DNA from: Acidimicrobiia bacterium
GTDB taxonomy: Bacteria; Actinomycetota; Acidimicrobiia; Acidimicrobiales; Bin134
DNA: 41,293 nucleotides
NCBI GenBank assembly: GCA_022821445.1
Contig: JAJEDQ010000256.1
Location: forward strand, 1 to 41,293
Reading direction: 5' to 3'
Part shown: piece after piece, positions 1 to 41,293 of the stretch
How the letters are laid out: every line of letters starts with the position of its first letter
Numbering within the stretch: the first letter of the stretch is position 1
Translations under genes and position numbers: made by a program
The notes under the pieces: generated by a model
What the model saw: the letters and a program-made list of their open reading frames with translations, nothing else
What the model was told of the DNA's origin: nothing
The model's database searches: none

Positions 1-189
1 AACTCGGCTCGGGCACATCAAGGCCGATGTGCTTCAGCGGCAACTCGGCTCGGGTACATCAAGGCCGATGTGCTTCAGCGGCAACTCGGCTCGGGTACAT
101 CAAGGCCGATGTGCTTCAGCGGCAACTCGGCTCGGGTACAACATGGCCGATGTGCTTCAGCGGCAACTCGGCTCGGGTACAACATGGCC
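1..189. repeat. 41-bp tandem array (at least 4.6 copies) upstream of rmd
   Basis: Four complete 41-bp units start at 1, 42, 83 and 124, and a partial fifth runs from 165 to about 189. The array is open at the left edge of the window, so the true copy number is unknown. Units differ at one to four bases; the last two share a changed centre (ACAACATGG instead of ACATCAAGG). Each unit holds an inverted repeat, perfect in copy 1 (GCACATC, 6-base gap, GATGTGC at 15-34). Because 41 is not a multiple of three, open frames running through the array are artefacts. It ends about 27 bases before the rmd start, so it lies in that gene's leader or promoter region. Confidence 0.95.
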
Positions 190-215
190 ATGGTCCACAT
201 GGCACACTCGTGGCA

Positions 216-2182
<1,967 letters not shown>

Positions 2183-2205
2183 TTCGACCTGCCAATTGCC
2201 GGCCC

Positions 2206-2219
2206 AAAGGAGTCTCTTG
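2206..2219 (+). promoter_or_regulatory. Ribosome binding site fixing a TTG start for cofD
   Basis: AAAGGAG at 2206-2212 is followed four bases later by TTG at 2217. This is the best Shine-Dalgarno match I noticed in the window. It supports TTG 2217 over the upstream in-frame TTG at 2196, which would place the Shine-Dalgarno inside the coding region. Confidence 0.7.
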
Positions 2220-3164
2220 ACCCCAAGCGTGGTCACGCTGGCCGGAGGGGTGGGAGCGGCCAAACTGCTGGCTGGCCTGGTGCGGGCTCACCCGCCCGAC
2301 GACCTGCTCGCAGTGGTGAACACCGCTGACGACACCGTGCTCCACGGCCTCCACGTGAGCCCTGATTTGGACACCGTGGTGTACACACTGGCCGGAGCGG
2401 TCAACCCCGACACCGGCTGGGGCTTGGCCGGGGAAACCTGGCAGGCCATGGACGCATTGGACCGCTACGGGGGAATCACCTGGTTCCGCCTCGGCGACCG
2501 AGACCTGGCCACCCACCTCTACCGCACCCATCGACTCGGCCAGGGGGCCGACCTGGCCACCGTGACCGCAGAGATCGCCGCGGCCTGGGGCTTGGAGCTG
2601 GGTGTGCTGCCGGTTACCAACGACCGCATCGAAACCCGGGTCACCACCGTGGACGAGGGTGAGATCGGCTTCCAGGACTACTTCGTGCGCCGTCGCCACG
2701 ACGTGACCGTGACCGCAATCCGGGTGGCCGGATCAGAACGGGCACAGCCCGCTCCCGGCCTCATCGAGACCCTGGCCTCAGCCGCCTCGATCATCATTGC
2801 TCCCTCCAACCCCATCGTGTCCATCGGGCCGGTGCTGGAGGTGCCCGGTGTACGGGATGCGGTGGCCGCCCGCCGCGATGCGGTGGTGGCGGTTTCGCCC
2901 ATCGTGGGCGGCGCCGCGCTCAAGGGCCCGGCCGACCGGCTCATGAGAGAGCTCGGCCATGCATGCTCCGTGGTGGGGGTGGCCCGCCTCTACCAAGACG
3001 TGGCCGGCACCCTGGTGATCGACGAGGCCGACGCCCACCTTGCCTGCGAGGTGGAAGCCACTGGAGTGTCCTGCATTGTGGCCCCCACCGTCATGGACGG
3101 CGTCGAGTCTGCCGCAGAACTGGCCCGCACAGTGTTGAACTGCACCGGGATCAAGGGGCCATGA
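2217..3164 (+). CDS. cofD: 2-phospho-L-lactate transferase (CofD/FbiA)
   Basis: A 315-residue protein of the CofD family. It transfers a lactyl-phosphate or related phosphoenolpyruvate-derived unit onto the deazaflavin Fo during coenzyme F420 synthesis. Visible signatures are the N-terminal LAGGVGAAKLLAGL loop, NTADD (metal and nucleotide site), the GDRDLATHLYRT segment, and SNPIVSIGPVLEVPG near the middle. Length is close to actinobacterial FbiA. It overlaps cofE by four bases (ATGA), so the two are probably translationally coupled. In actinobacteria the substrate is thought to be a phosphoenolpyruvate adduct rather than lactate; the sequence alone does not decide this. Confidence 0.93.
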   Translation: MTPSVVTLAGGVGAAKLLAGLVRAHPPDDLLAVVNTADDTVLHGLHVSPDLDTVVYTLAGAVNPDTGWGLAGETWQAMDALDRYGGITWFRLGDRDLATHLYRTHRLGQGADLATVTAEIAAAWGLELGVLPVTNDRIETRVTTVDEGEIGFQDYFVRRRHDVTVTAIRVAGSERAQPAPGLIETLASAASIIIAPSNPIVSIGPVLEVPGVRDAVAARRDAVVAVSPIVGGAALKGPADRLMRELGHACSVVGVARLYQDVAGTLVIDEADAHLACEVEATGVSCIVAPTVMDGVESAAELARTVLNCTGIKGP

Positions 3165-3856
3165 AGCTCGAGATATTCGGCGTGGAGGGATTGCCGGAGA
3201 TAACGGCGGGCGACGACCTGGCCAGCCTTATTTCCAACGCGGCCAACCTGGCCGACGGCGACGTTGTTGTGGTCACCCAGAAGATCGTGTCCAAAGCCGA
3301 GAACGCCATGGTATCGGTCGATCCAAACGATCCGCTCTCGCACAAGCCGGTGGTGGAGCAGGAGTCGGTACGGATCCTGCGACGCAGAGGCGATCTCGTC
3401 ATCAGCGAGACCAAGCATGGATTTGTGTGCGCCAACGCCGGGGTCGACCGGTCCAACGTGGCCGCGGACGCCGCCGCGCTCCTGCCCGACGATCCCGACC
3501 GGTCGGCTCGGAGTATCCGAAACGGGATCAGGGCCAGAACCGGATTGGACGTCGGGGTGATCGTCTCCGACACCTTCGGGAGGCCGTGGCGGCGGGGAGT
3601 GGCCGACGTGGCCATCGGGGTGGCCGGGGTCCGCCCTATTCTCGATCTTCGGGGCACTCCTGATGCATCAGGCCGAGAGCTCCAAGTGACCGAAGTGGCC
3701 ATTGTCGACGAGCTGGCGGCCGCGGCGGAACTGGTCATGGGCAAGGCCGAGGGCGTGCCCGTGGCCGTAATCAGGGGTGTTGACCGCGGCTGGCTCGGAC
3801 CGGGCAGCATTCAAGCCGACTTGATCCGTCCCCCGGGCGAAGACCTGTTCCGCTAA
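3161..3856 (+). CDS. cofE: Coenzyme F420:L-glutamate ligase (stand-alone CofE)
   Basis: A 231-residue F420-0:gamma-glutamyl ligase that adds glutamates to F420-0. Signatures are TQKIVSKAEN (39-48), ETKHGFVCANAGVD, VSDTFGRPWRRG and VAIGVAGVRPILDLRG, which contribute to the metal and GTP site. Mycobacterial FbiB is about twice as long because it carries a C-terminal nitroreductase-like FMN domain; this protein ends after the CofE domain, so the reductase function would have to come from another gene. ATG 3161 overlaps the cofD stop in ATGA. Confidence 0.93.
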   Translation: MKLEIFGVEGLPEITAGDDLASLISNAANLADGDVVVVTQKIVSKAENAMVSVDPNDPLSHKPVVEQESVRILRRRGDLVISETKHGFVCANAGVDRSNVAADAAALLPDDPDRSARSIRNGIRARTGLDVGVIVSDTFGRPWRRGVADVAIGVAGVRPILDLRGTPDASGRELQVTEVAIVDELAAAAELVMGKAEGVPVAVIRGVDRGWLGPGSIQADLIRPPGEDLFR

Positions 3857-3862
3857 CCCGCC

Positions 3863-3966
3863 AAACAGTGATGTGGTGGTCGGGAGTGATGATGGTTCGC
3901 CCTGGGCCTGGGACCGCAGATCAAGCCCCCGCTAAACAGTGATGTGGTGGTCGGGGGTGATGATGG
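3863..3966. repeat. 33-bp direct repeat duplicating the 3' end of the guanylyltransferase gene
   Basis: A 33-base segment at 3863-3895 recurs at 3934-3966 with one mismatch; the period is 71 bases. The right copy encodes the last residues of the minus-strand gene 3932-4825 (PDHHITV). The left copy repeats that coding end in the 75-base gap between the convergent genes; its last codon reads TTT and the next triplet is GGC instead of the stop. The 38 bases between the copies show no clear duplication. I see no terminator hairpin with a U-tract in this gap. Confidence 0.9.
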
Positions 3967-4825
3967 CCCCACTGATTTCTGCGTTCGCCTGAACCGCGCT
4001 GTAGGGAAGCAGGACAGAGTCGGCTACACGGGCACCGGCGGCAACAGTGGCGTGTTCCATTATCACCGAGTTGGTTATCTGGGCGCCGGGAGCGATTTCG
4101 GCGGTGGAGTGGATGTGAGTGCCCCCCGCGAGGGCAAGCTGGGCCTCCAGATAAGCGGCAGGAGTACCGGCGTCGATCCAAAAGCCGTCACGGGCCACGG
4201 CGTACAGCAACCCCTTCTGAACCAGGGCGGGAAAGGTCTCCCTCTCGATCGATGTCGGGCGGCCTTCGGGGATCAAGTCGAGCACCGAGGGGGCCAGAAC
4301 GTACATCCCGGCGTTGATCCACCGGCTGGGGGCCTCGTCGGCGGGCGGCTTCTCAACGAAGGCCTGGACCCGGCCATCGGGATCGCACACCACGACTCCG
4401 TAGCGGGACGGGTCCTCCACCGGGATCAGGGCGATGGTGGCTGCCGCGCCGCTGCCGCTATGGGCGTCGAGCAGGTCGGCCAGCGGAAAGTCGCTGATCA
4501 CGTCGCCGTTCACGGCGACGAATGTGTCTTGGACATCGGCCATGCGGGCGGCGAAGGCGATGGCCCCCGCGGTGTCCAGGGGCTCGGGCTCCACCGCGTA
4601 GAACATCTCCACCCCCGCACAGCGATGCTGGGGATACGCGGCTTCGAAGGCGTCTGGCCGATATCCCAGCGAGAGCACCGCTCGGGTGATCCCCTGCTGT
4701 CCGAGCCTTCCCACCACGTGCTCGATCATGGGCCGGTCCACCACCGGCAGCATCTGTTTGGGCCGAGTCAGGGTCAGGGGCCGAAGCCGGGTGCCGAAGC
4801 CGCCGACCAGAACAACCGCGTCCAC
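3932..4825 (-). CDS. Sugar-1-phosphate nucleotidyltransferase, probably mannose-1-phosphate guanylyltransferase
   Basis: A 297-residue nucleotidyltransferase with the activator loop GGFGTRLRPLTLTRPKQMLP (8-27), NGD at 106-108 (metal site), VEKPP, and WIDAGTP. A short C-terminal left-handed beta-helix-like tail follows (IHSTAEIAPGAQI, NSVIMEHATV). This matches the eukaryotic-type GDP-mannose pyrophosphorylase group; the Gmd, Rmd and Fcl genes nearby need GDP-mannose, which supports the call. A UTP- or dTTP-specific enzyme is possible from motifs alone. The GTG start shares one base with the TAG stop of the upstream gene (TAGTG), implying coupled translation. The 3' end has been partly duplicated just downstream. 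Confidence 0.75.
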   Translation of the reverse strand: MDAVVLVGGFGTRLRPLTLTRPKQMLPVVDRPMIEHVVGRLGQQGITRAVLSLGYRPDAFEAAYPQHRCAGVEMFYAVEPEPLDTAGAIAFAARMADVQDTFVAVNGDVISDFPLADLLDAHSGSGAAATIALIPVEDPSRYGVVVCDPDGRVQAFVEKPPADEAPSRWINAGMYVLAPSVLDLIPEGRPTSIERETFPALVQKGLLYAVARDGFWIDAGTPAAYLEAQLALAGGTHIHSTAEIAPGAQITNSVIMEHATVAAGARVADSVLLPYSAVQANAEISGAIITPDHHITV

Positions 4826-5583
4826 TAGGGGTCTTGCACTCCGGCGCCCGGGACGTTTTCTCCGAGGTTGTCGTCGAACTGAACCGGCCCCTCGGGCTGA
4901 GAGAGGTCAGCCACCAGCGATGGCGACACTCCGAGCAGATCGTTGATGGTGGGGGGCAGCGGCACCACGGCGTCTCGAGGGGCCAGGGCGATGGTGAAGG
5001 CCTCGCCGTCCTTCTTGAAGCGAACATTGTCGAAGTCCGAGTAGATCCGCTCGTCGGGCTCGGAGGCTATTGCGGTGAGCGCATTGGACCAGCGCACGAT
5101 CTGCATCACCGCCGGCTGCCCGTCGCATACCGCATCCACCGCGCTGATCACGCCGAACTCAGTGGCGGTGATGGCGTTCTCGTCCATCCTCACGAACATC
5201 GCCTCGAAGAACTTGCCCATGACGGCGTCATTGCCGGTGGCGTTGGCAGTGAACGGGTGAATGTGGATCACCCCGTCGGCGTGGGAGTGGATGCCCTCGG
5301 GGTCGTAGGGATAGCCCTGGCTGTTTCGCCGGCCCTCGAATACGGGCTGGTGGGCGCCGCCGCCGTCGGTGCAGTCCCACACCGTGTAGGCAGAGTGCCA
5401 GTGGTCGCTGAGGCCGGGACGGGCCTCTTCATCGCGCTGGGTGCGGGCAATGGCCACCACCGCAATGCCGATCAGGATGATGAGCACCACCACGGCGGGA
5501 AAGCCGATGAGCCGACGCTGCTGTCCGACCCCGCCCATCGCCGCGGCCCGCGCCACCTTTCGAGAACCAGAGGCTCTTGCCAC
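4825..5583 (-). CDS. Membrane-anchored His-rich protein of unknown function
   Basis: A 252-residue protein from a GTG start. It has a basic N-terminus, one membrane helix (about 26-47) and then a soluble, probably extracytoplasmic domain. Histidines cluster at HWH (61-63), H78, IHSH (98-101) and IHIHP (106-110), with Cys71 and a later Cys, which suggests metal binding; there is no family I can name. The C-terminal part (ALAPRDAVVPLPPTIND) contains no catalytic motif I recognise. It sits between a GT4 gene and the guanylyltransferase in one minus-strand run and shares the TAGTG junction with the latter, so it is probably expressed with the polysaccharide genes. Its role is unknown. Confidence 0.75.
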   Translation of the reverse strand: MARASGSRKVARAAAMGGVGQQRRLIGFPAVVVLIILIGIAVVAIARTQRDEEARPGLSDHWHSAYTVWDCTDGGGAHQPVFEGRRNSQGYPYDPEGIHSHADGVIHIHPFTANATGNDAVMGKFFEAMFVRMDENAITATEFGVISAVDAVCDGQPAVMQIVRWSNALTAIASEPDERIYSDFDNVRFKKDGEAFTIALAPRDAVVPLPPTINDLLGVSPSLVADLSQPEGPVQFDDNLGENVPGAGVQDP

Positions 5584-5614
5584 GGCTCAACAGGCTACCG
5601 GCCCGATTGTGCGA

Positions 5615-6868
5615 TCAGCGCATCAACCGCCGGAACAGCTCCAAGTACTGCCCGGCCACTTCCTGGAGCCCGGCGGCCTGCTCGGCATAGGCCCGGCCCC
5701 GCCGCCCCATTTCAGCCAGTCCATCGGGATCATCGGCCATCCGGGCCACCGCAGCACAGAAAGCGTCGACGTCTTCGGGGTCAACCGTGGTGCCCGCTCC
5801 AGAGGCGTCCAGCAGCCTCTCCACCTCGCTGCCCCGATCCACGCTGGCCAGCACCGGGCGGCCTGCGGCCAGCACCGAGTACACCTTGGAGGGCACGCTG
5901 GTGGTTCCGAGTCCGGCCCGCAGCAGCACCAAGTGCAGATCAGCGGCCGCCAGCACTTCCGCCAACCGCTCGGGCGGCTGCCAGCCCACCAGGTGCAGGG
6001 TGTCGAGGCGCTGGGCCGCGGCCGCCACTGCCGAACGGGCCACGCCGTCGCCGTTGACCACAAAGTGAACGTCGGTTCGCCCCTGGCCCGCGAGCCGTTC
6101 GGCGGCTGCAATCACCAGCTCCAAGGGTTGGGAGTGGCCCAGATTCCCGGCGTACATCACCACGGTGGCTTCGCCGTCGCCCAGCTCCAATTCGGCCCGA
6201 TACCGGTTGTGCCGATCCGACGGGGTGATGCGGTCTGCGTCAGCCGCATTGGGGATCACCACCACCTTGTCGGGGTCTACCCCGGGGGCCAGCTTGGCCC
6301 GCACGTTGGCGGCCATTCCCTCCGACAGCACACTCACGGCCGCGGCCCGCCGATACACCCAGCGCTCCAGCCGGCCGGCCGCGGCCGCCACCCTGGCGTT
6401 CTGCAAGACACCGGTGTCCACCGCCGCGTCGGGAAACACGTCTTGCACGTTGAACACCAGGGGTACACGGCCCCGCCAGGCGGCCGCCCACCCCGCGGCG
6501 CCCAGCGTGAGCGGGGGCGACATGGCGAACACCACGTCGCAGCGGCCCGCCGCCATCACGGCATCGACGCCGGCCAGCGCAGTGAACCCGGCAAACGACG
6601 CCGCCCGGGCCGCCAGCCGCCTCTTGTCGGCGGGAAACGGATGCCAGCGCCTGATCCGACCCCACGGCTCCTGCTGGGTGCGCACCAGCCGCCCCGCCCA
6701 TCCGCCTGCAACTGCATGGTCTCGATACCACGGGAGGCTGGTGACGACCTCCACCCGATGGCCCCGGACCGTCCACTGCTCGCAGATGGCGGTCATCACC
6801 TCCCCGGTGGGAGCGGTGTCGGGCGCATAGTGCGGACACAGCACCAGGATCGAGAGCGGCGCCGTCAT
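5615..6868 (-). CDS. GT4 glycosyltransferase, WcaI/WbuB-like
   Basis: A 417-residue retaining GT-B glycosyltransferase. The N-terminal half begins LSILVLCPHYAPDTAPTGE, typical of WcaI/WbuB-like enzymes that act on nucleotide-activated deoxysugars or amino sugars. The donor-binding C-terminal half has VVMYAGNLGHSQ, FVVNGDG, LHLVGWQPPERLAEVL and TTSVPSKVYSVLAAGRPVLAS, followed by an acidic ribose-binding segment (GSEVERLL). It is cytoplasmic and presumably adds one residue of the surface glycan. The ATG start overlaps the stop of the upstream glycosyltransferase by four bases (TCAT on the plus strand), so the cluster is an operon. Donor and acceptor cannot be read from the sequence. Confidence 0.85.
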   Translation of the reverse strand: MTAPLSILVLCPHYAPDTAPTGEVMTAICEQWTVRGHRVEVVTSLPWYRDHAVAGGWAGRLVRTQQEPWGRIRRWHPFPADKRRLAARAASFAGFTALAGVDAVMAAGRCDVVFAMSPPLTLGAAGWAAAWRGRVPLVFNVQDVFPDAAVDTGVLQNARVAAAAGRLERWVYRRAAAVSVLSEGMAANVRAKLAPGVDPDKVVVIPNAADADRITPSDRHNRYRAELELGDGEATVVMYAGNLGHSQPLELVIAAAERLAGQGRTDVHFVVNGDGVARSAVAAAAQRLDTLHLVGWQPPERLAEVLAAADLHLVLLRAGLGTTSVPSKVYSVLAAGRPVLASVDRGSEVERLLDASGAGTTVDPEDVDAFCAAVARMADDPDGLAEMGRRGRAYAEQAAGLQEVAGQYLELFRRLMR

Positions 6869-8004
6869 CCCGCCACCCTGGCGTACAGCCCGCAGAGCTC
6901 TGCCCCCGGGTCGAGGTCGGCCAGCTCCCGAACTCTGGACCTGCCCGCCGCGCTCAGCTCGTGACGGGCATCGGCATCAACCACCAGCTGGCCGATGGCG
7001 TCAGCCCACTGGTCCTCGTCGTCAGGATCCAGAAGTCGCCCGCCTGCTCCCACCACCTCCGGTAGCGCCCCCGCGTCGGCGGCCACCACCGGGCAACCGC
7101 GGGCCATGGCCTCAACCACAGGAAGGCCGTAGCCCTCATAACGAGACGGGAAAACCATGGCCACTGCCTGCCGGAACAGGCCGTCGAGCACTGCTCTGGG
7201 TATACGGCCCAACCGGTGCCATTTGCTCCCCACCCCCAGCTCGTGGGCCAGATTGTCCAGCTTGGCGTCACGCGGGCCGGGCCCTCCCGAGGCCACCAGC
7301 GCCACATCCACTCCATCGGCGGCCAGCCGGGCCAACGCCCTCAGCAACACCTCGTGGTTCTTGTGGGGGTAGGCCACGGCCGGATAAAGCACGAATGGGT
7401 GGGATAAGTCCGGCTCTGCCGCGGCCAGCGGCATCTCCGAAGCACCCGAGGAAGCCTCCACCGGTGCGGGGAGCACCACTACCCGCTCGGGGTCAACGCC
7501 GAGGCGCTCCACAAGGCGACTCCGGCAAAACTCGCTCACGGTCACAACCACCTCTGCCCCGCGCACCGACCGCGGCAGCATGGTCTTCAAGTACAGCCGC
7601 TTGATCCAACTGAATCGCTTGGGATGGTCCAACGGCTGCAAATCGTGGATGGTCACGATTGCCGGGCGCATGCCCATCCAGGGCACGGTTCCCCCGAAAT
7701 GGTGGACCAATGCGATTCCCCGGCGGCGGCATTGTACTGCCAGCCAGGAGTTCTCCATCAGCACCCGCAGCGGTCGGCTCTTGCCCACCGGCGATTTCAC
7801 CACCTCGTGGCGCTCCGCCAGCGCCGGGTGGGCCTCGGCGAAGCCAGGCGGGCCGAACAAGGTCAAACGCACCGGAGAATCCGACGGGATGGCCGAGAGC
7901 ATCCTGACCGCGTAGTCCTCGGTGCCCCCTACCCGGCCCGACCGCAGCCACAACAGGTTCACGCCCACGTACACCGTCGAGTCAGGCAAGGCATCCGAGC
8001 CCAT
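6865..8004 (-). CDS. GT4 glycosyltransferase
   Basis: A 379-residue GT-B fold enzyme. The N-terminal acceptor half includes VGVNLLWLRSGRVGGTEDY (glycine-rich loop) and VHHFGGTVP. The donor half has FVLYPAVAYPHKNHEVLLRAL, a KxxH variant common in GT4 mannosyl- and rhamnosyltransferases, and the EX7E motif in YEGYGLPVVEAMARG. It overlaps the following and preceding glycosyltransferase genes by three or four bases, so all three are co-translated. The PHKN motif makes GDP-mannose, GDP-rhamnose or GDP-fucose plausible donors, but that is inference. Confidence 0.87.
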   Translation of the reverse strand: MGSDALPDSTVYVGVNLLWLRSGRVGGTEDYAVRMLSAIPSDSPVRLTLFGPPGFAEAHPALAERHEVVKSPVGKSRPLRVLMENSWLAVQCRRRGIALVHHFGGTVPWMGMRPAIVTIHDLQPLDHPKRFSWIKRLYLKTMLPRSVRGAEVVVTVSEFCRSRLVERLGVDPERVVVLPAPVEASSGASEMPLAAAEPDLSHPFVLYPAVAYPHKNHEVLLRALARLAADGVDVALVASGGPGPRDAKLDNLAHELGVGSKWHRLGRIPRAVLDGLFRQAVAMVFPSRYEGYGLPVVEAMARGCPVVAADAGALPEVVGAGGRLLDPDDEDQWADAIGQLVVDADARHELSAAGRSRVRELADLDPGAELCGLYARVAG

Positions 8005-9134
8005 CAGCCAGCCAGGTCCCGATAGACATCCAACAGCCCCTCAGCAGTGCGCTTCCAGGTGAACTCAGTCAGCGCCCGCTCTCGGCCCTGTGAGCCCAGA
8101 CAAGCCGCAGAAGCCTCGTCGTCGAGAACACCGGCCAGGGCGTCGGCGATCTCCTCCGGCCGGGTGGGATCCACCAGCACTCCCGCCGCACCGGCCACCT
8201 CGGCAGTGGCCCCCGTCGCCGACGTCACCACCGGCGTCTCCTGCACCATCGCCTCCAGCACCGGCAGGCCGAAGCCCTCGGTCAGGCTCGGATAACACAC
8301 CGCTTGGGCGGCCCTCATCAGCGCCCGCTTGTCGGCCTCGGCCACAAACCCCAAACGGCGAATCCGCGGCCCCGAGGAGGCCAGGGCGCCGTCCAGCTTT
8401 GATTTCGACTCAGCCAGATCGCGGTCGAGGTTCGACTTCCAACCCGTCGGGCCCACCAACACCAACTCCTCGGCCCTTTGACCCAGCAACTGCCACGCCT
8501 CCAACAAGCCGGCCAAGTTCTTGCGGGGCTCTTCCGTCCCCACCCAGAGCACGAACCGGTCGGCCAGATGAAATCGCTGTCGCACTTCCTCGGCCTCCGG
8601 TGACGGCACCAAGCGGTCATCAGCCCAGTAGGGAACGATGCGCACCCGGTCGGCGTCGATCCCGGCCCGCACGCAGTCATCCGCCGTGTGCTGCGACGGG
8701 CACACCACGATGTCGGCTTCGTCGCGGGTCAAGTTCAGTGACTGGGCGAAAAACCGCAGACCTCGTGGTGTGAAGTGATCGGGATGGCGCAAGAACGCCA
8801 AGTCGTTGACCGTCACCGCCAACGGAGCAGTCCGAGGGGGCACCGCCATGCCGGTGGCGTGAATGGCGTCCACCCGGCCGACCGCCCGCGGCACCGAAGG
8901 CCGACGCATGTGGTGCCAGCACCAGTACAGCCCGGCCCGAGGCAACGGCAGAGCAGCCACCGGGATTCCGGGAGCGAACGGCTCCTCAGGAGGACTCCGG
9001 TGCCAGGCCGAAACCCCCACCATCTCGGGAGGCGCCGACAGCCGCCCCAGAGCCTCTACACACCCGAGCGCGGCCGTCGCCGTTCCCCCCGGCACCCGAT
9101 GCCAGCACTGCTCCAGCGTGATCGCTACTCGCAC
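8004..9134 (-). CDS. GT4 glycosyltransferase
   Basis: A 376-residue GT-B glycosyltransferase. Motifs: PGGTATAAL near the N-terminus, NDLAFLRHPDHFTPRG, CPSQHTADD, WVGTEEPRKNL (donor-binding loop) and the EX7E signature in LTEGFGLPVLEAM. GTG at 9134 is chosen because it opens the first beta strand (VRVAITLE). The longer open frame to 9278 would run into the oppositely oriented fcl gene, and its extra residues look non-coding. It is the first gene of the minus-strand run 9134 to 3932 and faces fcl across a 61-base divergent promoter region. Confidence 0.87.
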   Translation of the reverse strand: MRVAITLEQCWHRVPGGTATAALGCVEALGRLSAPPEMVGVSAWHRSPPEEPFAPGIPVAALPLPRAGLYWCWHHMRRPSVPRAVGRVDAIHATGMAVPPRTAPLAVTVNDLAFLRHPDHFTPRGLRFFAQSLNLTRDEADIVVCPSQHTADDCVRAGIDADRVRIVPYWADDRLVPSPEAEEVRQRFHLADRFVLWVGTEEPRKNLAGLLEAWQLLGQRAEELVLVGPTGWKSNLDRDLAESKSKLDGALASSGPRIRRLGFVAEADKRALMRAAQAVCYPSLTEGFGLPVLEAMVQETPVVTSATGATAEVAGAAGVLVDPTRPEEIADALAGVLDDEASAACLGSQGRERALTEFTWKRTAEGLLDVYRDLAG

Positions 9135-9195
9135 TGCCCCGATTCTGCCAGTCCGAACCCAACAAGCACGCCGCGGACCACTAGTCTGAGAACCG
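9135..9195 (+). promoter_or_regulatory. Divergent intergenic region with a candidate leaderless fcl promoter
   Basis: Sixty-one bases separate the GT4 gene (minus) from fcl (plus). TAGTCT at 9182-9187 fits the TAnnnT form of an actinobacterial -10 box and ends eight bases before the fcl ATG, so transcription would start almost at the start codon. A weak -35 match (CCAACA) lies 17 bases upstream. I found no convincing signal for the minus-strand gene. Confidence 0.35.
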
Positions 9196-10173
9196 ATGAG
9201 CGGCTTCTGGGCAGGCAAGCGGGTTCTGGTCACCGGAGGCACCGGGTTCTTGGGCCAGGCGGTTTGCCGACTGCTCAACCAGGCCGAGCCCGCCTTGCTG
9301 GCCGCCCCCTCCAGCGCCGACTACGACCTGCGCAGCGCCACAGACACGCAGCGGCTGCTCGCCGACGTCCAGCCCCATGCAGTGATCCACCTGGCCGCCC
9401 GGGTAGGGGGCATCGGCGCCAATCAGGAGAGGCCCGCCGATCTCTACCTCCACAACCTGCTGATGGGCACCAACGTCATCGAGCAGTGCCGATTGGCGCA
9501 GACCGATCGCCTCGTTGTGGTGGGCACCATCTGCTCGTACCCGAAGTACACGAAGGTGCCGTTCTCCGAAGACTCGTTGTGGGCCGGCTACCCCGAGGAG
9601 ACCAACGCCCCCTATGGGGTGGCCAAGCTGGCCCAGCTCGTGCAGCTTCAGGCCAACCGCGAGCAATATGGCCAGCAGGGCATATATCTGATGCCCACCA
9701 ACCTCTATGGCCCGGGCGACAAGTTCCACCCATCGGTGTCCCATGTGATCCCCGCGCTCATCAAGAAGTGCGTGGATGCCATTGAGGCCGGCCAAGACAG
9801 CATCGAGGTCTGGGGCACGGGCACGGCCAGCCGGGAGTTCCTCTATATGGACGACGCGGCCAAGGGCATCCTGTTGGCGGCCGAGCACTACCGGGGCGCA
9901 GAGCCGGTCAACTTGGGGGCAAACCAGGAGATCGCCGTCAAAGAGCTCGTGGAGGATGTGGCCGAAGTCACCGGTTTCACCGGCCGGATCGAGTGGAACT
10001 CCTCCCGGCCCGACGGCCAGCCCCGCCGCTGCGTGGACCCCAGCCGGGCCAAGAGGTTGTTCGGCTTCGAGGCCTCCACCCCCTTCGCCGAGGGGTTGCG
10101 CCGCACCTACGAGTGGTACTTGGCCAACCGTCAGGAGGCCGAGTCCCGAGGGCTTTCCAACACCGCTTCGTAG
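9196..10173 (+). CDS. fcl: GDP-L-fucose synthase (GDP-4-keto-6-deoxymannose 3,5-epimerase/4-reductase)
   Basis: A 325-residue bifunctional SDR that epimerises and reduces GDP-4-dehydro-6-deoxymannose to GDP-L-fucose. It has GGTGFLG (14-20), AARVGGIGAN, Cys113 in VGTICSYPK (the catalytic cysteine position), Y140/K144 in PYGVAK, NLYGPGDKFHP with the expected histidine, and WGTGTASREFLYMDDAA. These are specific for Fcl/WcaG. Together with Gmd and Rmd, it means the organism can branch the same keto intermediate into both fucose and rhamnose. The last 43 bases overlap, tail to tail, the 3' end of the LCP gene on the other strand. Confidence 0.95.
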   Translation: MSGFWAGKRVLVTGGTGFLGQAVCRLLNQAEPALLAAPSSADYDLRSATDTQRLLADVQPHAVIHLAARVGGIGANQERPADLYLHNLLMGTNVIEQCRLAQTDRLVVVGTICSYPKYTKVPFSEDSLWAGYPEETNAPYGVAKLAQLVQLQANREQYGQQGIYLMPTNLYGPGDKFHPSVSHVIPALIKKCVDAIEAGQDSIEVWGTGTASREFLYMDDAAKGILLAAEHYRGAEPVNLGANQEIAVKELVEDVAEVTGFTGRIEWNSSRPDGQPRRCVDPSRAKRLFGFEASTPFAEGLRRTYEWYLANRQEAESRGLSNTAS

Positions 10174-11528
10174 TCAGCACCCACCACCAGTTCCACATCG
10201 GCGCCGGCGATTCCCGTCACCTGCTGAAGAATCGGCGCGGGCTCGATGAAGCGGGCCAAAGTCGTCGCCTGCTCCGCGGCGGCCTCGGTGTGGCGGATAG
10301 CGGTTCTGGCCACATCGAACCGGTCGGCGTTGCCCCGGTCCACCACGGAGAACCCGACCCGTTCCAACTCCGCCTCCACTCCGGCCACGGTGCCCGACGA
10401 GGTGCCGTTTAGAATCCGCACCCGCACACTGGCCAGGCTCCCGGCCCGGAAGAACTCCAGCACCGACTGGGCGTCGTTCTCCAGCAGCAGCACCTGTTTG
10501 CCGTCGATGGTGGCGTCAACCACCGGCAGCTTGTACCGCTCTATTTGGTCCACGGAAAACGACCGGAACTCGTCGCCGAGACCTACGAGCTGGCCCACCG
10601 TGATGCGATCATCGAGTGTGATGCTGGGGTTGTCGTCGTCGAGAAGATCGCCGGCCACCCGACGGAGGTTGAGCGGATTGCGGATGCCCTTCTCCACCGC
10701 CCGTTTGAGGGTGGCCACCATGAACTCCTGCTGGCGCTGGTTGCGCTCCAAGTCGTTCCACACGCCAAGCCGCACCCAGTCGCCGTCATTGGCCGGATTG
10801 CCTCCCGGGGCCACTGTCAGCGGCCGGCGGGTTCGCACATAGGCCAGCGCGGTGTCGGCATCGAGGGTGACCACGCCCGTCTGCTCGATCCGCAACCCCA
10901 GCGAGTCGTCTCGGATGGGCTGGGCGATCTCCACCGGCACCCCGTCCACCGTGTTCACGATTCGCAGGAATCCGGCGAAGTTGATCTCCACGTAGTGGTG
11001 AACGGGCACACCGAGGTATTCCGACACGGTCTCGATCAAGGCACCGGGCCCGCCGATGCCCCGAGCGGCGTTCACCCGCTCGCTCCATCCTTTGTCGGCG
11101 ATCGGCACCCAGAGGTCGCGGGGAATCGACAGCATGGCCACCCGGTCAGCCTCGGGGTCGATGCGCACCAGGATCACCGAATCGGTCAGCAGCGAGTTGA
11201 CGTCCCGATCGATGTGGATAGGGCTATCAGGGTCGATTCCAGAGGCGTTGTCTATCCCCACCAGGAGAAAATTCAGGGCTTCTGCGCCGGGGGGTTCCGC
11301 GGAGTCGACCGAGGTTTCCTCCGATGCGCCCACCAAGGTCACCGGCGCTCCCACCAGGTCCAGCGACAGCCCCACCGACACCCGGGGAATCTGGCTCACC
11401 TGCGACTTCACCATGCCCAGACCAACCGCCCCGCCCACCGCGGCCACAAACACCAGCAGCCCGAACAGCACCACCAGCAGCTGCCACCGAGTTCTCCGGC
11501 GTGCTCCGCGCCGACGACCGCGCCTCAT
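10131..11528 (-). CDS. LytR-CpsA-Psr (LCP) family glycopolymer ligase with LytR_C domain
   Basis: A 465-residue membrane-anchored protein. An Arg-rich N-terminus precedes a single membrane helix (about 17-39). The extracytoplasmic LCP domain follows (about 85-270) with NFLLVGID, TDSVILVRIDP, MLSIPRDLWVP, VNAARGIGGPGALIETV and the Arg/Asp/Gln motif around RTRRPL and ERNQRQQEFM. A LytR_C domain (about 365-455, VRVRILNGTSSGT) ends the protein. LCP enzymes move undecaprenyl-linked glycopolymers to peptidoglycan or arabinogalactan, so this is the likely attachment step for the polymer encoded around it. Start ATG at 11528. Confidence 0.92.
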   Translation of the reverse strand: MRRGRRRGARRRTRWQLLVVLFGLLVFVAAVGGAVGLGMVKSQVSQIPRVSVGLSLDLVGAPVTLVGASEETSVDSAEPPGAEALNFLLVGIDNASGIDPDSPIHIDRDVNSLLTDSVILVRIDPEADRVAMLSIPRDLWVPIADKGWSERVNAARGIGGPGALIETVSEYLGVPVHHYVEINFAGFLRIVNTVDGVPVEIAQPIRDDSLGLRIEQTGVVTLDADTALAYVRTRRPLTVAPGGNPANDGDWVRLGVWNDLERNQRQQEFMVATLKRAVEKGIRNPLNLRRVAGDLLDDDNPSITLDDRITVGQLVGLGDEFRSFSVDQIERYKLPVVDATIDGKQVLLLENDAQSVLEFFRAGSLASVRVRILNGTSSGTVAGVEAELERVGFSVVDRGNADRFDVARTAIRHTEAAAEQATTLARFIEPAPILQQVTGIAGADVELVVGADYEAVLESPRDSAS

Positions 11529-11648
11529 TGCCCGCCAGTGTAAGAGCGTGCGCCAGCAATCTTGTCGCGCTACTGCTTGTCCCAGCGGTTGCTGGGATTT
11601 GGCGAATGCGAAGCCGCACGCGCCCCGCCACTAAGTACACTGCACCCG
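11529..11648 (+). promoter_or_regulatory. Divergent LCP/pabB intergenic region with a candidate leaderless pabB promoter
   Basis: This is a 120-base divergent gap. TACACT at 11636-11641 is a plausible -10 box ending seven bases before the pabB ATG, consistent with a leaderless transcript; I find no good -35 element. A perfect 6-bp hairpin, CCCAGC at 11581 and GCTGGG to 11596 with a GGTT loop, lies between the genes. It has no U-tract, so it is more likely an operator or chance than a terminator. Confidence 0.4.
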
Positions 11649-12662
11649 ATGGAGGTGGCGGCTGTGGCCGTGGTGGGACACCATCTGTGTTCCAGGTTGG
11701 CCGATGTCACCGACGACTTGGGGGCATTGGAGTCCAAAGGCTTTTGGGCGGTGGCCATAGATTTCCACGGCAAGGCGGTGTGCGCCCGCTTCGACTCGGT
11801 TCGCCCGGCCCGCCCCTGGAAAGGCCGCCCCTGGAAGGGGGTCCCGGCCGACACCTGGAGAAGCTCGCTGAACCAATCCGATTTCACCTCCGGGGTCTCG
11901 GCTATCCGGGAGATGATCGCCGCCGGCAACGTCTACCAGGTGAACCTCACCCGCCACCTGAGCGCACCGCTCATCGACCCCGATACCGACATCGCCGCGT
12001 TGGGGGCAGCGCTGGCTGAAGGAAACCCCGCACCATATGCCGCTGTGCTGCGCCTACCCGACCACGGCGTACACATTGCCTCGGCCTCGCCCGAGCGCTT
12101 CTTGGTGCGCAATGGCCGATGGGTGGAATCGTCTCCCATCAAAGGCACCGCCGCCCACCCGTCGGGGCTGACCCCCAAGGACCAGGCTGAAAACCTCATG
12201 ATCGTAGATCTGGTGCGCAACGACTTGGGGCGGGTGTGCGAATACGGCACGGTGAGCGTGCCCGCCCTGTTCTCCCTGGAGCATCACCCCGGCCTGGTGC
12301 ATCTGGTGAGCACCGTGCGGGGGCGAATGGCCCGCGGCTGCGGATGGCCGGAGCTGATCGACGCCACCTTCCCCCCGGGGTCGGTAACCGGCGCTCCCAA
12401 GCTGGCCGCCCTCAACGCCATCTATGCGTTGGAGCCGCAACCGCGGGGGGTGTACTGCGGCGCGGTGGGGTGGGTGGACGCCGACCGCCAGCGGGGCGAT
12501 TTGAACGTGGCCATCCGCACCTTGTGGATCGAGGACGAGCACATCCACCTCGGCACCGGAGGCGGCATCACCTACGACAGCGACCCCGAGGACGAGTGGC
12601 AGGAAACCGAGCTGAAGGCCAAGCGGCTGCTGGCCGTGGCCACCGGGGAGTACGTGCTCTAG
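11649..12662 (+). CDS. pabB: Aminodeoxychorismate synthase component I (PabB), short form
   Basis: A 337-residue chorismate-utilising enzyme. It makes 4-amino-4-deoxychorismate from chorismate and ammonia for folate synthesis. The motif PIKGTA carries the lysine that distinguishes PabB from anthranilate synthase (PIAGT). Other signatures: GNVYQVNLTRHL, NDLGRVCEYGTV, PGSVTGAPK, GAVGWVD and the C-terminal ETELKAKRLL. It is about 100 residues shorter than E. coli PabB because most of the N-terminal subdomain is missing, a form known in other bacteria. No PabA glutaminase is in the window. A 15-bp tandem repeat (PWKGR, PWKGV) lies at 11812-11841. The start ATG 11649 is preferred to 11562, which precedes the -10-like box. 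Confidence 0.9.
   Translation: MEVAAVAVVGHHLCSRLADVTDDLGALESKGFWAVAIDFHGKAVCARFDSVRPARPWKGRPWKGVPADTWRSSLNQSDFTSGVSAIREMIAAGNVYQVNLTRHLSAPLIDPDTDIAALGAALAEGNPAPYAAVLRLPDHGVHIASASPERFLVRNGRWVESSPIKGTAAHPSGLTPKDQAENLMIVDLVRNDLGRVCEYGTVSVPALFSLEHHPGLVHLVSTVRGRMARGCGWPELIDATFPPGSVTGAPKLAALNAIYALEPQPRGVYCGAVGWVDADRQRGDLNVAIRTLWIEDEHIHLGTGGGITYDSDPEDEWQETELKAKRLLAVATGEYVL
11812..11841 (+). repeat. 15-bp tandem duplication inside pabB
   Basis: Two adjacent 15-base units (11812-11826 and 11827-11841) encode the pentapeptide pair PWKGR and PWKGV. The first 10 bases are identical; the remaining five carry three changes. The reading frame is kept. It lies in the variable N-terminal part, away from the active site. 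Confidence 0.75.
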
Positions 12663-13492
12663 TGACGGCCCGCATCGTGTGGATCAACGGGGATCTGGTT
12701 CCGGAGGACGAGGCCCGGATCTCGCCCTTCGATCACGGATGGCTGGTGGGCGATGCCGTATTCGAGACCCTGGTCATTGTGCGGGGAATGCCATTCGCCG
12801 CTCGCCGCCACCTGGAGCGGCTGGCCTATTCGGCCGAGCACCTGGGGGTGGCGGTTCCCGACGCCGATGTGCTGCGGGAGGCCATGATCGCGGTGGCCGG
12901 CGCCAACGGGCTCCAAGAGGGTCGTCTGCGGGTCACCATCAGCAGCGGCACCGGGCCATTGGGCAGCAGCCGGGGCGACAGCCCGCCGACCGCCACCGTG
13001 GCCGCCACTCCCCAAGCCCCCTGGCCCGCCACCGTGGCGGTGGCCACCGTGGACTGGACCATCAACGAGCGCGGCCCTCTGGCCGGCCTCAAAACCGTGT
13101 CCTACGGCGCCAACGTGCGGGCGCTGGCCGACGCGAAGACTGCCGGCGCCAGCGAGGCCATCTTCGCCAACACGCAAGGACAGCTCTGCGAGGGAACCGG
13201 AAGCAATGTCTTCCTCGCCCACAAGGGCCAGCTCATCACTCCCACCCTCGCCTCAGGATGCCTGGCCGGGGTCACCCGCCAGCTCGTGATCGAGCTGACT
13301 GGCGCGGTCGAGCGAGACGTGCCCCTCGAAGCGCTGGCCGCGGCCGAGGAGGCGTTTCTCACCTCCACCACCCGCGACGTTCACCCCATCCACACCGTCG
13401 ACGGCCATCCCCTTCCCGCCGCCCCTGGCCCCCGCACTCAAGCCGCCGCCCGCGCCTTCGCCCGCCTCAAGGCCGCGGAGATCGACCCCTAG
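12662..13492 (+). CDS. pabC: Class IV aminotransferase fold enzyme, probably 4-amino-4-deoxychorismate lyase
   Basis: A 276-residue fold-type IV PLP protein. Motifs: NGDLVPEDEARISPFDHGWLVGDAVFET at the N-terminus (quoted in parts: GDAVFET is diagnostic), GLKTVSYGANV with the probable PLP lysine, and EGTGSNVF for phosphate binding. As the gene directly follows pabB and shares one base with its stop (TAGTG, GTG start), it most likely releases pyruvate from aminodeoxychorismate to give p-aminobenzoate. Branched-chain or D-amino acid aminotransferases share these motifs, so the name rests mainly on context. Seventeen bases separate it from the convergent birA. Confidence 0.82.
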   Translation: MTARIVWINGDLVPEDEARISPFDHGWLVGDAVFETLVIVRGMPFAARRHLERLAYSAEHLGVAVPDADVLREAMIAVAGANGLQEGRLRVTISSGTGPLGSSRGDSPPTATVAATPQAPWPATVAVATVDWTINERGPLAGLKTVSYGANVRALADAKTAGASEAIFANTQGQLCEGTGSNVFLAHKGQLITPTLASGCLAGVTRQLVIELTGAVERDVPLEALAAAEEAFLTSTTRDVHPIHTVDGHPLPAAPGPRTQAAARAFARLKAAEIDP

Positions 13493-13509
13493 CGGTTCCG
13501 CCCAGCCAT

Positions 13510-14262
13510 CTACCGGCGCCGCAGGTGTACAACGTCGCCCACCACAACCCTGGCCCCGCCTTCCATCACCAACCCCCCTCCTTCATCCAAATCCTCGGCC
13601 AGTCCCTCCAGCACGCTTCCGTCACCAAGCTGCACCGACACTTGCCGGCCCAAGGTGGCCGACTCTCGGCGGGCCGCAGCCACCAGCGCCGCCTGGCCGC
13701 TGGGCATCTCGATTCCGTCCATCCACTGCGAGAAGCCGGCCAATACCCCGGCCAGCAACTCCTTTCGATCGACCGCCGCGCCGCACACGTCTTCCAAGTC
13801 CACCGCGGTGTCAGCCACCTCGGGGGGTGTTGCTCCGGTCCGCACGTTGAGCCCCATGCCCACCACCACGGCCTCCAGCCGATCTCCAGTCACCACCGAC
13901 TCGGCCAGCACCCCAGCCAGCTTGCGGTCGGCCACCACCAGGTCGTTGGGCCATTTCAAACCGGGGCGCACCCCGGCCAGCGAATCGCAGGCCTCCACCG
14001 CTCCCAACGCCAGCGCGGTGGTCACCAGGTGGGCTCGCGCCACATCGATCCTGGGCCTGGTGAGCACCGAGAACAATAGGCTCGACTCCGGCGCGGCACT
14101 CCAGCTGCGCCCCCGCCTCCCCCGACCCGCGCTCTGGTACTCGGCCGCCAATACCGCATTCGCCTCGGCCCCTTGACGGGCCGCGGCCAGCAAGTCGGCG
14201 TTCGTCGAGCCGGTCTCATCCACCCACTGGATTTGGAAGTCGGTCACTTCGCTCCGTCCCAT
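13510..14262 (-). CDS. birA: Biotin-[acetyl-CoA-carboxylase] ligase, monofunctional BirA
   Basis: A 250-residue biotin protein ligase. Signatures: DETGSTNADL, the biotinyl-AMP loop GRGRRGRSW, KWPNDLVV with the catalytic lysine, GVLAES and GMGLNV. A small C-terminal SH3-like domain ends the protein (VSVQLGDGSVLEG). There is no N-terminal helix-turn-helix, so unlike E. coli BirA it should not repress transcription itself. It is divergent from a biotin carboxylase/BCCP fusion 52 bases away, whose BCCP lysine is the expected target. ATG start at 14262. Confidence 0.93.
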   Translation of the reverse strand: MGRSEVTDFQIQWVDETGSTNADLLAAARQGAEANAVLAAEYQSAGRGRRGRSWSAAPESSLLFSVLTRPRIDVARAHLVTTALALGAVEACDSLAGVRPGLKWPNDLVVADRKLAGVLAESVVTGDRLEAVVVGMGLNVRTGATPPEVADTAVDLEDVCGAAVDRKELLAGVLAGFSQWMDGIEMPSGQAALVAAARRESATLGRQVSVQLGDGSVLEGLAEDLDEGGGLVMEGGARVVVGDVVHLRRR

Positions 14263-14278
14263 TTCGCCCCGCCATTAT

Positions 14279-14292
14279 TCGCGTGATCGCGA
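14279..14292. promoter_or_regulatory. Palindrome in the birA/biotin carboxylase divergent promoter
   Basis: TCGCG and CGCGA flank TGAT, giving a perfect 5-bp inverted repeat 22 bases before the carboxylase start. Its position between two biotin-related divergent genes makes it a candidate operator. CATATT at 14304-14309 could be the carboxylase -10 box. No regulator is encoded nearby, and a 5-bp palindrome in GC-rich DNA can arise by chance. Confidence 0.3.
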
Positions 14293-14314
14293 GACTCTCT
14301 GCCACCATATTGCC

Positions 14315-16075
14315 GTGTTGTCCAAGGTATTGGTGGCGAACCGGGGGGAGATCGCCGTTCGAGTGATCCGGGCCTGCCGGGAGTTGGACATAGCCACGGT
14401 GGCGGTGTACTCCGACCTCGACCGCAGCGCCCTCCACGTTCGCATGGCCGATGAGGCCCATGCCCTCGGCGGCCAGACCGCAGCAGAGAGCTACCTCAAC
14501 ACCGAGGCCATCCTCGACGTCATCGAGCGCACCGGCGCCGACGCCGTCCACCCTGGCTACGGATTCTTCTCGGAGAACGCCGACTTCGCCCGGGCCATCA
14601 CCGCCCGGGGGGTGGCGTTCATCGGCCCCAATCCCGAGGCCATCGAGGTCATGGGCGACAAAATCTCCGCCCGCCAGGCCGCCGAGCGGGTAGGGGTGAG
14701 CGGCGTCCCCGGCACCACCGACCTCATCACCGATCCCGAGCAGGTGCGGGCCTTCGGCGCCGAGCACGGCTACCCGGTGGCCATCAAGGCAGCCTACGGC
14801 GGCGGCGGCCGGGGCATGAAGGTGGTGGCCGACGAGAGCGCGGTGGAAGAGGCCATCGAGTCGGCCCAGCGGGAGGCGCTGAGCTACTTCGGGCGCGACG
14901 AGATCTACATGGAGCGCTATCTGGAGCAGCCCCGCCACGTGGAGGTGCAGGTGCTGGCCGACAGCCACGGCAACTGCGTGTACCTGGGCACTCGTGACTG
15001 CTCAGCCCAGCGCCGCCACCAGAAGCTGATCGAGGAGGCCCCCGCGGCCGGCATCGGCCCCGAAGTCCTGGCCGCCATGGGCGAGGCCGCGGTAAAGGTG
15101 GCCCAGGGCTGCGACTACGTGAACGCCGGCACGGTGGAGTTCCTGTATGAGGACGGCCAGTTCTACTACTTGGAGATGAACACCCGCCTCCAAGTGGAGC
15201 ATCCGGCCACCGAGCTCGTCACCGGGATCGACCTGGTGGAGCAGCAGATCAAGGTGGCCTCCGGCGAGCCCCTGCCGTTCACCCAGGACGAAATCGAGAT
15301 ATCCGGCCACGCCATCGAAGTGCGCATCAACGCCGAGGACCCCGCCGAGGGCGCCTTCCTGCCGTCACCGGGGCCGATCACCGGCCTGCGGGCGCCCAGC
15401 GGGTACGGAACCCGTTGGGACGGGGGGTACGAGGCGGGAGATGAGATCAGCCAGTTCTACGACAATCTGGTGGGCAAGCTGATCTGCTGGGGCCGAGATC
15501 GGCCCACTGCCATTGCCCGCACCCTGCGGGCCCTCGACGAGCTCGAAGTGAGCGGGGTGGCCACCACCATTCCCGCCGACAGGGCCATCCTGGCCCACCC
15601 CGATTTCGCCGCCCTCACCCACTCCACCAAGTGGGTGGAGGAGACGCTCGACCTGACCGGAGTCAAGAGCGCCCCGGCCGGCCCCCCCTCCGACACCGAG
15701 CCCCTGGTGCAGCGGGACATCGACGTGGAGGTCAACGGCCAGCGCTATTCGGTGAAGATGTGGGTGCCGGAGACCGCCTCTGCCCCATCCGCCGCCCCCG
15801 CATCGGGCGGCGCCAAGCGCCCCAAGCGAGCCGCCGCCAGCAAGAGCGGGGGCAGCGCGGGCAGCGGCGAGGTGACCGTGCCCATGCAGGGCACCATCGT
15901 CAAGGTGATGGTGGCTGCGGGCGACACGGTGGAGGCCGGCGATCCCATCGTGGTGCTCGAGGCCATGAAGATGGAGAACAACGTGTGTGCCGAGAAGTCC
16001 GGCACGATAGCGGAGGTCCGGGTGTCCGAGGGCGACTCGGTGGGCGGCGGCGACGTAGTGGCGGTTATCGGATAA
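14315..16075 (+). CDS. Acyl-CoA carboxylase alpha subunit: biotin carboxylase fused to BCCP
   Basis: A 586-residue protein of the actinobacterial AccA type. It carboxylates biotin using ATP and bicarbonate and carries the biotin on its own C-terminal domain. The first 445 residues form biotin carboxylase: VLVANRGEIAVRVIRA, HPGYGFFSENADFA, YGGGGRGMKVV (ATP loop) and EMNTRLQVEHPATE. A linker rich in Ala and Pro (about 480-515) leads to the biotinyl domain with EAMKMEN, whose lysine is residue 552, 34 residues before the end. The beta (carboxyltransferase) subunit is not in the window, so acetyl- or propionyl-CoA specificity is open. GTG 14315 is the start; TTG follows immediately. Confidence 0.95.
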   Translation: MLSKVLVANRGEIAVRVIRACRELDIATVAVYSDLDRSALHVRMADEAHALGGQTAAESYLNTEAILDVIERTGADAVHPGYGFFSENADFARAITARGVAFIGPNPEAIEVMGDKISARQAAERVGVSGVPGTTDLITDPEQVRAFGAEHGYPVAIKAAYGGGGRGMKVVADESAVEEAIESAQREALSYFGRDEIYMERYLEQPRHVEVQVLADSHGNCVYLGTRDCSAQRRHQKLIEEAPAAGIGPEVLAAMGEAAVKVAQGCDYVNAGTVEFLYEDGQFYYLEMNTRLQVEHPATELVTGIDLVEQQIKVASGEPLPFTQDEIEISGHAIEVRINAEDPAEGAFLPSPGPITGLRAPSGYGTRWDGGYEAGDEISQFYDNLVGKLICWGRDRPTAIARTLRALDELEVSGVATTIPADRAILAHPDFAALTHSTKWVEETLDLTGVKSAPAGPPSDTEPLVQRDIDVEVNGQRYSVKMWVPETASAPSAAPASGGAKRPKRAAASKSGGSAGSGEVTVPMQGTIVKVMVAAGDTVEAGDPIVVLEAMKMENNVCAEKSGTIAEVRVSEGDSVGGGDVVAVIG

Positions 16076-16134
16076 CCCGCACGCGGCGCCCGGTGTCGGC
16101 CCGGCCCGCACGCCGGTAGCATCGATCACGCTTC

Positions 16135-17346
16135 ATGGTCGATTCCCAACCGCTTTCGCAGGCCAATACCTCGATCGTCATTCCCAGCGCCGGCCACCTC
16201 CAGCCTGACGCCGACGCCTCCATGCTCCAGCGCTGCCTGGACACGCTCACCCTGCTCGATCCGCCGCCCGCGGAGGTGATCGTGGTGGTGGGCGACGAAT
16301 TCCAGGGCGAGCCGCCTCAGCAGACCGCCGGCCTGCCCCTGCGAGTTGTCCACCGGGGCCCGGGGCCCTTCGACTTCTCCCGGGCCGTGAACTGCGGCGT
16401 GCTGGCCAGCCGCGGCGAGCTGGTTCTGATGCTCAACGACGACATAGAGGCAGAAACCGGCGACTGGCTGGGAATAATGGCCGCCCATCTCAGCGATCCG
16501 AGCATCGGCGCCGTAGGGGCCGCCCTGCTGTATCCCGACCGGTCGATCCAGCACATCGGCATGGAGTTCGACGGTGCTCATCCCATCCACTCGTTCCGGG
16601 GATGCCAGCAGTCCGAAGCCGCCGCGGGCGGCGGCGACGGGGCTCGCGATGTGATCGGCGTCACCGGGGCCTGTCTGTTGGCCCGACGCCGGGATCTGCT
16701 GGCGGTGGGCGGGATGTCGCTGGAGTTCCCCGCCTCCTACGGCGATGTCGATCTGTGCCTGCGGCTCATCCGTTCGGGGCTGCGGGTGGTGGTGGCGCCC
16801 GCCGCCACCCTCATCCACCACGAGAGCGCCAGCCGGGAACCGGTCATAGAGTCCTGGGAGTGGGAGAGGTTCGTCTCCCGCTGGGGCGAGCCGCCCCACC
16901 GGGGGCCACTCCCTGCCAATTCCGAATCCGACCGCAACTACGATTCAGCCATGACCGCCGATCAGGTGGATGGCGAGGATCGCGATCAGCTCCGCCATGA
17001 ACTCCTCAACCTGCGCGACCGGGCCCTCGGCGCCGAAGCGCGCAACCAGTTCCTAACGAACCGCGTCGCCCACCAAGACGACCAGATTGCCGAACTGGAA
17101 GGCCGGGTGGCCGAGCGGGACACCCGCATAGAGGAGTGGAAAAACCGGGTGGCCGAGCGGGACACCCGCATAGGCGAACGAGATGCCCGTATCGCCGAGC
17201 GGGACCTGCGCATGGCCGAGAAGGACGCCCGCATCGCCGAGCTCGAGGCCGATAACCTCCGGTTGCACGAGGACTTGGCCCGACCGGCCATCATCCGGCT
17301 TGCTCGCCGTCTAGTCCCAGGATCGGGCCGGCATGAGCGAGCTTGA
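16135..17346 (+). CDS. GT2 glycosyltransferase with long C-terminal coiled coil
   Basis: A 403-residue protein. Residues 1-260 are a GT2 domain of the O-antigen WbbL/WsaE type: TSIVIPSAGH, FDFSRAVNCGVLASRGELVLMLNDDIE (shown in parts; LNDDIE is the metal site), VGAALLYPDRSIQHIG, VTGACLLARR, YGDVDLCLRL and HHESASR. Residues 285-390 are a near-continuous coiled coil built from 14-residue repeats (RVAERDTRI type). The tail (RLARRLVPGS) is basic. ATG 16135. The last 14 bases overlap the next gene, another protein with a predicted coiled coil at its N-terminus, so the two products may pair. The coiled coil is encoded by a 42-bp minisatellite. Confidence 0.87.
   Translation: MVDSQPLSQANTSIVIPSAGHLQPDADASMLQRCLDTLTLLDPPPAEVIVVVGDEFQGEPPQQTAGLPLRVVHRGPGPFDFSRAVNCGVLASRGELVLMLNDDIEAETGDWLGIMAAHLSDPSIGAVGAALLYPDRSIQHIGMEFDGAHPIHSFRGCQQSEAAAGGGDGARDVIGVTGACLLARRRDLLAVGGMSLEFPASYGDVDLCLRLIRSGLRVVVAPAATLIHHESASREPVIESWEWERFVSRWGEPPHRGPLPANSESDRNYDSAMTADQVDGEDRDQLRHELLNLRDRALGAEARNQFLTNRVAHQDDQIAELEGRVAERDTRIEEWKNRVAERDTRIGERDARIAERDLRMAEKDARIAELEADNLRLHEDLARPAIIRLARRLVPGSGRHERA
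17104..17229 (+). repeat. 42-bp minisatellite encoding coiled-coil repeats
   Basis: Three 42-base units start at 17104, 17146 and 17188, with a partial fourth at 17230. The first 27 bases of units 1 and 2 are identical. Each unit encodes 14 residues, exactly two heptads, so copy-number changes keep both reading frame and coiled-coil register. Peptide units run RVAERDTRIEEWKN, RVAERDTRIGERDA, RIAERDLRMAEKDA. Confidence 0.92.
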
Positions 17347-18295
17347 CCTCAGACAGGTCGGCGCGGAGATCGAGGCTGATGCCGACAAGCGCCGCCGCCA
17401 AGACCGGGAGATCGCCCAGCTTGAACACGACATAGAGCAGGCTTGGGCCGACATCGCCGAGTCCGAGTCTTCTCGGCACGTCATCGACGAAGACGGCGAT
17501 TTCTTGAACCAGGCCGCCAATCTGGCCGCGCTCGACCCCCATGTCCCGATCGGATCGCGCCGGGGACTCCGCGGCGTCAAGTGGCTTGTCCGCAAACTGT
17601 CCTACTGGTATGCCCGCTTTCTCACCGACCAGTTCAACGTGTTCGCCGGAGTGCTGATCCGGCACCTGCGCGACGTCGAAACCCGAATGGGCCGCCTGGA
17701 AGGCGCGGCCGGCTATCTGGGCGACGGCACCGTTCCGGCCGGCTTCGGTGTTGTCAGCAGTCCTCCTGAGCCCTCGGCCGAAGTGGTGTCCCAAGCCGCC
17801 GGCTTGGCGGGCTCGGGGCCGTGTCTGGTGCTGTCCGGGGGGGAAGGCGCCATCGTCGAGGCCATCAGCGGGCGGGGCATCAGCGCCCACGGCGTCGAAC
17901 AAGACCCCGACCGGGTCCTCACCGGACTCCGCCGTCGCATCGACATTCGAGCGGGCGGCGTGCTCCCCCATCTGGTGGGCGCTGAGGACGGGGAATTCGG
18001 CACGATTGTCCTCACCGGGCTGGTGGAGACCCTCCCGCTCAGAGACCTGGTTGGAATGGTCAACCAGGCCAGCCTGAAGCTGAAGAAAACCGGCCGGATC
18101 GTGGTGGCAGTGGCCGACCCCGCAACCCGGGCCCGGGTTGATGCCGAGCTGGGCTCGGGGCTGGGCATCTCGCCGGTCACCTGGCGGCATCTGTTGGAAC
18201 AGGCCGGCTTCGACGCCAGCCTGGAGCCCTGCTCCGACTCCCGCATCACCGAGATAGTGGTCGCCCAGCGCCCCGCCCCGCCGAGCCGGCCATGA
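17333..18295 (+). CDS. Coiled coil plus degenerate SAM-methyltransferase-fold protein
   Basis: A 320-residue protein. Residues 1-45 form a coiled coil (KRRRQDREIAQLEHDIEQ). Residues 65-120 (DPHVPIGSRRG, then VRKLSYWYARFLTDQFNVF) match the linker that often precedes methyltransferase domains in glycan clusters. Residues 155-310 have a class I methyltransferase layout, but motif I reads LVLSGGEGAIVEAI where LDLGCGRGEF is usual: the first acidic residue is lost. LVETL also replaces the usual HVVEHL. It may be a catalytically weak or dead scaffold. ATG 17333 overlaps the preceding GT2 gene by 14 bases. Its 3' end lies in a 70-bp tandem duplication. Confidence 0.75.
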   Translation: MSELDLRQVGAEIEADADKRRRQDREIAQLEHDIEQAWADIAESESSRHVIDEDGDFLNQAANLAALDPHVPIGSRRGLRGVKWLVRKLSYWYARFLTDQFNVFAGVLIRHLRDVETRMGRLEGAAGYLGDGTVPAGFGVVSSPPEPSAEVVSQAAGLAGSGPCLVLSGGEGAIVEAISGRGISAHGVEQDPDRVLTGLRRRIDIRAGGVLPHLVGAEDGEFGTIVLTGLVETLPLRDLVGMVNQASLKLKKTGRIVVAVADPATRARVDAELGSGLGISPVTWRHLLEQAGFDASLEPCSDSRITEIVVAQRPAPPSRP

Positions 18296-18369
18296 GCCCT
18301 GCTCCGACTCCCGCATCACCGAGATAGTGGTCGCCCAGCGCACCGCCCCGCCGAGCCGGCCATGAGCCC
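18224..18369. repeat. 70-bp tandem duplication across a gene junction
   Basis: Two 70-base copies (18224-18293 and 18294-18363) differ at one base, followed by six bases of a third. Each copy ends in the ATG that begins MSP. The upstream gene stops at 18295, inside the first bases of copy 2. Before duplication its TGA and the next gene's ATG would have overlapped as ATGA. Now ATG 18292 opens only an 11-codon frame, and the real start has moved to 18362. A length of 70 is not a multiple of three, so copy 2 is non-coding. Confidence 0.95.
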
Positions 18370-19423
18370 CACCGTAGACCTGTTGATCCCGCAGATGGCT
18401 ACGGGAGACTCCACCAGCAACCACACCCGGCTGATCCAGCAACTCCTCGAAGATAAGGGGTTTGAGACTCGTGTCGTGGTAGAGCGCAAGAGCCGGTCCG
18501 ATGGCAGCGATCTGTCGGTGGAGAAGTGGAGGGGCGACGCCCGCGTCTCGATTCTCCAGCACTCCATCGGGTCGGAGGTCGCTCAGTTCGTGATCCGGAA
18601 GAAGACGCCGGTAGTGCTCAACTACCACAACATCACCCCGGCCAGTTACTTCCAGTCGTGGCAGCCCGAACTGGCCAAGAGCGTCCAGCGAGGACGCCAG
18701 CAGCTCGGCCAACTGGCCCGGCTGACCCGTCGAGGGATCGCCGACTCGGAGTTCAACGCCCGGGAGCTGAGGGACTTGGGCATCGACGATGTGGTGGTCG
18801 CCCCCGTGCTGTGGAAGCTGGGCAGCGACGTGCCGCCGTCTGAGCCGGGCGACAGCACCGACATCGACGGCGGGGGGACCGTGCTGTTCGTCGGCCGGCT
18901 GGCCCCCAACAAGTGCCAGCACGATCTCATCGCCGCCTTCGCGGTGCTGTCGCGGTTCCGCCCCCAGGCCAGGCTGGTGCTCGTGGGACAGGCCTCTCCT
19001 CCCCAATACCTGCACTCTTTGAAGAGCCTCGCTCGCCGCCTCGGCGTCCACGGTCGGGTGGTGTTCGCCGGCAAGGTATCCGACAAGAACCTCCTCCAGT
19101 GGTACCAGCTTTCCGATGTGCTGGCCTGCACATCGGAGCACGAGGGATTCGGTGTGCCCCTGGTGGAGGCCATGGCCAACGGCCTGCCCGTGGTGGCCTA
19201 CGACGCGGCCGCGGTGGCCGAGACGGTCCAGGATGCCGGCATCGTGATACGCGACAAGCGGCCCGTGACCATGGCCCTGGCCCTCCACCGAGTGCTGAGC
19301 GACGGTCAGCTTCGCCAGAGCCTGCGCGACCGCGGCGTCACCTCGGCCCAGCGGTTCGACATCTCTGTCACCCGCGAGCAGATGTGGATCGCCCTCAAAG
19401 ACCTGGTTGAAGTCGAGGACTGA
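18362..19423 (+). CDS. GT4 glycosyltransferase
   Basis: A 353-residue GT-B enzyme. The acceptor half has DLLIPQMATGDSTSNHTRL, QHSIGSE and NYHNITP. The donor half has VLFVGRLAPNKCQHDLI, RLVLVGQ and the EX7E motif in HEGFGVPLVEAMANG. The NYHN segment and APNK(C/R)xxDL occur in mannosyl/rhamnosyl-type GT4 enzymes of ABC-exported glycans. It is the last gene of the plus-strand run that starts at 16135 and converges on the WbdD-like gene. The start ATG 18362 is in the second copy of the 70-bp duplication; the earlier ATG 18292 leads to an early stop. Confidence 0.88.
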   Translation: MSPTVDLLIPQMATGDSTSNHTRLIQQLLEDKGFETRVVVERKSRSDGSDLSVEKWRGDARVSILQHSIGSEVAQFVIRKKTPVVLNYHNITPASYFQSWQPELAKSVQRGRQQLGQLARLTRRGIADSEFNARELRDLGIDDVVVAPVLWKLGSDVPPSEPGDSTDIDGGGTVLFVGRLAPNKCQHDLIAAFAVLSRFRPQARLVLVGQASPPQYLHSLKSLARRLGVHGRVVFAGKVSDKNLLQWYQLSDVLACTSEHEGFGVPLVEAMANGLPVVAYDAAAVAETVQDAGIVIRDKRPVTMALALHRVLSDGQLRQSLRDRGVTSAQRFDISVTREQMWIALKDLVEVED

Positions 19424-19438
19424 TCCTGGCGGGCAGCC

Positions 19439-21361
19439 TCAGCGCCGGCCGAAGCCCCTCATCAACCCGGCGATCTTGTTGTGGACCCGCTCCCGCCAAG
19501 CCACCCGGGCCAATCGGGCTTGGGCCTCGGCCAGCTCAGACTGGAGCTGCGTCAGCCGAGCGTCGGCTTGCGCCAGTCGAGCATGGACCTGCTCCAAGCC
19601 CACCGCCGTCTCGTGCTGCCCCGACAGCTGGGCCAGCAGCTCTTGTTGCCGGTGGACCAAGTGCTCCATGCGGCGGTAGGGGGCCATAGGCGACACCAAC
19701 CGGTCCATCCGGGACCGGGACCCCGCATCGTGCAGTTCGGCCAACCTCGCCGCCGGCTGGCGGTAGACCAGACCCATCAGCTCGCCTTCAGCCTGCCTCC
19801 ACCGGCTGAGCAGGTCGTCGTCGATGTGTTCGCCGATCAATCCGCCGAGATGGGCCACCAGGCGGTCGTTGCTCCAGGTCACCGGCCAGGGCAGATGGCA
19901 GCGGGCGCTCAGCAGGGCGGAGACCGTCTTCCACAGTCCTCTCACCACCGCCAGCCGAACATCCACTCCCCCGGCGGCCACCCATTCCCGGTCCACGAAC
20001 TTGGGGCCGTCGGCAGTCATCACAAAGTTGTCAGGCCCGGAATCCAGCCACACCGGGGGCAGCGCCCGGTGGGCATCGGCGGGCAGATAGGGATGGGGCT
20101 CGGCAACCGATTCGATCGGAGTCTCCCGAGCAGCCAGCTCGGCCCGCCAGACCCGCAACAACTCGGCGAATCCGTCGGTATCGCTTTCCCGGGCGCAGTC
20201 CAGGAGACACTGCTCGAGGTTCCGGCCCCGGTAGTAGGGCTCCTCGGACACCTCCACCTGCCCGAGCCACCCGTCGAGATCACCGGCCCTGTCGTCGGCC
20301 AGCAGACTGCGCCTCACCACCAGACCCTGGTCCGAACCCACCACCACGGCCTGCTGTCTCCAGCGCCGCCGTCGATCCGGGGCCACCCGCCAGGCCAACG
20401 ACCGCTGGTCAACCCGCCCTGCCACCGCTTCTTTGCTCCGACCGGCGACAACCAGAAAAGAGTTGGCCACATCGGGCCCCAAACCCGCCGTCAGCAGCGC
20501 TCGGTGGGCGGCCCGCTCATCGGCAACCACCACCGGACGGGCATATTCACTGCTGGTGGGGTGGCCCACAATCTGGTCGACCATGTCGGCGCCATCGGGC
20601 TGGCCATAGATCTCCTCGGCCAGCACCGCGGTGGGCAGCTTGTAGTCGGGAAACGGGTACAGCCACTTCTGGGCGCCCAACCCGGCGTCGGCCAGCATCT
20701 CGGCCAGCTCCCGCCGCGACCAGGTGGTGGGCTCCCCGTCGCGGTAGCCCTCCCAGCCCACCCAGGGCAGCCCCAGATGGTCTTCGGGAAATCCCAGGAG
20801 GTACTTGAGTCCGAGCCGGTTCTCAATGGCCAACACCACCACTCCGCCGGGAGCGAGGGCATCCACCGCCCGGCTGAGAAGGGCTGCGGGCCCGCCTCCC
20901 CCACCCTGGCCGGTGCCGGCATATTCCAGCACTCCCACCAACAGAACCACGTCGTAGGCCTCGCGCCCGCCGTCGCCCAGCGCGTCCAGCGGTCCGCACA
21001 GAACATCCACGTCCTGAAGTCCGGCACAGCGATGGGCGATCAGCTCGGCTCGGGCGGCACTGCCCTCCACCGCGGTCACCGCCGCCCCCCGGTCGGCGCA
21101 GATCCGGGTGTTGACCCCCGAGCCCGCCCCCACGTCCAGCACCCGGTCACCGGGGCCGATGGCCACCGGGGCCAACAAAACGGCCCGTTCCGGCGCCAGG
21201 TGATAGGCGGTGGGCCAATCGTGTATCGCCGAGGCCAGCTCATCCGACCCCACTCGGCGGTCTTCCGCGGCTCGCAGCATTGCCAGCAGCTCGTCCTCAG
21301 CCCCGTCGGCATAGGGCAGCGCGTCGCCGATCATGGCTATAGGCGAAGGCTCAGCGCTCAT
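19439..21361 (-). CDS. WbdD-like protein: SAM methyltransferase, kinase-like domain, C-terminal coiled coil
   Basis: A 640-residue protein. Residues 30-260 are a class I methyltransferase with intact motif I (VLDVGAGSGVNTRI), AVEGS and VVLLVGVLEYAG. Residues about 295-500 resemble a minimal phosphotransferase: LVVRRSLL, then LDSGPDNFVM and FVDREW, which recall the D-x-x-P-x-N and D-x-E loops of LPS and aminoglycoside kinases. Residues 555-625 are a coiled coil (VHARLAQADARLTQLQ) ending in a basic amphipathic segment. The same order occurs in E. coli WbdD, which caps mannan O-antigen with methyl phosphate. It directly follows wzt, as in O8/O9a. ATG 21361 has AGGGA seven bases upstream; GTG 21367 is the alternative. 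Kinase activity is inferred. Confidence 0.8.
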   Translation of the reverse strand: MSAEPSPIAMIGDALPYADGAEDELLAMLRAAEDRRVGSDELASAIHDWPTAYHLAPERAVLLAPVAIGPGDRVLDVGAGSGVNTRICADRGAAVTAVEGSAARAELIAHRCAGLQDVDVLCGPLDALGDGGREAYDVVLLVGVLEYAGTGQGGGGGPAALLSRAVDALAPGGVVVLAIENRLGLKYLLGFPEDHLGLPWVGWEGYRDGEPTTWSRRELAEMLADAGLGAQKWLYPFPDYKLPTAVLAEEIYGQPDGADMVDQIVGHPTSSEYARPVVVADERAAHRALLTAGLGPDVANSFLVVAGRSKEAVAGRVDQRSLAWRVAPDRRRRWRQQAVVVGSDQGLVVRRSLLADDRAGDLDGWLGQVEVSEEPYYRGRNLEQCLLDCARESDTDGFAELLRVWRAELAARETPIESVAEPHPYLPADAHRALPPVWLDSGPDNFVMTADGPKFVDREWVAAGGVDVRLAVVRGLWKTVSALLSARCHLPWPVTWSNDRLVAHLGGLIGEHIDDDLLSRWRQAEGELMGLVYRQPAARLAELHDAGSRSRMDRLVSPMAPYRRMEHLVHRQQELLAQLSGQHETAVGLEQVHARLAQADARLTQLQSELAEAQARLARVAWRERVHNKIAGLMRGFGRR

Positions 21362-21380
21362 CGGCACATCCCTGATCGGC

Positions 21381-22607
21381 TCAGGCTCCGGCCCGCCAGT
21401 CGCCCTCCAGGTTCAACAGCCCGTTGGCCTGCGGGTCGGGCTCACCGGAAATCTGGAGCCAGAACTCCCGGGCTCGGCGGTCATAGAGAAACGAGGCGTC
21501 AGAATCCTGCACGGCGGCGTTGACATGAAACGCCCCCGAGCGGAACGGGATGCGGAGCAGGCGAAACTCCACCCACCCCTCGCCGTCCACCTTGCCCGGT
21601 CGGAACCCGTCGGCGTGGGAGCGGGGGCCGGCCAGATGGAGGTTGTTGTGGTCGTAGAACCCCAGTGAGAACACCGGGTCTTCAACCGGCTCCGAGGCGG
21701 AGTAGTGGATGCGCACGACCAGCGGATCGCCCGACGCGAAGGACTTGGGCCGGTGACCGGCCCCATCGAAGAACTCCAGGTTCGTGATGCGCAACGGCGT
21801 CTCCCCCTCGATATCGGAGCGGGGACGGTGACCCACCGAGGCGGCCCCCTCGGTGTCGATGGTGTCGAGGTAGGCGTTGACCACATCCTGGGGATCGCCG
21901 ACCGCGGCCAGCAGCCCGCGGTTGAGCCAGGCCATCTGATCGCAGTTGGCCCGCAGCATCCCCAGGTCGTGGCTCACCAGCACGATGGTCACGCCTTGGG
22001 ACCGCAGCGACTCCAAGTGGCTGAAGCAGCGAAGCTGGAACTCCTCGTCGCCCACGGCCACCACCTCGTCGACGATGAGGATCTCAGGGTCCACATGGAC
22101 GGCGACCGCGAAGCCCAGCCTCACGTACATGCCGCTGGAGTAGATCTTGACCGGGCTGTCGATGAACTCCTCCAAGCCGGCGAATTCGACGATCTGCTCC
22201 ACTCGGTCATCAATCTGAGACTTCGGCACCCCCAGCACCGAGGCGTTGAGGTAGATGTTCTCCCGGCCGCTCAATGCGGGGTGGAAGCCCGCCCCCAGCT
22301 CCAAGAGGGCCGACGTCCGGCCCTGGATCTCCACCCGGCCCTCGGTGGGCCGGTAGATCCCGGCCATAACCCGCAACATGGTGGACTTTCCCGAACCGTT
22401 GCGTCCCACCAGGCCGTACATCGAACCCCGGGGCACCTCCAGGCTGATGTCTCGAAGCGCCCAGAACGGCTCACTGCGCACCCGGCGGAATGAGCGGCCC
22501 GATCCGGGGCGCAGCCCCGTCCACGCTTCCTTCAGGCTGAGGGGCCGGTCCAAGGTCAGCCGGAAGCGCTTGGACACGCCCTCCACGACCACCGCGTTCT
22601 CGCCCAT
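21381..22607 (-). CDS. wzt: Polysaccharide ABC transporter ATPase Wzt with C-terminal carbohydrate-binding domain
   Basis: A 408-residue ATPase subunit for export of a lipid-linked polysaccharide. Walker A GRNGSGKST (68-76), LLELGAGFHPALSGREN (the Wzt/TagH subfamily mark), signature YSSGM (156-160), Walker B ILIVDE (176-181) and H213 in SHD are all intact. Residues about 265-400 form an extra beta-sandwich (GDPLVVRIHY, SLGFYDHNN, AVQDSDASFLYDR) like the Wzt domain that recognises a terminally modified glycan. Many actinobacterial Wzt/TagH proteins lack this domain. ATG 22607; three bases separate the gene from wzm. Confidence 0.93.
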   Translation of the reverse strand: MGENAVVVEGVSKRFRLTLDRPLSLKEAWTGLRPGSGRSFRRVRSEPFWALRDISLEVPRGSMYGLVGRNGSGKSTMLRVMAGIYRPTEGRVEIQGRTSALLELGAGFHPALSGRENIYLNASVLGVPKSQIDDRVEQIVEFAGLEEFIDSPVKIYSSGMYVRLGFAVAVHVDPEILIVDEVVAVGDEEFQLRCFSHLESLRSQGVTIVLVSHDLGMLRANCDQMAWLNRGLLAAVGDPQDVVNAYLDTIDTEGAASVGHRPRSDIEGETPLRITNLEFFDGAGHRPKSFASGDPLVVRIHYSASEPVEDPVFSLGFYDHNNLHLAGPRSHADGFRPGKVDGEGWVEFRLLRIPFRSGAFHVNAAVQDSDASFLYDRRAREFWLQISGEPDPQANGLLNLEGDWRAGA

Positions 22608-22610
22608 TGC

Positions 22611-23498
22611 CTACAACTCCTCGGCGATGTCGCGGGTTCGGACCTTGAACATCAGCCAGCCGCCCGCGCCCACCGCCAGCGAGATCAGCGCCATGAGCCC
22701 CAATCGAAGCACACCGGGCCAATCCAGCCCGTACAGCAGCTCTCGGGAGGCTTCGGTGAACTGCGACAGCGGGTTCAGCCGGATGATGTCGCGCACCGGC
22801 AGCCCCATGGCCCGCTCGGGGATCAACGACAGCGGATACACGATCGGCGTCACGTAGAAGAGGAACTGCAGGACAATGGTGGACAGGTAGCCCACGTCGC
22901 GATAGCGCACGTTCCACACGCTGAGCATCAGGCCGATCCCCAGGGCAAAGATCGACAAGAACACCAGGAGAACGGGCCACAGCAAAAAGGTCCAGCTCAC
23001 GTTGACCAGACAGATGAGGATCAGCATCAAGATGGACGCCTCGATGGCCGCTTGGAACAGCACGGTGAGAAGGGCGGCAACGGCCGGGGCCTCCGGGGGG
23101 AAGTACACCTTGCCAAGCAGCGAGCCCAAGTCCAACAACGCGCTCATGGCCCCGGTGATCACCCCGTAGAAGGCGTTCCACATGACCAGGGCGCAAAACA
23201 GGTAGAGGGCGAAGTTGTCGAAGCGGCCGTTGCCGGCCCGAGGGGGGTCGAACTTCAACAGCACACCGAAGACCAGGGCGTAGATGGCCAGGGTGGCCGC
23301 CGGGTTGAGCATCGACCACAGCCAGCCCAGCACCGATCGCTTGTAGCGCGAGCCCAGCTCCCGCTGCACCAGCCGGCCGATCAGCTCCCGGTATCCCCAG
23401 ATCTCAAGGACGCCGCCCCGCTTTGTGAGCGCCGCCCAAGTCCACCTCGTCGATCCGAGGCGGCCCATTCCTCCCGCGCTGCTTGCCATCGCCTTCAC
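22611..23498 (-). CDS. wzm: Polysaccharide ABC transporter permease Wzm
   Basis: About 295 residues with six membrane helices in the ABC-2 permease layout. ELIGRLVQRELGSRYKRSVLGWLWSMLNP (shown for position, residues about 38-66) contains the typical amphipathic segment and SVLGWLW motif of Wzm/TagG. Later segments include WNVRYRDVGY and FYVTPIVYP. With Wzt it moves the finished chain across the membrane. GTG 23498 is chosen because it overlaps the upstream gene's TGA as GTGA; ATG 23489 is a close alternative and the longer frame to 23519 is less likely. Confidence 0.9.
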   Translation of the reverse strand: MKAMASSAGGMGRLGSTRWTWAALTKRGGVLEIWGYRELIGRLVQRELGSRYKRSVLGWLWSMLNPAATLAIYALVFGVLLKFDPPRAGNGRFDNFALYLFCALVMWNAFYGVITGAMSALLDLGSLLGKVYFPPEAPAVAALLTVLFQAAIEASILMLILICLVNVSWTFLLWPVLLVFLSIFALGIGLMLSVWNVRYRDVGYLSTIVLQFLFYVTPIVYPLSLIPERAMGLPVRDIIRLNPLSQFTEASRELLYGLDWPGVLRLGLMALISLAVGAGGWLMFKVRTRDIAEEL

Positions 23499-26400
23499 CG
23501 CGGCGGCTCGGGATCGCACAGATGGTCATACACACCCGTCAGGTTCTGATCCCAGCGGGCGTGGCGGGCGGCGATGTCGGCCAGGCCCTGCTGGGCCAGC
23601 CGCTGTCGGCGGGCGGGGTCCCGCACCAGGGCGACGATCTCCGCGGCCAGCCCGTCTGCCGTCTGGGGCGACTGCATGCAGTTGTGGTCGTGGCGCAGAA
23701 GCCAGTCCCCCGCCGGATTCTCAAAGGCCACCACCGCGGTGCCGCAGGCCATCAGCTCCAGCGGCAGGTAAGAGGGGTGCTCAGAGGTGGTGAGCGCCAC
23801 GCCGATGTCGCAGGATCGATAGAGCGGGCCGGTCTCCCGGTAGTCGAGTTGGCCCATGTGGGTGATGAGGGAGTCCATGTGCTCGGGGAAGGCCCACGAC
23901 CCCGCCGTCACAATGCGAACATCGTCGGCCAGTTCGTCCTTCACGAGGCGCACGGCCCGAGCGGCCAGCTCCCAGCAGTTGCGGAGATGGCCGGGACGGG
24001 AATAGATGAACACCGTCACCGGGCGCTCGGGATCGGGTTCGATGCGACCTCGGGCATGGAAGACCGTGTCGTCCACCGCGGGCCAGAAGTGCTGGGCGAC
24101 CCCGTCGTATCGATCCCGGTAGATGTCGGCCAGATGGCCGGTGTTGCACAACCCGTAGAGCCCTAGCCGGTAGCTGTGCTCGGCCAGGGCGTAAAGCGTG
24201 CCCGCCGGGTAGAACATGGGCTCGAAATCCTGGATCAGGTAGAAGCGGCGCCTCTGGTCCGGGGTGCGGGCCGCGAAATAGGCGGTGGTCCACATGGTGG
24301 CGATGGCGGCATCAGCCCCAGGCACATCGCTGGGATCGAAAGCGAAGGAGTCGTGGTGGGCGATCGGGCTGTCGGCCAGCGACTCGAAGGCGGCGGTGAT
24401 ACCCGATCGGTACCACCGCTCGTCGTGGTTCTCCGGACCCGCCATCACCATGAACCGGTTCTCCACCCCGTGATTCACGGCCAAATGGTTGGCCAGCCGG
24501 AACACGGTGTGGATGCCGCCGTAGAAGGGGTTCTGGAACTCGGGCACAAACCAGTTGACCGTTCTCACCTCTTGTCGCCCGACGACGCCCCGGTGCCCCT
24601 GGCGCACCGACTCGGCCAGTGCCCGGTCGGCCTCGGAGGCAAAGGCCAGCGCATGGGCCTCCCCGGTCTCGTTGCGCTGGTAGAAGATCTCCATGGGCCG
24701 GCCCAGCATCTCGGTGAGCTGGCTCAGCACCCCCGGCTTCTCCTCGCAGTACACCGTGGGCTCGGGATGGGCCGCGCTGAGGTTCGGGGAGAAATAGGGG
24801 TCGCCGCCCATCAGCCAGCGCTGATAGGCCCAATAGCTGGCGAACACATCGCCCTCGGGAATGTGGGGTCCCCGGGTGGCCGATTCCCGGTGGACGACTG
24901 GGGTGGCGGCGGAAACCATGTTGCGGTAGCCGGCCTGGCGGGCCCGCAACCCGAGCACAACATCGCTGCCGCACAGCTCCAACCGCTCGTCGAATCCGCC
25001 GATCTCTTCGAACACCTCCCGGCGCACGGCCAGGCAGGCGCCGGTCACCGCCACGGTGTTGCGGGTCCAGTCGGTGGATCCCATGAGGCTCTCTGAGTGG
25101 GGGGCCATGCCCTGGAACAGGTGGCCGGCCAGGCCGGTCATTCCGATGACAACCCCGCCGAACTGGATAAGGCCGTTGTCGTCGATGAGCTGGGACCCGA
25201 CCACGCCGATCTCGGGCCGCCGGGCCCAGCCGACCAGGTTGTCCAGCCATCCCGGATGGCCCGGCGACGTGTCGTCGTTCAGGAACACCAGCACCTCGCC
25301 GGTGGCCTGGGCTGCGCCCCGGTTGTTGACCGCGGAGTAGTTGAACGGCCCATCCCACCAGATGACCTCGGGGTTCAGATCAGCGGCTCGAGCCCGGTAC
25401 CAGGCCTCGTTGTCGTGGCTGCGGCCGCCGTTGTCCACGACGATGACCTCAACGGCGGTGTGGTCGGCGGCGCGGACCAAGTCGAATGCGCCCTCCAGCA
25501 ATTCTCGATTGTGGCGGGTGGCAATGATCACGCTGACCGGCACATCACGAGCCGGCGCCCATGCCAGGTGAACACCGCCGGCCCCCGCCTCGGCTCGGGC
25601 CGGCCATCCCTGCCGCGACAACCAGCGGTTCACCAGCTCCAGATGGTGCGATTCGACGGGGTCGTCTCGGCGGTCCACGGTTTGCAACACCGCGGGCAGG
25701 CGGCACACCTGCTGGTCGACCACGTCCAGTCCCAGCAGCAGATCCCACCAAAGGGAGTCGTCGCCGGCCCCGACATCGAGATAGCGCAGGGCGGCTTCGG
25801 ATTGGAGGCATCGGGCCCGAACGGCAAAGGCCCGGCCGATGTAGTTCGCGCACACCAGGAGATCGGGCGACCAGCCCGGCTTGAGGCGGGGCCGGCTCAA
25901 GCGGTCCAGGTCGTCTTCGAAATACACCCCCTCCGGCATCCCCTCCAGGTGCCACTCCCATACCTCGGCCAGATCGGCCAGATCGTCGTCCCAATACACC
26001 AACTCCAGCCACGGGTCGCGCCACGCGGCCTGCGCGATCTGGAAGACCGCATCGGGTCGAAGCCGGTCGCCGGCCCGCAGCAATACCACCAGGTCCCGGG
26101 GACAGTCCTGAGACAGCCGGTCGAACTCCTCGGCCAGCCCGCCAGCCTCCACTTTGACCACTTCTACCAGGCCCCACGTCTGGTTGTGCAGCGACGTCTC
26201 AGTGGCGGCCACATCGCCGCCGTCGTCCACCACCAGTCCCCACACTTTGAGCGGTCGGACCCACTCGTCAAACCACTGCCGCTGAACGGCCAGCACACTG
26301 GGGTCGGCCGGCAGCCGGCAGTACCACTCCCGATAGGTCACACCGGCCGGCGGTCGCGGCCCAGATGGTTCCTGCTCGGGATCGCCAGGCTGCTCAGGGT

Positions 26401-26605
26401 CGGCTCTCAGATGAGGCTTGCCTCTCAGGTCATGCTCCGCTCTCAGATGAGGGTCGGCTCTCAGATCAGGCTCGGCGGGCGGCTGTGCTGTCTGGGTGCG
26501 GCGGACCGCGCGGCGTGCCTGCCGGATGATGGCCATCGCCATGCTGACCAGCCGTCGACGGCGGGTTTCTCGGGGGAGAGCTCGCTCAAGCAGACGACGA
26601 ACCAC
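23495..26605 (-). CDS. Multi-domain glycosyltransferase: degenerate GT2, GT2 and WsaF-like GT4
   Basis: A 1036-residue protein. Residues 46-81 are a charged linker of 6-residue repeats (PDLRAD, PHLRAE). Residues 100-340 look like a GT2 domain without a clear catalytic DXD, though a DDD run is present. Residues 355-620 are an active-looking GT2: VSVIIATRHN, FNYSAVNNRG, VFLNDDTSPG, VTGACLAVRR. Residues 690-1030 resemble the rhamnosyltransferase WsaF: YGGIHTVFRLANHLA, FYLIQDFEPMFYPAG, TSEHPSYLPLELMACG. WsaF-type enzymes build rhamnan in S-layer glycan loci that also use Wzm/Wzt. dTDP-rhamnose genes lie at 29804-33288. GTG 26605 is the start. It could polymerise or add two different residues. Confidence 0.87.
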   Translation of the reverse strand: MVRRLLERALPRETRRRRLVSMAMAIIRQARRAVRRTQTAQPPAEPDLRADPHLRAEHDLRGKPHLRADPEQPGDPEQEPSGPRPPAGVTYREWYCRLPADPSVLAVQRQWFDEWVRPLKVWGLVVDDGGDVAATETSLHNQTWGLVEVVKVEAGGLAEEFDRLSQDCPRDLVVLLRAGDRLRPDAVFQIAQAAWRDPWLELVYWDDDLADLAEVWEWHLEGMPEGVYFEDDLDRLSRPRLKPGWSPDLLVCANYIGRAFAVRARCLQSEAALRYLDVGAGDDSLWWDLLLGLDVVDQQVCRLPAVLQTVDRRDDPVESHHLELVNRWLSRQGWPARAEAGAGGVHLAWAPARDVPVSVIIATRHNRELLEGAFDLVRAADHTAVEVIVVDNGGRSHDNEAWYRARAADLNPEVIWWDGPFNYSAVNNRGAAQATGEVLVFLNDDTSPGHPGWLDNLVGWARRPEIGVVGSQLIDDNGLIQFGGVVIGMTGLAGHLFQGMAPHSESLMGSTDWTRNTVAVTGACLAVRREVFEEIGGFDERLELCGSDVVLGLRARQAGYRNMVSAATPVVHRESATRGPHIPEGDVFASYWAYQRWLMGGDPYFSPNLSAAHPEPTVYCEEKPGVLSQLTEMLGRPMEIFYQRNETGEAHALAFASEADRALAESVRQGHRGVVGRQEVRTVNWFVPEFQNPFYGGIHTVFRLANHLAVNHGVENRFMVMAGPENHDERWYRSGITAAFESLADSPIAHHDSFAFDPSDVPGADAAIATMWTTAYFAARTPDQRRRFYLIQDFEPMFYPAGTLYALAEHSYRLGLYGLCNTGHLADIYRDRYDGVAQHFWPAVDDTVFHARGRIEPDPERPVTVFIYSRPGHLRNCWELAARAVRLVKDELADDVRIVTAGSWAFPEHMDSLITHMGQLDYRETGPLYRSCDIGVALTTSEHPSYLPLELMACGTAVVAFENPAGDWLLRHDHNCMQSPQTADGLAAEIVALVRDPARRQRLAQQGLADIAARHARWDQNLTGVYDHLCDPEPPR
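26399..26470 (-). repeat. 18-bp repeats encoding (P/H)xLRxx hexapeptides
   Basis: Four 18-base units encode PDLRAD, PHLRAE, HDLRGK and PHLRAD (protein residues 46-69). They are followed by two diverged units with PEQPGD and PEQEPS to about 26363. The repeats keep frame and lengthen a charged, probably disordered linker between a basic N-terminus and the first domain. Confidence 0.85.
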
Positions 26606-26692
26606 TACGACACCCTACCTGTACTCCCGGTTTCGCCTTCACCCGAGGAGGCCTCCGCCGCGGCGACGGCGGCTTCTGCCATGGCGGTGTAC

Positions 26693-26721
26693 TTGATGGC
26701 AGGAGCCGAAGCTGGGAGAAT
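26693..26721 (+). promoter_or_regulatory. Candidate promoter for the SpoIID-type gene
   Basis: TTGATG (26693-26698) and GAGAAT (26716-26721) are separated by 17 bases, matching four of six bases in each sigma-70-type element. Transcription would begin near 26728, about 30 bases before ATG 26757. This argues against TTG 26721 as the start, because that codon would overlap the -10 box. The remainder of the 151-base divergent gap contains an imperfect GC hairpin around 26653-26670. Confidence 0.45.
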
Positions 26722-26756
26722 TGCCCGGCGGGCGGCCAACCGGTTTTGGACGTTCT

Positions 26757-29700
26757 ATGCATTGGCAGCGATTGACGGTGTTGAACCGCCCTCGCTTATC
26801 ACAGGTTATTGCCGCCTCGACAGCACTCATGGCCGCGGCATCATTGCTGATCGCGGCCCCCTCCTCCGCCCAGCAGAACCCCAATCCCTCACCGGTGCTC
26901 GTCGTCGATCCCACCGCAACCGCCACGTTCACCGGCAGCGGCTGGGGCCACGGAGTGGGAATGAGCCAGTGGGGAGGCCTGGCCCGAGCCCAGGCCGGAC
27001 ACAGCGCCCAGCAGATCCTGGGCTTCTATTACGAGAACGCCGTGCTTGCACAGAACTATGGGCGCCCGGCCAACGGTGCGGAACCGCCTTCCTCCCCCGG
27101 ACCGAGCTCTCCCGCCACGCCCGCTGCCGGGGAGAGTGCGACACCGGTGGTACTGGCCACCACCGGCAGCACCACGCTTACCCCCGAGGGTCTCAACCGG
27201 ATCACCGTCGACAACCAGAACATCGCCGTCGGCGGCCAGAACGCAGCTCGAGCCCCCGCGGGAACGCCCATCGACTTCGCCCGCGTCGGCGGGCTCTGGC
27301 AGATCACATTCGGCGCCACCAACGTGTGCGGCAACGGCTGTTCCGGGCAAACCGTCCAGCTCCACTTCGCCACCGACACCGCCGTGGCCGTGTCCACCAC
27401 CGGCCGCTCCTACTCCCACGGCCGCATCAACCTCGTCGCCGTGGCCAACGACCCCGGCCGGTTCCACATCACTCTCGACTCGCTCTCCGTGGAGACCTTC
27501 CTCAAAGACCCCCACAACGACCCGGCTGTGCCCAACACCGGCACTGACCAGACAACCGGTTCGACCCACTTCGTGCTGGCCGTCACCCAGGCCACCACGC
27601 TCACGCCCGAGGGCTTGAACCGCATCACCGTCGACAACCAGAACATCACCATCGGCGGCCAGAGCGCAGCCCGGGCCCCAGCCGGCACCCCTATCATCGT
27701 CACCCGCGTCGGCGGACGCTGGCGCATCCGATACGGCAATGCCGACCTCTGCGGCAGCGGCTGCTCAGGACAGGCTGTCCAGCTCCACTTCGGCACCGAC
27801 ACCGCGGTCGCGTTGTCCACCACCGGCCGCTCCTATTCCCACGGCCGCTTCAACCTCGTGGCCGAGGCCGGAGATCCGAACCGATTCCGGGTTGTCTTGG
27901 ACTCGCTGACCCCCGAGAAGTTCCTCAGCGATCCCCACAACACGCCACCTGAGATCCCGAAGGCCGACTCCACACCCACCACCGAAACGGTCATCCAGCC
28001 TCCACCCGAACCCGTGCATCCCGAAGACGCCATTCGCGTCCACCTGAGCACAACTACCGGAACCACGCTCACCCCCCGGGGGGCAAACCGCATCACCGTT
28101 GACGGCCAAGGCGAGATCCGGGTGCCCGCCGGAACGCCGGTGAACGTCGTTTACCACCCCGGCCACTGGCATTTCACCATCAACGGAGTCGACGCCTGCG
28201 GCAGCAACGGTTGTCCGGGCCATACCGCCCAACTTCATTTCGCCACCGGCACGTCGGTGGCGGTGTCCAACACCGGTTACTCCTATTCCCACGGCCGCAT
28301 CAATCTGGTTCCCGCCAGCGGAGACCCTGGCACCTTCTACGTCATCCTCGATTCCCTCTCGATGGAGCAGTATTTGTGGGGCATCGCCGAGACGCCCATG
28401 AATTGGCCGCTGGCCATTCACGAGGCCCAGGCCATCGCCGCCCGCAGCTACGCCACCGCCACCCTGCGGGAGCGACGGGACTCCAACACCTGGACTCGGC
28501 CATTCGACCTTTACGCCACCGTGTGGGACCAGGCTTATGTGGGCGATACCCGGGAGAGGCACGCCGACGCCGCCACCTGGCTTCAGGCCGTGCAAAACAC
28601 CGCAGGGCAGGTGATGCTCCACAACGGGGCACTCATCCGAGCCTTCTATTCGGCCTCCAACGGCGGCCACACCGAGCGCAGCGAATATGTGTTCTCCGCT
28701 GATTTGGCCTATTTGCCGGCCAAGCCCGACCCGTTCGACAGCACGGAATCCAACCCGTATTCCTCCTGGTCTCGCACCTACTCGGTGGCCGACCTCAACC
28801 GGTGGCTGAACGACCACACCGACACGGCGATAGGCCAGCTCATCAGCATGGACGTGGTTGGCGGCACCGGCGGCTCCGGCCGGTTGGACAAGGCCCAAGT
28901 CCGGATCACCGGCACGTCTCGAACCGTCAACGTCAGCGGCAATCGGCTTCGGGCTCGGATCAATACCGCCGCCCGGGAGAGCGGACAGAACCAGCTGCTG
29001 TCCACGTTGTTCAGCTTCACCGTTCCCCCCGCCACCGTTCCCTCCACAACGACCACGACGGGAGACCCCGGGGGTACCCCTCCGGTTGATTCCACTCCCG
29101 CCGACCAGAAGTACTACTCCGGGATCATCGACGGACCGGACATCTGCCTGAACCGGAGCTTGGGCGGACAGATCACCTACCCATACGACCAGGACGGCGA
29201 TGGCGTGGCCGACATCTGCGCCCTGCCCCGCACACGACGAGCCGCAGTGGCCCACCAGAAAACCATCGAGCAGCTTGCCTTGGTGGAGCGGGAGATCTTC
29301 AACGCCCGGTTCGCCGAGGAATGCCGCTCGGTGACCGCAACCTTTGGCGAACCGGAGAAGGAGGCGGTGGACGAGTGCCAACAGTATCGGGACTTCTCGG
29401 CCAATTCGCCCGGAGGGTCGGCGGTGCCCAATGGCGGCACCGGCACCCTGACTCCGGGGACGTCGGCCAGTCAGGACGACTACGCGGTGGACGACCGGCA
29501 GTACTACTCCGGGATCATCGACGGCCCTGACTTCTGCGTGAACTTCAGCCTGGGGGGTCCGGCCACCTACGCCTTTGACTGGGACGGCGACGGCGTGGCC
29601 GACATCTGCGCCCTGCCCCGCACCCGGCGGGCCGCAGCGGCCCGCCAACGGGCCCTCGAGCATCTGGCCAACGCCTCCCCTGAACTGGAAACCCTCTACC

Positions 29701-29807
29701 AGGCGCTCTTCATCGTGAACTGCCACATGGGGCCCGTTACGCTCGGCGAACCCGCCAAAGAGGCCAACGACGCGTGCGAGCCCCACATTCAAGCGGGAGC
29801 GGCTTAG
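26757..29807 (+). CDS. Secreted SpoIID/LytB-domain protein with internal and C-terminal repeats
   Basis: A 1016-residue secreted protein. The signal peptide has a hydrophobic core ending in PSSA-QQ (about residue 39). FTGSGWGHGVGMSQWGG near residues 58-75 is the SpoIID/amidase-enhancer signature. Three copies of a roughly 115-residue module follow, each with TTLTP, a CGxGC-type Cys pair, SYSHGR and LDSL. The third runs directly into the SpoIID core (LDSLSMEQYLWGIAE, AQAIAARSYA, FYSASNGGHTE). After a Thr-rich linker, two copies of a Cys-containing module with DGDGVADICALPRTRR end the protein. SpoIID proteins act on denuded peptidoglycan or activate amidases, so a cell-wall role is likely. The repeats' function is unknown. 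Confidence 0.87.
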   Translation: MHWQRLTVLNRPRLSQVIAASTALMAAASLLIAAPSSAQQNPNPSPVLVVDPTATATFTGSGWGHGVGMSQWGGLARAQAGHSAQQILGFYYENAVLAQNYGRPANGAEPPSSPGPSSPATPAAGESATPVVLATTGSTTLTPEGLNRITVDNQNIAVGGQNAARAPAGTPIDFARVGGLWQITFGATNVCGNGCSGQTVQLHFATDTAVAVSTTGRSYSHGRINLVAVANDPGRFHITLDSLSVETFLKDPHNDPAVPNTGTDQTTGSTHFVLAVTQATTLTPEGLNRITVDNQNITIGGQSAARAPAGTPIIVTRVGGRWRIRYGNADLCGSGCSGQAVQLHFGTDTAVALSTTGRSYSHGRFNLVAEAGDPNRFRVVLDSLTPEKFLSDPHNTPPEIPKADSTPTTETVIQPPPEPVHPEDAIRVHLSTTTGTTLTPRGANRITVDGQGEIRVPAGTPVNVVYHPGHWHFTINGVDACGSNGCPGHTAQLHFATGTSVAVSNTGYSYSHGRINLVPASGDPGTFYVILDSLSMEQYLWGIAETPMNWPLAIHEAQAIAARSYATATLRERRDSNTWTRPFDLYATVWDQAYVGDTRERHADAATWLQAVQNTAGQVMLHNGALIRAFYSASNGGHTERSEYVFSADLAYLPAKPDPFDSTESNPYSSWSRTYSVADLNRWLNDHTDTAIGQLISMDVVGGTGGSGRLDKAQVRITGTSRTVNVSGNRLRARINTAARESGQNQLLSTLFSFTVPPATVPSTTTTTGDPGGTPPVDSTPADQKYYSGIIDGPDICLNRSLGGQITYPYDQDGDGVADICALPRTRRAAVAHQKTIEQLALVEREIFNARFAEECRSVTATFGEPEKEAVDECQQYRDFSANSPGGSAVPNGGTGTLTPGTSASQDDYAVDDRQYYSGIIDGPDFCVNFSLGGPATYAFDWDGDGVADICALPRTRRAAAARQRALEHLANASPELETLYQALFIVNCHMGPVTLGEPAKEANDACEPHIQAGAA
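27146..28385 (+). repeat. Three tandem copies of a ~115-residue module in the SpoIID-type gene
   Basis: Copies begin near 27171, 27594 and 28062 (spacings 423 and 468 bases). Copies 1 and 2 are highly similar in both protein and DNA; copy 3 is more diverged and leads straight into the catalytic-type SpoIID core. The repeated unit includes the first residues of that core (LDSLS, E, FL or YL), so the duplication copied the domain boundary as well. Confidence 0.9.
29112..29790 (+). repeat. Two C-terminal Cys-rich DGDGVADIC modules
   Basis: Copies start at 29112 and 29502. Each has YYSGIIDGPD, LGG, a D-x-DGDGVADIC loop, CALPRTRRAA and two further cysteines about 45 and 60 residues later (EEC and DEC; VNC and DAC). 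The DxDGDG loop resembles calcium-binding loops of thrombospondin type 3 or excalibur modules; the conserved cysteines suggest disulfides. Both are inferences from short motifs. Confidence 0.85.
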
Positions 29808-30649
29808 CCCAGCAGCTCGGCCACCAGACGCATCAGGGGTTCTCGAAAGTCGCCCGGGCACCTCATGCCGGCCAAGGCCAGGGCCCGGTTCTCCAACGCC
29901 GAGTTGGCCGGGCGAGGGGCGGGGCGGGGCGGTTGCAGATCGTCGGTCGCGATGGGCGCCACCCGGTCTGGATCATGGCCGGCTGCGGCCATCACCTCCC
30001 GAGCGAACTCATACCAAGACACGTCTCCCTGGTTGGCCGCGTGGTACAGGCCAGGGCGCCGGTCAACACACAGCCGCTCGATCACTGCGGCCACATCAGC
30101 GGTGAACGACGGCGAGCCCCGCTGATCGCTCACAAACCGGAGGGGACCGCCTTCGGCGGCAAGCCGCAATACGGTTCCCACCATGTTGGAACCGTGCCGC
30201 CCGCACAGCCAAGAGGTTCGAACAACGGTGGCGGCCTCGCCCGCTTCCCCCTCGCCGGCCAGCTTGCTGGCGCCGTACACCGACCGAGGATCGGGCCGGT
30301 CCCATTCGTGATAGGGCTCGGCCTTGTCGCCGGAAAACACATAGTCGGTGGAAACGTGGCAGAAGTGAGCATCGAACCGCCGAGCGGCCTCGGCCAGGTG
30401 GCGTACCGCGACAGCGTTCACCTGATAGGCCCGGGCGGCCTCGGTCTGGCAAGCGTCCACCGCGGTATAGGCCGCGCAGTTGACCACGGCATCAGGCCGA
30501 ATGGCGCCCACCGCGCTGAGCACTTGGTCTCGTTGTGAGATGTCCAGCTCTGGGCGGCCAGCGGCGATGGGCTCGTGGCCGGAATCAGCCATCTGCGCGG
30601 CAACGTCGTGGCCGAGCTGCCCCGCCGCTCCGGTCACCAGCACCCTCAC
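29804..30649 (-). CDS. rfbD: dTDP-4-dehydrorhamnose reductase
   Basis: A 281-residue SDR that makes the last step to dTDP-L-rhamnose. It has GAAGQLG (7-13), NCAAYTAVDACQTE, STDYVFSGD, VYGASKLAGE (catalytic Tyr and Lys), VRTSWLCG and DQRGSPSF, all specific for RfbD/RmlD. GTG start at 30649. Its stop overlaps the stop of the SpoIID-type gene on the other strand by three bases. It closes the minus-strand operon rfbA-rfbC-rfbB-rfbD. Confidence 0.95.
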   Translation of the reverse strand: MRVLVTGAAGQLGHDVAAQMADSGHEPIAAGRPELDISQRDQVLSAVGAIRPDAVVNCAAYTAVDACQTEAARAYQVNAVAVRHLAEAARRFDAHFCHVSTDYVFSGDKAEPYHEWDRPDPRSVYGASKLAGEGEAGEAATVVRTSWLCGRHGSNMVGTVLRLAAEGGPLRFVSDQRGSPSFTADVAAVIERLCVDRRPGLYHAANQGDVSWYEFAREVMAAAGHDPDRVAPIATDDLQPPRPAPRPANSALENRALALAGMRCPGDFREPLMRLVAELLG

Positions 30650-30662
30650 GGCCCCGCGGCCC

Positions 30663-31625
30663 TCATGTTGCAGCTTTCTTGAGCGGTTCCCACCACCAGC
30701 GGTTGTCCCGGTACCAGACCACGGTGGCGGCCAGGGCCTCGTCCAGCTCCCGGACCGGCGACCACCCCAGCTCCTTCATCTTGGCCGCGTCCACCGAATA
30801 GCGCCGGTCGTGGCCCAGCCGGTCGGCCACCGGTTGGATGAACGACTCGTCCCGCCCGCACAGTGCCAGCAGGCGGTTGGTCAGATCCCGGTTGGTGAGC
30901 TCGTTGCCGCCGGCAATGTTGTAGATCTCTCCGGCTTGGCCTTGGCGCAGCACATGGTCGATGGCCGCACAGTTGTCGTCCACATGGCACCAGTCCCGCA
31001 CATTCTGGCCATCGCCGTACAGGGGCACCTTAAACCCGTCCAGCAAATTGGTGGTGAACAGGGGGATGAGCTTTTCGGGGTGCTGGCGGGGGCCGAAGTT
31101 GTTGGTGGTGCGGGTAACCGCCACCGGCAGGCCGAAGGTCTCCCGGTAGGCCAGCGCGATCAAGTCGGCACCGGCCTTGGATGCCGAGTAGGGCGAGCTG
31201 GGCTCCAGACGGTCGGCCTCGGTGAACGACCCCTCAGCGATCGACCCGTACACCTCATCGGTGGACACGTGGACCACCTTGTCCACCTCCAGCAGCCGAG
31301 CGGTGTCGCACACCACGTTGGTGCCGTCGCAGTTGGTGCGAACGAAGGCGTCGGGGCCGACAATGGAGCGGTCTACATGGCTCTCGGCGGCGAAATGAAC
31401 CACCCCGTCGCAGCCGTCCATGGCCTTGGCCACCCCGTCGCGGTGGCAGACGTCGCCATGGATGAACTCCAAGCGGGGGTCGTCCTCGAGCCCTCGCAGG
31501 TTGTCGCGGTTCCCGGCGTAGGTAAGGGCGTCGTACACCACCACGGCATCGTCGGTGCGAGCCAGCACCCAGCGCACGTAATTCGATCCGATGAACCCCG
31601 CGCCCCCGGTCACAAAGAGCTTCAT
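30663..31625 (-). CDS. rfbB: dTDP-glucose 4,6-dehydratase
   Basis: A 320-residue extended SDR that converts dTDP-glucose to dTDP-4-dehydro-6-deoxyglucose. Signatures: GGAGFIGSNYVRW, DALTYAGNRDNL, HFAAESHVDRSI, STDEVYGS with the catalytic acidic residues, PYSASKAGAD, and TTNNFGPRQHPEKLIP. These are the classical RmlB marks. ATG 31625; one base separates it from rfbC and 13 bases from rfbD, so one mRNA is likely. Confidence 0.96.
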   Translation of the reverse strand: MKLFVTGGAGFIGSNYVRWVLARTDDAVVVYDALTYAGNRDNLRGLEDDPRLEFIHGDVCHRDGVAKAMDGCDGVVHFAAESHVDRSIVGPDAFVRTNCDGTNVVCDTARLLEVDKVVHVSTDEVYGSIAEGSFTEADRLEPSSPYSASKAGADLIALAYRETFGLPVAVTRTTNNFGPRQHPEKLIPLFTTNLLDGFKVPLYGDGQNVRDWCHVDDNCAAIDHVLRQGQAGEIYNIAGGNELTNRDLTNRLLALCGRDESFIQPVADRLGHDRRYSVDAAKMKELGWSPVRELDEALAATVVWYRDNRWWWEPLKKAAT

Positions 31626-31626
31626 G

Positions 31627-32193
31627 TCACCCTTGGGCTTCGAAACGGGGAATCAGATGATCCGGAATCGCCGAGCGGCGGGGATTGGACTGGTCCCGAG
31701 CCGACAGCACGGGGTTGTCCACCCCCCAGTCGGCTCCAACCTCGGGGTCGTTCCAGGCCACCCCCAGCTCGTCGTCTGGGTTGTAATAGCCGTCCACGAG
31801 ATAGCTGATGGTCATGTCCGACAACGCGGCAAACCCGTGGGCCACCCCCGGCGGGATATACACCCCCCGATGGTGGCTCACGCCGTCGGGCTCGGTTCCC
31901 AGGGGCAGCGTCATTGTGCGCCCGTCGGTGGGTGAGCCTGACCGCAGATCATGGAGCACCACCCGGGCCTGGCCCACGGGCACATACCAGTAGTCGGCCT
32001 GATGGAGGTGGTAGTGCAAACCCACCACCGAGCCGGCTCGCCGGTCGCCCCGGTTGGCCTGGATCATCTCCCGGACCCCGGGAATCCACTCCCGCCGGTA
32101 GGTCTCCACAAACAAGCCCCGCTCGTCGCCATGGATTTCGGGGGACACGATGAACACGCCCGAAATCGCCTTGCATGGGCTTACTGCGGCCAC
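31627..32193 (-). CDS. rfbC: dTDP-4-dehydrorhamnose 3,5-epimerase family protein
   Basis: A 188-residue cupin-type epimerase. Motifs: DERGLFVETYRREW, VVGLHYHLHQADYWYV (substrate histidines; RmlC usually has RGLHYQ and Q-K-L), DLRSGSPT, and VYIPPGVAHGFAAL. The sequence belongs to the less common RmlC subgroup with HQADYW, but its place between rfbA and rfbB makes dTDP-4-dehydrorhamnose epimerisation the best call. A C3-only epimerase is possible. GTG start at 32193. Confidence 0.87.
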   Translation of the reverse strand: MAAVSPCKAISGVFIVSPEIHGDERGLFVETYRREWIPGVREMIQANRGDRRAGSVVGLHYHLHQADYWYVPVGQARVVLHDLRSGSPTDGRTMTLPLGTEPDGVSHHRGVYIPPGVAHGFAALSDMTISYLVDGYYNPDDELGVAWNDPEVGADWGVDNPVLSARDQSNPRRSAIPDHLIPRFEAQG

Positions 32194-32205
32194 TGCTTCT
32201 GTCCC

Positions 32206-33288
32206 CTACCCCAGCTCCAGATGGGAATGGTCGCCCAGCATGAGCCGGGACACCGGGCGGCGCTCGGGCGACCGGGTCACCTGAACGTGCTGGCCGATCA
32301 AGGAGTCGGTGATCCGGCTGATCCCGTCGATGCGGCAGCCTTCGAGCACCACCGAGTGGTCCAGCTCGGCGTCGCTGATCACGCATTCGTCGCCGATGGA
32401 GGTGTAGGGGCCGATGAACGTGCTCTCTATGCGGGTGTTCGCGCCGATCACCGCCGGACCCCGCACGGTGGAGTTGACGATCTTGGCCCCCTCCGAAACC
32501 ACCACCCGCCCCTCGACCTTGGAGGCGTCGTCCACCGCTCCGTCCACCCGGCGCGCCAGGGTGTCGAGCACCAGGCGATTGCACTCCAGCAAAGGATCCT
32601 TCTTGCCGGTGTCGATCCACCAGCCGTCCAGCATCCGATGGCTCACCCGGTGGCCGTTCTGGATGAGCCAGTCGATGGCGTCGGTGATCTCCAACTCTCC
32701 TCGGGCCGACGGCTCGATGGCGGCCACCGCGTCGTGGATGGAGGAGTCAAAGATGTACACCCCCACCAAGGCCAGATCGGAGGGCGGATCGGCGGGCTTC
32801 TCCACCAGGTTGACCACATCGCCATCGGGGCCGAGCCCAGCCACCCCGAACGACGAGGGGTTGTCCACCGGGGTCAGCAGGATCTGCGCTCGACTGTGGC
32901 CAGGGCCCTGCTCTCGCTCCCCATCGAACTGCGCCACGAACCCGGCCAGGCCCTGCTCCAACATGTTGTCGCCCAGATACATCACGAAGCAGTCGTCGCC
33001 CAAGAAATCCCGGGCCACCAGCACGCAATGGGCCAGCCCCAGTGGCGCCTCCTGGCGGATGTAGGTGGCGCTCACCCCGAAGCGCGATCCGTCGCCCACT
33101 GCGTCCTCGATCTCCTGGTGGGTGTCGCCCACCACGATGGCGATGTCGGTGATGCCCGCCGCGGCCATGTCCTCGATGCCGTAGAACAGCACCGGCTTGT
33201 TGGCGATGGGCACGAGTTGCTTGGCCCGAGTGTGGGTCAGCGGCCGCAGCCTCGTGCCGGCGCCTCCCGACAAGATCAACCCCTTCAT
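32206..33288 (-). CDS. rfbA: Glucose-1-phosphate thymidylyltransferase, long form
   Basis: A 360-residue nucleotidyltransferase. N-terminal domain: MKGLILSGGAGTRL, AKQLVPIANKPVL, GDNMLEQG and VEKPADPPSDLAL. The C-terminal domain (about 250-350) is a left-handed beta helix (VNSTVRGPAVIGANTRIES, shown in parts). This is the longer RmlA form seen in actinobacteria and archaea, unlike the 290-residue proteobacterial form. It supplies dTDP-glucose for RfbB. ATG 33288 is preferred over GTG 33297 because it begins at the usual MKG and leaves a -10-like TACACT nine bases upstream. Confidence 0.92.
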   Translation of the reverse strand: MKGLILSGGAGTRLRPLTHTRAKQLVPIANKPVLFYGIEDMAAAGITDIAIVVGDTHQEIEDAVGDGSRFGVSATYIRQEAPLGLAHCVLVARDFLGDDCFVMYLGDNMLEQGLAGFVAQFDGEREQGPGHSRAQILLTPVDNPSSFGVAGLGPDGDVVNLVEKPADPPSDLALVGVYIFDSSIHDAVAAIEPSARGELEITDAIDWLIQNGHRVSHRMLDGWWIDTGKKDPLLECNRLVLDTLARRVDGAVDDASKVEGRVVVSEGAKIVNSTVRGPAVIGANTRIESTFIGPYTSIGDECVISDAELDHSVVLEGCRIDGISRITDSLIGQHVQVTRSPERRPVSRLMLGDHSHLELG

Positions 33289-33297
33289 TCGCCGCAC

Positions 33298-33303
33298 AGT
33301 GTA
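33298..33303 (-). promoter_or_regulatory. Candidate -10 box for a leaderless rfb operon transcript
   Basis: On the minus strand TACACT ends nine bases before ATG 33288, the same hexamer and near-same spacing as upstream of pabB. I see no good -35 element; a GTGACA lies only 10 bases away, too close, across a run of seven G. The rest of the 87-base gap to the plus-strand gene at 33376 holds no feature I can support. Confidence 0.35.
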
Positions 33304-33375
33304 CGGCCCCCCCTGTCACAGCGGCGAGACCGATGGTGGCGGTGAGCCCCCTCTCTCAGTGTCTACGCTTGGCAG

Positions 33376-34764
33376 GTGTCACGTGTGAACTGCGACAGGG
33401 TGGCGCTGGCCGCAGTGCTGGTGGCGGTGGCGGTGCTGGTGGGGCTGCACGTGCGAGACCACCCGGCCCTGTCGCACGTCGACGAGCTCCAGCACACCGA
33501 CTACACCCTCAAGTCGCCGTTCCACGTCCCCCGCCACGGCGACACCATCGGCCACGAGGCCATGGAGGAGGCCGCCTGTCGGGGCATCGACTATCCGACG
33601 CGGCTGTCCATCGACGCCTTGAACAACTGGCTGCATCTGACCGGCGAACGGGGAATCCAAACCCTCAACCCCGACAGCATCGCCCGGGTGCAGCTGCCCC
33701 CCTGCCGATCGCTCCTGCTGACTCCCGACCAATTTCCCAACTGGGGGCTGAACACCGCCTCCCCCCACCCCCCCGTCTACTACACCGCCACCGCACTGGG
33801 TGGGGCGGCGATCGAGGCCGCCCCCGGCGTCGACAGCCCGGTCACTGGCGCCCGGCTGGTGGGAATCCTGTGGCTGGGCGCGGCAGCAATCGTGCTGTGG
33901 TATGTGCTGGGCAGCCTGGGGGCGTCGAGCTGGGCCAAGGCGCTGCTGATCGTCCTTTTGGCCGTGTCCCCCCGGGTGCTGCACGCATCGTCGATCATCA
34001 ATCCCGACACCACCGCCCTGTTGGGCGGGGCGCTGGTGCTGGCCGCCGCCCTGCGCTGGGAGGGCGGGCGGGCCCCGGCGTGGCTGCTGCCTGTGGCCTC
34101 GATGGCCGCGGTGTGGCTCAAGTTCACCAACTCGGTGGCGGTGGGGGCGGCCGTGGTGTACCTGGCGGCGCGGGGCTGGCAGCAGCGAAACAGCCTCACC
34201 CGGCGCCAAATCCGGGCCTGGTCGGCGGCCGCGGGGGCCGCGGTCATCTTGACGGTGGCCTCGATTGTCTCGTGGGCGGCGGTTCAGGAAGCCCGGGGCC
34301 ACATCCCCGCCGAGCAGCTGCCCACCAACGCCATCTACCAGGTGGACGGCTTCCAGTGGGACAACCTCGGCGACGAGCTTTTCTCCACACTCACCCCACT
34401 GCGGGATCCCTTCGTGCCCGACACCCTGCCCCGAAACCTGCTGGAGCCGCTCGGCGATCTCATGAACCTGCTGGTTCTGGTGGGCCTGGGTGCGGTGGCG
34501 CTGTTCGCAGCAAGAGGATCGAACCACCGGGCGCTGGCTGCCGCCGCGGTCACCGGGATGGTGGCCACCGGAGTGGTGACCATGGTCACCAGCTATCTGA
34601 CGCTGGGTATCTACTTCGACACCAATCCCCGGTACGGACTGTCGCTGCTGCCCTTCGCGGCGGCCGCCCTCGTACCGGTGCTCGACAACCGCTTGATCCG
34701 CTGGGGCCTCACCGCAGTGGTGTTGGCTGCTGTGGGGGCAACCTTGGCCGGTGTCGCTACCTAG
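33376..34764 (+). CDS. Polytopic GT-C-type membrane glycosyltransferase
   Basis: A 462-residue membrane protein with about nine or ten helices. After the first helix, HVDELQH places an Asp-Glu pair (36-37) where GT-C enzymes (GT39/ArnT-like) have their catalytic acidic residue. A long external loop with RLSIDALNNWLHL and CRSLLL follows, then alternating helices. Such enzymes use polyprenyl-phosphate sugars on the outer face. The next gene encodes a DPM1-like synthase that could make that donor. GTG 33376 is the start. I do not recognise the specific family. Confidence 0.72.
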   Translation: MSRVNCDRVALAAVLVAVAVLVGLHVRDHPALSHVDELQHTDYTLKSPFHVPRHGDTIGHEAMEEAACRGIDYPTRLSIDALNNWLHLTGERGIQTLNPDSIARVQLPPCRSLLLTPDQFPNWGLNTASPHPPVYYTATALGGAAIEAAPGVDSPVTGARLVGILWLGAAAIVLWYVLGSLGASSWAKALLIVLLAVSPRVLHASSIINPDTTALLGGALVLAAALRWEGGRAPAWLLPVASMAAVWLKFTNSVAVGAAVVYLAARGWQQRNSLTRRQIRAWSAAAGAAVILTVASIVSWAAVQEARGHIPAEQLPTNAIYQVDGFQWDNLGDELFSTLTPLRDPFVPDTLPRNLLEPLGDLMNLLVLVGLGAVALFAARGSNHRALAAAAVTGMVATGVVTMVTSYLTLGIYFDTNPRYGLSLLPFAAAALVPVLDNRLIRWGLTAVVLAAVGATLAGVAT

Positions 34765-34767
34765 GCT

Positions 34768-35508
34768 GTGGCCGTGGACAACCCGGGTCTGATCGCCGTA
34801 ATCCCGGCCTACAACGAGGAGAACACCGTGGGCGCGGTGATCGCCGAGGTGCAGCGGACCTGCTCCGGGCGAGCTGAAGTGAGGTCAGCAGAAGCGAGGT
34901 CAGTAGAGGTGGTGGTGGTGGACGACGGCTCCTCCGACTGCACCGCGGAAGCAGCAGCCGCCGCAGGCGCCACGGTGCTGCGATTGCCGGTCAACCTGGG
35001 ATACGGGGCCGCTCTTCGACTGGGCTTCCGCTACGCCGCCGGACGCCAGTGGGACTGTGCGCTGGTGCTGGACGCCGACGGCCAGCACATTGCCACCGAT
35101 ATCCCCGCCCTGGTGGCCGCCTGCCATTCGGGGGCCGATCTGGTGCTGGGCAGCCGATTCCACCCCGATTGCGCGGTTCCCTACCCGGTGTCCCGCATCC
35201 GGCGAACAGCCATACGCGTGGTGAGCCGAGTGCTCCGCCACCGCCGAGGGGTGGCGCTGACCGACCCCACATCGGGGTTTTGGGCGATGTCGAGGCCCTG
35301 CTTGGAGCTGTTCTCCCGACAGCTTCCGGCCGGGTACCTCGACAACCTGCTCGGATTGTCGATAGCCGCCCGGGCCGGGCTGGCCATTGCTGAGGTGCCG
35401 GTGACGATGGCACCTCGTCAGGGAGGCCAGCCCTCCACCCAAGGGGCACAGCTGGTTTTCCACTATCTGCGAACCTTGCTCGCCATCTCGATCGGAGGTC
35501 GATCATGA
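34768..35508 (+). CDS. DPM1-like GT2 (polyprenyl-phosphate sugar synthase type)
   Basis: A 246-residue GT2 enzyme: AVIPAYNEENT (10-20), VVVVDDGSSD (48-57), NLGYGAALRLGF, DADGQH (102-107, metal site), GSRF and DPTSGFWAM. The family transfers a sugar from a nucleotide to polyprenyl phosphate or acts on membrane acceptors. Residues 36-45 hold a 15-bp repeat insertion (EVRSA, EARSV) just before the conserved beta strand. It overlaps the following DUF2304 gene by four bases (ATGA), a pairing often seen. GTG 34768 is three bases after the stop of the GT-C gene. Confidence 0.85.
   Translation: MAVDNPGLIAVIPAYNEENTVGAVIAEVQRTCSGRAEVRSAEARSVEVVVVDDGSSDCTAEAAAAAGATVLRLPVNLGYGAALRLGFRYAAGRQWDCALVLDADGQHIATDIPALVAACHSGADLVLGSRFHPDCAVPYPVSRIRRTAIRVVSRVLRHRRGVALTDPTSGFWAMSRPCLELFSRQLPAGYLDNLLGLSIAARAGLAIAEVPVTMAPRQGGQPSTQGAQLVFHYLRTLLAISIGGRS
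34876..34911 (+). repeat. 15-bp tandem repeat in the DPM1-like gene
   Basis: Units at 34876-34890 and 34891-34905 differ at two bases; a partial third follows from 34906. They encode EVRSA, EARSV and EV. The insertion is in frame and falls in the loop before the VVVVDDGS strand. Confidence 0.85.
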
Positions 35509-35870
35509 GCCTCACTGCCCGAATCGTTTCCGCGCTGCTGGCCGCCTTTGTGGTGGCCATCATCCTCAAGCTCCAGCGACGGGGGGGCATGGTCTCCAAG
35601 TACGGGCTGCTGTGGATGGTCACCTCCGCGGTGATGCTGGTGATGGCAGCAGCCCCCGACGTGGTCGACACGGTGGGCGGCTGGCTCGGAGTGGAGTACA
35701 CCCCATCACTGGTGTTCATGGCCGCCCTGGGCTTTGTGCTGGTGGTGCTGGTGCAGTACTCGTGGGAGCTCAGCCGCTCCGAACAGCGCATCCAGATCCT
35801 CATGGAAGAGGTGGCGCTTTTGCGCCGCGAACTCGACGAGCAGAGAAAAGACGCTGAGCCCGAGGGTTAG
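35505..35870 (+). CDS. DUF2304 family small membrane protein
   Basis: A 121-residue protein with three hydrophobic segments (about 7-21, 33-49 and 66-86) and a charged helical tail (ELSRSEQRIQILMEEVALLRR, in parts). This fits DUF2304, a family of unknown function usually beside DPM1-like GT2 genes, where it may stabilise or localise the enzyme. ATG 35505 overlaps the upstream stop as ATGA. It ends the surface-glycan part of the window. Confidence 0.82.
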   Translation: MSLTARIVSALLAAFVVAIILKLQRRGGMVSKYGLLWMVTSAVMLVMAAAPDVVDTVGGWLGVEYTPSLVFMAALGFVLVVLVQYSWELSRSEQRIQILMEEVALLRRELDEQRKDAEPEG

Positions 35871-35895
35871 CCAGCGATTCCGGCGGCGAGCTGGC
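35870..35895. terminator. Possible hairpin between convergent DUF2304 and moeB-like genes
   Basis: GCCAGC at 35870-35875 pairs with GCTGGC at 35890-35895 around a 14-base GC-rich loop. It is the only inverted repeat I see in this 36-base convergent gap. There is no U-tract on either side, so intrinsic termination is doubtful. Confidence 0.25.
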
Positions 35896-35906
35896 GACTC
35901 TGACCG

Positions 35907-37070
35907 CTAGCCGATCGGGGCCGGGGCGCAGAGGCCGTCGAGTTCCACCACTTGGATCTTGTCCCGGTTCTCCCAGATTATGGGCTGGTCTGGGTCGGGC
36001 CGCAGCTTGTATTCCCTAAACGACATCTCGCTGGCGTCAAATGCCAGCAGCCGGCCCACCAGGGTGTCGCCGTGGCCCAGGATCAGCTTGATGGCCTCCA
36101 GCGCCTGGATCGACCCCACAATGCCGGGCAGCACGCCCAGCACCCCGGCCTCGGCGCAGCTCGGGGCCATCTCGGCGGGAGGCGGCTCGGGGATCATGTC
36201 CCGGTAGGTGGGGCCGTTGCGGGGGTCGAACACCGTGACCTGGCCCTCGAACCGGAAGATCGACCCGTGGACCACGGGGATGCCCAGCTTTACCGAGGCG
36301 TCGTTGAGCATGTAGCGCACCGGGAAGTTGTCGGCCCCGTCCACGATCACGTCGTAGTCCTTGATGATGTCCACGATGTTGTCGGCGCCCAGCCGCACGT
36401 CGTAGGTCACCACATTCACATCCGGGTTCAAGGCGTTGAGCGTCTTCTTGGCCGAGTCCACTTTGCGATCCCCCACCCGGTCGAGGTTGTGGAGAATCTG
36501 ACGCTGGAGGTTGGAGGCATCCACCACGTCCATGTCCACGATGCCCACGGTGCCCACTCCCGCCGCGGCCAGATACAGGGCCGCAGGCGAGCCCAGCCCA
36601 CCGGCGCCCAGGCACAGCACCTTGGCCTCCAGCAGCTTGAGCTGTCCCTCCACACCTACTTCGGGCAGCAGCAGGTGGCGGTGGTAGCGGTTGGTCTGAT
36701 CCGGGGTGAGCGACACCGGCACCCCCCAAATGCGGCCTTGGTCCTTCCAGCGGTTGAAGCCGCCGTCCATGGACACCACGTCGCGGTAGCCCATCTCCTG
36801 GAGAGTCTGGGCCGCGAATGCCGAGCGCACTCCGCCTGCGCACATCACCACCAACGCAGCGTCCTTGTCGGGCAGGCGGTTCTCCACGTTGGGCTCCAGA
36901 TTGCCCCGGGGGATGTGGACCGAGCCCGGTATCGCTCCCTGCTCGAACTCATCGGGCTCCCTCACATCGAGGAGCACCGCGCCCTGCCCCAGCATCGCCT
37001 CAGCTCCAGCCGGGTCGGTCTCCCTGATTACAGCCTTGGCCTCTCGGAGCAGATTTCTGAACGTGGACAT
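35907..37070 (-). CDS. moeB: Rhodanese-MoeB/ThiF fusion, sulfur-carrier adenylyltransferase
   Basis: A 387-residue fusion. Residues 20-115 are a rhodanese domain with the persulfide loop CAGGVRS (Cys77). Residues 120-385 are the E1-like adenylyltransferase: GAGGLGSPAALYLA (155 onward, ATP), DASNLQRQ, DGADNFPVRYMLND and SCAEAGVLGVLPGIVGSIQ (shown in parts). It would adenylate and sulfurate a ubiquitin-like carrier (MoaD, ThiS or CysO). Mycobacterial MoeZ has the same two domains in the opposite order; rhodanese-first forms exist in other bacteria. No carrier protein is encoded nearby. ATG 37070, with a promoter close upstream. Confidence 0.9.
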   Translation of the reverse strand: MSTFRNLLREAKAVIRETDPAGAEAMLGQGAVLLDVREPDEFEQGAIPGSVHIPRGNLEPNVENRLPDKDAALVVMCAGGVRSAFAAQTLQEMGYRDVVSMDGGFNRWKDQGRIWGVPVSLTPDQTNRYHRHLLLPEVGVEGQLKLLEAKVLCLGAGGLGSPAALYLAAAGVGTVGIVDMDVVDASNLQRQILHNLDRVGDRKVDSAKKTLNALNPDVNVVTYDVRLGADNIVDIIKDYDVIVDGADNFPVRYMLNDASVKLGIPVVHGSIFRFEGQVTVFDPRNGPTYRDMIPEPPPAEMAPSCAEAGVLGVLPGIVGSIQALEAIKLILGHGDTLVGRLLAFDASEMSFREYKLRPDPDQPIIWENRDKIQVVELDGLCAPAPIG

Positions 37071-37080
37071 AGCGATGGAA

Positions 37081-37109
37081 ATCCTACCTAGTTAGTCCGA
37101 TTTTACCAA
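37081..37109 (-). promoter_or_regulatory. Candidate leaderless promoter of the rhodanese-MoeB gene
   Basis: On the minus strand TTGGTA (37104-37109) and TAGGAT (37081-37086) are 17 bases apart. The -10 box ends ten bases before ATG 37070, so the transcript would have a leader of only a few bases. It lies in the 48-base gap downstream of the sirtuin gene, so this gene can be expressed independently. Confidence 0.55.
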
Positions 37110-37118
37110 TCCTCCGAT

Positions 37119-37892
37119 TCACGGCGCCACGATCAACGGCAGCGCCTCGCTGATCGAGGCCGGCACCACCGCGGCGGCCAGTCCGTCGAACGGGGTGGGC
37201 TCGGCGTTCACGATCACTATCTGGGATCCGGCCTGATGGGCGATGGGCACCACGTTGGCAATCGGGTACACGGTGAGGGTGGAGCCCACCGCCAGCAGCA
37301 CGTCGCAGGCCATGGCGGCTTGCTCCGCCCGGTGCAAGTCGGCCATCACCAGGTTCTGGCCGAACGAGATGGTGGCCGACTTCAATATCCCACCGCAGAT
37401 CCGACACGGCGGGTCGGCCTCCCCCGCCCTCACCCGCTCCAGGGCAAACTCCATCGGGGCGGTGTCCCCGCAATCCAAGCAGCGGAACTTGGAGGTTGTG
37501 CCGTGGATCTCCACCAACCGCTCCTCAGAGGTGCCGGCGGCCCGGTGCAAACCGTCGACGTTCTGGGTGATCAGCGTGTGCAGCTTTCCCTGGCGCTCCA
37601 ACTCCACCAGGGCCCGGTGGCCCGGGTTGGGCTCCTTTCCCTCCCACATCGACCCCTCGGCCAGCCTCTGCCAGTTGCGCTTGCGCAGCTCGGGGTCGGA
37701 CACATACGACGACAAGGTGGCCGTCTTCTCGGCCTCGGGGTTCTTGGTCCACAGCCCCTCAGGCCCCCGGAAGTCGGGGATGCCGCTGTCGGTGGAGATC
37801 CCCGCCCCGGTGAGCACCACAATCCCCTCAGCCGCGCCCAGCACTGCCCGGGCTGTGGTGATCTCGGCCGTCAGCTCATCAATCGGCCGCAT
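37119..37892 (-). CDS. cobB: Sirtuin: NAD-dependent protein deacylase
   Basis: A 257-residue Sir2 enzyme with the full set of motifs: GAGISTDSGIPDFRG (29-43), TQNVDGLH (109-116), catalytic His130 in IHGT, zinc cysteines C138/C141 and C163/C166, GSTLTVYP and IVNAEPTP. It removes acyl groups from lysine using NAD. In place of the A-x-Y-x-x-R motif of SIRT5-like desuccinylases it has WTKNPEAEKTAT, so deacetylation is the simplest guess. ATG 37892. It is divergent from the gene at 37999. Confidence 0.95.
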   Translation of the reverse strand: MRPIDELTAEITTARAVLGAAEGIVVLTGAGISTDSGIPDFRGPEGLWTKNPEAEKTATLSSYVSDPELRKRNWQRLAEGSMWEGKEPNPGHRALVELERQGKLHTLITQNVDGLHRAAGTSEERLVEIHGTTSKFRCLDCGDTAPMEFALERVRAGEADPPCRICGGILKSATISFGQNLVMADLHRAEQAAMACDVLLAVGSTLTVYPIANVVPIAHQAGSQIVIVNAEPTPFDGLAAAVVPASISEALPLIVAP

Positions 37893-37998
37893 GAATTCCC
37901 GATCCGACTATTGACAATATTACATGAACATAGGCAAAATATATCAAAACTTCCTCCCTGTATCTGGCATGGCGACTGCCGGCAGAAACGATCCTCCC
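37893..37998 (+). promoter_or_regulatory. AT-rich divergent promoter region
   Basis: The first part of this gap is far richer in A and T than the rest of the window. TTGACA (37911-37916), a perfect -35 consensus, is followed after 18 bases by CAAAAT (37935-37940). This suits transcription of the plus-strand gene with a leader of about 50 bases. A perfect 10-bp palindrome CTGCCGGCAG lies at 37976-37985 in that leader. The sirtuin promoter must also lie here. Confidence 0.5.
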
Positions 37999-38424
37999 AT
38001 GACATCCCTCCTCACGCATTCTTCTCTGTGGATTGAACCGTGGCGCGATCTGATCACCGAGGAGAACGGGCACGACCCCCGATCCAAATACGTGGAGCAG
38101 TTCTGGCTCGGGGTGATCGGCCCCACCGCGGCGTGGCTCATGCGCTACGTGGCCCAAGAGTTCGACAGCTCCCCCGACGGGTTCGAGCTTCCCGTGGCCC
38201 CCATCGCCTTGCAGTTGGGGATCAGCCCCAAGGCCGGACCCCGAGGCGGCCTCCATCGCACCCTGCACCGCCTGGTGATGTTCCGGCTGGCCTCTGAGAG
38301 CCATACCGGCTATGCCGTCCGGCGCCGGCTGCCCCCGCTCAACCACGCGCAACTCCGCCGACTGCCCACGCATCTCCAGCGCTCCCACTCCTCCTACTAC
38401 TCACCTCCCCAGTCCGCAGCCTGA
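37999..38424 (+). CDS. Conserved actinobacterial protein of unknown function
   Basis: A 141-residue soluble protein. It has WIEPWRDLITEENGHDPRS, YVEQFWLGVIGPTAAWLMRY, LQLGISPKAGPRGGLHRTL and a closing RRRLPPLNHAQLRRLP. Proteins with these blocks appear to be widespread in actinobacteria, but I know no function. The middle and end (helical, HRTLHRLVMFRLA, basic) could be a small winged-helix-like or RNA/DNA-binding fold; that is speculation. ATG 37999 is chosen as it begins just before the conserved part; ATG 37924 would lie within the predicted core promoter. Confidence 0.7.
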   Translation: MTSLLTHSSLWIEPWRDLITEENGHDPRSKYVEQFWLGVIGPTAAWLMRYVAQEFDSSPDGFELPVAPIALQLGISPKAGPRGGLHRTLHRLVMFRLASESHTGYAVRRRLPPLNHAQLRRLPTHLQRSHSSYYSPPQSAA

Positions 38425-38461
38425 GGCGGTCCCTGCCACTAAGGGGCGCTAGACATAGGAC

Positions 38462-39649
38462 GTGGACAATGAACTGAAAACTGCCTGGGATCGGCTGTGC
38501 GACGGCCTCAAGCAGTCGGCCGACTACGTGTTCGACCCGGCGCGGGGAGCAGATCCCTCTGAGCAAGCCGAGGGCCTGCGCCACCATCTGAGGATGCTGT
38601 TCTGGGCCTACGACCGGATCGTGGAGAACAACGACCCCGAACACCCCGAGCTGGGCTGGGTGTACCCGTTCAAGGTGGGCCAGGACAATCCCGATGCGAT
38701 GTACATGACCGCTCCGGTGGACCTGAGCCACACCTACCGCCTCACCGGCCGCATAGACACGCTGCGCTACCTGGGGGTGTCGCTGATGGACCACAGCTTC
38801 GGCCGGGGGCGCATCACCCAGCTCGTCGACGTGGGCAGCACAGATCTGACCGACATCGGCGAGGGCCGCATAAACGTGGTCTTCAGCCCCGACCCCGACC
38901 CCGGCGACCACATTGGCGACTGGTTCCAGGTGGAGCCGCTCGAGAGTCGGCTGTTCGTGCGCCAGTTCTTCTCCGACTGGGCCGCTGAGAGCCAAGCCGA
39001 GCTCTACTTCGAATGCCTCGACCCCTCGGGCCCGCCCGGCCGGCTCGACCCGGTGCGGACCTGCGAGCTGTTCGACGAGCTGGCCCGGGAGGTGGACACC
39101 GTGCCCAAGTTCTGGACCGACTTCGCCGGAGGCCAGCGCGACCGGGGCCAGATCAACTCCTTCGACCATGTTCCCGCCCACAAGGTGAGCCAGAGCGCCC
39201 AGGGGGGAAGCGAGAAGCAGTCCTACGGGCAGTGCTGGTACGAGGTGGACCCCGACCAGGCCCTGTTGTTCGAGGTGACTCCGCCGAACTGCCTGTACTG
39301 GAACATCCAAGTGGGCGACACCTGGTACCAGAGCCTCGACTATGTGAACCTGCCCACCACCATGAACGACTCCCAAGCCCGCCTCGACCCCGACGGCGTG
39401 CTGCGAGTGGTGATATCCCATGAAGACCCCGGCGTCCAGAACTGGATCGCCCTCGGCGGCTGCCCCCAGGGCGCCATCACCTACCGGTGGAACAACGCCG
39501 ATACCGCGCCGGTGCCCACGCTGCGGCTCATGGCGGTGGCCGAGGTCCGCAATCACCTCCATCCCGACACCCCCCGGCTCAGCGCTGACGACCGTGCCGC
39601 CCTGGATGCTGAGCGCCGCCGCCATGCCCTGCGCCGCTTCACCAGATAG
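38462..39649 (+). CDS. DUF1214-like domain protein
   Basis: A 395-residue soluble protein without signal peptide. The N-terminal half has DPSEQAEGLRHHLRML and DLSHTYRLTGRIDTLRYLG. The C-terminal half has EVTPPNCLYWNIQVGD, DPDGVLRVVISHEDPG, NWIALGG and ITYRWNNA, resembling DUF1214 proteins, which bind or act on unknown, possibly hydrophobic, substrates. No catalytic motif is evident. GTG 38462. A TAGACA hexamer just upstream could be a -10 box for a leaderless message. Its stop is followed directly by the 36-bp repeats. Confidence 0.62.
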   Translation: MDNELKTAWDRLCDGLKQSADYVFDPARGADPSEQAEGLRHHLRMLFWAYDRIVENNDPEHPELGWVYPFKVGQDNPDAMYMTAPVDLSHTYRLTGRIDTLRYLGVSLMDHSFGRGRITQLVDVGSTDLTDIGEGRINVVFSPDPDPGDHIGDWFQVEPLESRLFVRQFFSDWAAESQAELYFECLDPSGPPGRLDPVRTCELFDELAREVDTVPKFWTDFAGGQRDRGQINSFDHVPAHKVSQSAQGGSEKQSYGQCWYEVDPDQALLFEVTPPNCLYWNIQVGDTWYQSLDYVNLPTTMNDSQARLDPDGVLRVVISHEDPGVQNWIALGGCPQGAITYRWNNADTAPVPTLRLMAVAEVRNHLHPDTPRLSADDRAALDAERRRHALRRFTR

Positions 39650-39650
39650 G

Positions 39651-39730
39651 CCATGGAAATGACTCAGACCGTGGAGATCAGACAACCCATGGAAATGACT
39701 CAGACCGTGGAGATCAGATAACCCATGGAA
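39651..39730 (+). repeat. 36-bp tandem repeat with in-frame nonsense change before the MauE-like gene
   Basis: Copy 1 (39651-39686) and copy 2 (39687-39722) differ at one base; eight bases of a third copy start the next gene (CCATGGAA). From ATG 39653 the repeats read MEMTQTVEIRQP then MEMTQTVEIR and TAA. The single difference turns CAA into TAA. Were it CAA, the frame would run on without a break into the MauE-like protein (ATG 39725). So there is a 22-codon frame directly upstream, ending three bases before the real start. Confidence 0.93.
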
Positions 39731-40231
39731 TACGCGGCCGCGGTCTATCTGATGGCCGCGGTCCTGCTGGGCGCGGCGGGAGCGTCAAAAGCAATCACCC
39801 CCGAGCCAGCCACGGCCGCCCTGGCTCGACTCCATCTCTACCACCGCCAGTGGGCGGTGCGATTGCTGGGCCTCGTAGAACTCGTCGTGGCGATCAGCGC
39901 GTTCGTCGTCGGGGGCATCGTCCCCGCCACTGCCCTCGCTGTGCTCTACGCCGGGTTCACGGTCGTGGCCGCGGCCATGGTCCGCTCAGGATCAGCAGAA
40001 CCCTGCGGCTGCTTCGGTCGAATCGGGATGCCCGCCAGCTGGCGCCATGTGGCGCTAAGCATCCTGGCCGCGGCGGCCGGCCTGGTGGCGGCATCCTGGC
40101 CGGTTGAGCCCGTCGACAAGCTGCTCGACACCCAGCAATGGCTCCTCGCCCCCTTCGCCGTAGTCGTGGTGGGCGGGGCGTACGGGGTGTTCCTGTGGCT
40201 TGCCCGCTCGCCGAGCCGCCCTGCTGGATAG
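39725..40231 (+). CDS. MauE/DoxX-like membrane protein
   Basis: A 168-residue protein with four membrane helices. The motif PCGCFG after the third helix is characteristic of the MauE family, linked to disulfide formation or maturation of partner proteins in methylamine utilisation and, in other bacteria, to thioredoxin-like partners. No mau genes or thioredoxin-like gene are next to it, so the role here is open. ATG 39725 follows the 36-bp repeats and shares their CCATGGAA. Confidence 0.8.
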   Translation: MEYAAAVYLMAAVLLGAAGASKAITPEPATAALARLHLYHRQWAVRLLGLVELVVAISAFVVGGIVPATALAVLYAGFTVVAAAMVRSGSAEPCGCFGRIGMPASWRHVALSILAAAAGLVAASWPVEPVDKLLDTQQWLLAPFAVVVVGGAYGVFLWLARSPSRPAG

Positions 40232-40412
40232 GTGGGCGAATTTCCCGACAGCCTCGCTGAACATTGAAGGCGGTCGATCCTGATTGAGGTCTTTAGCCAC
40301 AAGCTCACCAACAATGTGAATTTGCATATATTTCAAGTTGAATCATGCTTATTGGGTTGCATGCCCGCCAGGCTGCGAATAGCCTGGGTGACGTGTTCAC
40401 AAAGTCGCTCCG
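40232..40412 (+). promoter_or_regulatory. AT-rich intergenic region before the Uma2 gene
   Basis: These 181 bases contain no gene I can support. The middle (about 40285-40360) is notably AT-rich for this genome. TATATT at 40327-40332 is a good -10 hexamer, but no matching -35 lies 16-18 bases upstream. A leader of about 75 bases to ATG 40413 would result. Confidence 0.3.
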
Positions 40413-41138
40413 ATGAGCATGTTGGCGGCCCGCCAACCGGGAGCCGAGGTCTACTATCCGGAAGGACCGCGGGTGCCCGAAGGCGACATGCAAACCCGCC
40501 GCCGCATGGAGCTGGTCGTGGCTCTGCGAGGTTGGCTGGCCGAACACCATCCCGACGCCTGGGTGTGTAGCGACATCAACATCTACTACCAACAGGGCGA
40601 CCCACGGGTCGTCGTGGCCCCCGATGTGGCGGTCGCGTTCGGCGTCAACACCGCCGCCGTGGAGAACAAGGGCACCTACAAGGTGTGGGAAGCCGGCGCC
40701 GTCCCGGTGTTCGCGCTGGAGATCGCCTCGCCCACCACCCACAAGAGAGACCTGCACGAAAAGCCCGCCACGTTCGCCGACCTCGGCGTCGCCGAGTACT
40801 GGCGCCTCGACCCCACCGGCGGCGAACTCCTCGGCACGCCCCTGGCCGGCGAACGCCGGAGAAACGGCCGCTGGGAACCCATCGCCGTCACCGCCGAGAC
40901 GCCCAGCAGCTACGGAGTGCAGCTCAGAGGCCACAGCAACGCCCTTGGCCTAGACCTCTGCTGGGCGCCCCCCAAACTCCGCCTCTACCACCCCGCCACC
41001 GGCACCTGGCTGAGAGACCACGAAGACGAAGCTGCCAGGGCCAATGCCGCCGAAGCCAGGGCCAACTCCGCCGAAGCCAGGGCTAATGCCGCCGAGGCCC
41101 AAATCGCCTCCCTGCGCGCCCGCCTCGAGCCCTCGTAG
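40413..41138 (+). CDS. Uma2 (DUF820) family PD-(D/E)XK-fold protein with heptad-repeat tail
   Basis: A 241-residue protein. Residues 20-180 are a Uma2/DUF820 domain of the restriction-endonuclease fold: VAPDVAV (Asp71), ALEIASPTTHKRDLHEK with Glu103 and Lys117, and GVAEYWRLDP. Members are common in cyanobacteria and actinobacteria, are often mobile and have no firmly known role. Residues 205-235 are three heptads (ARANAAE type) that should form a short coiled coil for oligomerisation. ATG 40413; ATG 40419 is a close alternative. Preceded by an unusually AT-rich region. Confidence 0.85.
   Translation: MSMLAARQPGAEVYYPEGPRVPEGDMQTRRRMELVVALRGWLAEHHPDAWVCSDINIYYQQGDPRVVVAPDVAVAFGVNTAAVENKGTYKVWEAGAVPVFALEIASPTTHKRDLHEKPATFADLGVAEYWRLDPTGGELLGTPLAGERRRNGRWEPIAVTAETPSSYGVQLRGHSNALGLDLCWAPPKLRLYHPATGTWLRDHEDEAARANAAEARANSAEARANAAEAQIASLRARLEPS
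41034..41096 (+). repeat. 21-bp minisatellite encoding heptads in the Uma2 gene
   Basis: Three 21-base units (41034, 41055, 41076) encode ARANAAE, ARANSAE and ARANAAE. Differences are limited to one to three bases per unit. Each unit is exactly one coiled-coil heptad. Confidence 0.92.
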
Positions 41139-41149
41139 ACCTTTCAGCG

Positions 41150-41293
41150 CTAGTCCTCCGAGGCTGAGGGCGGTTCGAAGTTGACTAGGGCGTCGAGGAG
41201 CATTCGCACGCCGAAGCCGGTACCTCCTTTGGCGGTCTCGGCGTCTTCGGCATCGGTGAAGGCGGGGCCGGCGATATCGAGGTGGGCCCAGGG
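41150..41293 (-). CDS. pepA: Leucyl aminopeptidase (cytosol aminopeptidase), C-terminal fragment
   Basis: Reading the minus strand from the window edge gives WAHLDIAGPAF, AKGGTGFGVRMLLDAL and a short acidic end before TAG at 41150-41152. WAHLDIAGPA and the GTGFGVR loop are hallmarks of the C-terminus of M17 leucyl aminopeptidases. The 5' part lies beyond the window. Its stop is 11 bases from the stop of the Uma2 gene (convergent). Confidence 0.9.
   Translation of the reverse strand, partial: PWAHLDIAGPAFTDAEDAETAKGGTGFGVRMLLDALVNFEPPSASED

What the first reader, a model, noticed from the sequence alone, without database searches (positions are those of the whole stretch)
19439..23498. WbdD-like cap-and-ruler protein beside Wzm and cap-reading Wzt in an apparent actinobacterium
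The gene order wzm, wzt with a C-terminal carbohydrate-binding domain, then a methyltransferase/kinase-like/coiled-coil protein is the arrangement of E. coli O8/O9a mannan loci. There WbdD ends the chain with a methyl or methyl-phosphate cap that Wzt recognises. Here the methyltransferase motif is intact, a kinase-like D-x-x-P-x-N plus D-x-E pair is visible, and a coiled coil with a basic amphipathic end follows. With the LCP ligase at 10131, this suggests chain-terminated, ABC-exported glycan attached to peptidoglycan rather than lipid A. I do not know of this combination being described for this group.
Basis: partly seen in the sequence, partly recalled or inferred. Interest (0 to 1): 0.78.

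Follow-up and report, generated by a model that had tools for sequence, protein, structure and literature searches.

The report
Cap-adding enzyme for a wall sugar
A probably sponge-dwelling actinobacterium carries an enzyme that may add a methyl-phosphate cap to the end of a rhamnose-rich sugar chain, marking it as finished so that it can be exported and fixed to the cell wall; the enzyme type is known from Klebsiella, but its use here without lipopolysaccharide looks new.

Summary
Observation confirmed. On the minus strand lie four tightly packed genes: a two-module glycosyltransferase, Wzm, Wzt with a C-terminal carbohydrate-binding domain, and a methyltransferase–kinase-like–coiled-coil protein (MTK). 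The MTK family instead matches the K. pneumoniae O7 terminator ORF6 in the spacing of seven published residues, six in the methyltransferase and one the essential kinase Asp441. ORF6 adds methyl-phosphate to terminal rhamnose; I could not fetch its sequence. A rmlDBCA operon and a WsaF-type module point to a rhamnan. All 22 genomes searched in this genus have MTK and exactly one Wzt_C; 20 have exactly one LCP ligase, same strand, 8–16 kb away in all 15 where both share a contig. None matches LptD, Wzx, Wzy_C or WbaP. Novelty is weaker: wzm–wzt–MTK blocks occur in several phyla, a methyl-capped rhamnan with predicted Wzm/Wzt export is described in Geobacillus, and Wzt_C occurs in 71 of 99 genomes of this order. 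Kinase activity, cap chemistry and the ruler remain unproven.

The parts
19439..21361 (-). MTK: class I methyltransferase + divergent kinase + C-terminal coiled coil; proposed chain terminator
20678..21160 (-). Methyltransferase domain (residues 69-229) with intact D-x-G-x-G-x-G motif
   Evidence: PF13489 1e-12
19721..20572 (-). Kinase-like domain (residues 265-548)
   Evidence: model pLDDT 83; weak kinase fold hits
19985..20044 (-). D441xxPxN446 ... D458xE460 active-site motif
   Evidence: invariant in 16 genus sequences; kept in 44 of 60 distant relatives as D/N/D
19445..19603 (-). Predicted coiled-coil helix (588-640) with basic end
21381..22607 (-). Wzt: ABC ATPase with C-terminal carbohydrate-binding domain
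21414..21803 (-). Wzt_C domain (residues 269-398), proposed cap reader
   Evidence: PF14524 1.4e-16; family profile to 2r5o 1.7e-24
22611..23519 (-). Wzm: ABC-2 permease
   Evidence: PF01061 3.8e-19; galactan permease model 1.1e-17, below its cut-off
23495..26605 (-). 1036-aa protein with GT2 module and WsaF-type GT module; candidate polymerase
   Evidence: PF00535 1.3e-13, WsaF_C 5.5e-20, WsaF_N 4.9e-10
29804..30649 (-). RmlD
   Evidence: PF04321 2.3e-86
30663..31625 (-). RmlB-like dehydratase
   Evidence: PF16363 2e-66
31627..32193 (-). RmlC
   Evidence: PF00908 4.8e-38
32206..33297 (-). RmlA-like nucleotidyltransferase
   Evidence: PF00483 2.7e-54
18362..19423 (+). GT4 glycosyltransferase, convergent with MTK; found beside MTK in 18 of 20 genus loci (the other two contigs end inside MTK)
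   Evidence: PF00534 1.2e-32
17333..18295 (+). Coiled-coil protein with weak methyltransferase similarity
   Evidence: PF13489 0.015, below cut-off
16135..17346 (+). GT2 glycosyltransferase
   Evidence: PF00535 6.7e-08
10131..11528 (-). LCP ligase: the only one found in this genome; proposed to fix the glycan to peptidoglycan
   Evidence: PF03816 1e-31, LytR_C 1.3e-10; single match

Best explanation
This is a cap-and-export system for a rhamnose-rich cell-wall glycan. The chain is grown on a lipid carrier by the 1036-aa glycosyltransferase and its helpers. MTK ends it: its kinase domain phosphorylates the non-reducing terminal sugar and its methyltransferase domain methylates that phosphate. 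The Wzt C-terminal domain then recognises the capped end, Wzm/Wzt exports the chain, and the only LCP protein found in the genome transfers it to peptidoglycan. Shown here: gene content, motifs, conservation, co-occurrence and single copies. Inferred: enzyme activity, cap chemistry, sugar identity, the order of steps, and the LCP substrate. The coiled coil as polymerase-docking ruler is the weakest step.
For: The residues named for ORF6-O7 (Y28, Y66, G91, G93, E112, Y158 in the methyltransferase, D441 in the kinase; PMC11231755 section 11) are spaced 38/25/2/19/46/283. In relatives L047, L048, L049, L050 and L052 the aligned residues are spaced 38, 25, 19 and 46, with 283-285 to the Asp (the step of 2 was not printed); the window has 36/25/2/19/48/293. 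In ORF6, D441A abolished phosphorylation, and wild type made phosphorylated and methyl-phosphorylated product at O3 of a terminal rhamnose. Of 60 distant relatives, 44 keep D/N/D intact, and 31 have wzt ending within 2.5 kb upstream with wzm before it. In L054-L056 the same ORF continues into a GT2 module, as ORF6 does. A kinase-only profile has two PDB hits up to E 10, a choline kinase (0.034) and an aminoglycoside phosphotransferase (0.6). Of the first 37 Foldseek rows, 36 are kinases, pseudokinases or phosphotransferases by their titles. rmlDBCA and a WsaF-type module argue for rhamnan; two other Actinomycetota have rmlA, rmlB, MTK and wzm-wzt together. Genus census over 22 genomes: MTK 22, three of them partial or split; Wzt_C 22 with one copy each; LCP 20 with one copy each; LptD 0; Wzx PF01943 0 with 13 of 14 controls positive; Wzy_C 0; PF02397 0. 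PF00953 is in all 22, two copies in 18 and one in 4.
Against: No biochemistry exists for this protein. Six of the seven compared ORF6 residues lie in the methyltransferase, so the kinase link rests on one Asp position, the shared absence of a Pfam kinase match and the domain order; the ORF6 sequence itself could not be fetched. Every Foldseek kinase hit has E at or above 0.019 and TM at or below 0.37, and WbdD is not among the 50 rows shown. The residue aligned with the ATP-binding lysine is K in most relatives but R in this genus, so the kinase could be weak or dead. Three relatives (L051, L070, L075) have lost catalytic residues and 12 of 60 are methyltransferase only. In two of the other Actinomycetota (G077, G091) E460 is replaced by K. 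The Rml operon is separated from the four-gene cluster by a SpoIID-type gene, and LCP by housekeeping genes. Gmd (1190-2182) and further epimerases leave other deoxysugar donors possible. LCP near MTK could be inherited synteny within one genus, and a single LCP is not rare: 23 of 96 genomes of the order outside the genus also show one. Missing Pfam hits are not proof of absence, and most of the genomes are drafts.
Confidence: 0.62

Rival explanations
1. Methyl cap only: the kinase domain is a scaffold or dead, and the chain ends with an O-methyl sugar, as described for Geobacillus WsaE and Aquifex.
For: Arg replaces the usual Lys at position 352 in the genus. 12 of 60 relatives are methyltransferase only and 3 have broken motifs. 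WsaE methylates rhamnose directly (PMC2943079 passages).
Against: D441, N446, D458 and E460 are invariant in 16 genus sequences, and the kinase region is under the same purifying selection as the methyltransferase.
Confidence: 0.2
2. The glycan is not fixed to peptidoglycan: it is an S-layer O-glycan, a capsule or a lipid-anchored polymer, and the LCP serves something else.
For: The nearest Gram-positive precedent, Geobacillus wzm-wzt-wsaE-wsaF with rmlABCD, is proposed to attach its rhamnan to S-layer protein. LCP is not in the operon, and a single LCP also occurs in 23 of 96 genomes of the order outside the genus.
Against: No Wzy_C-type ligase or oligosaccharyltransferase and no Wzx was found in 22 genomes. 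LCP is single and near MTK on the same strand in 15 of 15 genomes with both on one contig.
Confidence: 0.25
3. MTK is a true WbdD orthologue.
For: Same domain order and gene order as wbdD in E. coli HS; both have D-x-x-P-x-N.
Against: hhalign aligns only 102 columns of methyltransferase; BLASTP finds no credible kinase similarity; DxEW stands where WbdD has DFG.
Confidence: 0.03
4. MTK modifies internal sugars or a linker rather than the growing end, so it is not a terminator.
For: No in vivo data; the coiled coil is short.
Against: ORF6-O7 modifies the terminal rhamnose; Wzt carries an O9a-type C-terminal domain; MTK and wzt are neighbours in several phyla.
Confidence: 0.08

Closest known systems
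Klebsiella pneumoniae O7 ORF6 N-terminal half (PMC11231755)
   Same: Methyltransferase, kinase domain with no recognised family, coiled coil; near-matching spacing of seven reported residues (one of them in the kinase); ABC exporter pathway; rhamnose acceptor (here inferred).
   Different: ORF6 has a CBM-like domain after the kinase and continues into two GT2 modules, and serves lipopolysaccharide; here the polymerase is a separate gene, no LptD was found, and the VAIK-type Lys is Arg.
Lcin_0519 kinase-methyltransferase family (PMC9758233, section 9)
   Same: Kinase + methyltransferase, often coiled coil; neighbours Wzt, Wzm and a glycosyltransferase; K. pneumoniae listed as a holder.
   Different: Described there with proteobacterial examples as a possible LPS modifier; identity with MTK not tested by sequence here.
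WbdD of E. coli O9/O9a
   Same: Domain order, gene order after wzm-wzt, DxxPxN motif, cap-export logic.
   Different: No sequence homology detected in the kinase; DFG instead of DxEW; 708 aa with a longer C-terminal region; mannan, LPS.
Geobacillus stearothermophilus wzm-wzt-wsaE-wsaF with rmlABCD (PMC2943079, PMC3898925)
   Same: Gram-positive, dTDP-rhamnose, WsaF-type transferase, methyltransferase-capped rhamnan with predicted Wzm/Wzt export.
   Different: WsaE caps by 2-O-methylation, with no kinase mentioned in the passages I saw; the glycan is proposed to go to S-layer protein through WsaB.
Mycobacterial galactan Wzm-Wzt (PMC10951656)
   Same: Actinobacterial Wzm-Wzt moves a lipid-linked wall glycan that ends on peptidoglycan.
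   Different: No chain-terminating cap enzyme is mentioned in the passages I saw.

Membership tests
WbdD | Sequence homology over methyltransferase and kinase domains | tested here: not met
   hhalign covers only methyltransferase columns; no credible BLASTP segment in the kinase
WbdD | DFG and HxD-type catalytic loop | tested here: not met
   WbdD has HDDVRPWN and IDFG; MTK has LDSGPDN and VDRE
WbdD | Gene lies directly after wzm-wzt | tested here: met
   window; E. coli HS
WbdD | Long coiled-coil ruler and polymerase docking site | tested here: inconclusive
   one 53-residue helix, weak periodicity; docking not testable
ORF6-O7-type methyltransferase-kinase terminator | Named residues at the reported spacing, including catalytic D441 | tested here: met
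   against positions: near-exact in five relatives, approximate in the window; six of seven are methyltransferase residues; ORF6 sequence itself not compared
ORF6-O7-type methyltransferase-kinase terminator | Methyltransferase, unannotated domain, coiled coil in that order | tested here: met
   the coiled coil is short
ORF6-O7-type methyltransferase-kinase terminator | Kinase fold | tested here: inconclusive
   hits are nearly all kinases but none significant alone
ORF6-O7-type methyltransferase-kinase terminator | Adds methyl-phosphate to the terminal sugar | not testable with these tools
   needs enzyme assay
Cap-reading Wzt | C-terminal Wzt_C carbohydrate-binding domain | tested here: met
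   PF14524 1.4e-16; 2r5o 1.7e-24 with family profile
Cap-reading Wzt | Binds the capped chain end | not testable with these tools
   needs binding assay
LCP-linked wall glycan | LCP ligase present, no LPS assembly protein or rival ligase detected | tested here: met
   LCP in 20 of 22, LptD and Wzy_C in 0 of 22 genus genomes
LCP-linked wall glycan | Glycan covalently on peptidoglycan | not testable with these tools
   needs wall chemistry
WsaE | Methyltransferase with fused rhamnosyltransferase modules (as described in PMC2943079 passages) | tested here: not met
   MTK has a kinase-like domain and no Pfam glycosyltransferase match

The most novel reading that the evidence does not exclude
A genus of sponge symbionts without lipopolysaccharide makes a wall polymer through one single-copy route: a methyl-phosphate-capped rhamnan whose end is set by MTK, read by a single Wzt, and fixed to peptidoglycan by a single LCP ligase. 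As far as my searches show, it would be the first cell-wall glycan of a monoderm whose completion is signalled by a phospho-methyl cap.
Probability: 0.4. Interest if true: 0.66.

Novelty: new variant of a known kind. Interest (0 to 1): 0.5.

Why it matters
How Gram-positive bacteria decide that a wall polysaccharide is long enough is, to my knowledge, poorly understood. If this reading is right, the quality-control logic worked out for Klebsiella and E. coli O antigens also governs a wall glycan fixed by an LCP ligase, in a genus where cap reader and ligase are both found once. It would also extend the ORF6-O7 type of terminator to Actinomycetota and Bacillota and offer a predicted cell-surface signature of a sponge symbiont.

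Tried and rejected
Rejected: WbdD orthology; LPS anchoring (LptD 0 of 22); a chance motif. A direct test against ORF6-O7 failed because I could not reach a Klebsiella O7 sequence; the spacing test replaced it and bears mostly on the methyltransferase. Fold search of the whole MTK returned only methyltransferase-fold entries in the 50 rows shown, so I modelled the kinase part alone. The PDB profile search with the whole alignment likewise showed only methyltransferase-fold entries in its 60 listed rows of 253. A tree of 39 rows put the genus on a very long stem (2.16) with few well-supported forks. The Actinomycetota rows did not group together, which hints at lateral transfer, but with long branches and skewed composition I do not rely on it; rows L070, L074 and L075 were dropped from it. 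Counts come from 60 loci chosen by two peptide patterns (best 80 of 376 kept; 20 of the 80 were genus members). They are rich in Lachnospiraceae and hold a look-alike pair (L055, L056: same length and scores), so they show occurrence, not frequency. The dN/dS test used 8 of the 19 full-length genus sequences; the helix test used the window sequence only. Alignments A3 and A4 hold 29 and 29 of the 60 distant relatives, some cut at their C-terminal end.
Full report
What is there. The window is 67.1% G+C and lies in a 3.41 Mb draft genome of 256 contigs. Named relatives that hold the same locus at 67-94% identity are metagenome assemblies titled Acidimicrobiia, Acidimicrobiales, Sva0996 or Candidatus Poriferisocius, some only 'bacterium'; I infer a sponge-associated genus from the Poriferisocius titles. 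On the minus strand run a 1036-aa glycosyltransferase (23495-26605), Wzm (22611-23519), Wzt (21381-22607) and MTK (to 19439). Read from the GTG, wzm overlaps the gene before it by 25 bases; wzm and wzt are 3 bases apart, and 19 bases separate the Wzt stop from the MTK ATG. In the same direction further out are RmlD, RmlB, RmlC and RmlA (29804-33297), with a SpoIID-type gene on the other strand between. The LCP gene is at 10131-11528.

Is MTK conserved as a whole? All 22 genomes searched in the genus (own included) have it. Nineteen are full length; in G009 and G017 the match is partial, and in G011 it is split over two contigs. In the other 38 genomes, all from the same order but other families, no match reaches beyond residue 215, so they are generic methyltransferase matches. 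In 396 Actinomycetota a profile of the C-terminal half found the own genome and four others. Three of those four keep the D, N and D positions, two of them (G077, G091) with K in place of E460; the fourth (G088) is methyltransferase only. In 16 genus sequences D441, N446, D458 and E460 are invariant, and the kinase region evolves under the same constraint as the methyltransferase.

The family at large. The search for related loci returned 80 loci: 20 of the genus and 60 others, whose titles name Pseudomonadota, Bacteroidota, Bacillota, a spirochaete, Acidobacteriota, Chloroflexota, Myxococcota and Solirubrobacter lineages. Of the 60, 44 have the D/N/D triad, 12 are methyltransferase only, 3 have changed motifs and 1 runs off its contig. 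In 31 of 60, wzt ends within 2.5 kb upstream and wzm precedes it; in 4 more wzt is there but wzm was not found beside it. By class, 20 of the 44 triad-bearing loci and 11 of the 12 methyltransferase-only loci have both; 15 of the 44 had room upstream and no wzt there. Two other Actinomycetota (G077, G091) have rmlA, rmlB, MTK and wzm-wzt within about 12 kb; G126's contig was too short to show neighbours.

What kind of enzyme. The middle domain has no Pfam kinase match at E 0.01 in any of 38 members. Modelled alone it is well folded (pLDDT 83). Its best structural neighbours are nearly all kinases, but weakly; by sequence profile only a choline kinase and an aminoglycoside phosphotransferase appear, both insignificant. 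The literature suggests why. In K. pneumoniae O7, ORF6 carries an unannotated domain, recognised only by modelling, whose nearest solved structure is the amicoumacin kinase AmiN at low similarity; the protein phosphorylates O3 of a terminal rhamnose and methylates the phosphate, and D441A stops the phosphorylation (PMC11231755, section 11 part 1; discussion part 1). The residues that paper names, six in the methyltransferase and D441 in the kinase, fall at nearly the same spacing in the MTK family, closest in several relatives such as L047, L048 and L052. That ties the families mainly through the methyltransferase; the kinase tie is the position of one Asp and the domain order. A Legionella survey had already described a kinase-methyltransferase family, Lcin_0519, next to Wzt, Wzm and a glycosyltransferase, and called it only remotely related to WbdD (PMC9758233, section 9). 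I think both are this family; neither was compared by full sequence.

How it probably works. Chains begin on a lipid carrier: PF00953 enzymes are present in all 22 genomes, two copies in 18 (presumably MraY and one WecA-like), while WbaP-type initiators were not found. Growth is by the 1036-aa protein, whose WsaF-type module and the Rml operon suggest L-rhamnose. In L054-L056 a related GT2 module is fused to MTK in one ORF, which links the two functions. MTK then caps. Wzt, whose C-terminal domain belongs with the O9a and Aquifex domains, would read the cap; in Aquifex this domain binds 3-O-methyl-mannose and not mannose (PMC9445017 passages). Wzm/Wzt export follows, then transfer by LCP.

Why the LCP link is better than a guess. 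In the genus, LCP is found once in 20 of 22 genomes and not in two drafts (G001, G020). In 15 genomes LCP and MTK share a contig, and in all 15 they are on the same strand, 8 to 16 kb apart; in five they are on different contigs. The same 22 genomes show one Wzt_C each and no match to LptD, Wzx, Wzy_C or PF02397. The control genomes rang for each family, in 2 to 13 of 14. In the wider order LCP numbers range from none to five per genome, and 23 of the 96 genomes outside the genus also show exactly one, so a single LCP is not unusual by itself. What is left in this genus is one cap-reading exporter and one ligase near it. This is co-occurrence, not proof, and drafts can miss genes. I did not count ABC exporters without a Wzt_C domain.

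Against. The lysine expected in the kinase N-lobe is Arg in this genus. Kinase fold hits are individually insignificant. The ruler is weakly supported. The sugar is inferred from neighbours, and Gmd at 1190-2182 leaves other deoxysugars possible.

Novelty. The parts are known: the terminator type (K. pneumoniae O7), a Gram-positive methyl-capped rhamnan with predicted Wzm/Wzt export (Geobacillus; PMC2943079 and PMC3898925 passages), and actinobacterial Wzm-Wzt export of a wall glycan (PMC10951656 passages). Of PMC3482155 (WbdD) I saw the abstract, outline and section 7. Wzt_C is common in this order, 71 of 99 genomes. What I did not find described, in nine searches of the held library (listings), is a methyltransferase-kinase terminator in a bacterium without LPS, or coupled to LCP. 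Subscription papers are mostly not in that library, and a main review (PMC7397119) was not held. I therefore rate it a new variant of a known kind.

Noticed in passing
order-level search: Wzt with the C-terminal carbohydrate-binding domain is found in 71 of 99 genomes of this order (3 of them of the genus), yet MTK was not seen in the 38 same-order genomes of other families: other cap enzymes probably exist.
   Followed up: partly
L068, L077, L079, L086-L088, L090, L094, L096, L100, L104, L105: Twelve relatives are methyltransferase only (307-410 aa); all 12 have wzt upstream within 2.5 kb, a natural contrast between methyl and possible methyl-phosphate caps.
   Followed up: partly
L051, L070, L075: Full-length relatives with changed kinase residues (E for D441 in all three; K for N446 in L070 and L075): possible pseudokinases or a different cap.
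   Followed up: no
L130 (G091:C15): Two separate wzm-wzt pairs flank MTK, with rmlA and rmlB beside them.
   Followed up: no
window 10131-11528: The genus LCP matches only positions 2-124 of the 150-position Pfam model in 18 of 20 copies, whereas most listed matches elsewhere in the order run to about 148 (capped list): a diverged end of the LCP domain.
   Followed up: no
window 26721-29807: A 1028-aa protein with a SpoIID domain (1.6e-13, residues 544-633) sits between the glycan cluster and the Rml operon on the opposite strand.
   Followed up: no
window 17333-18295: Coiled-coil protein with a very weak methyltransferase match, overlapping the end of a GT2 gene by 14 bases; it drops to 36-37% identity in L040 and L041 while MTK stays at 67-68%.
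   Followed up: no
window 1190-3856: GDP-mannose dehydratase next to two coenzyme F420 biosynthesis genes (CofD and F420 ligase domains).
   Followed up: no
MTK residue 352: Arg is invariant in the 16 genus sequences where most relatives have Lys at the putative ATP-binding position.
   Followed up: partly
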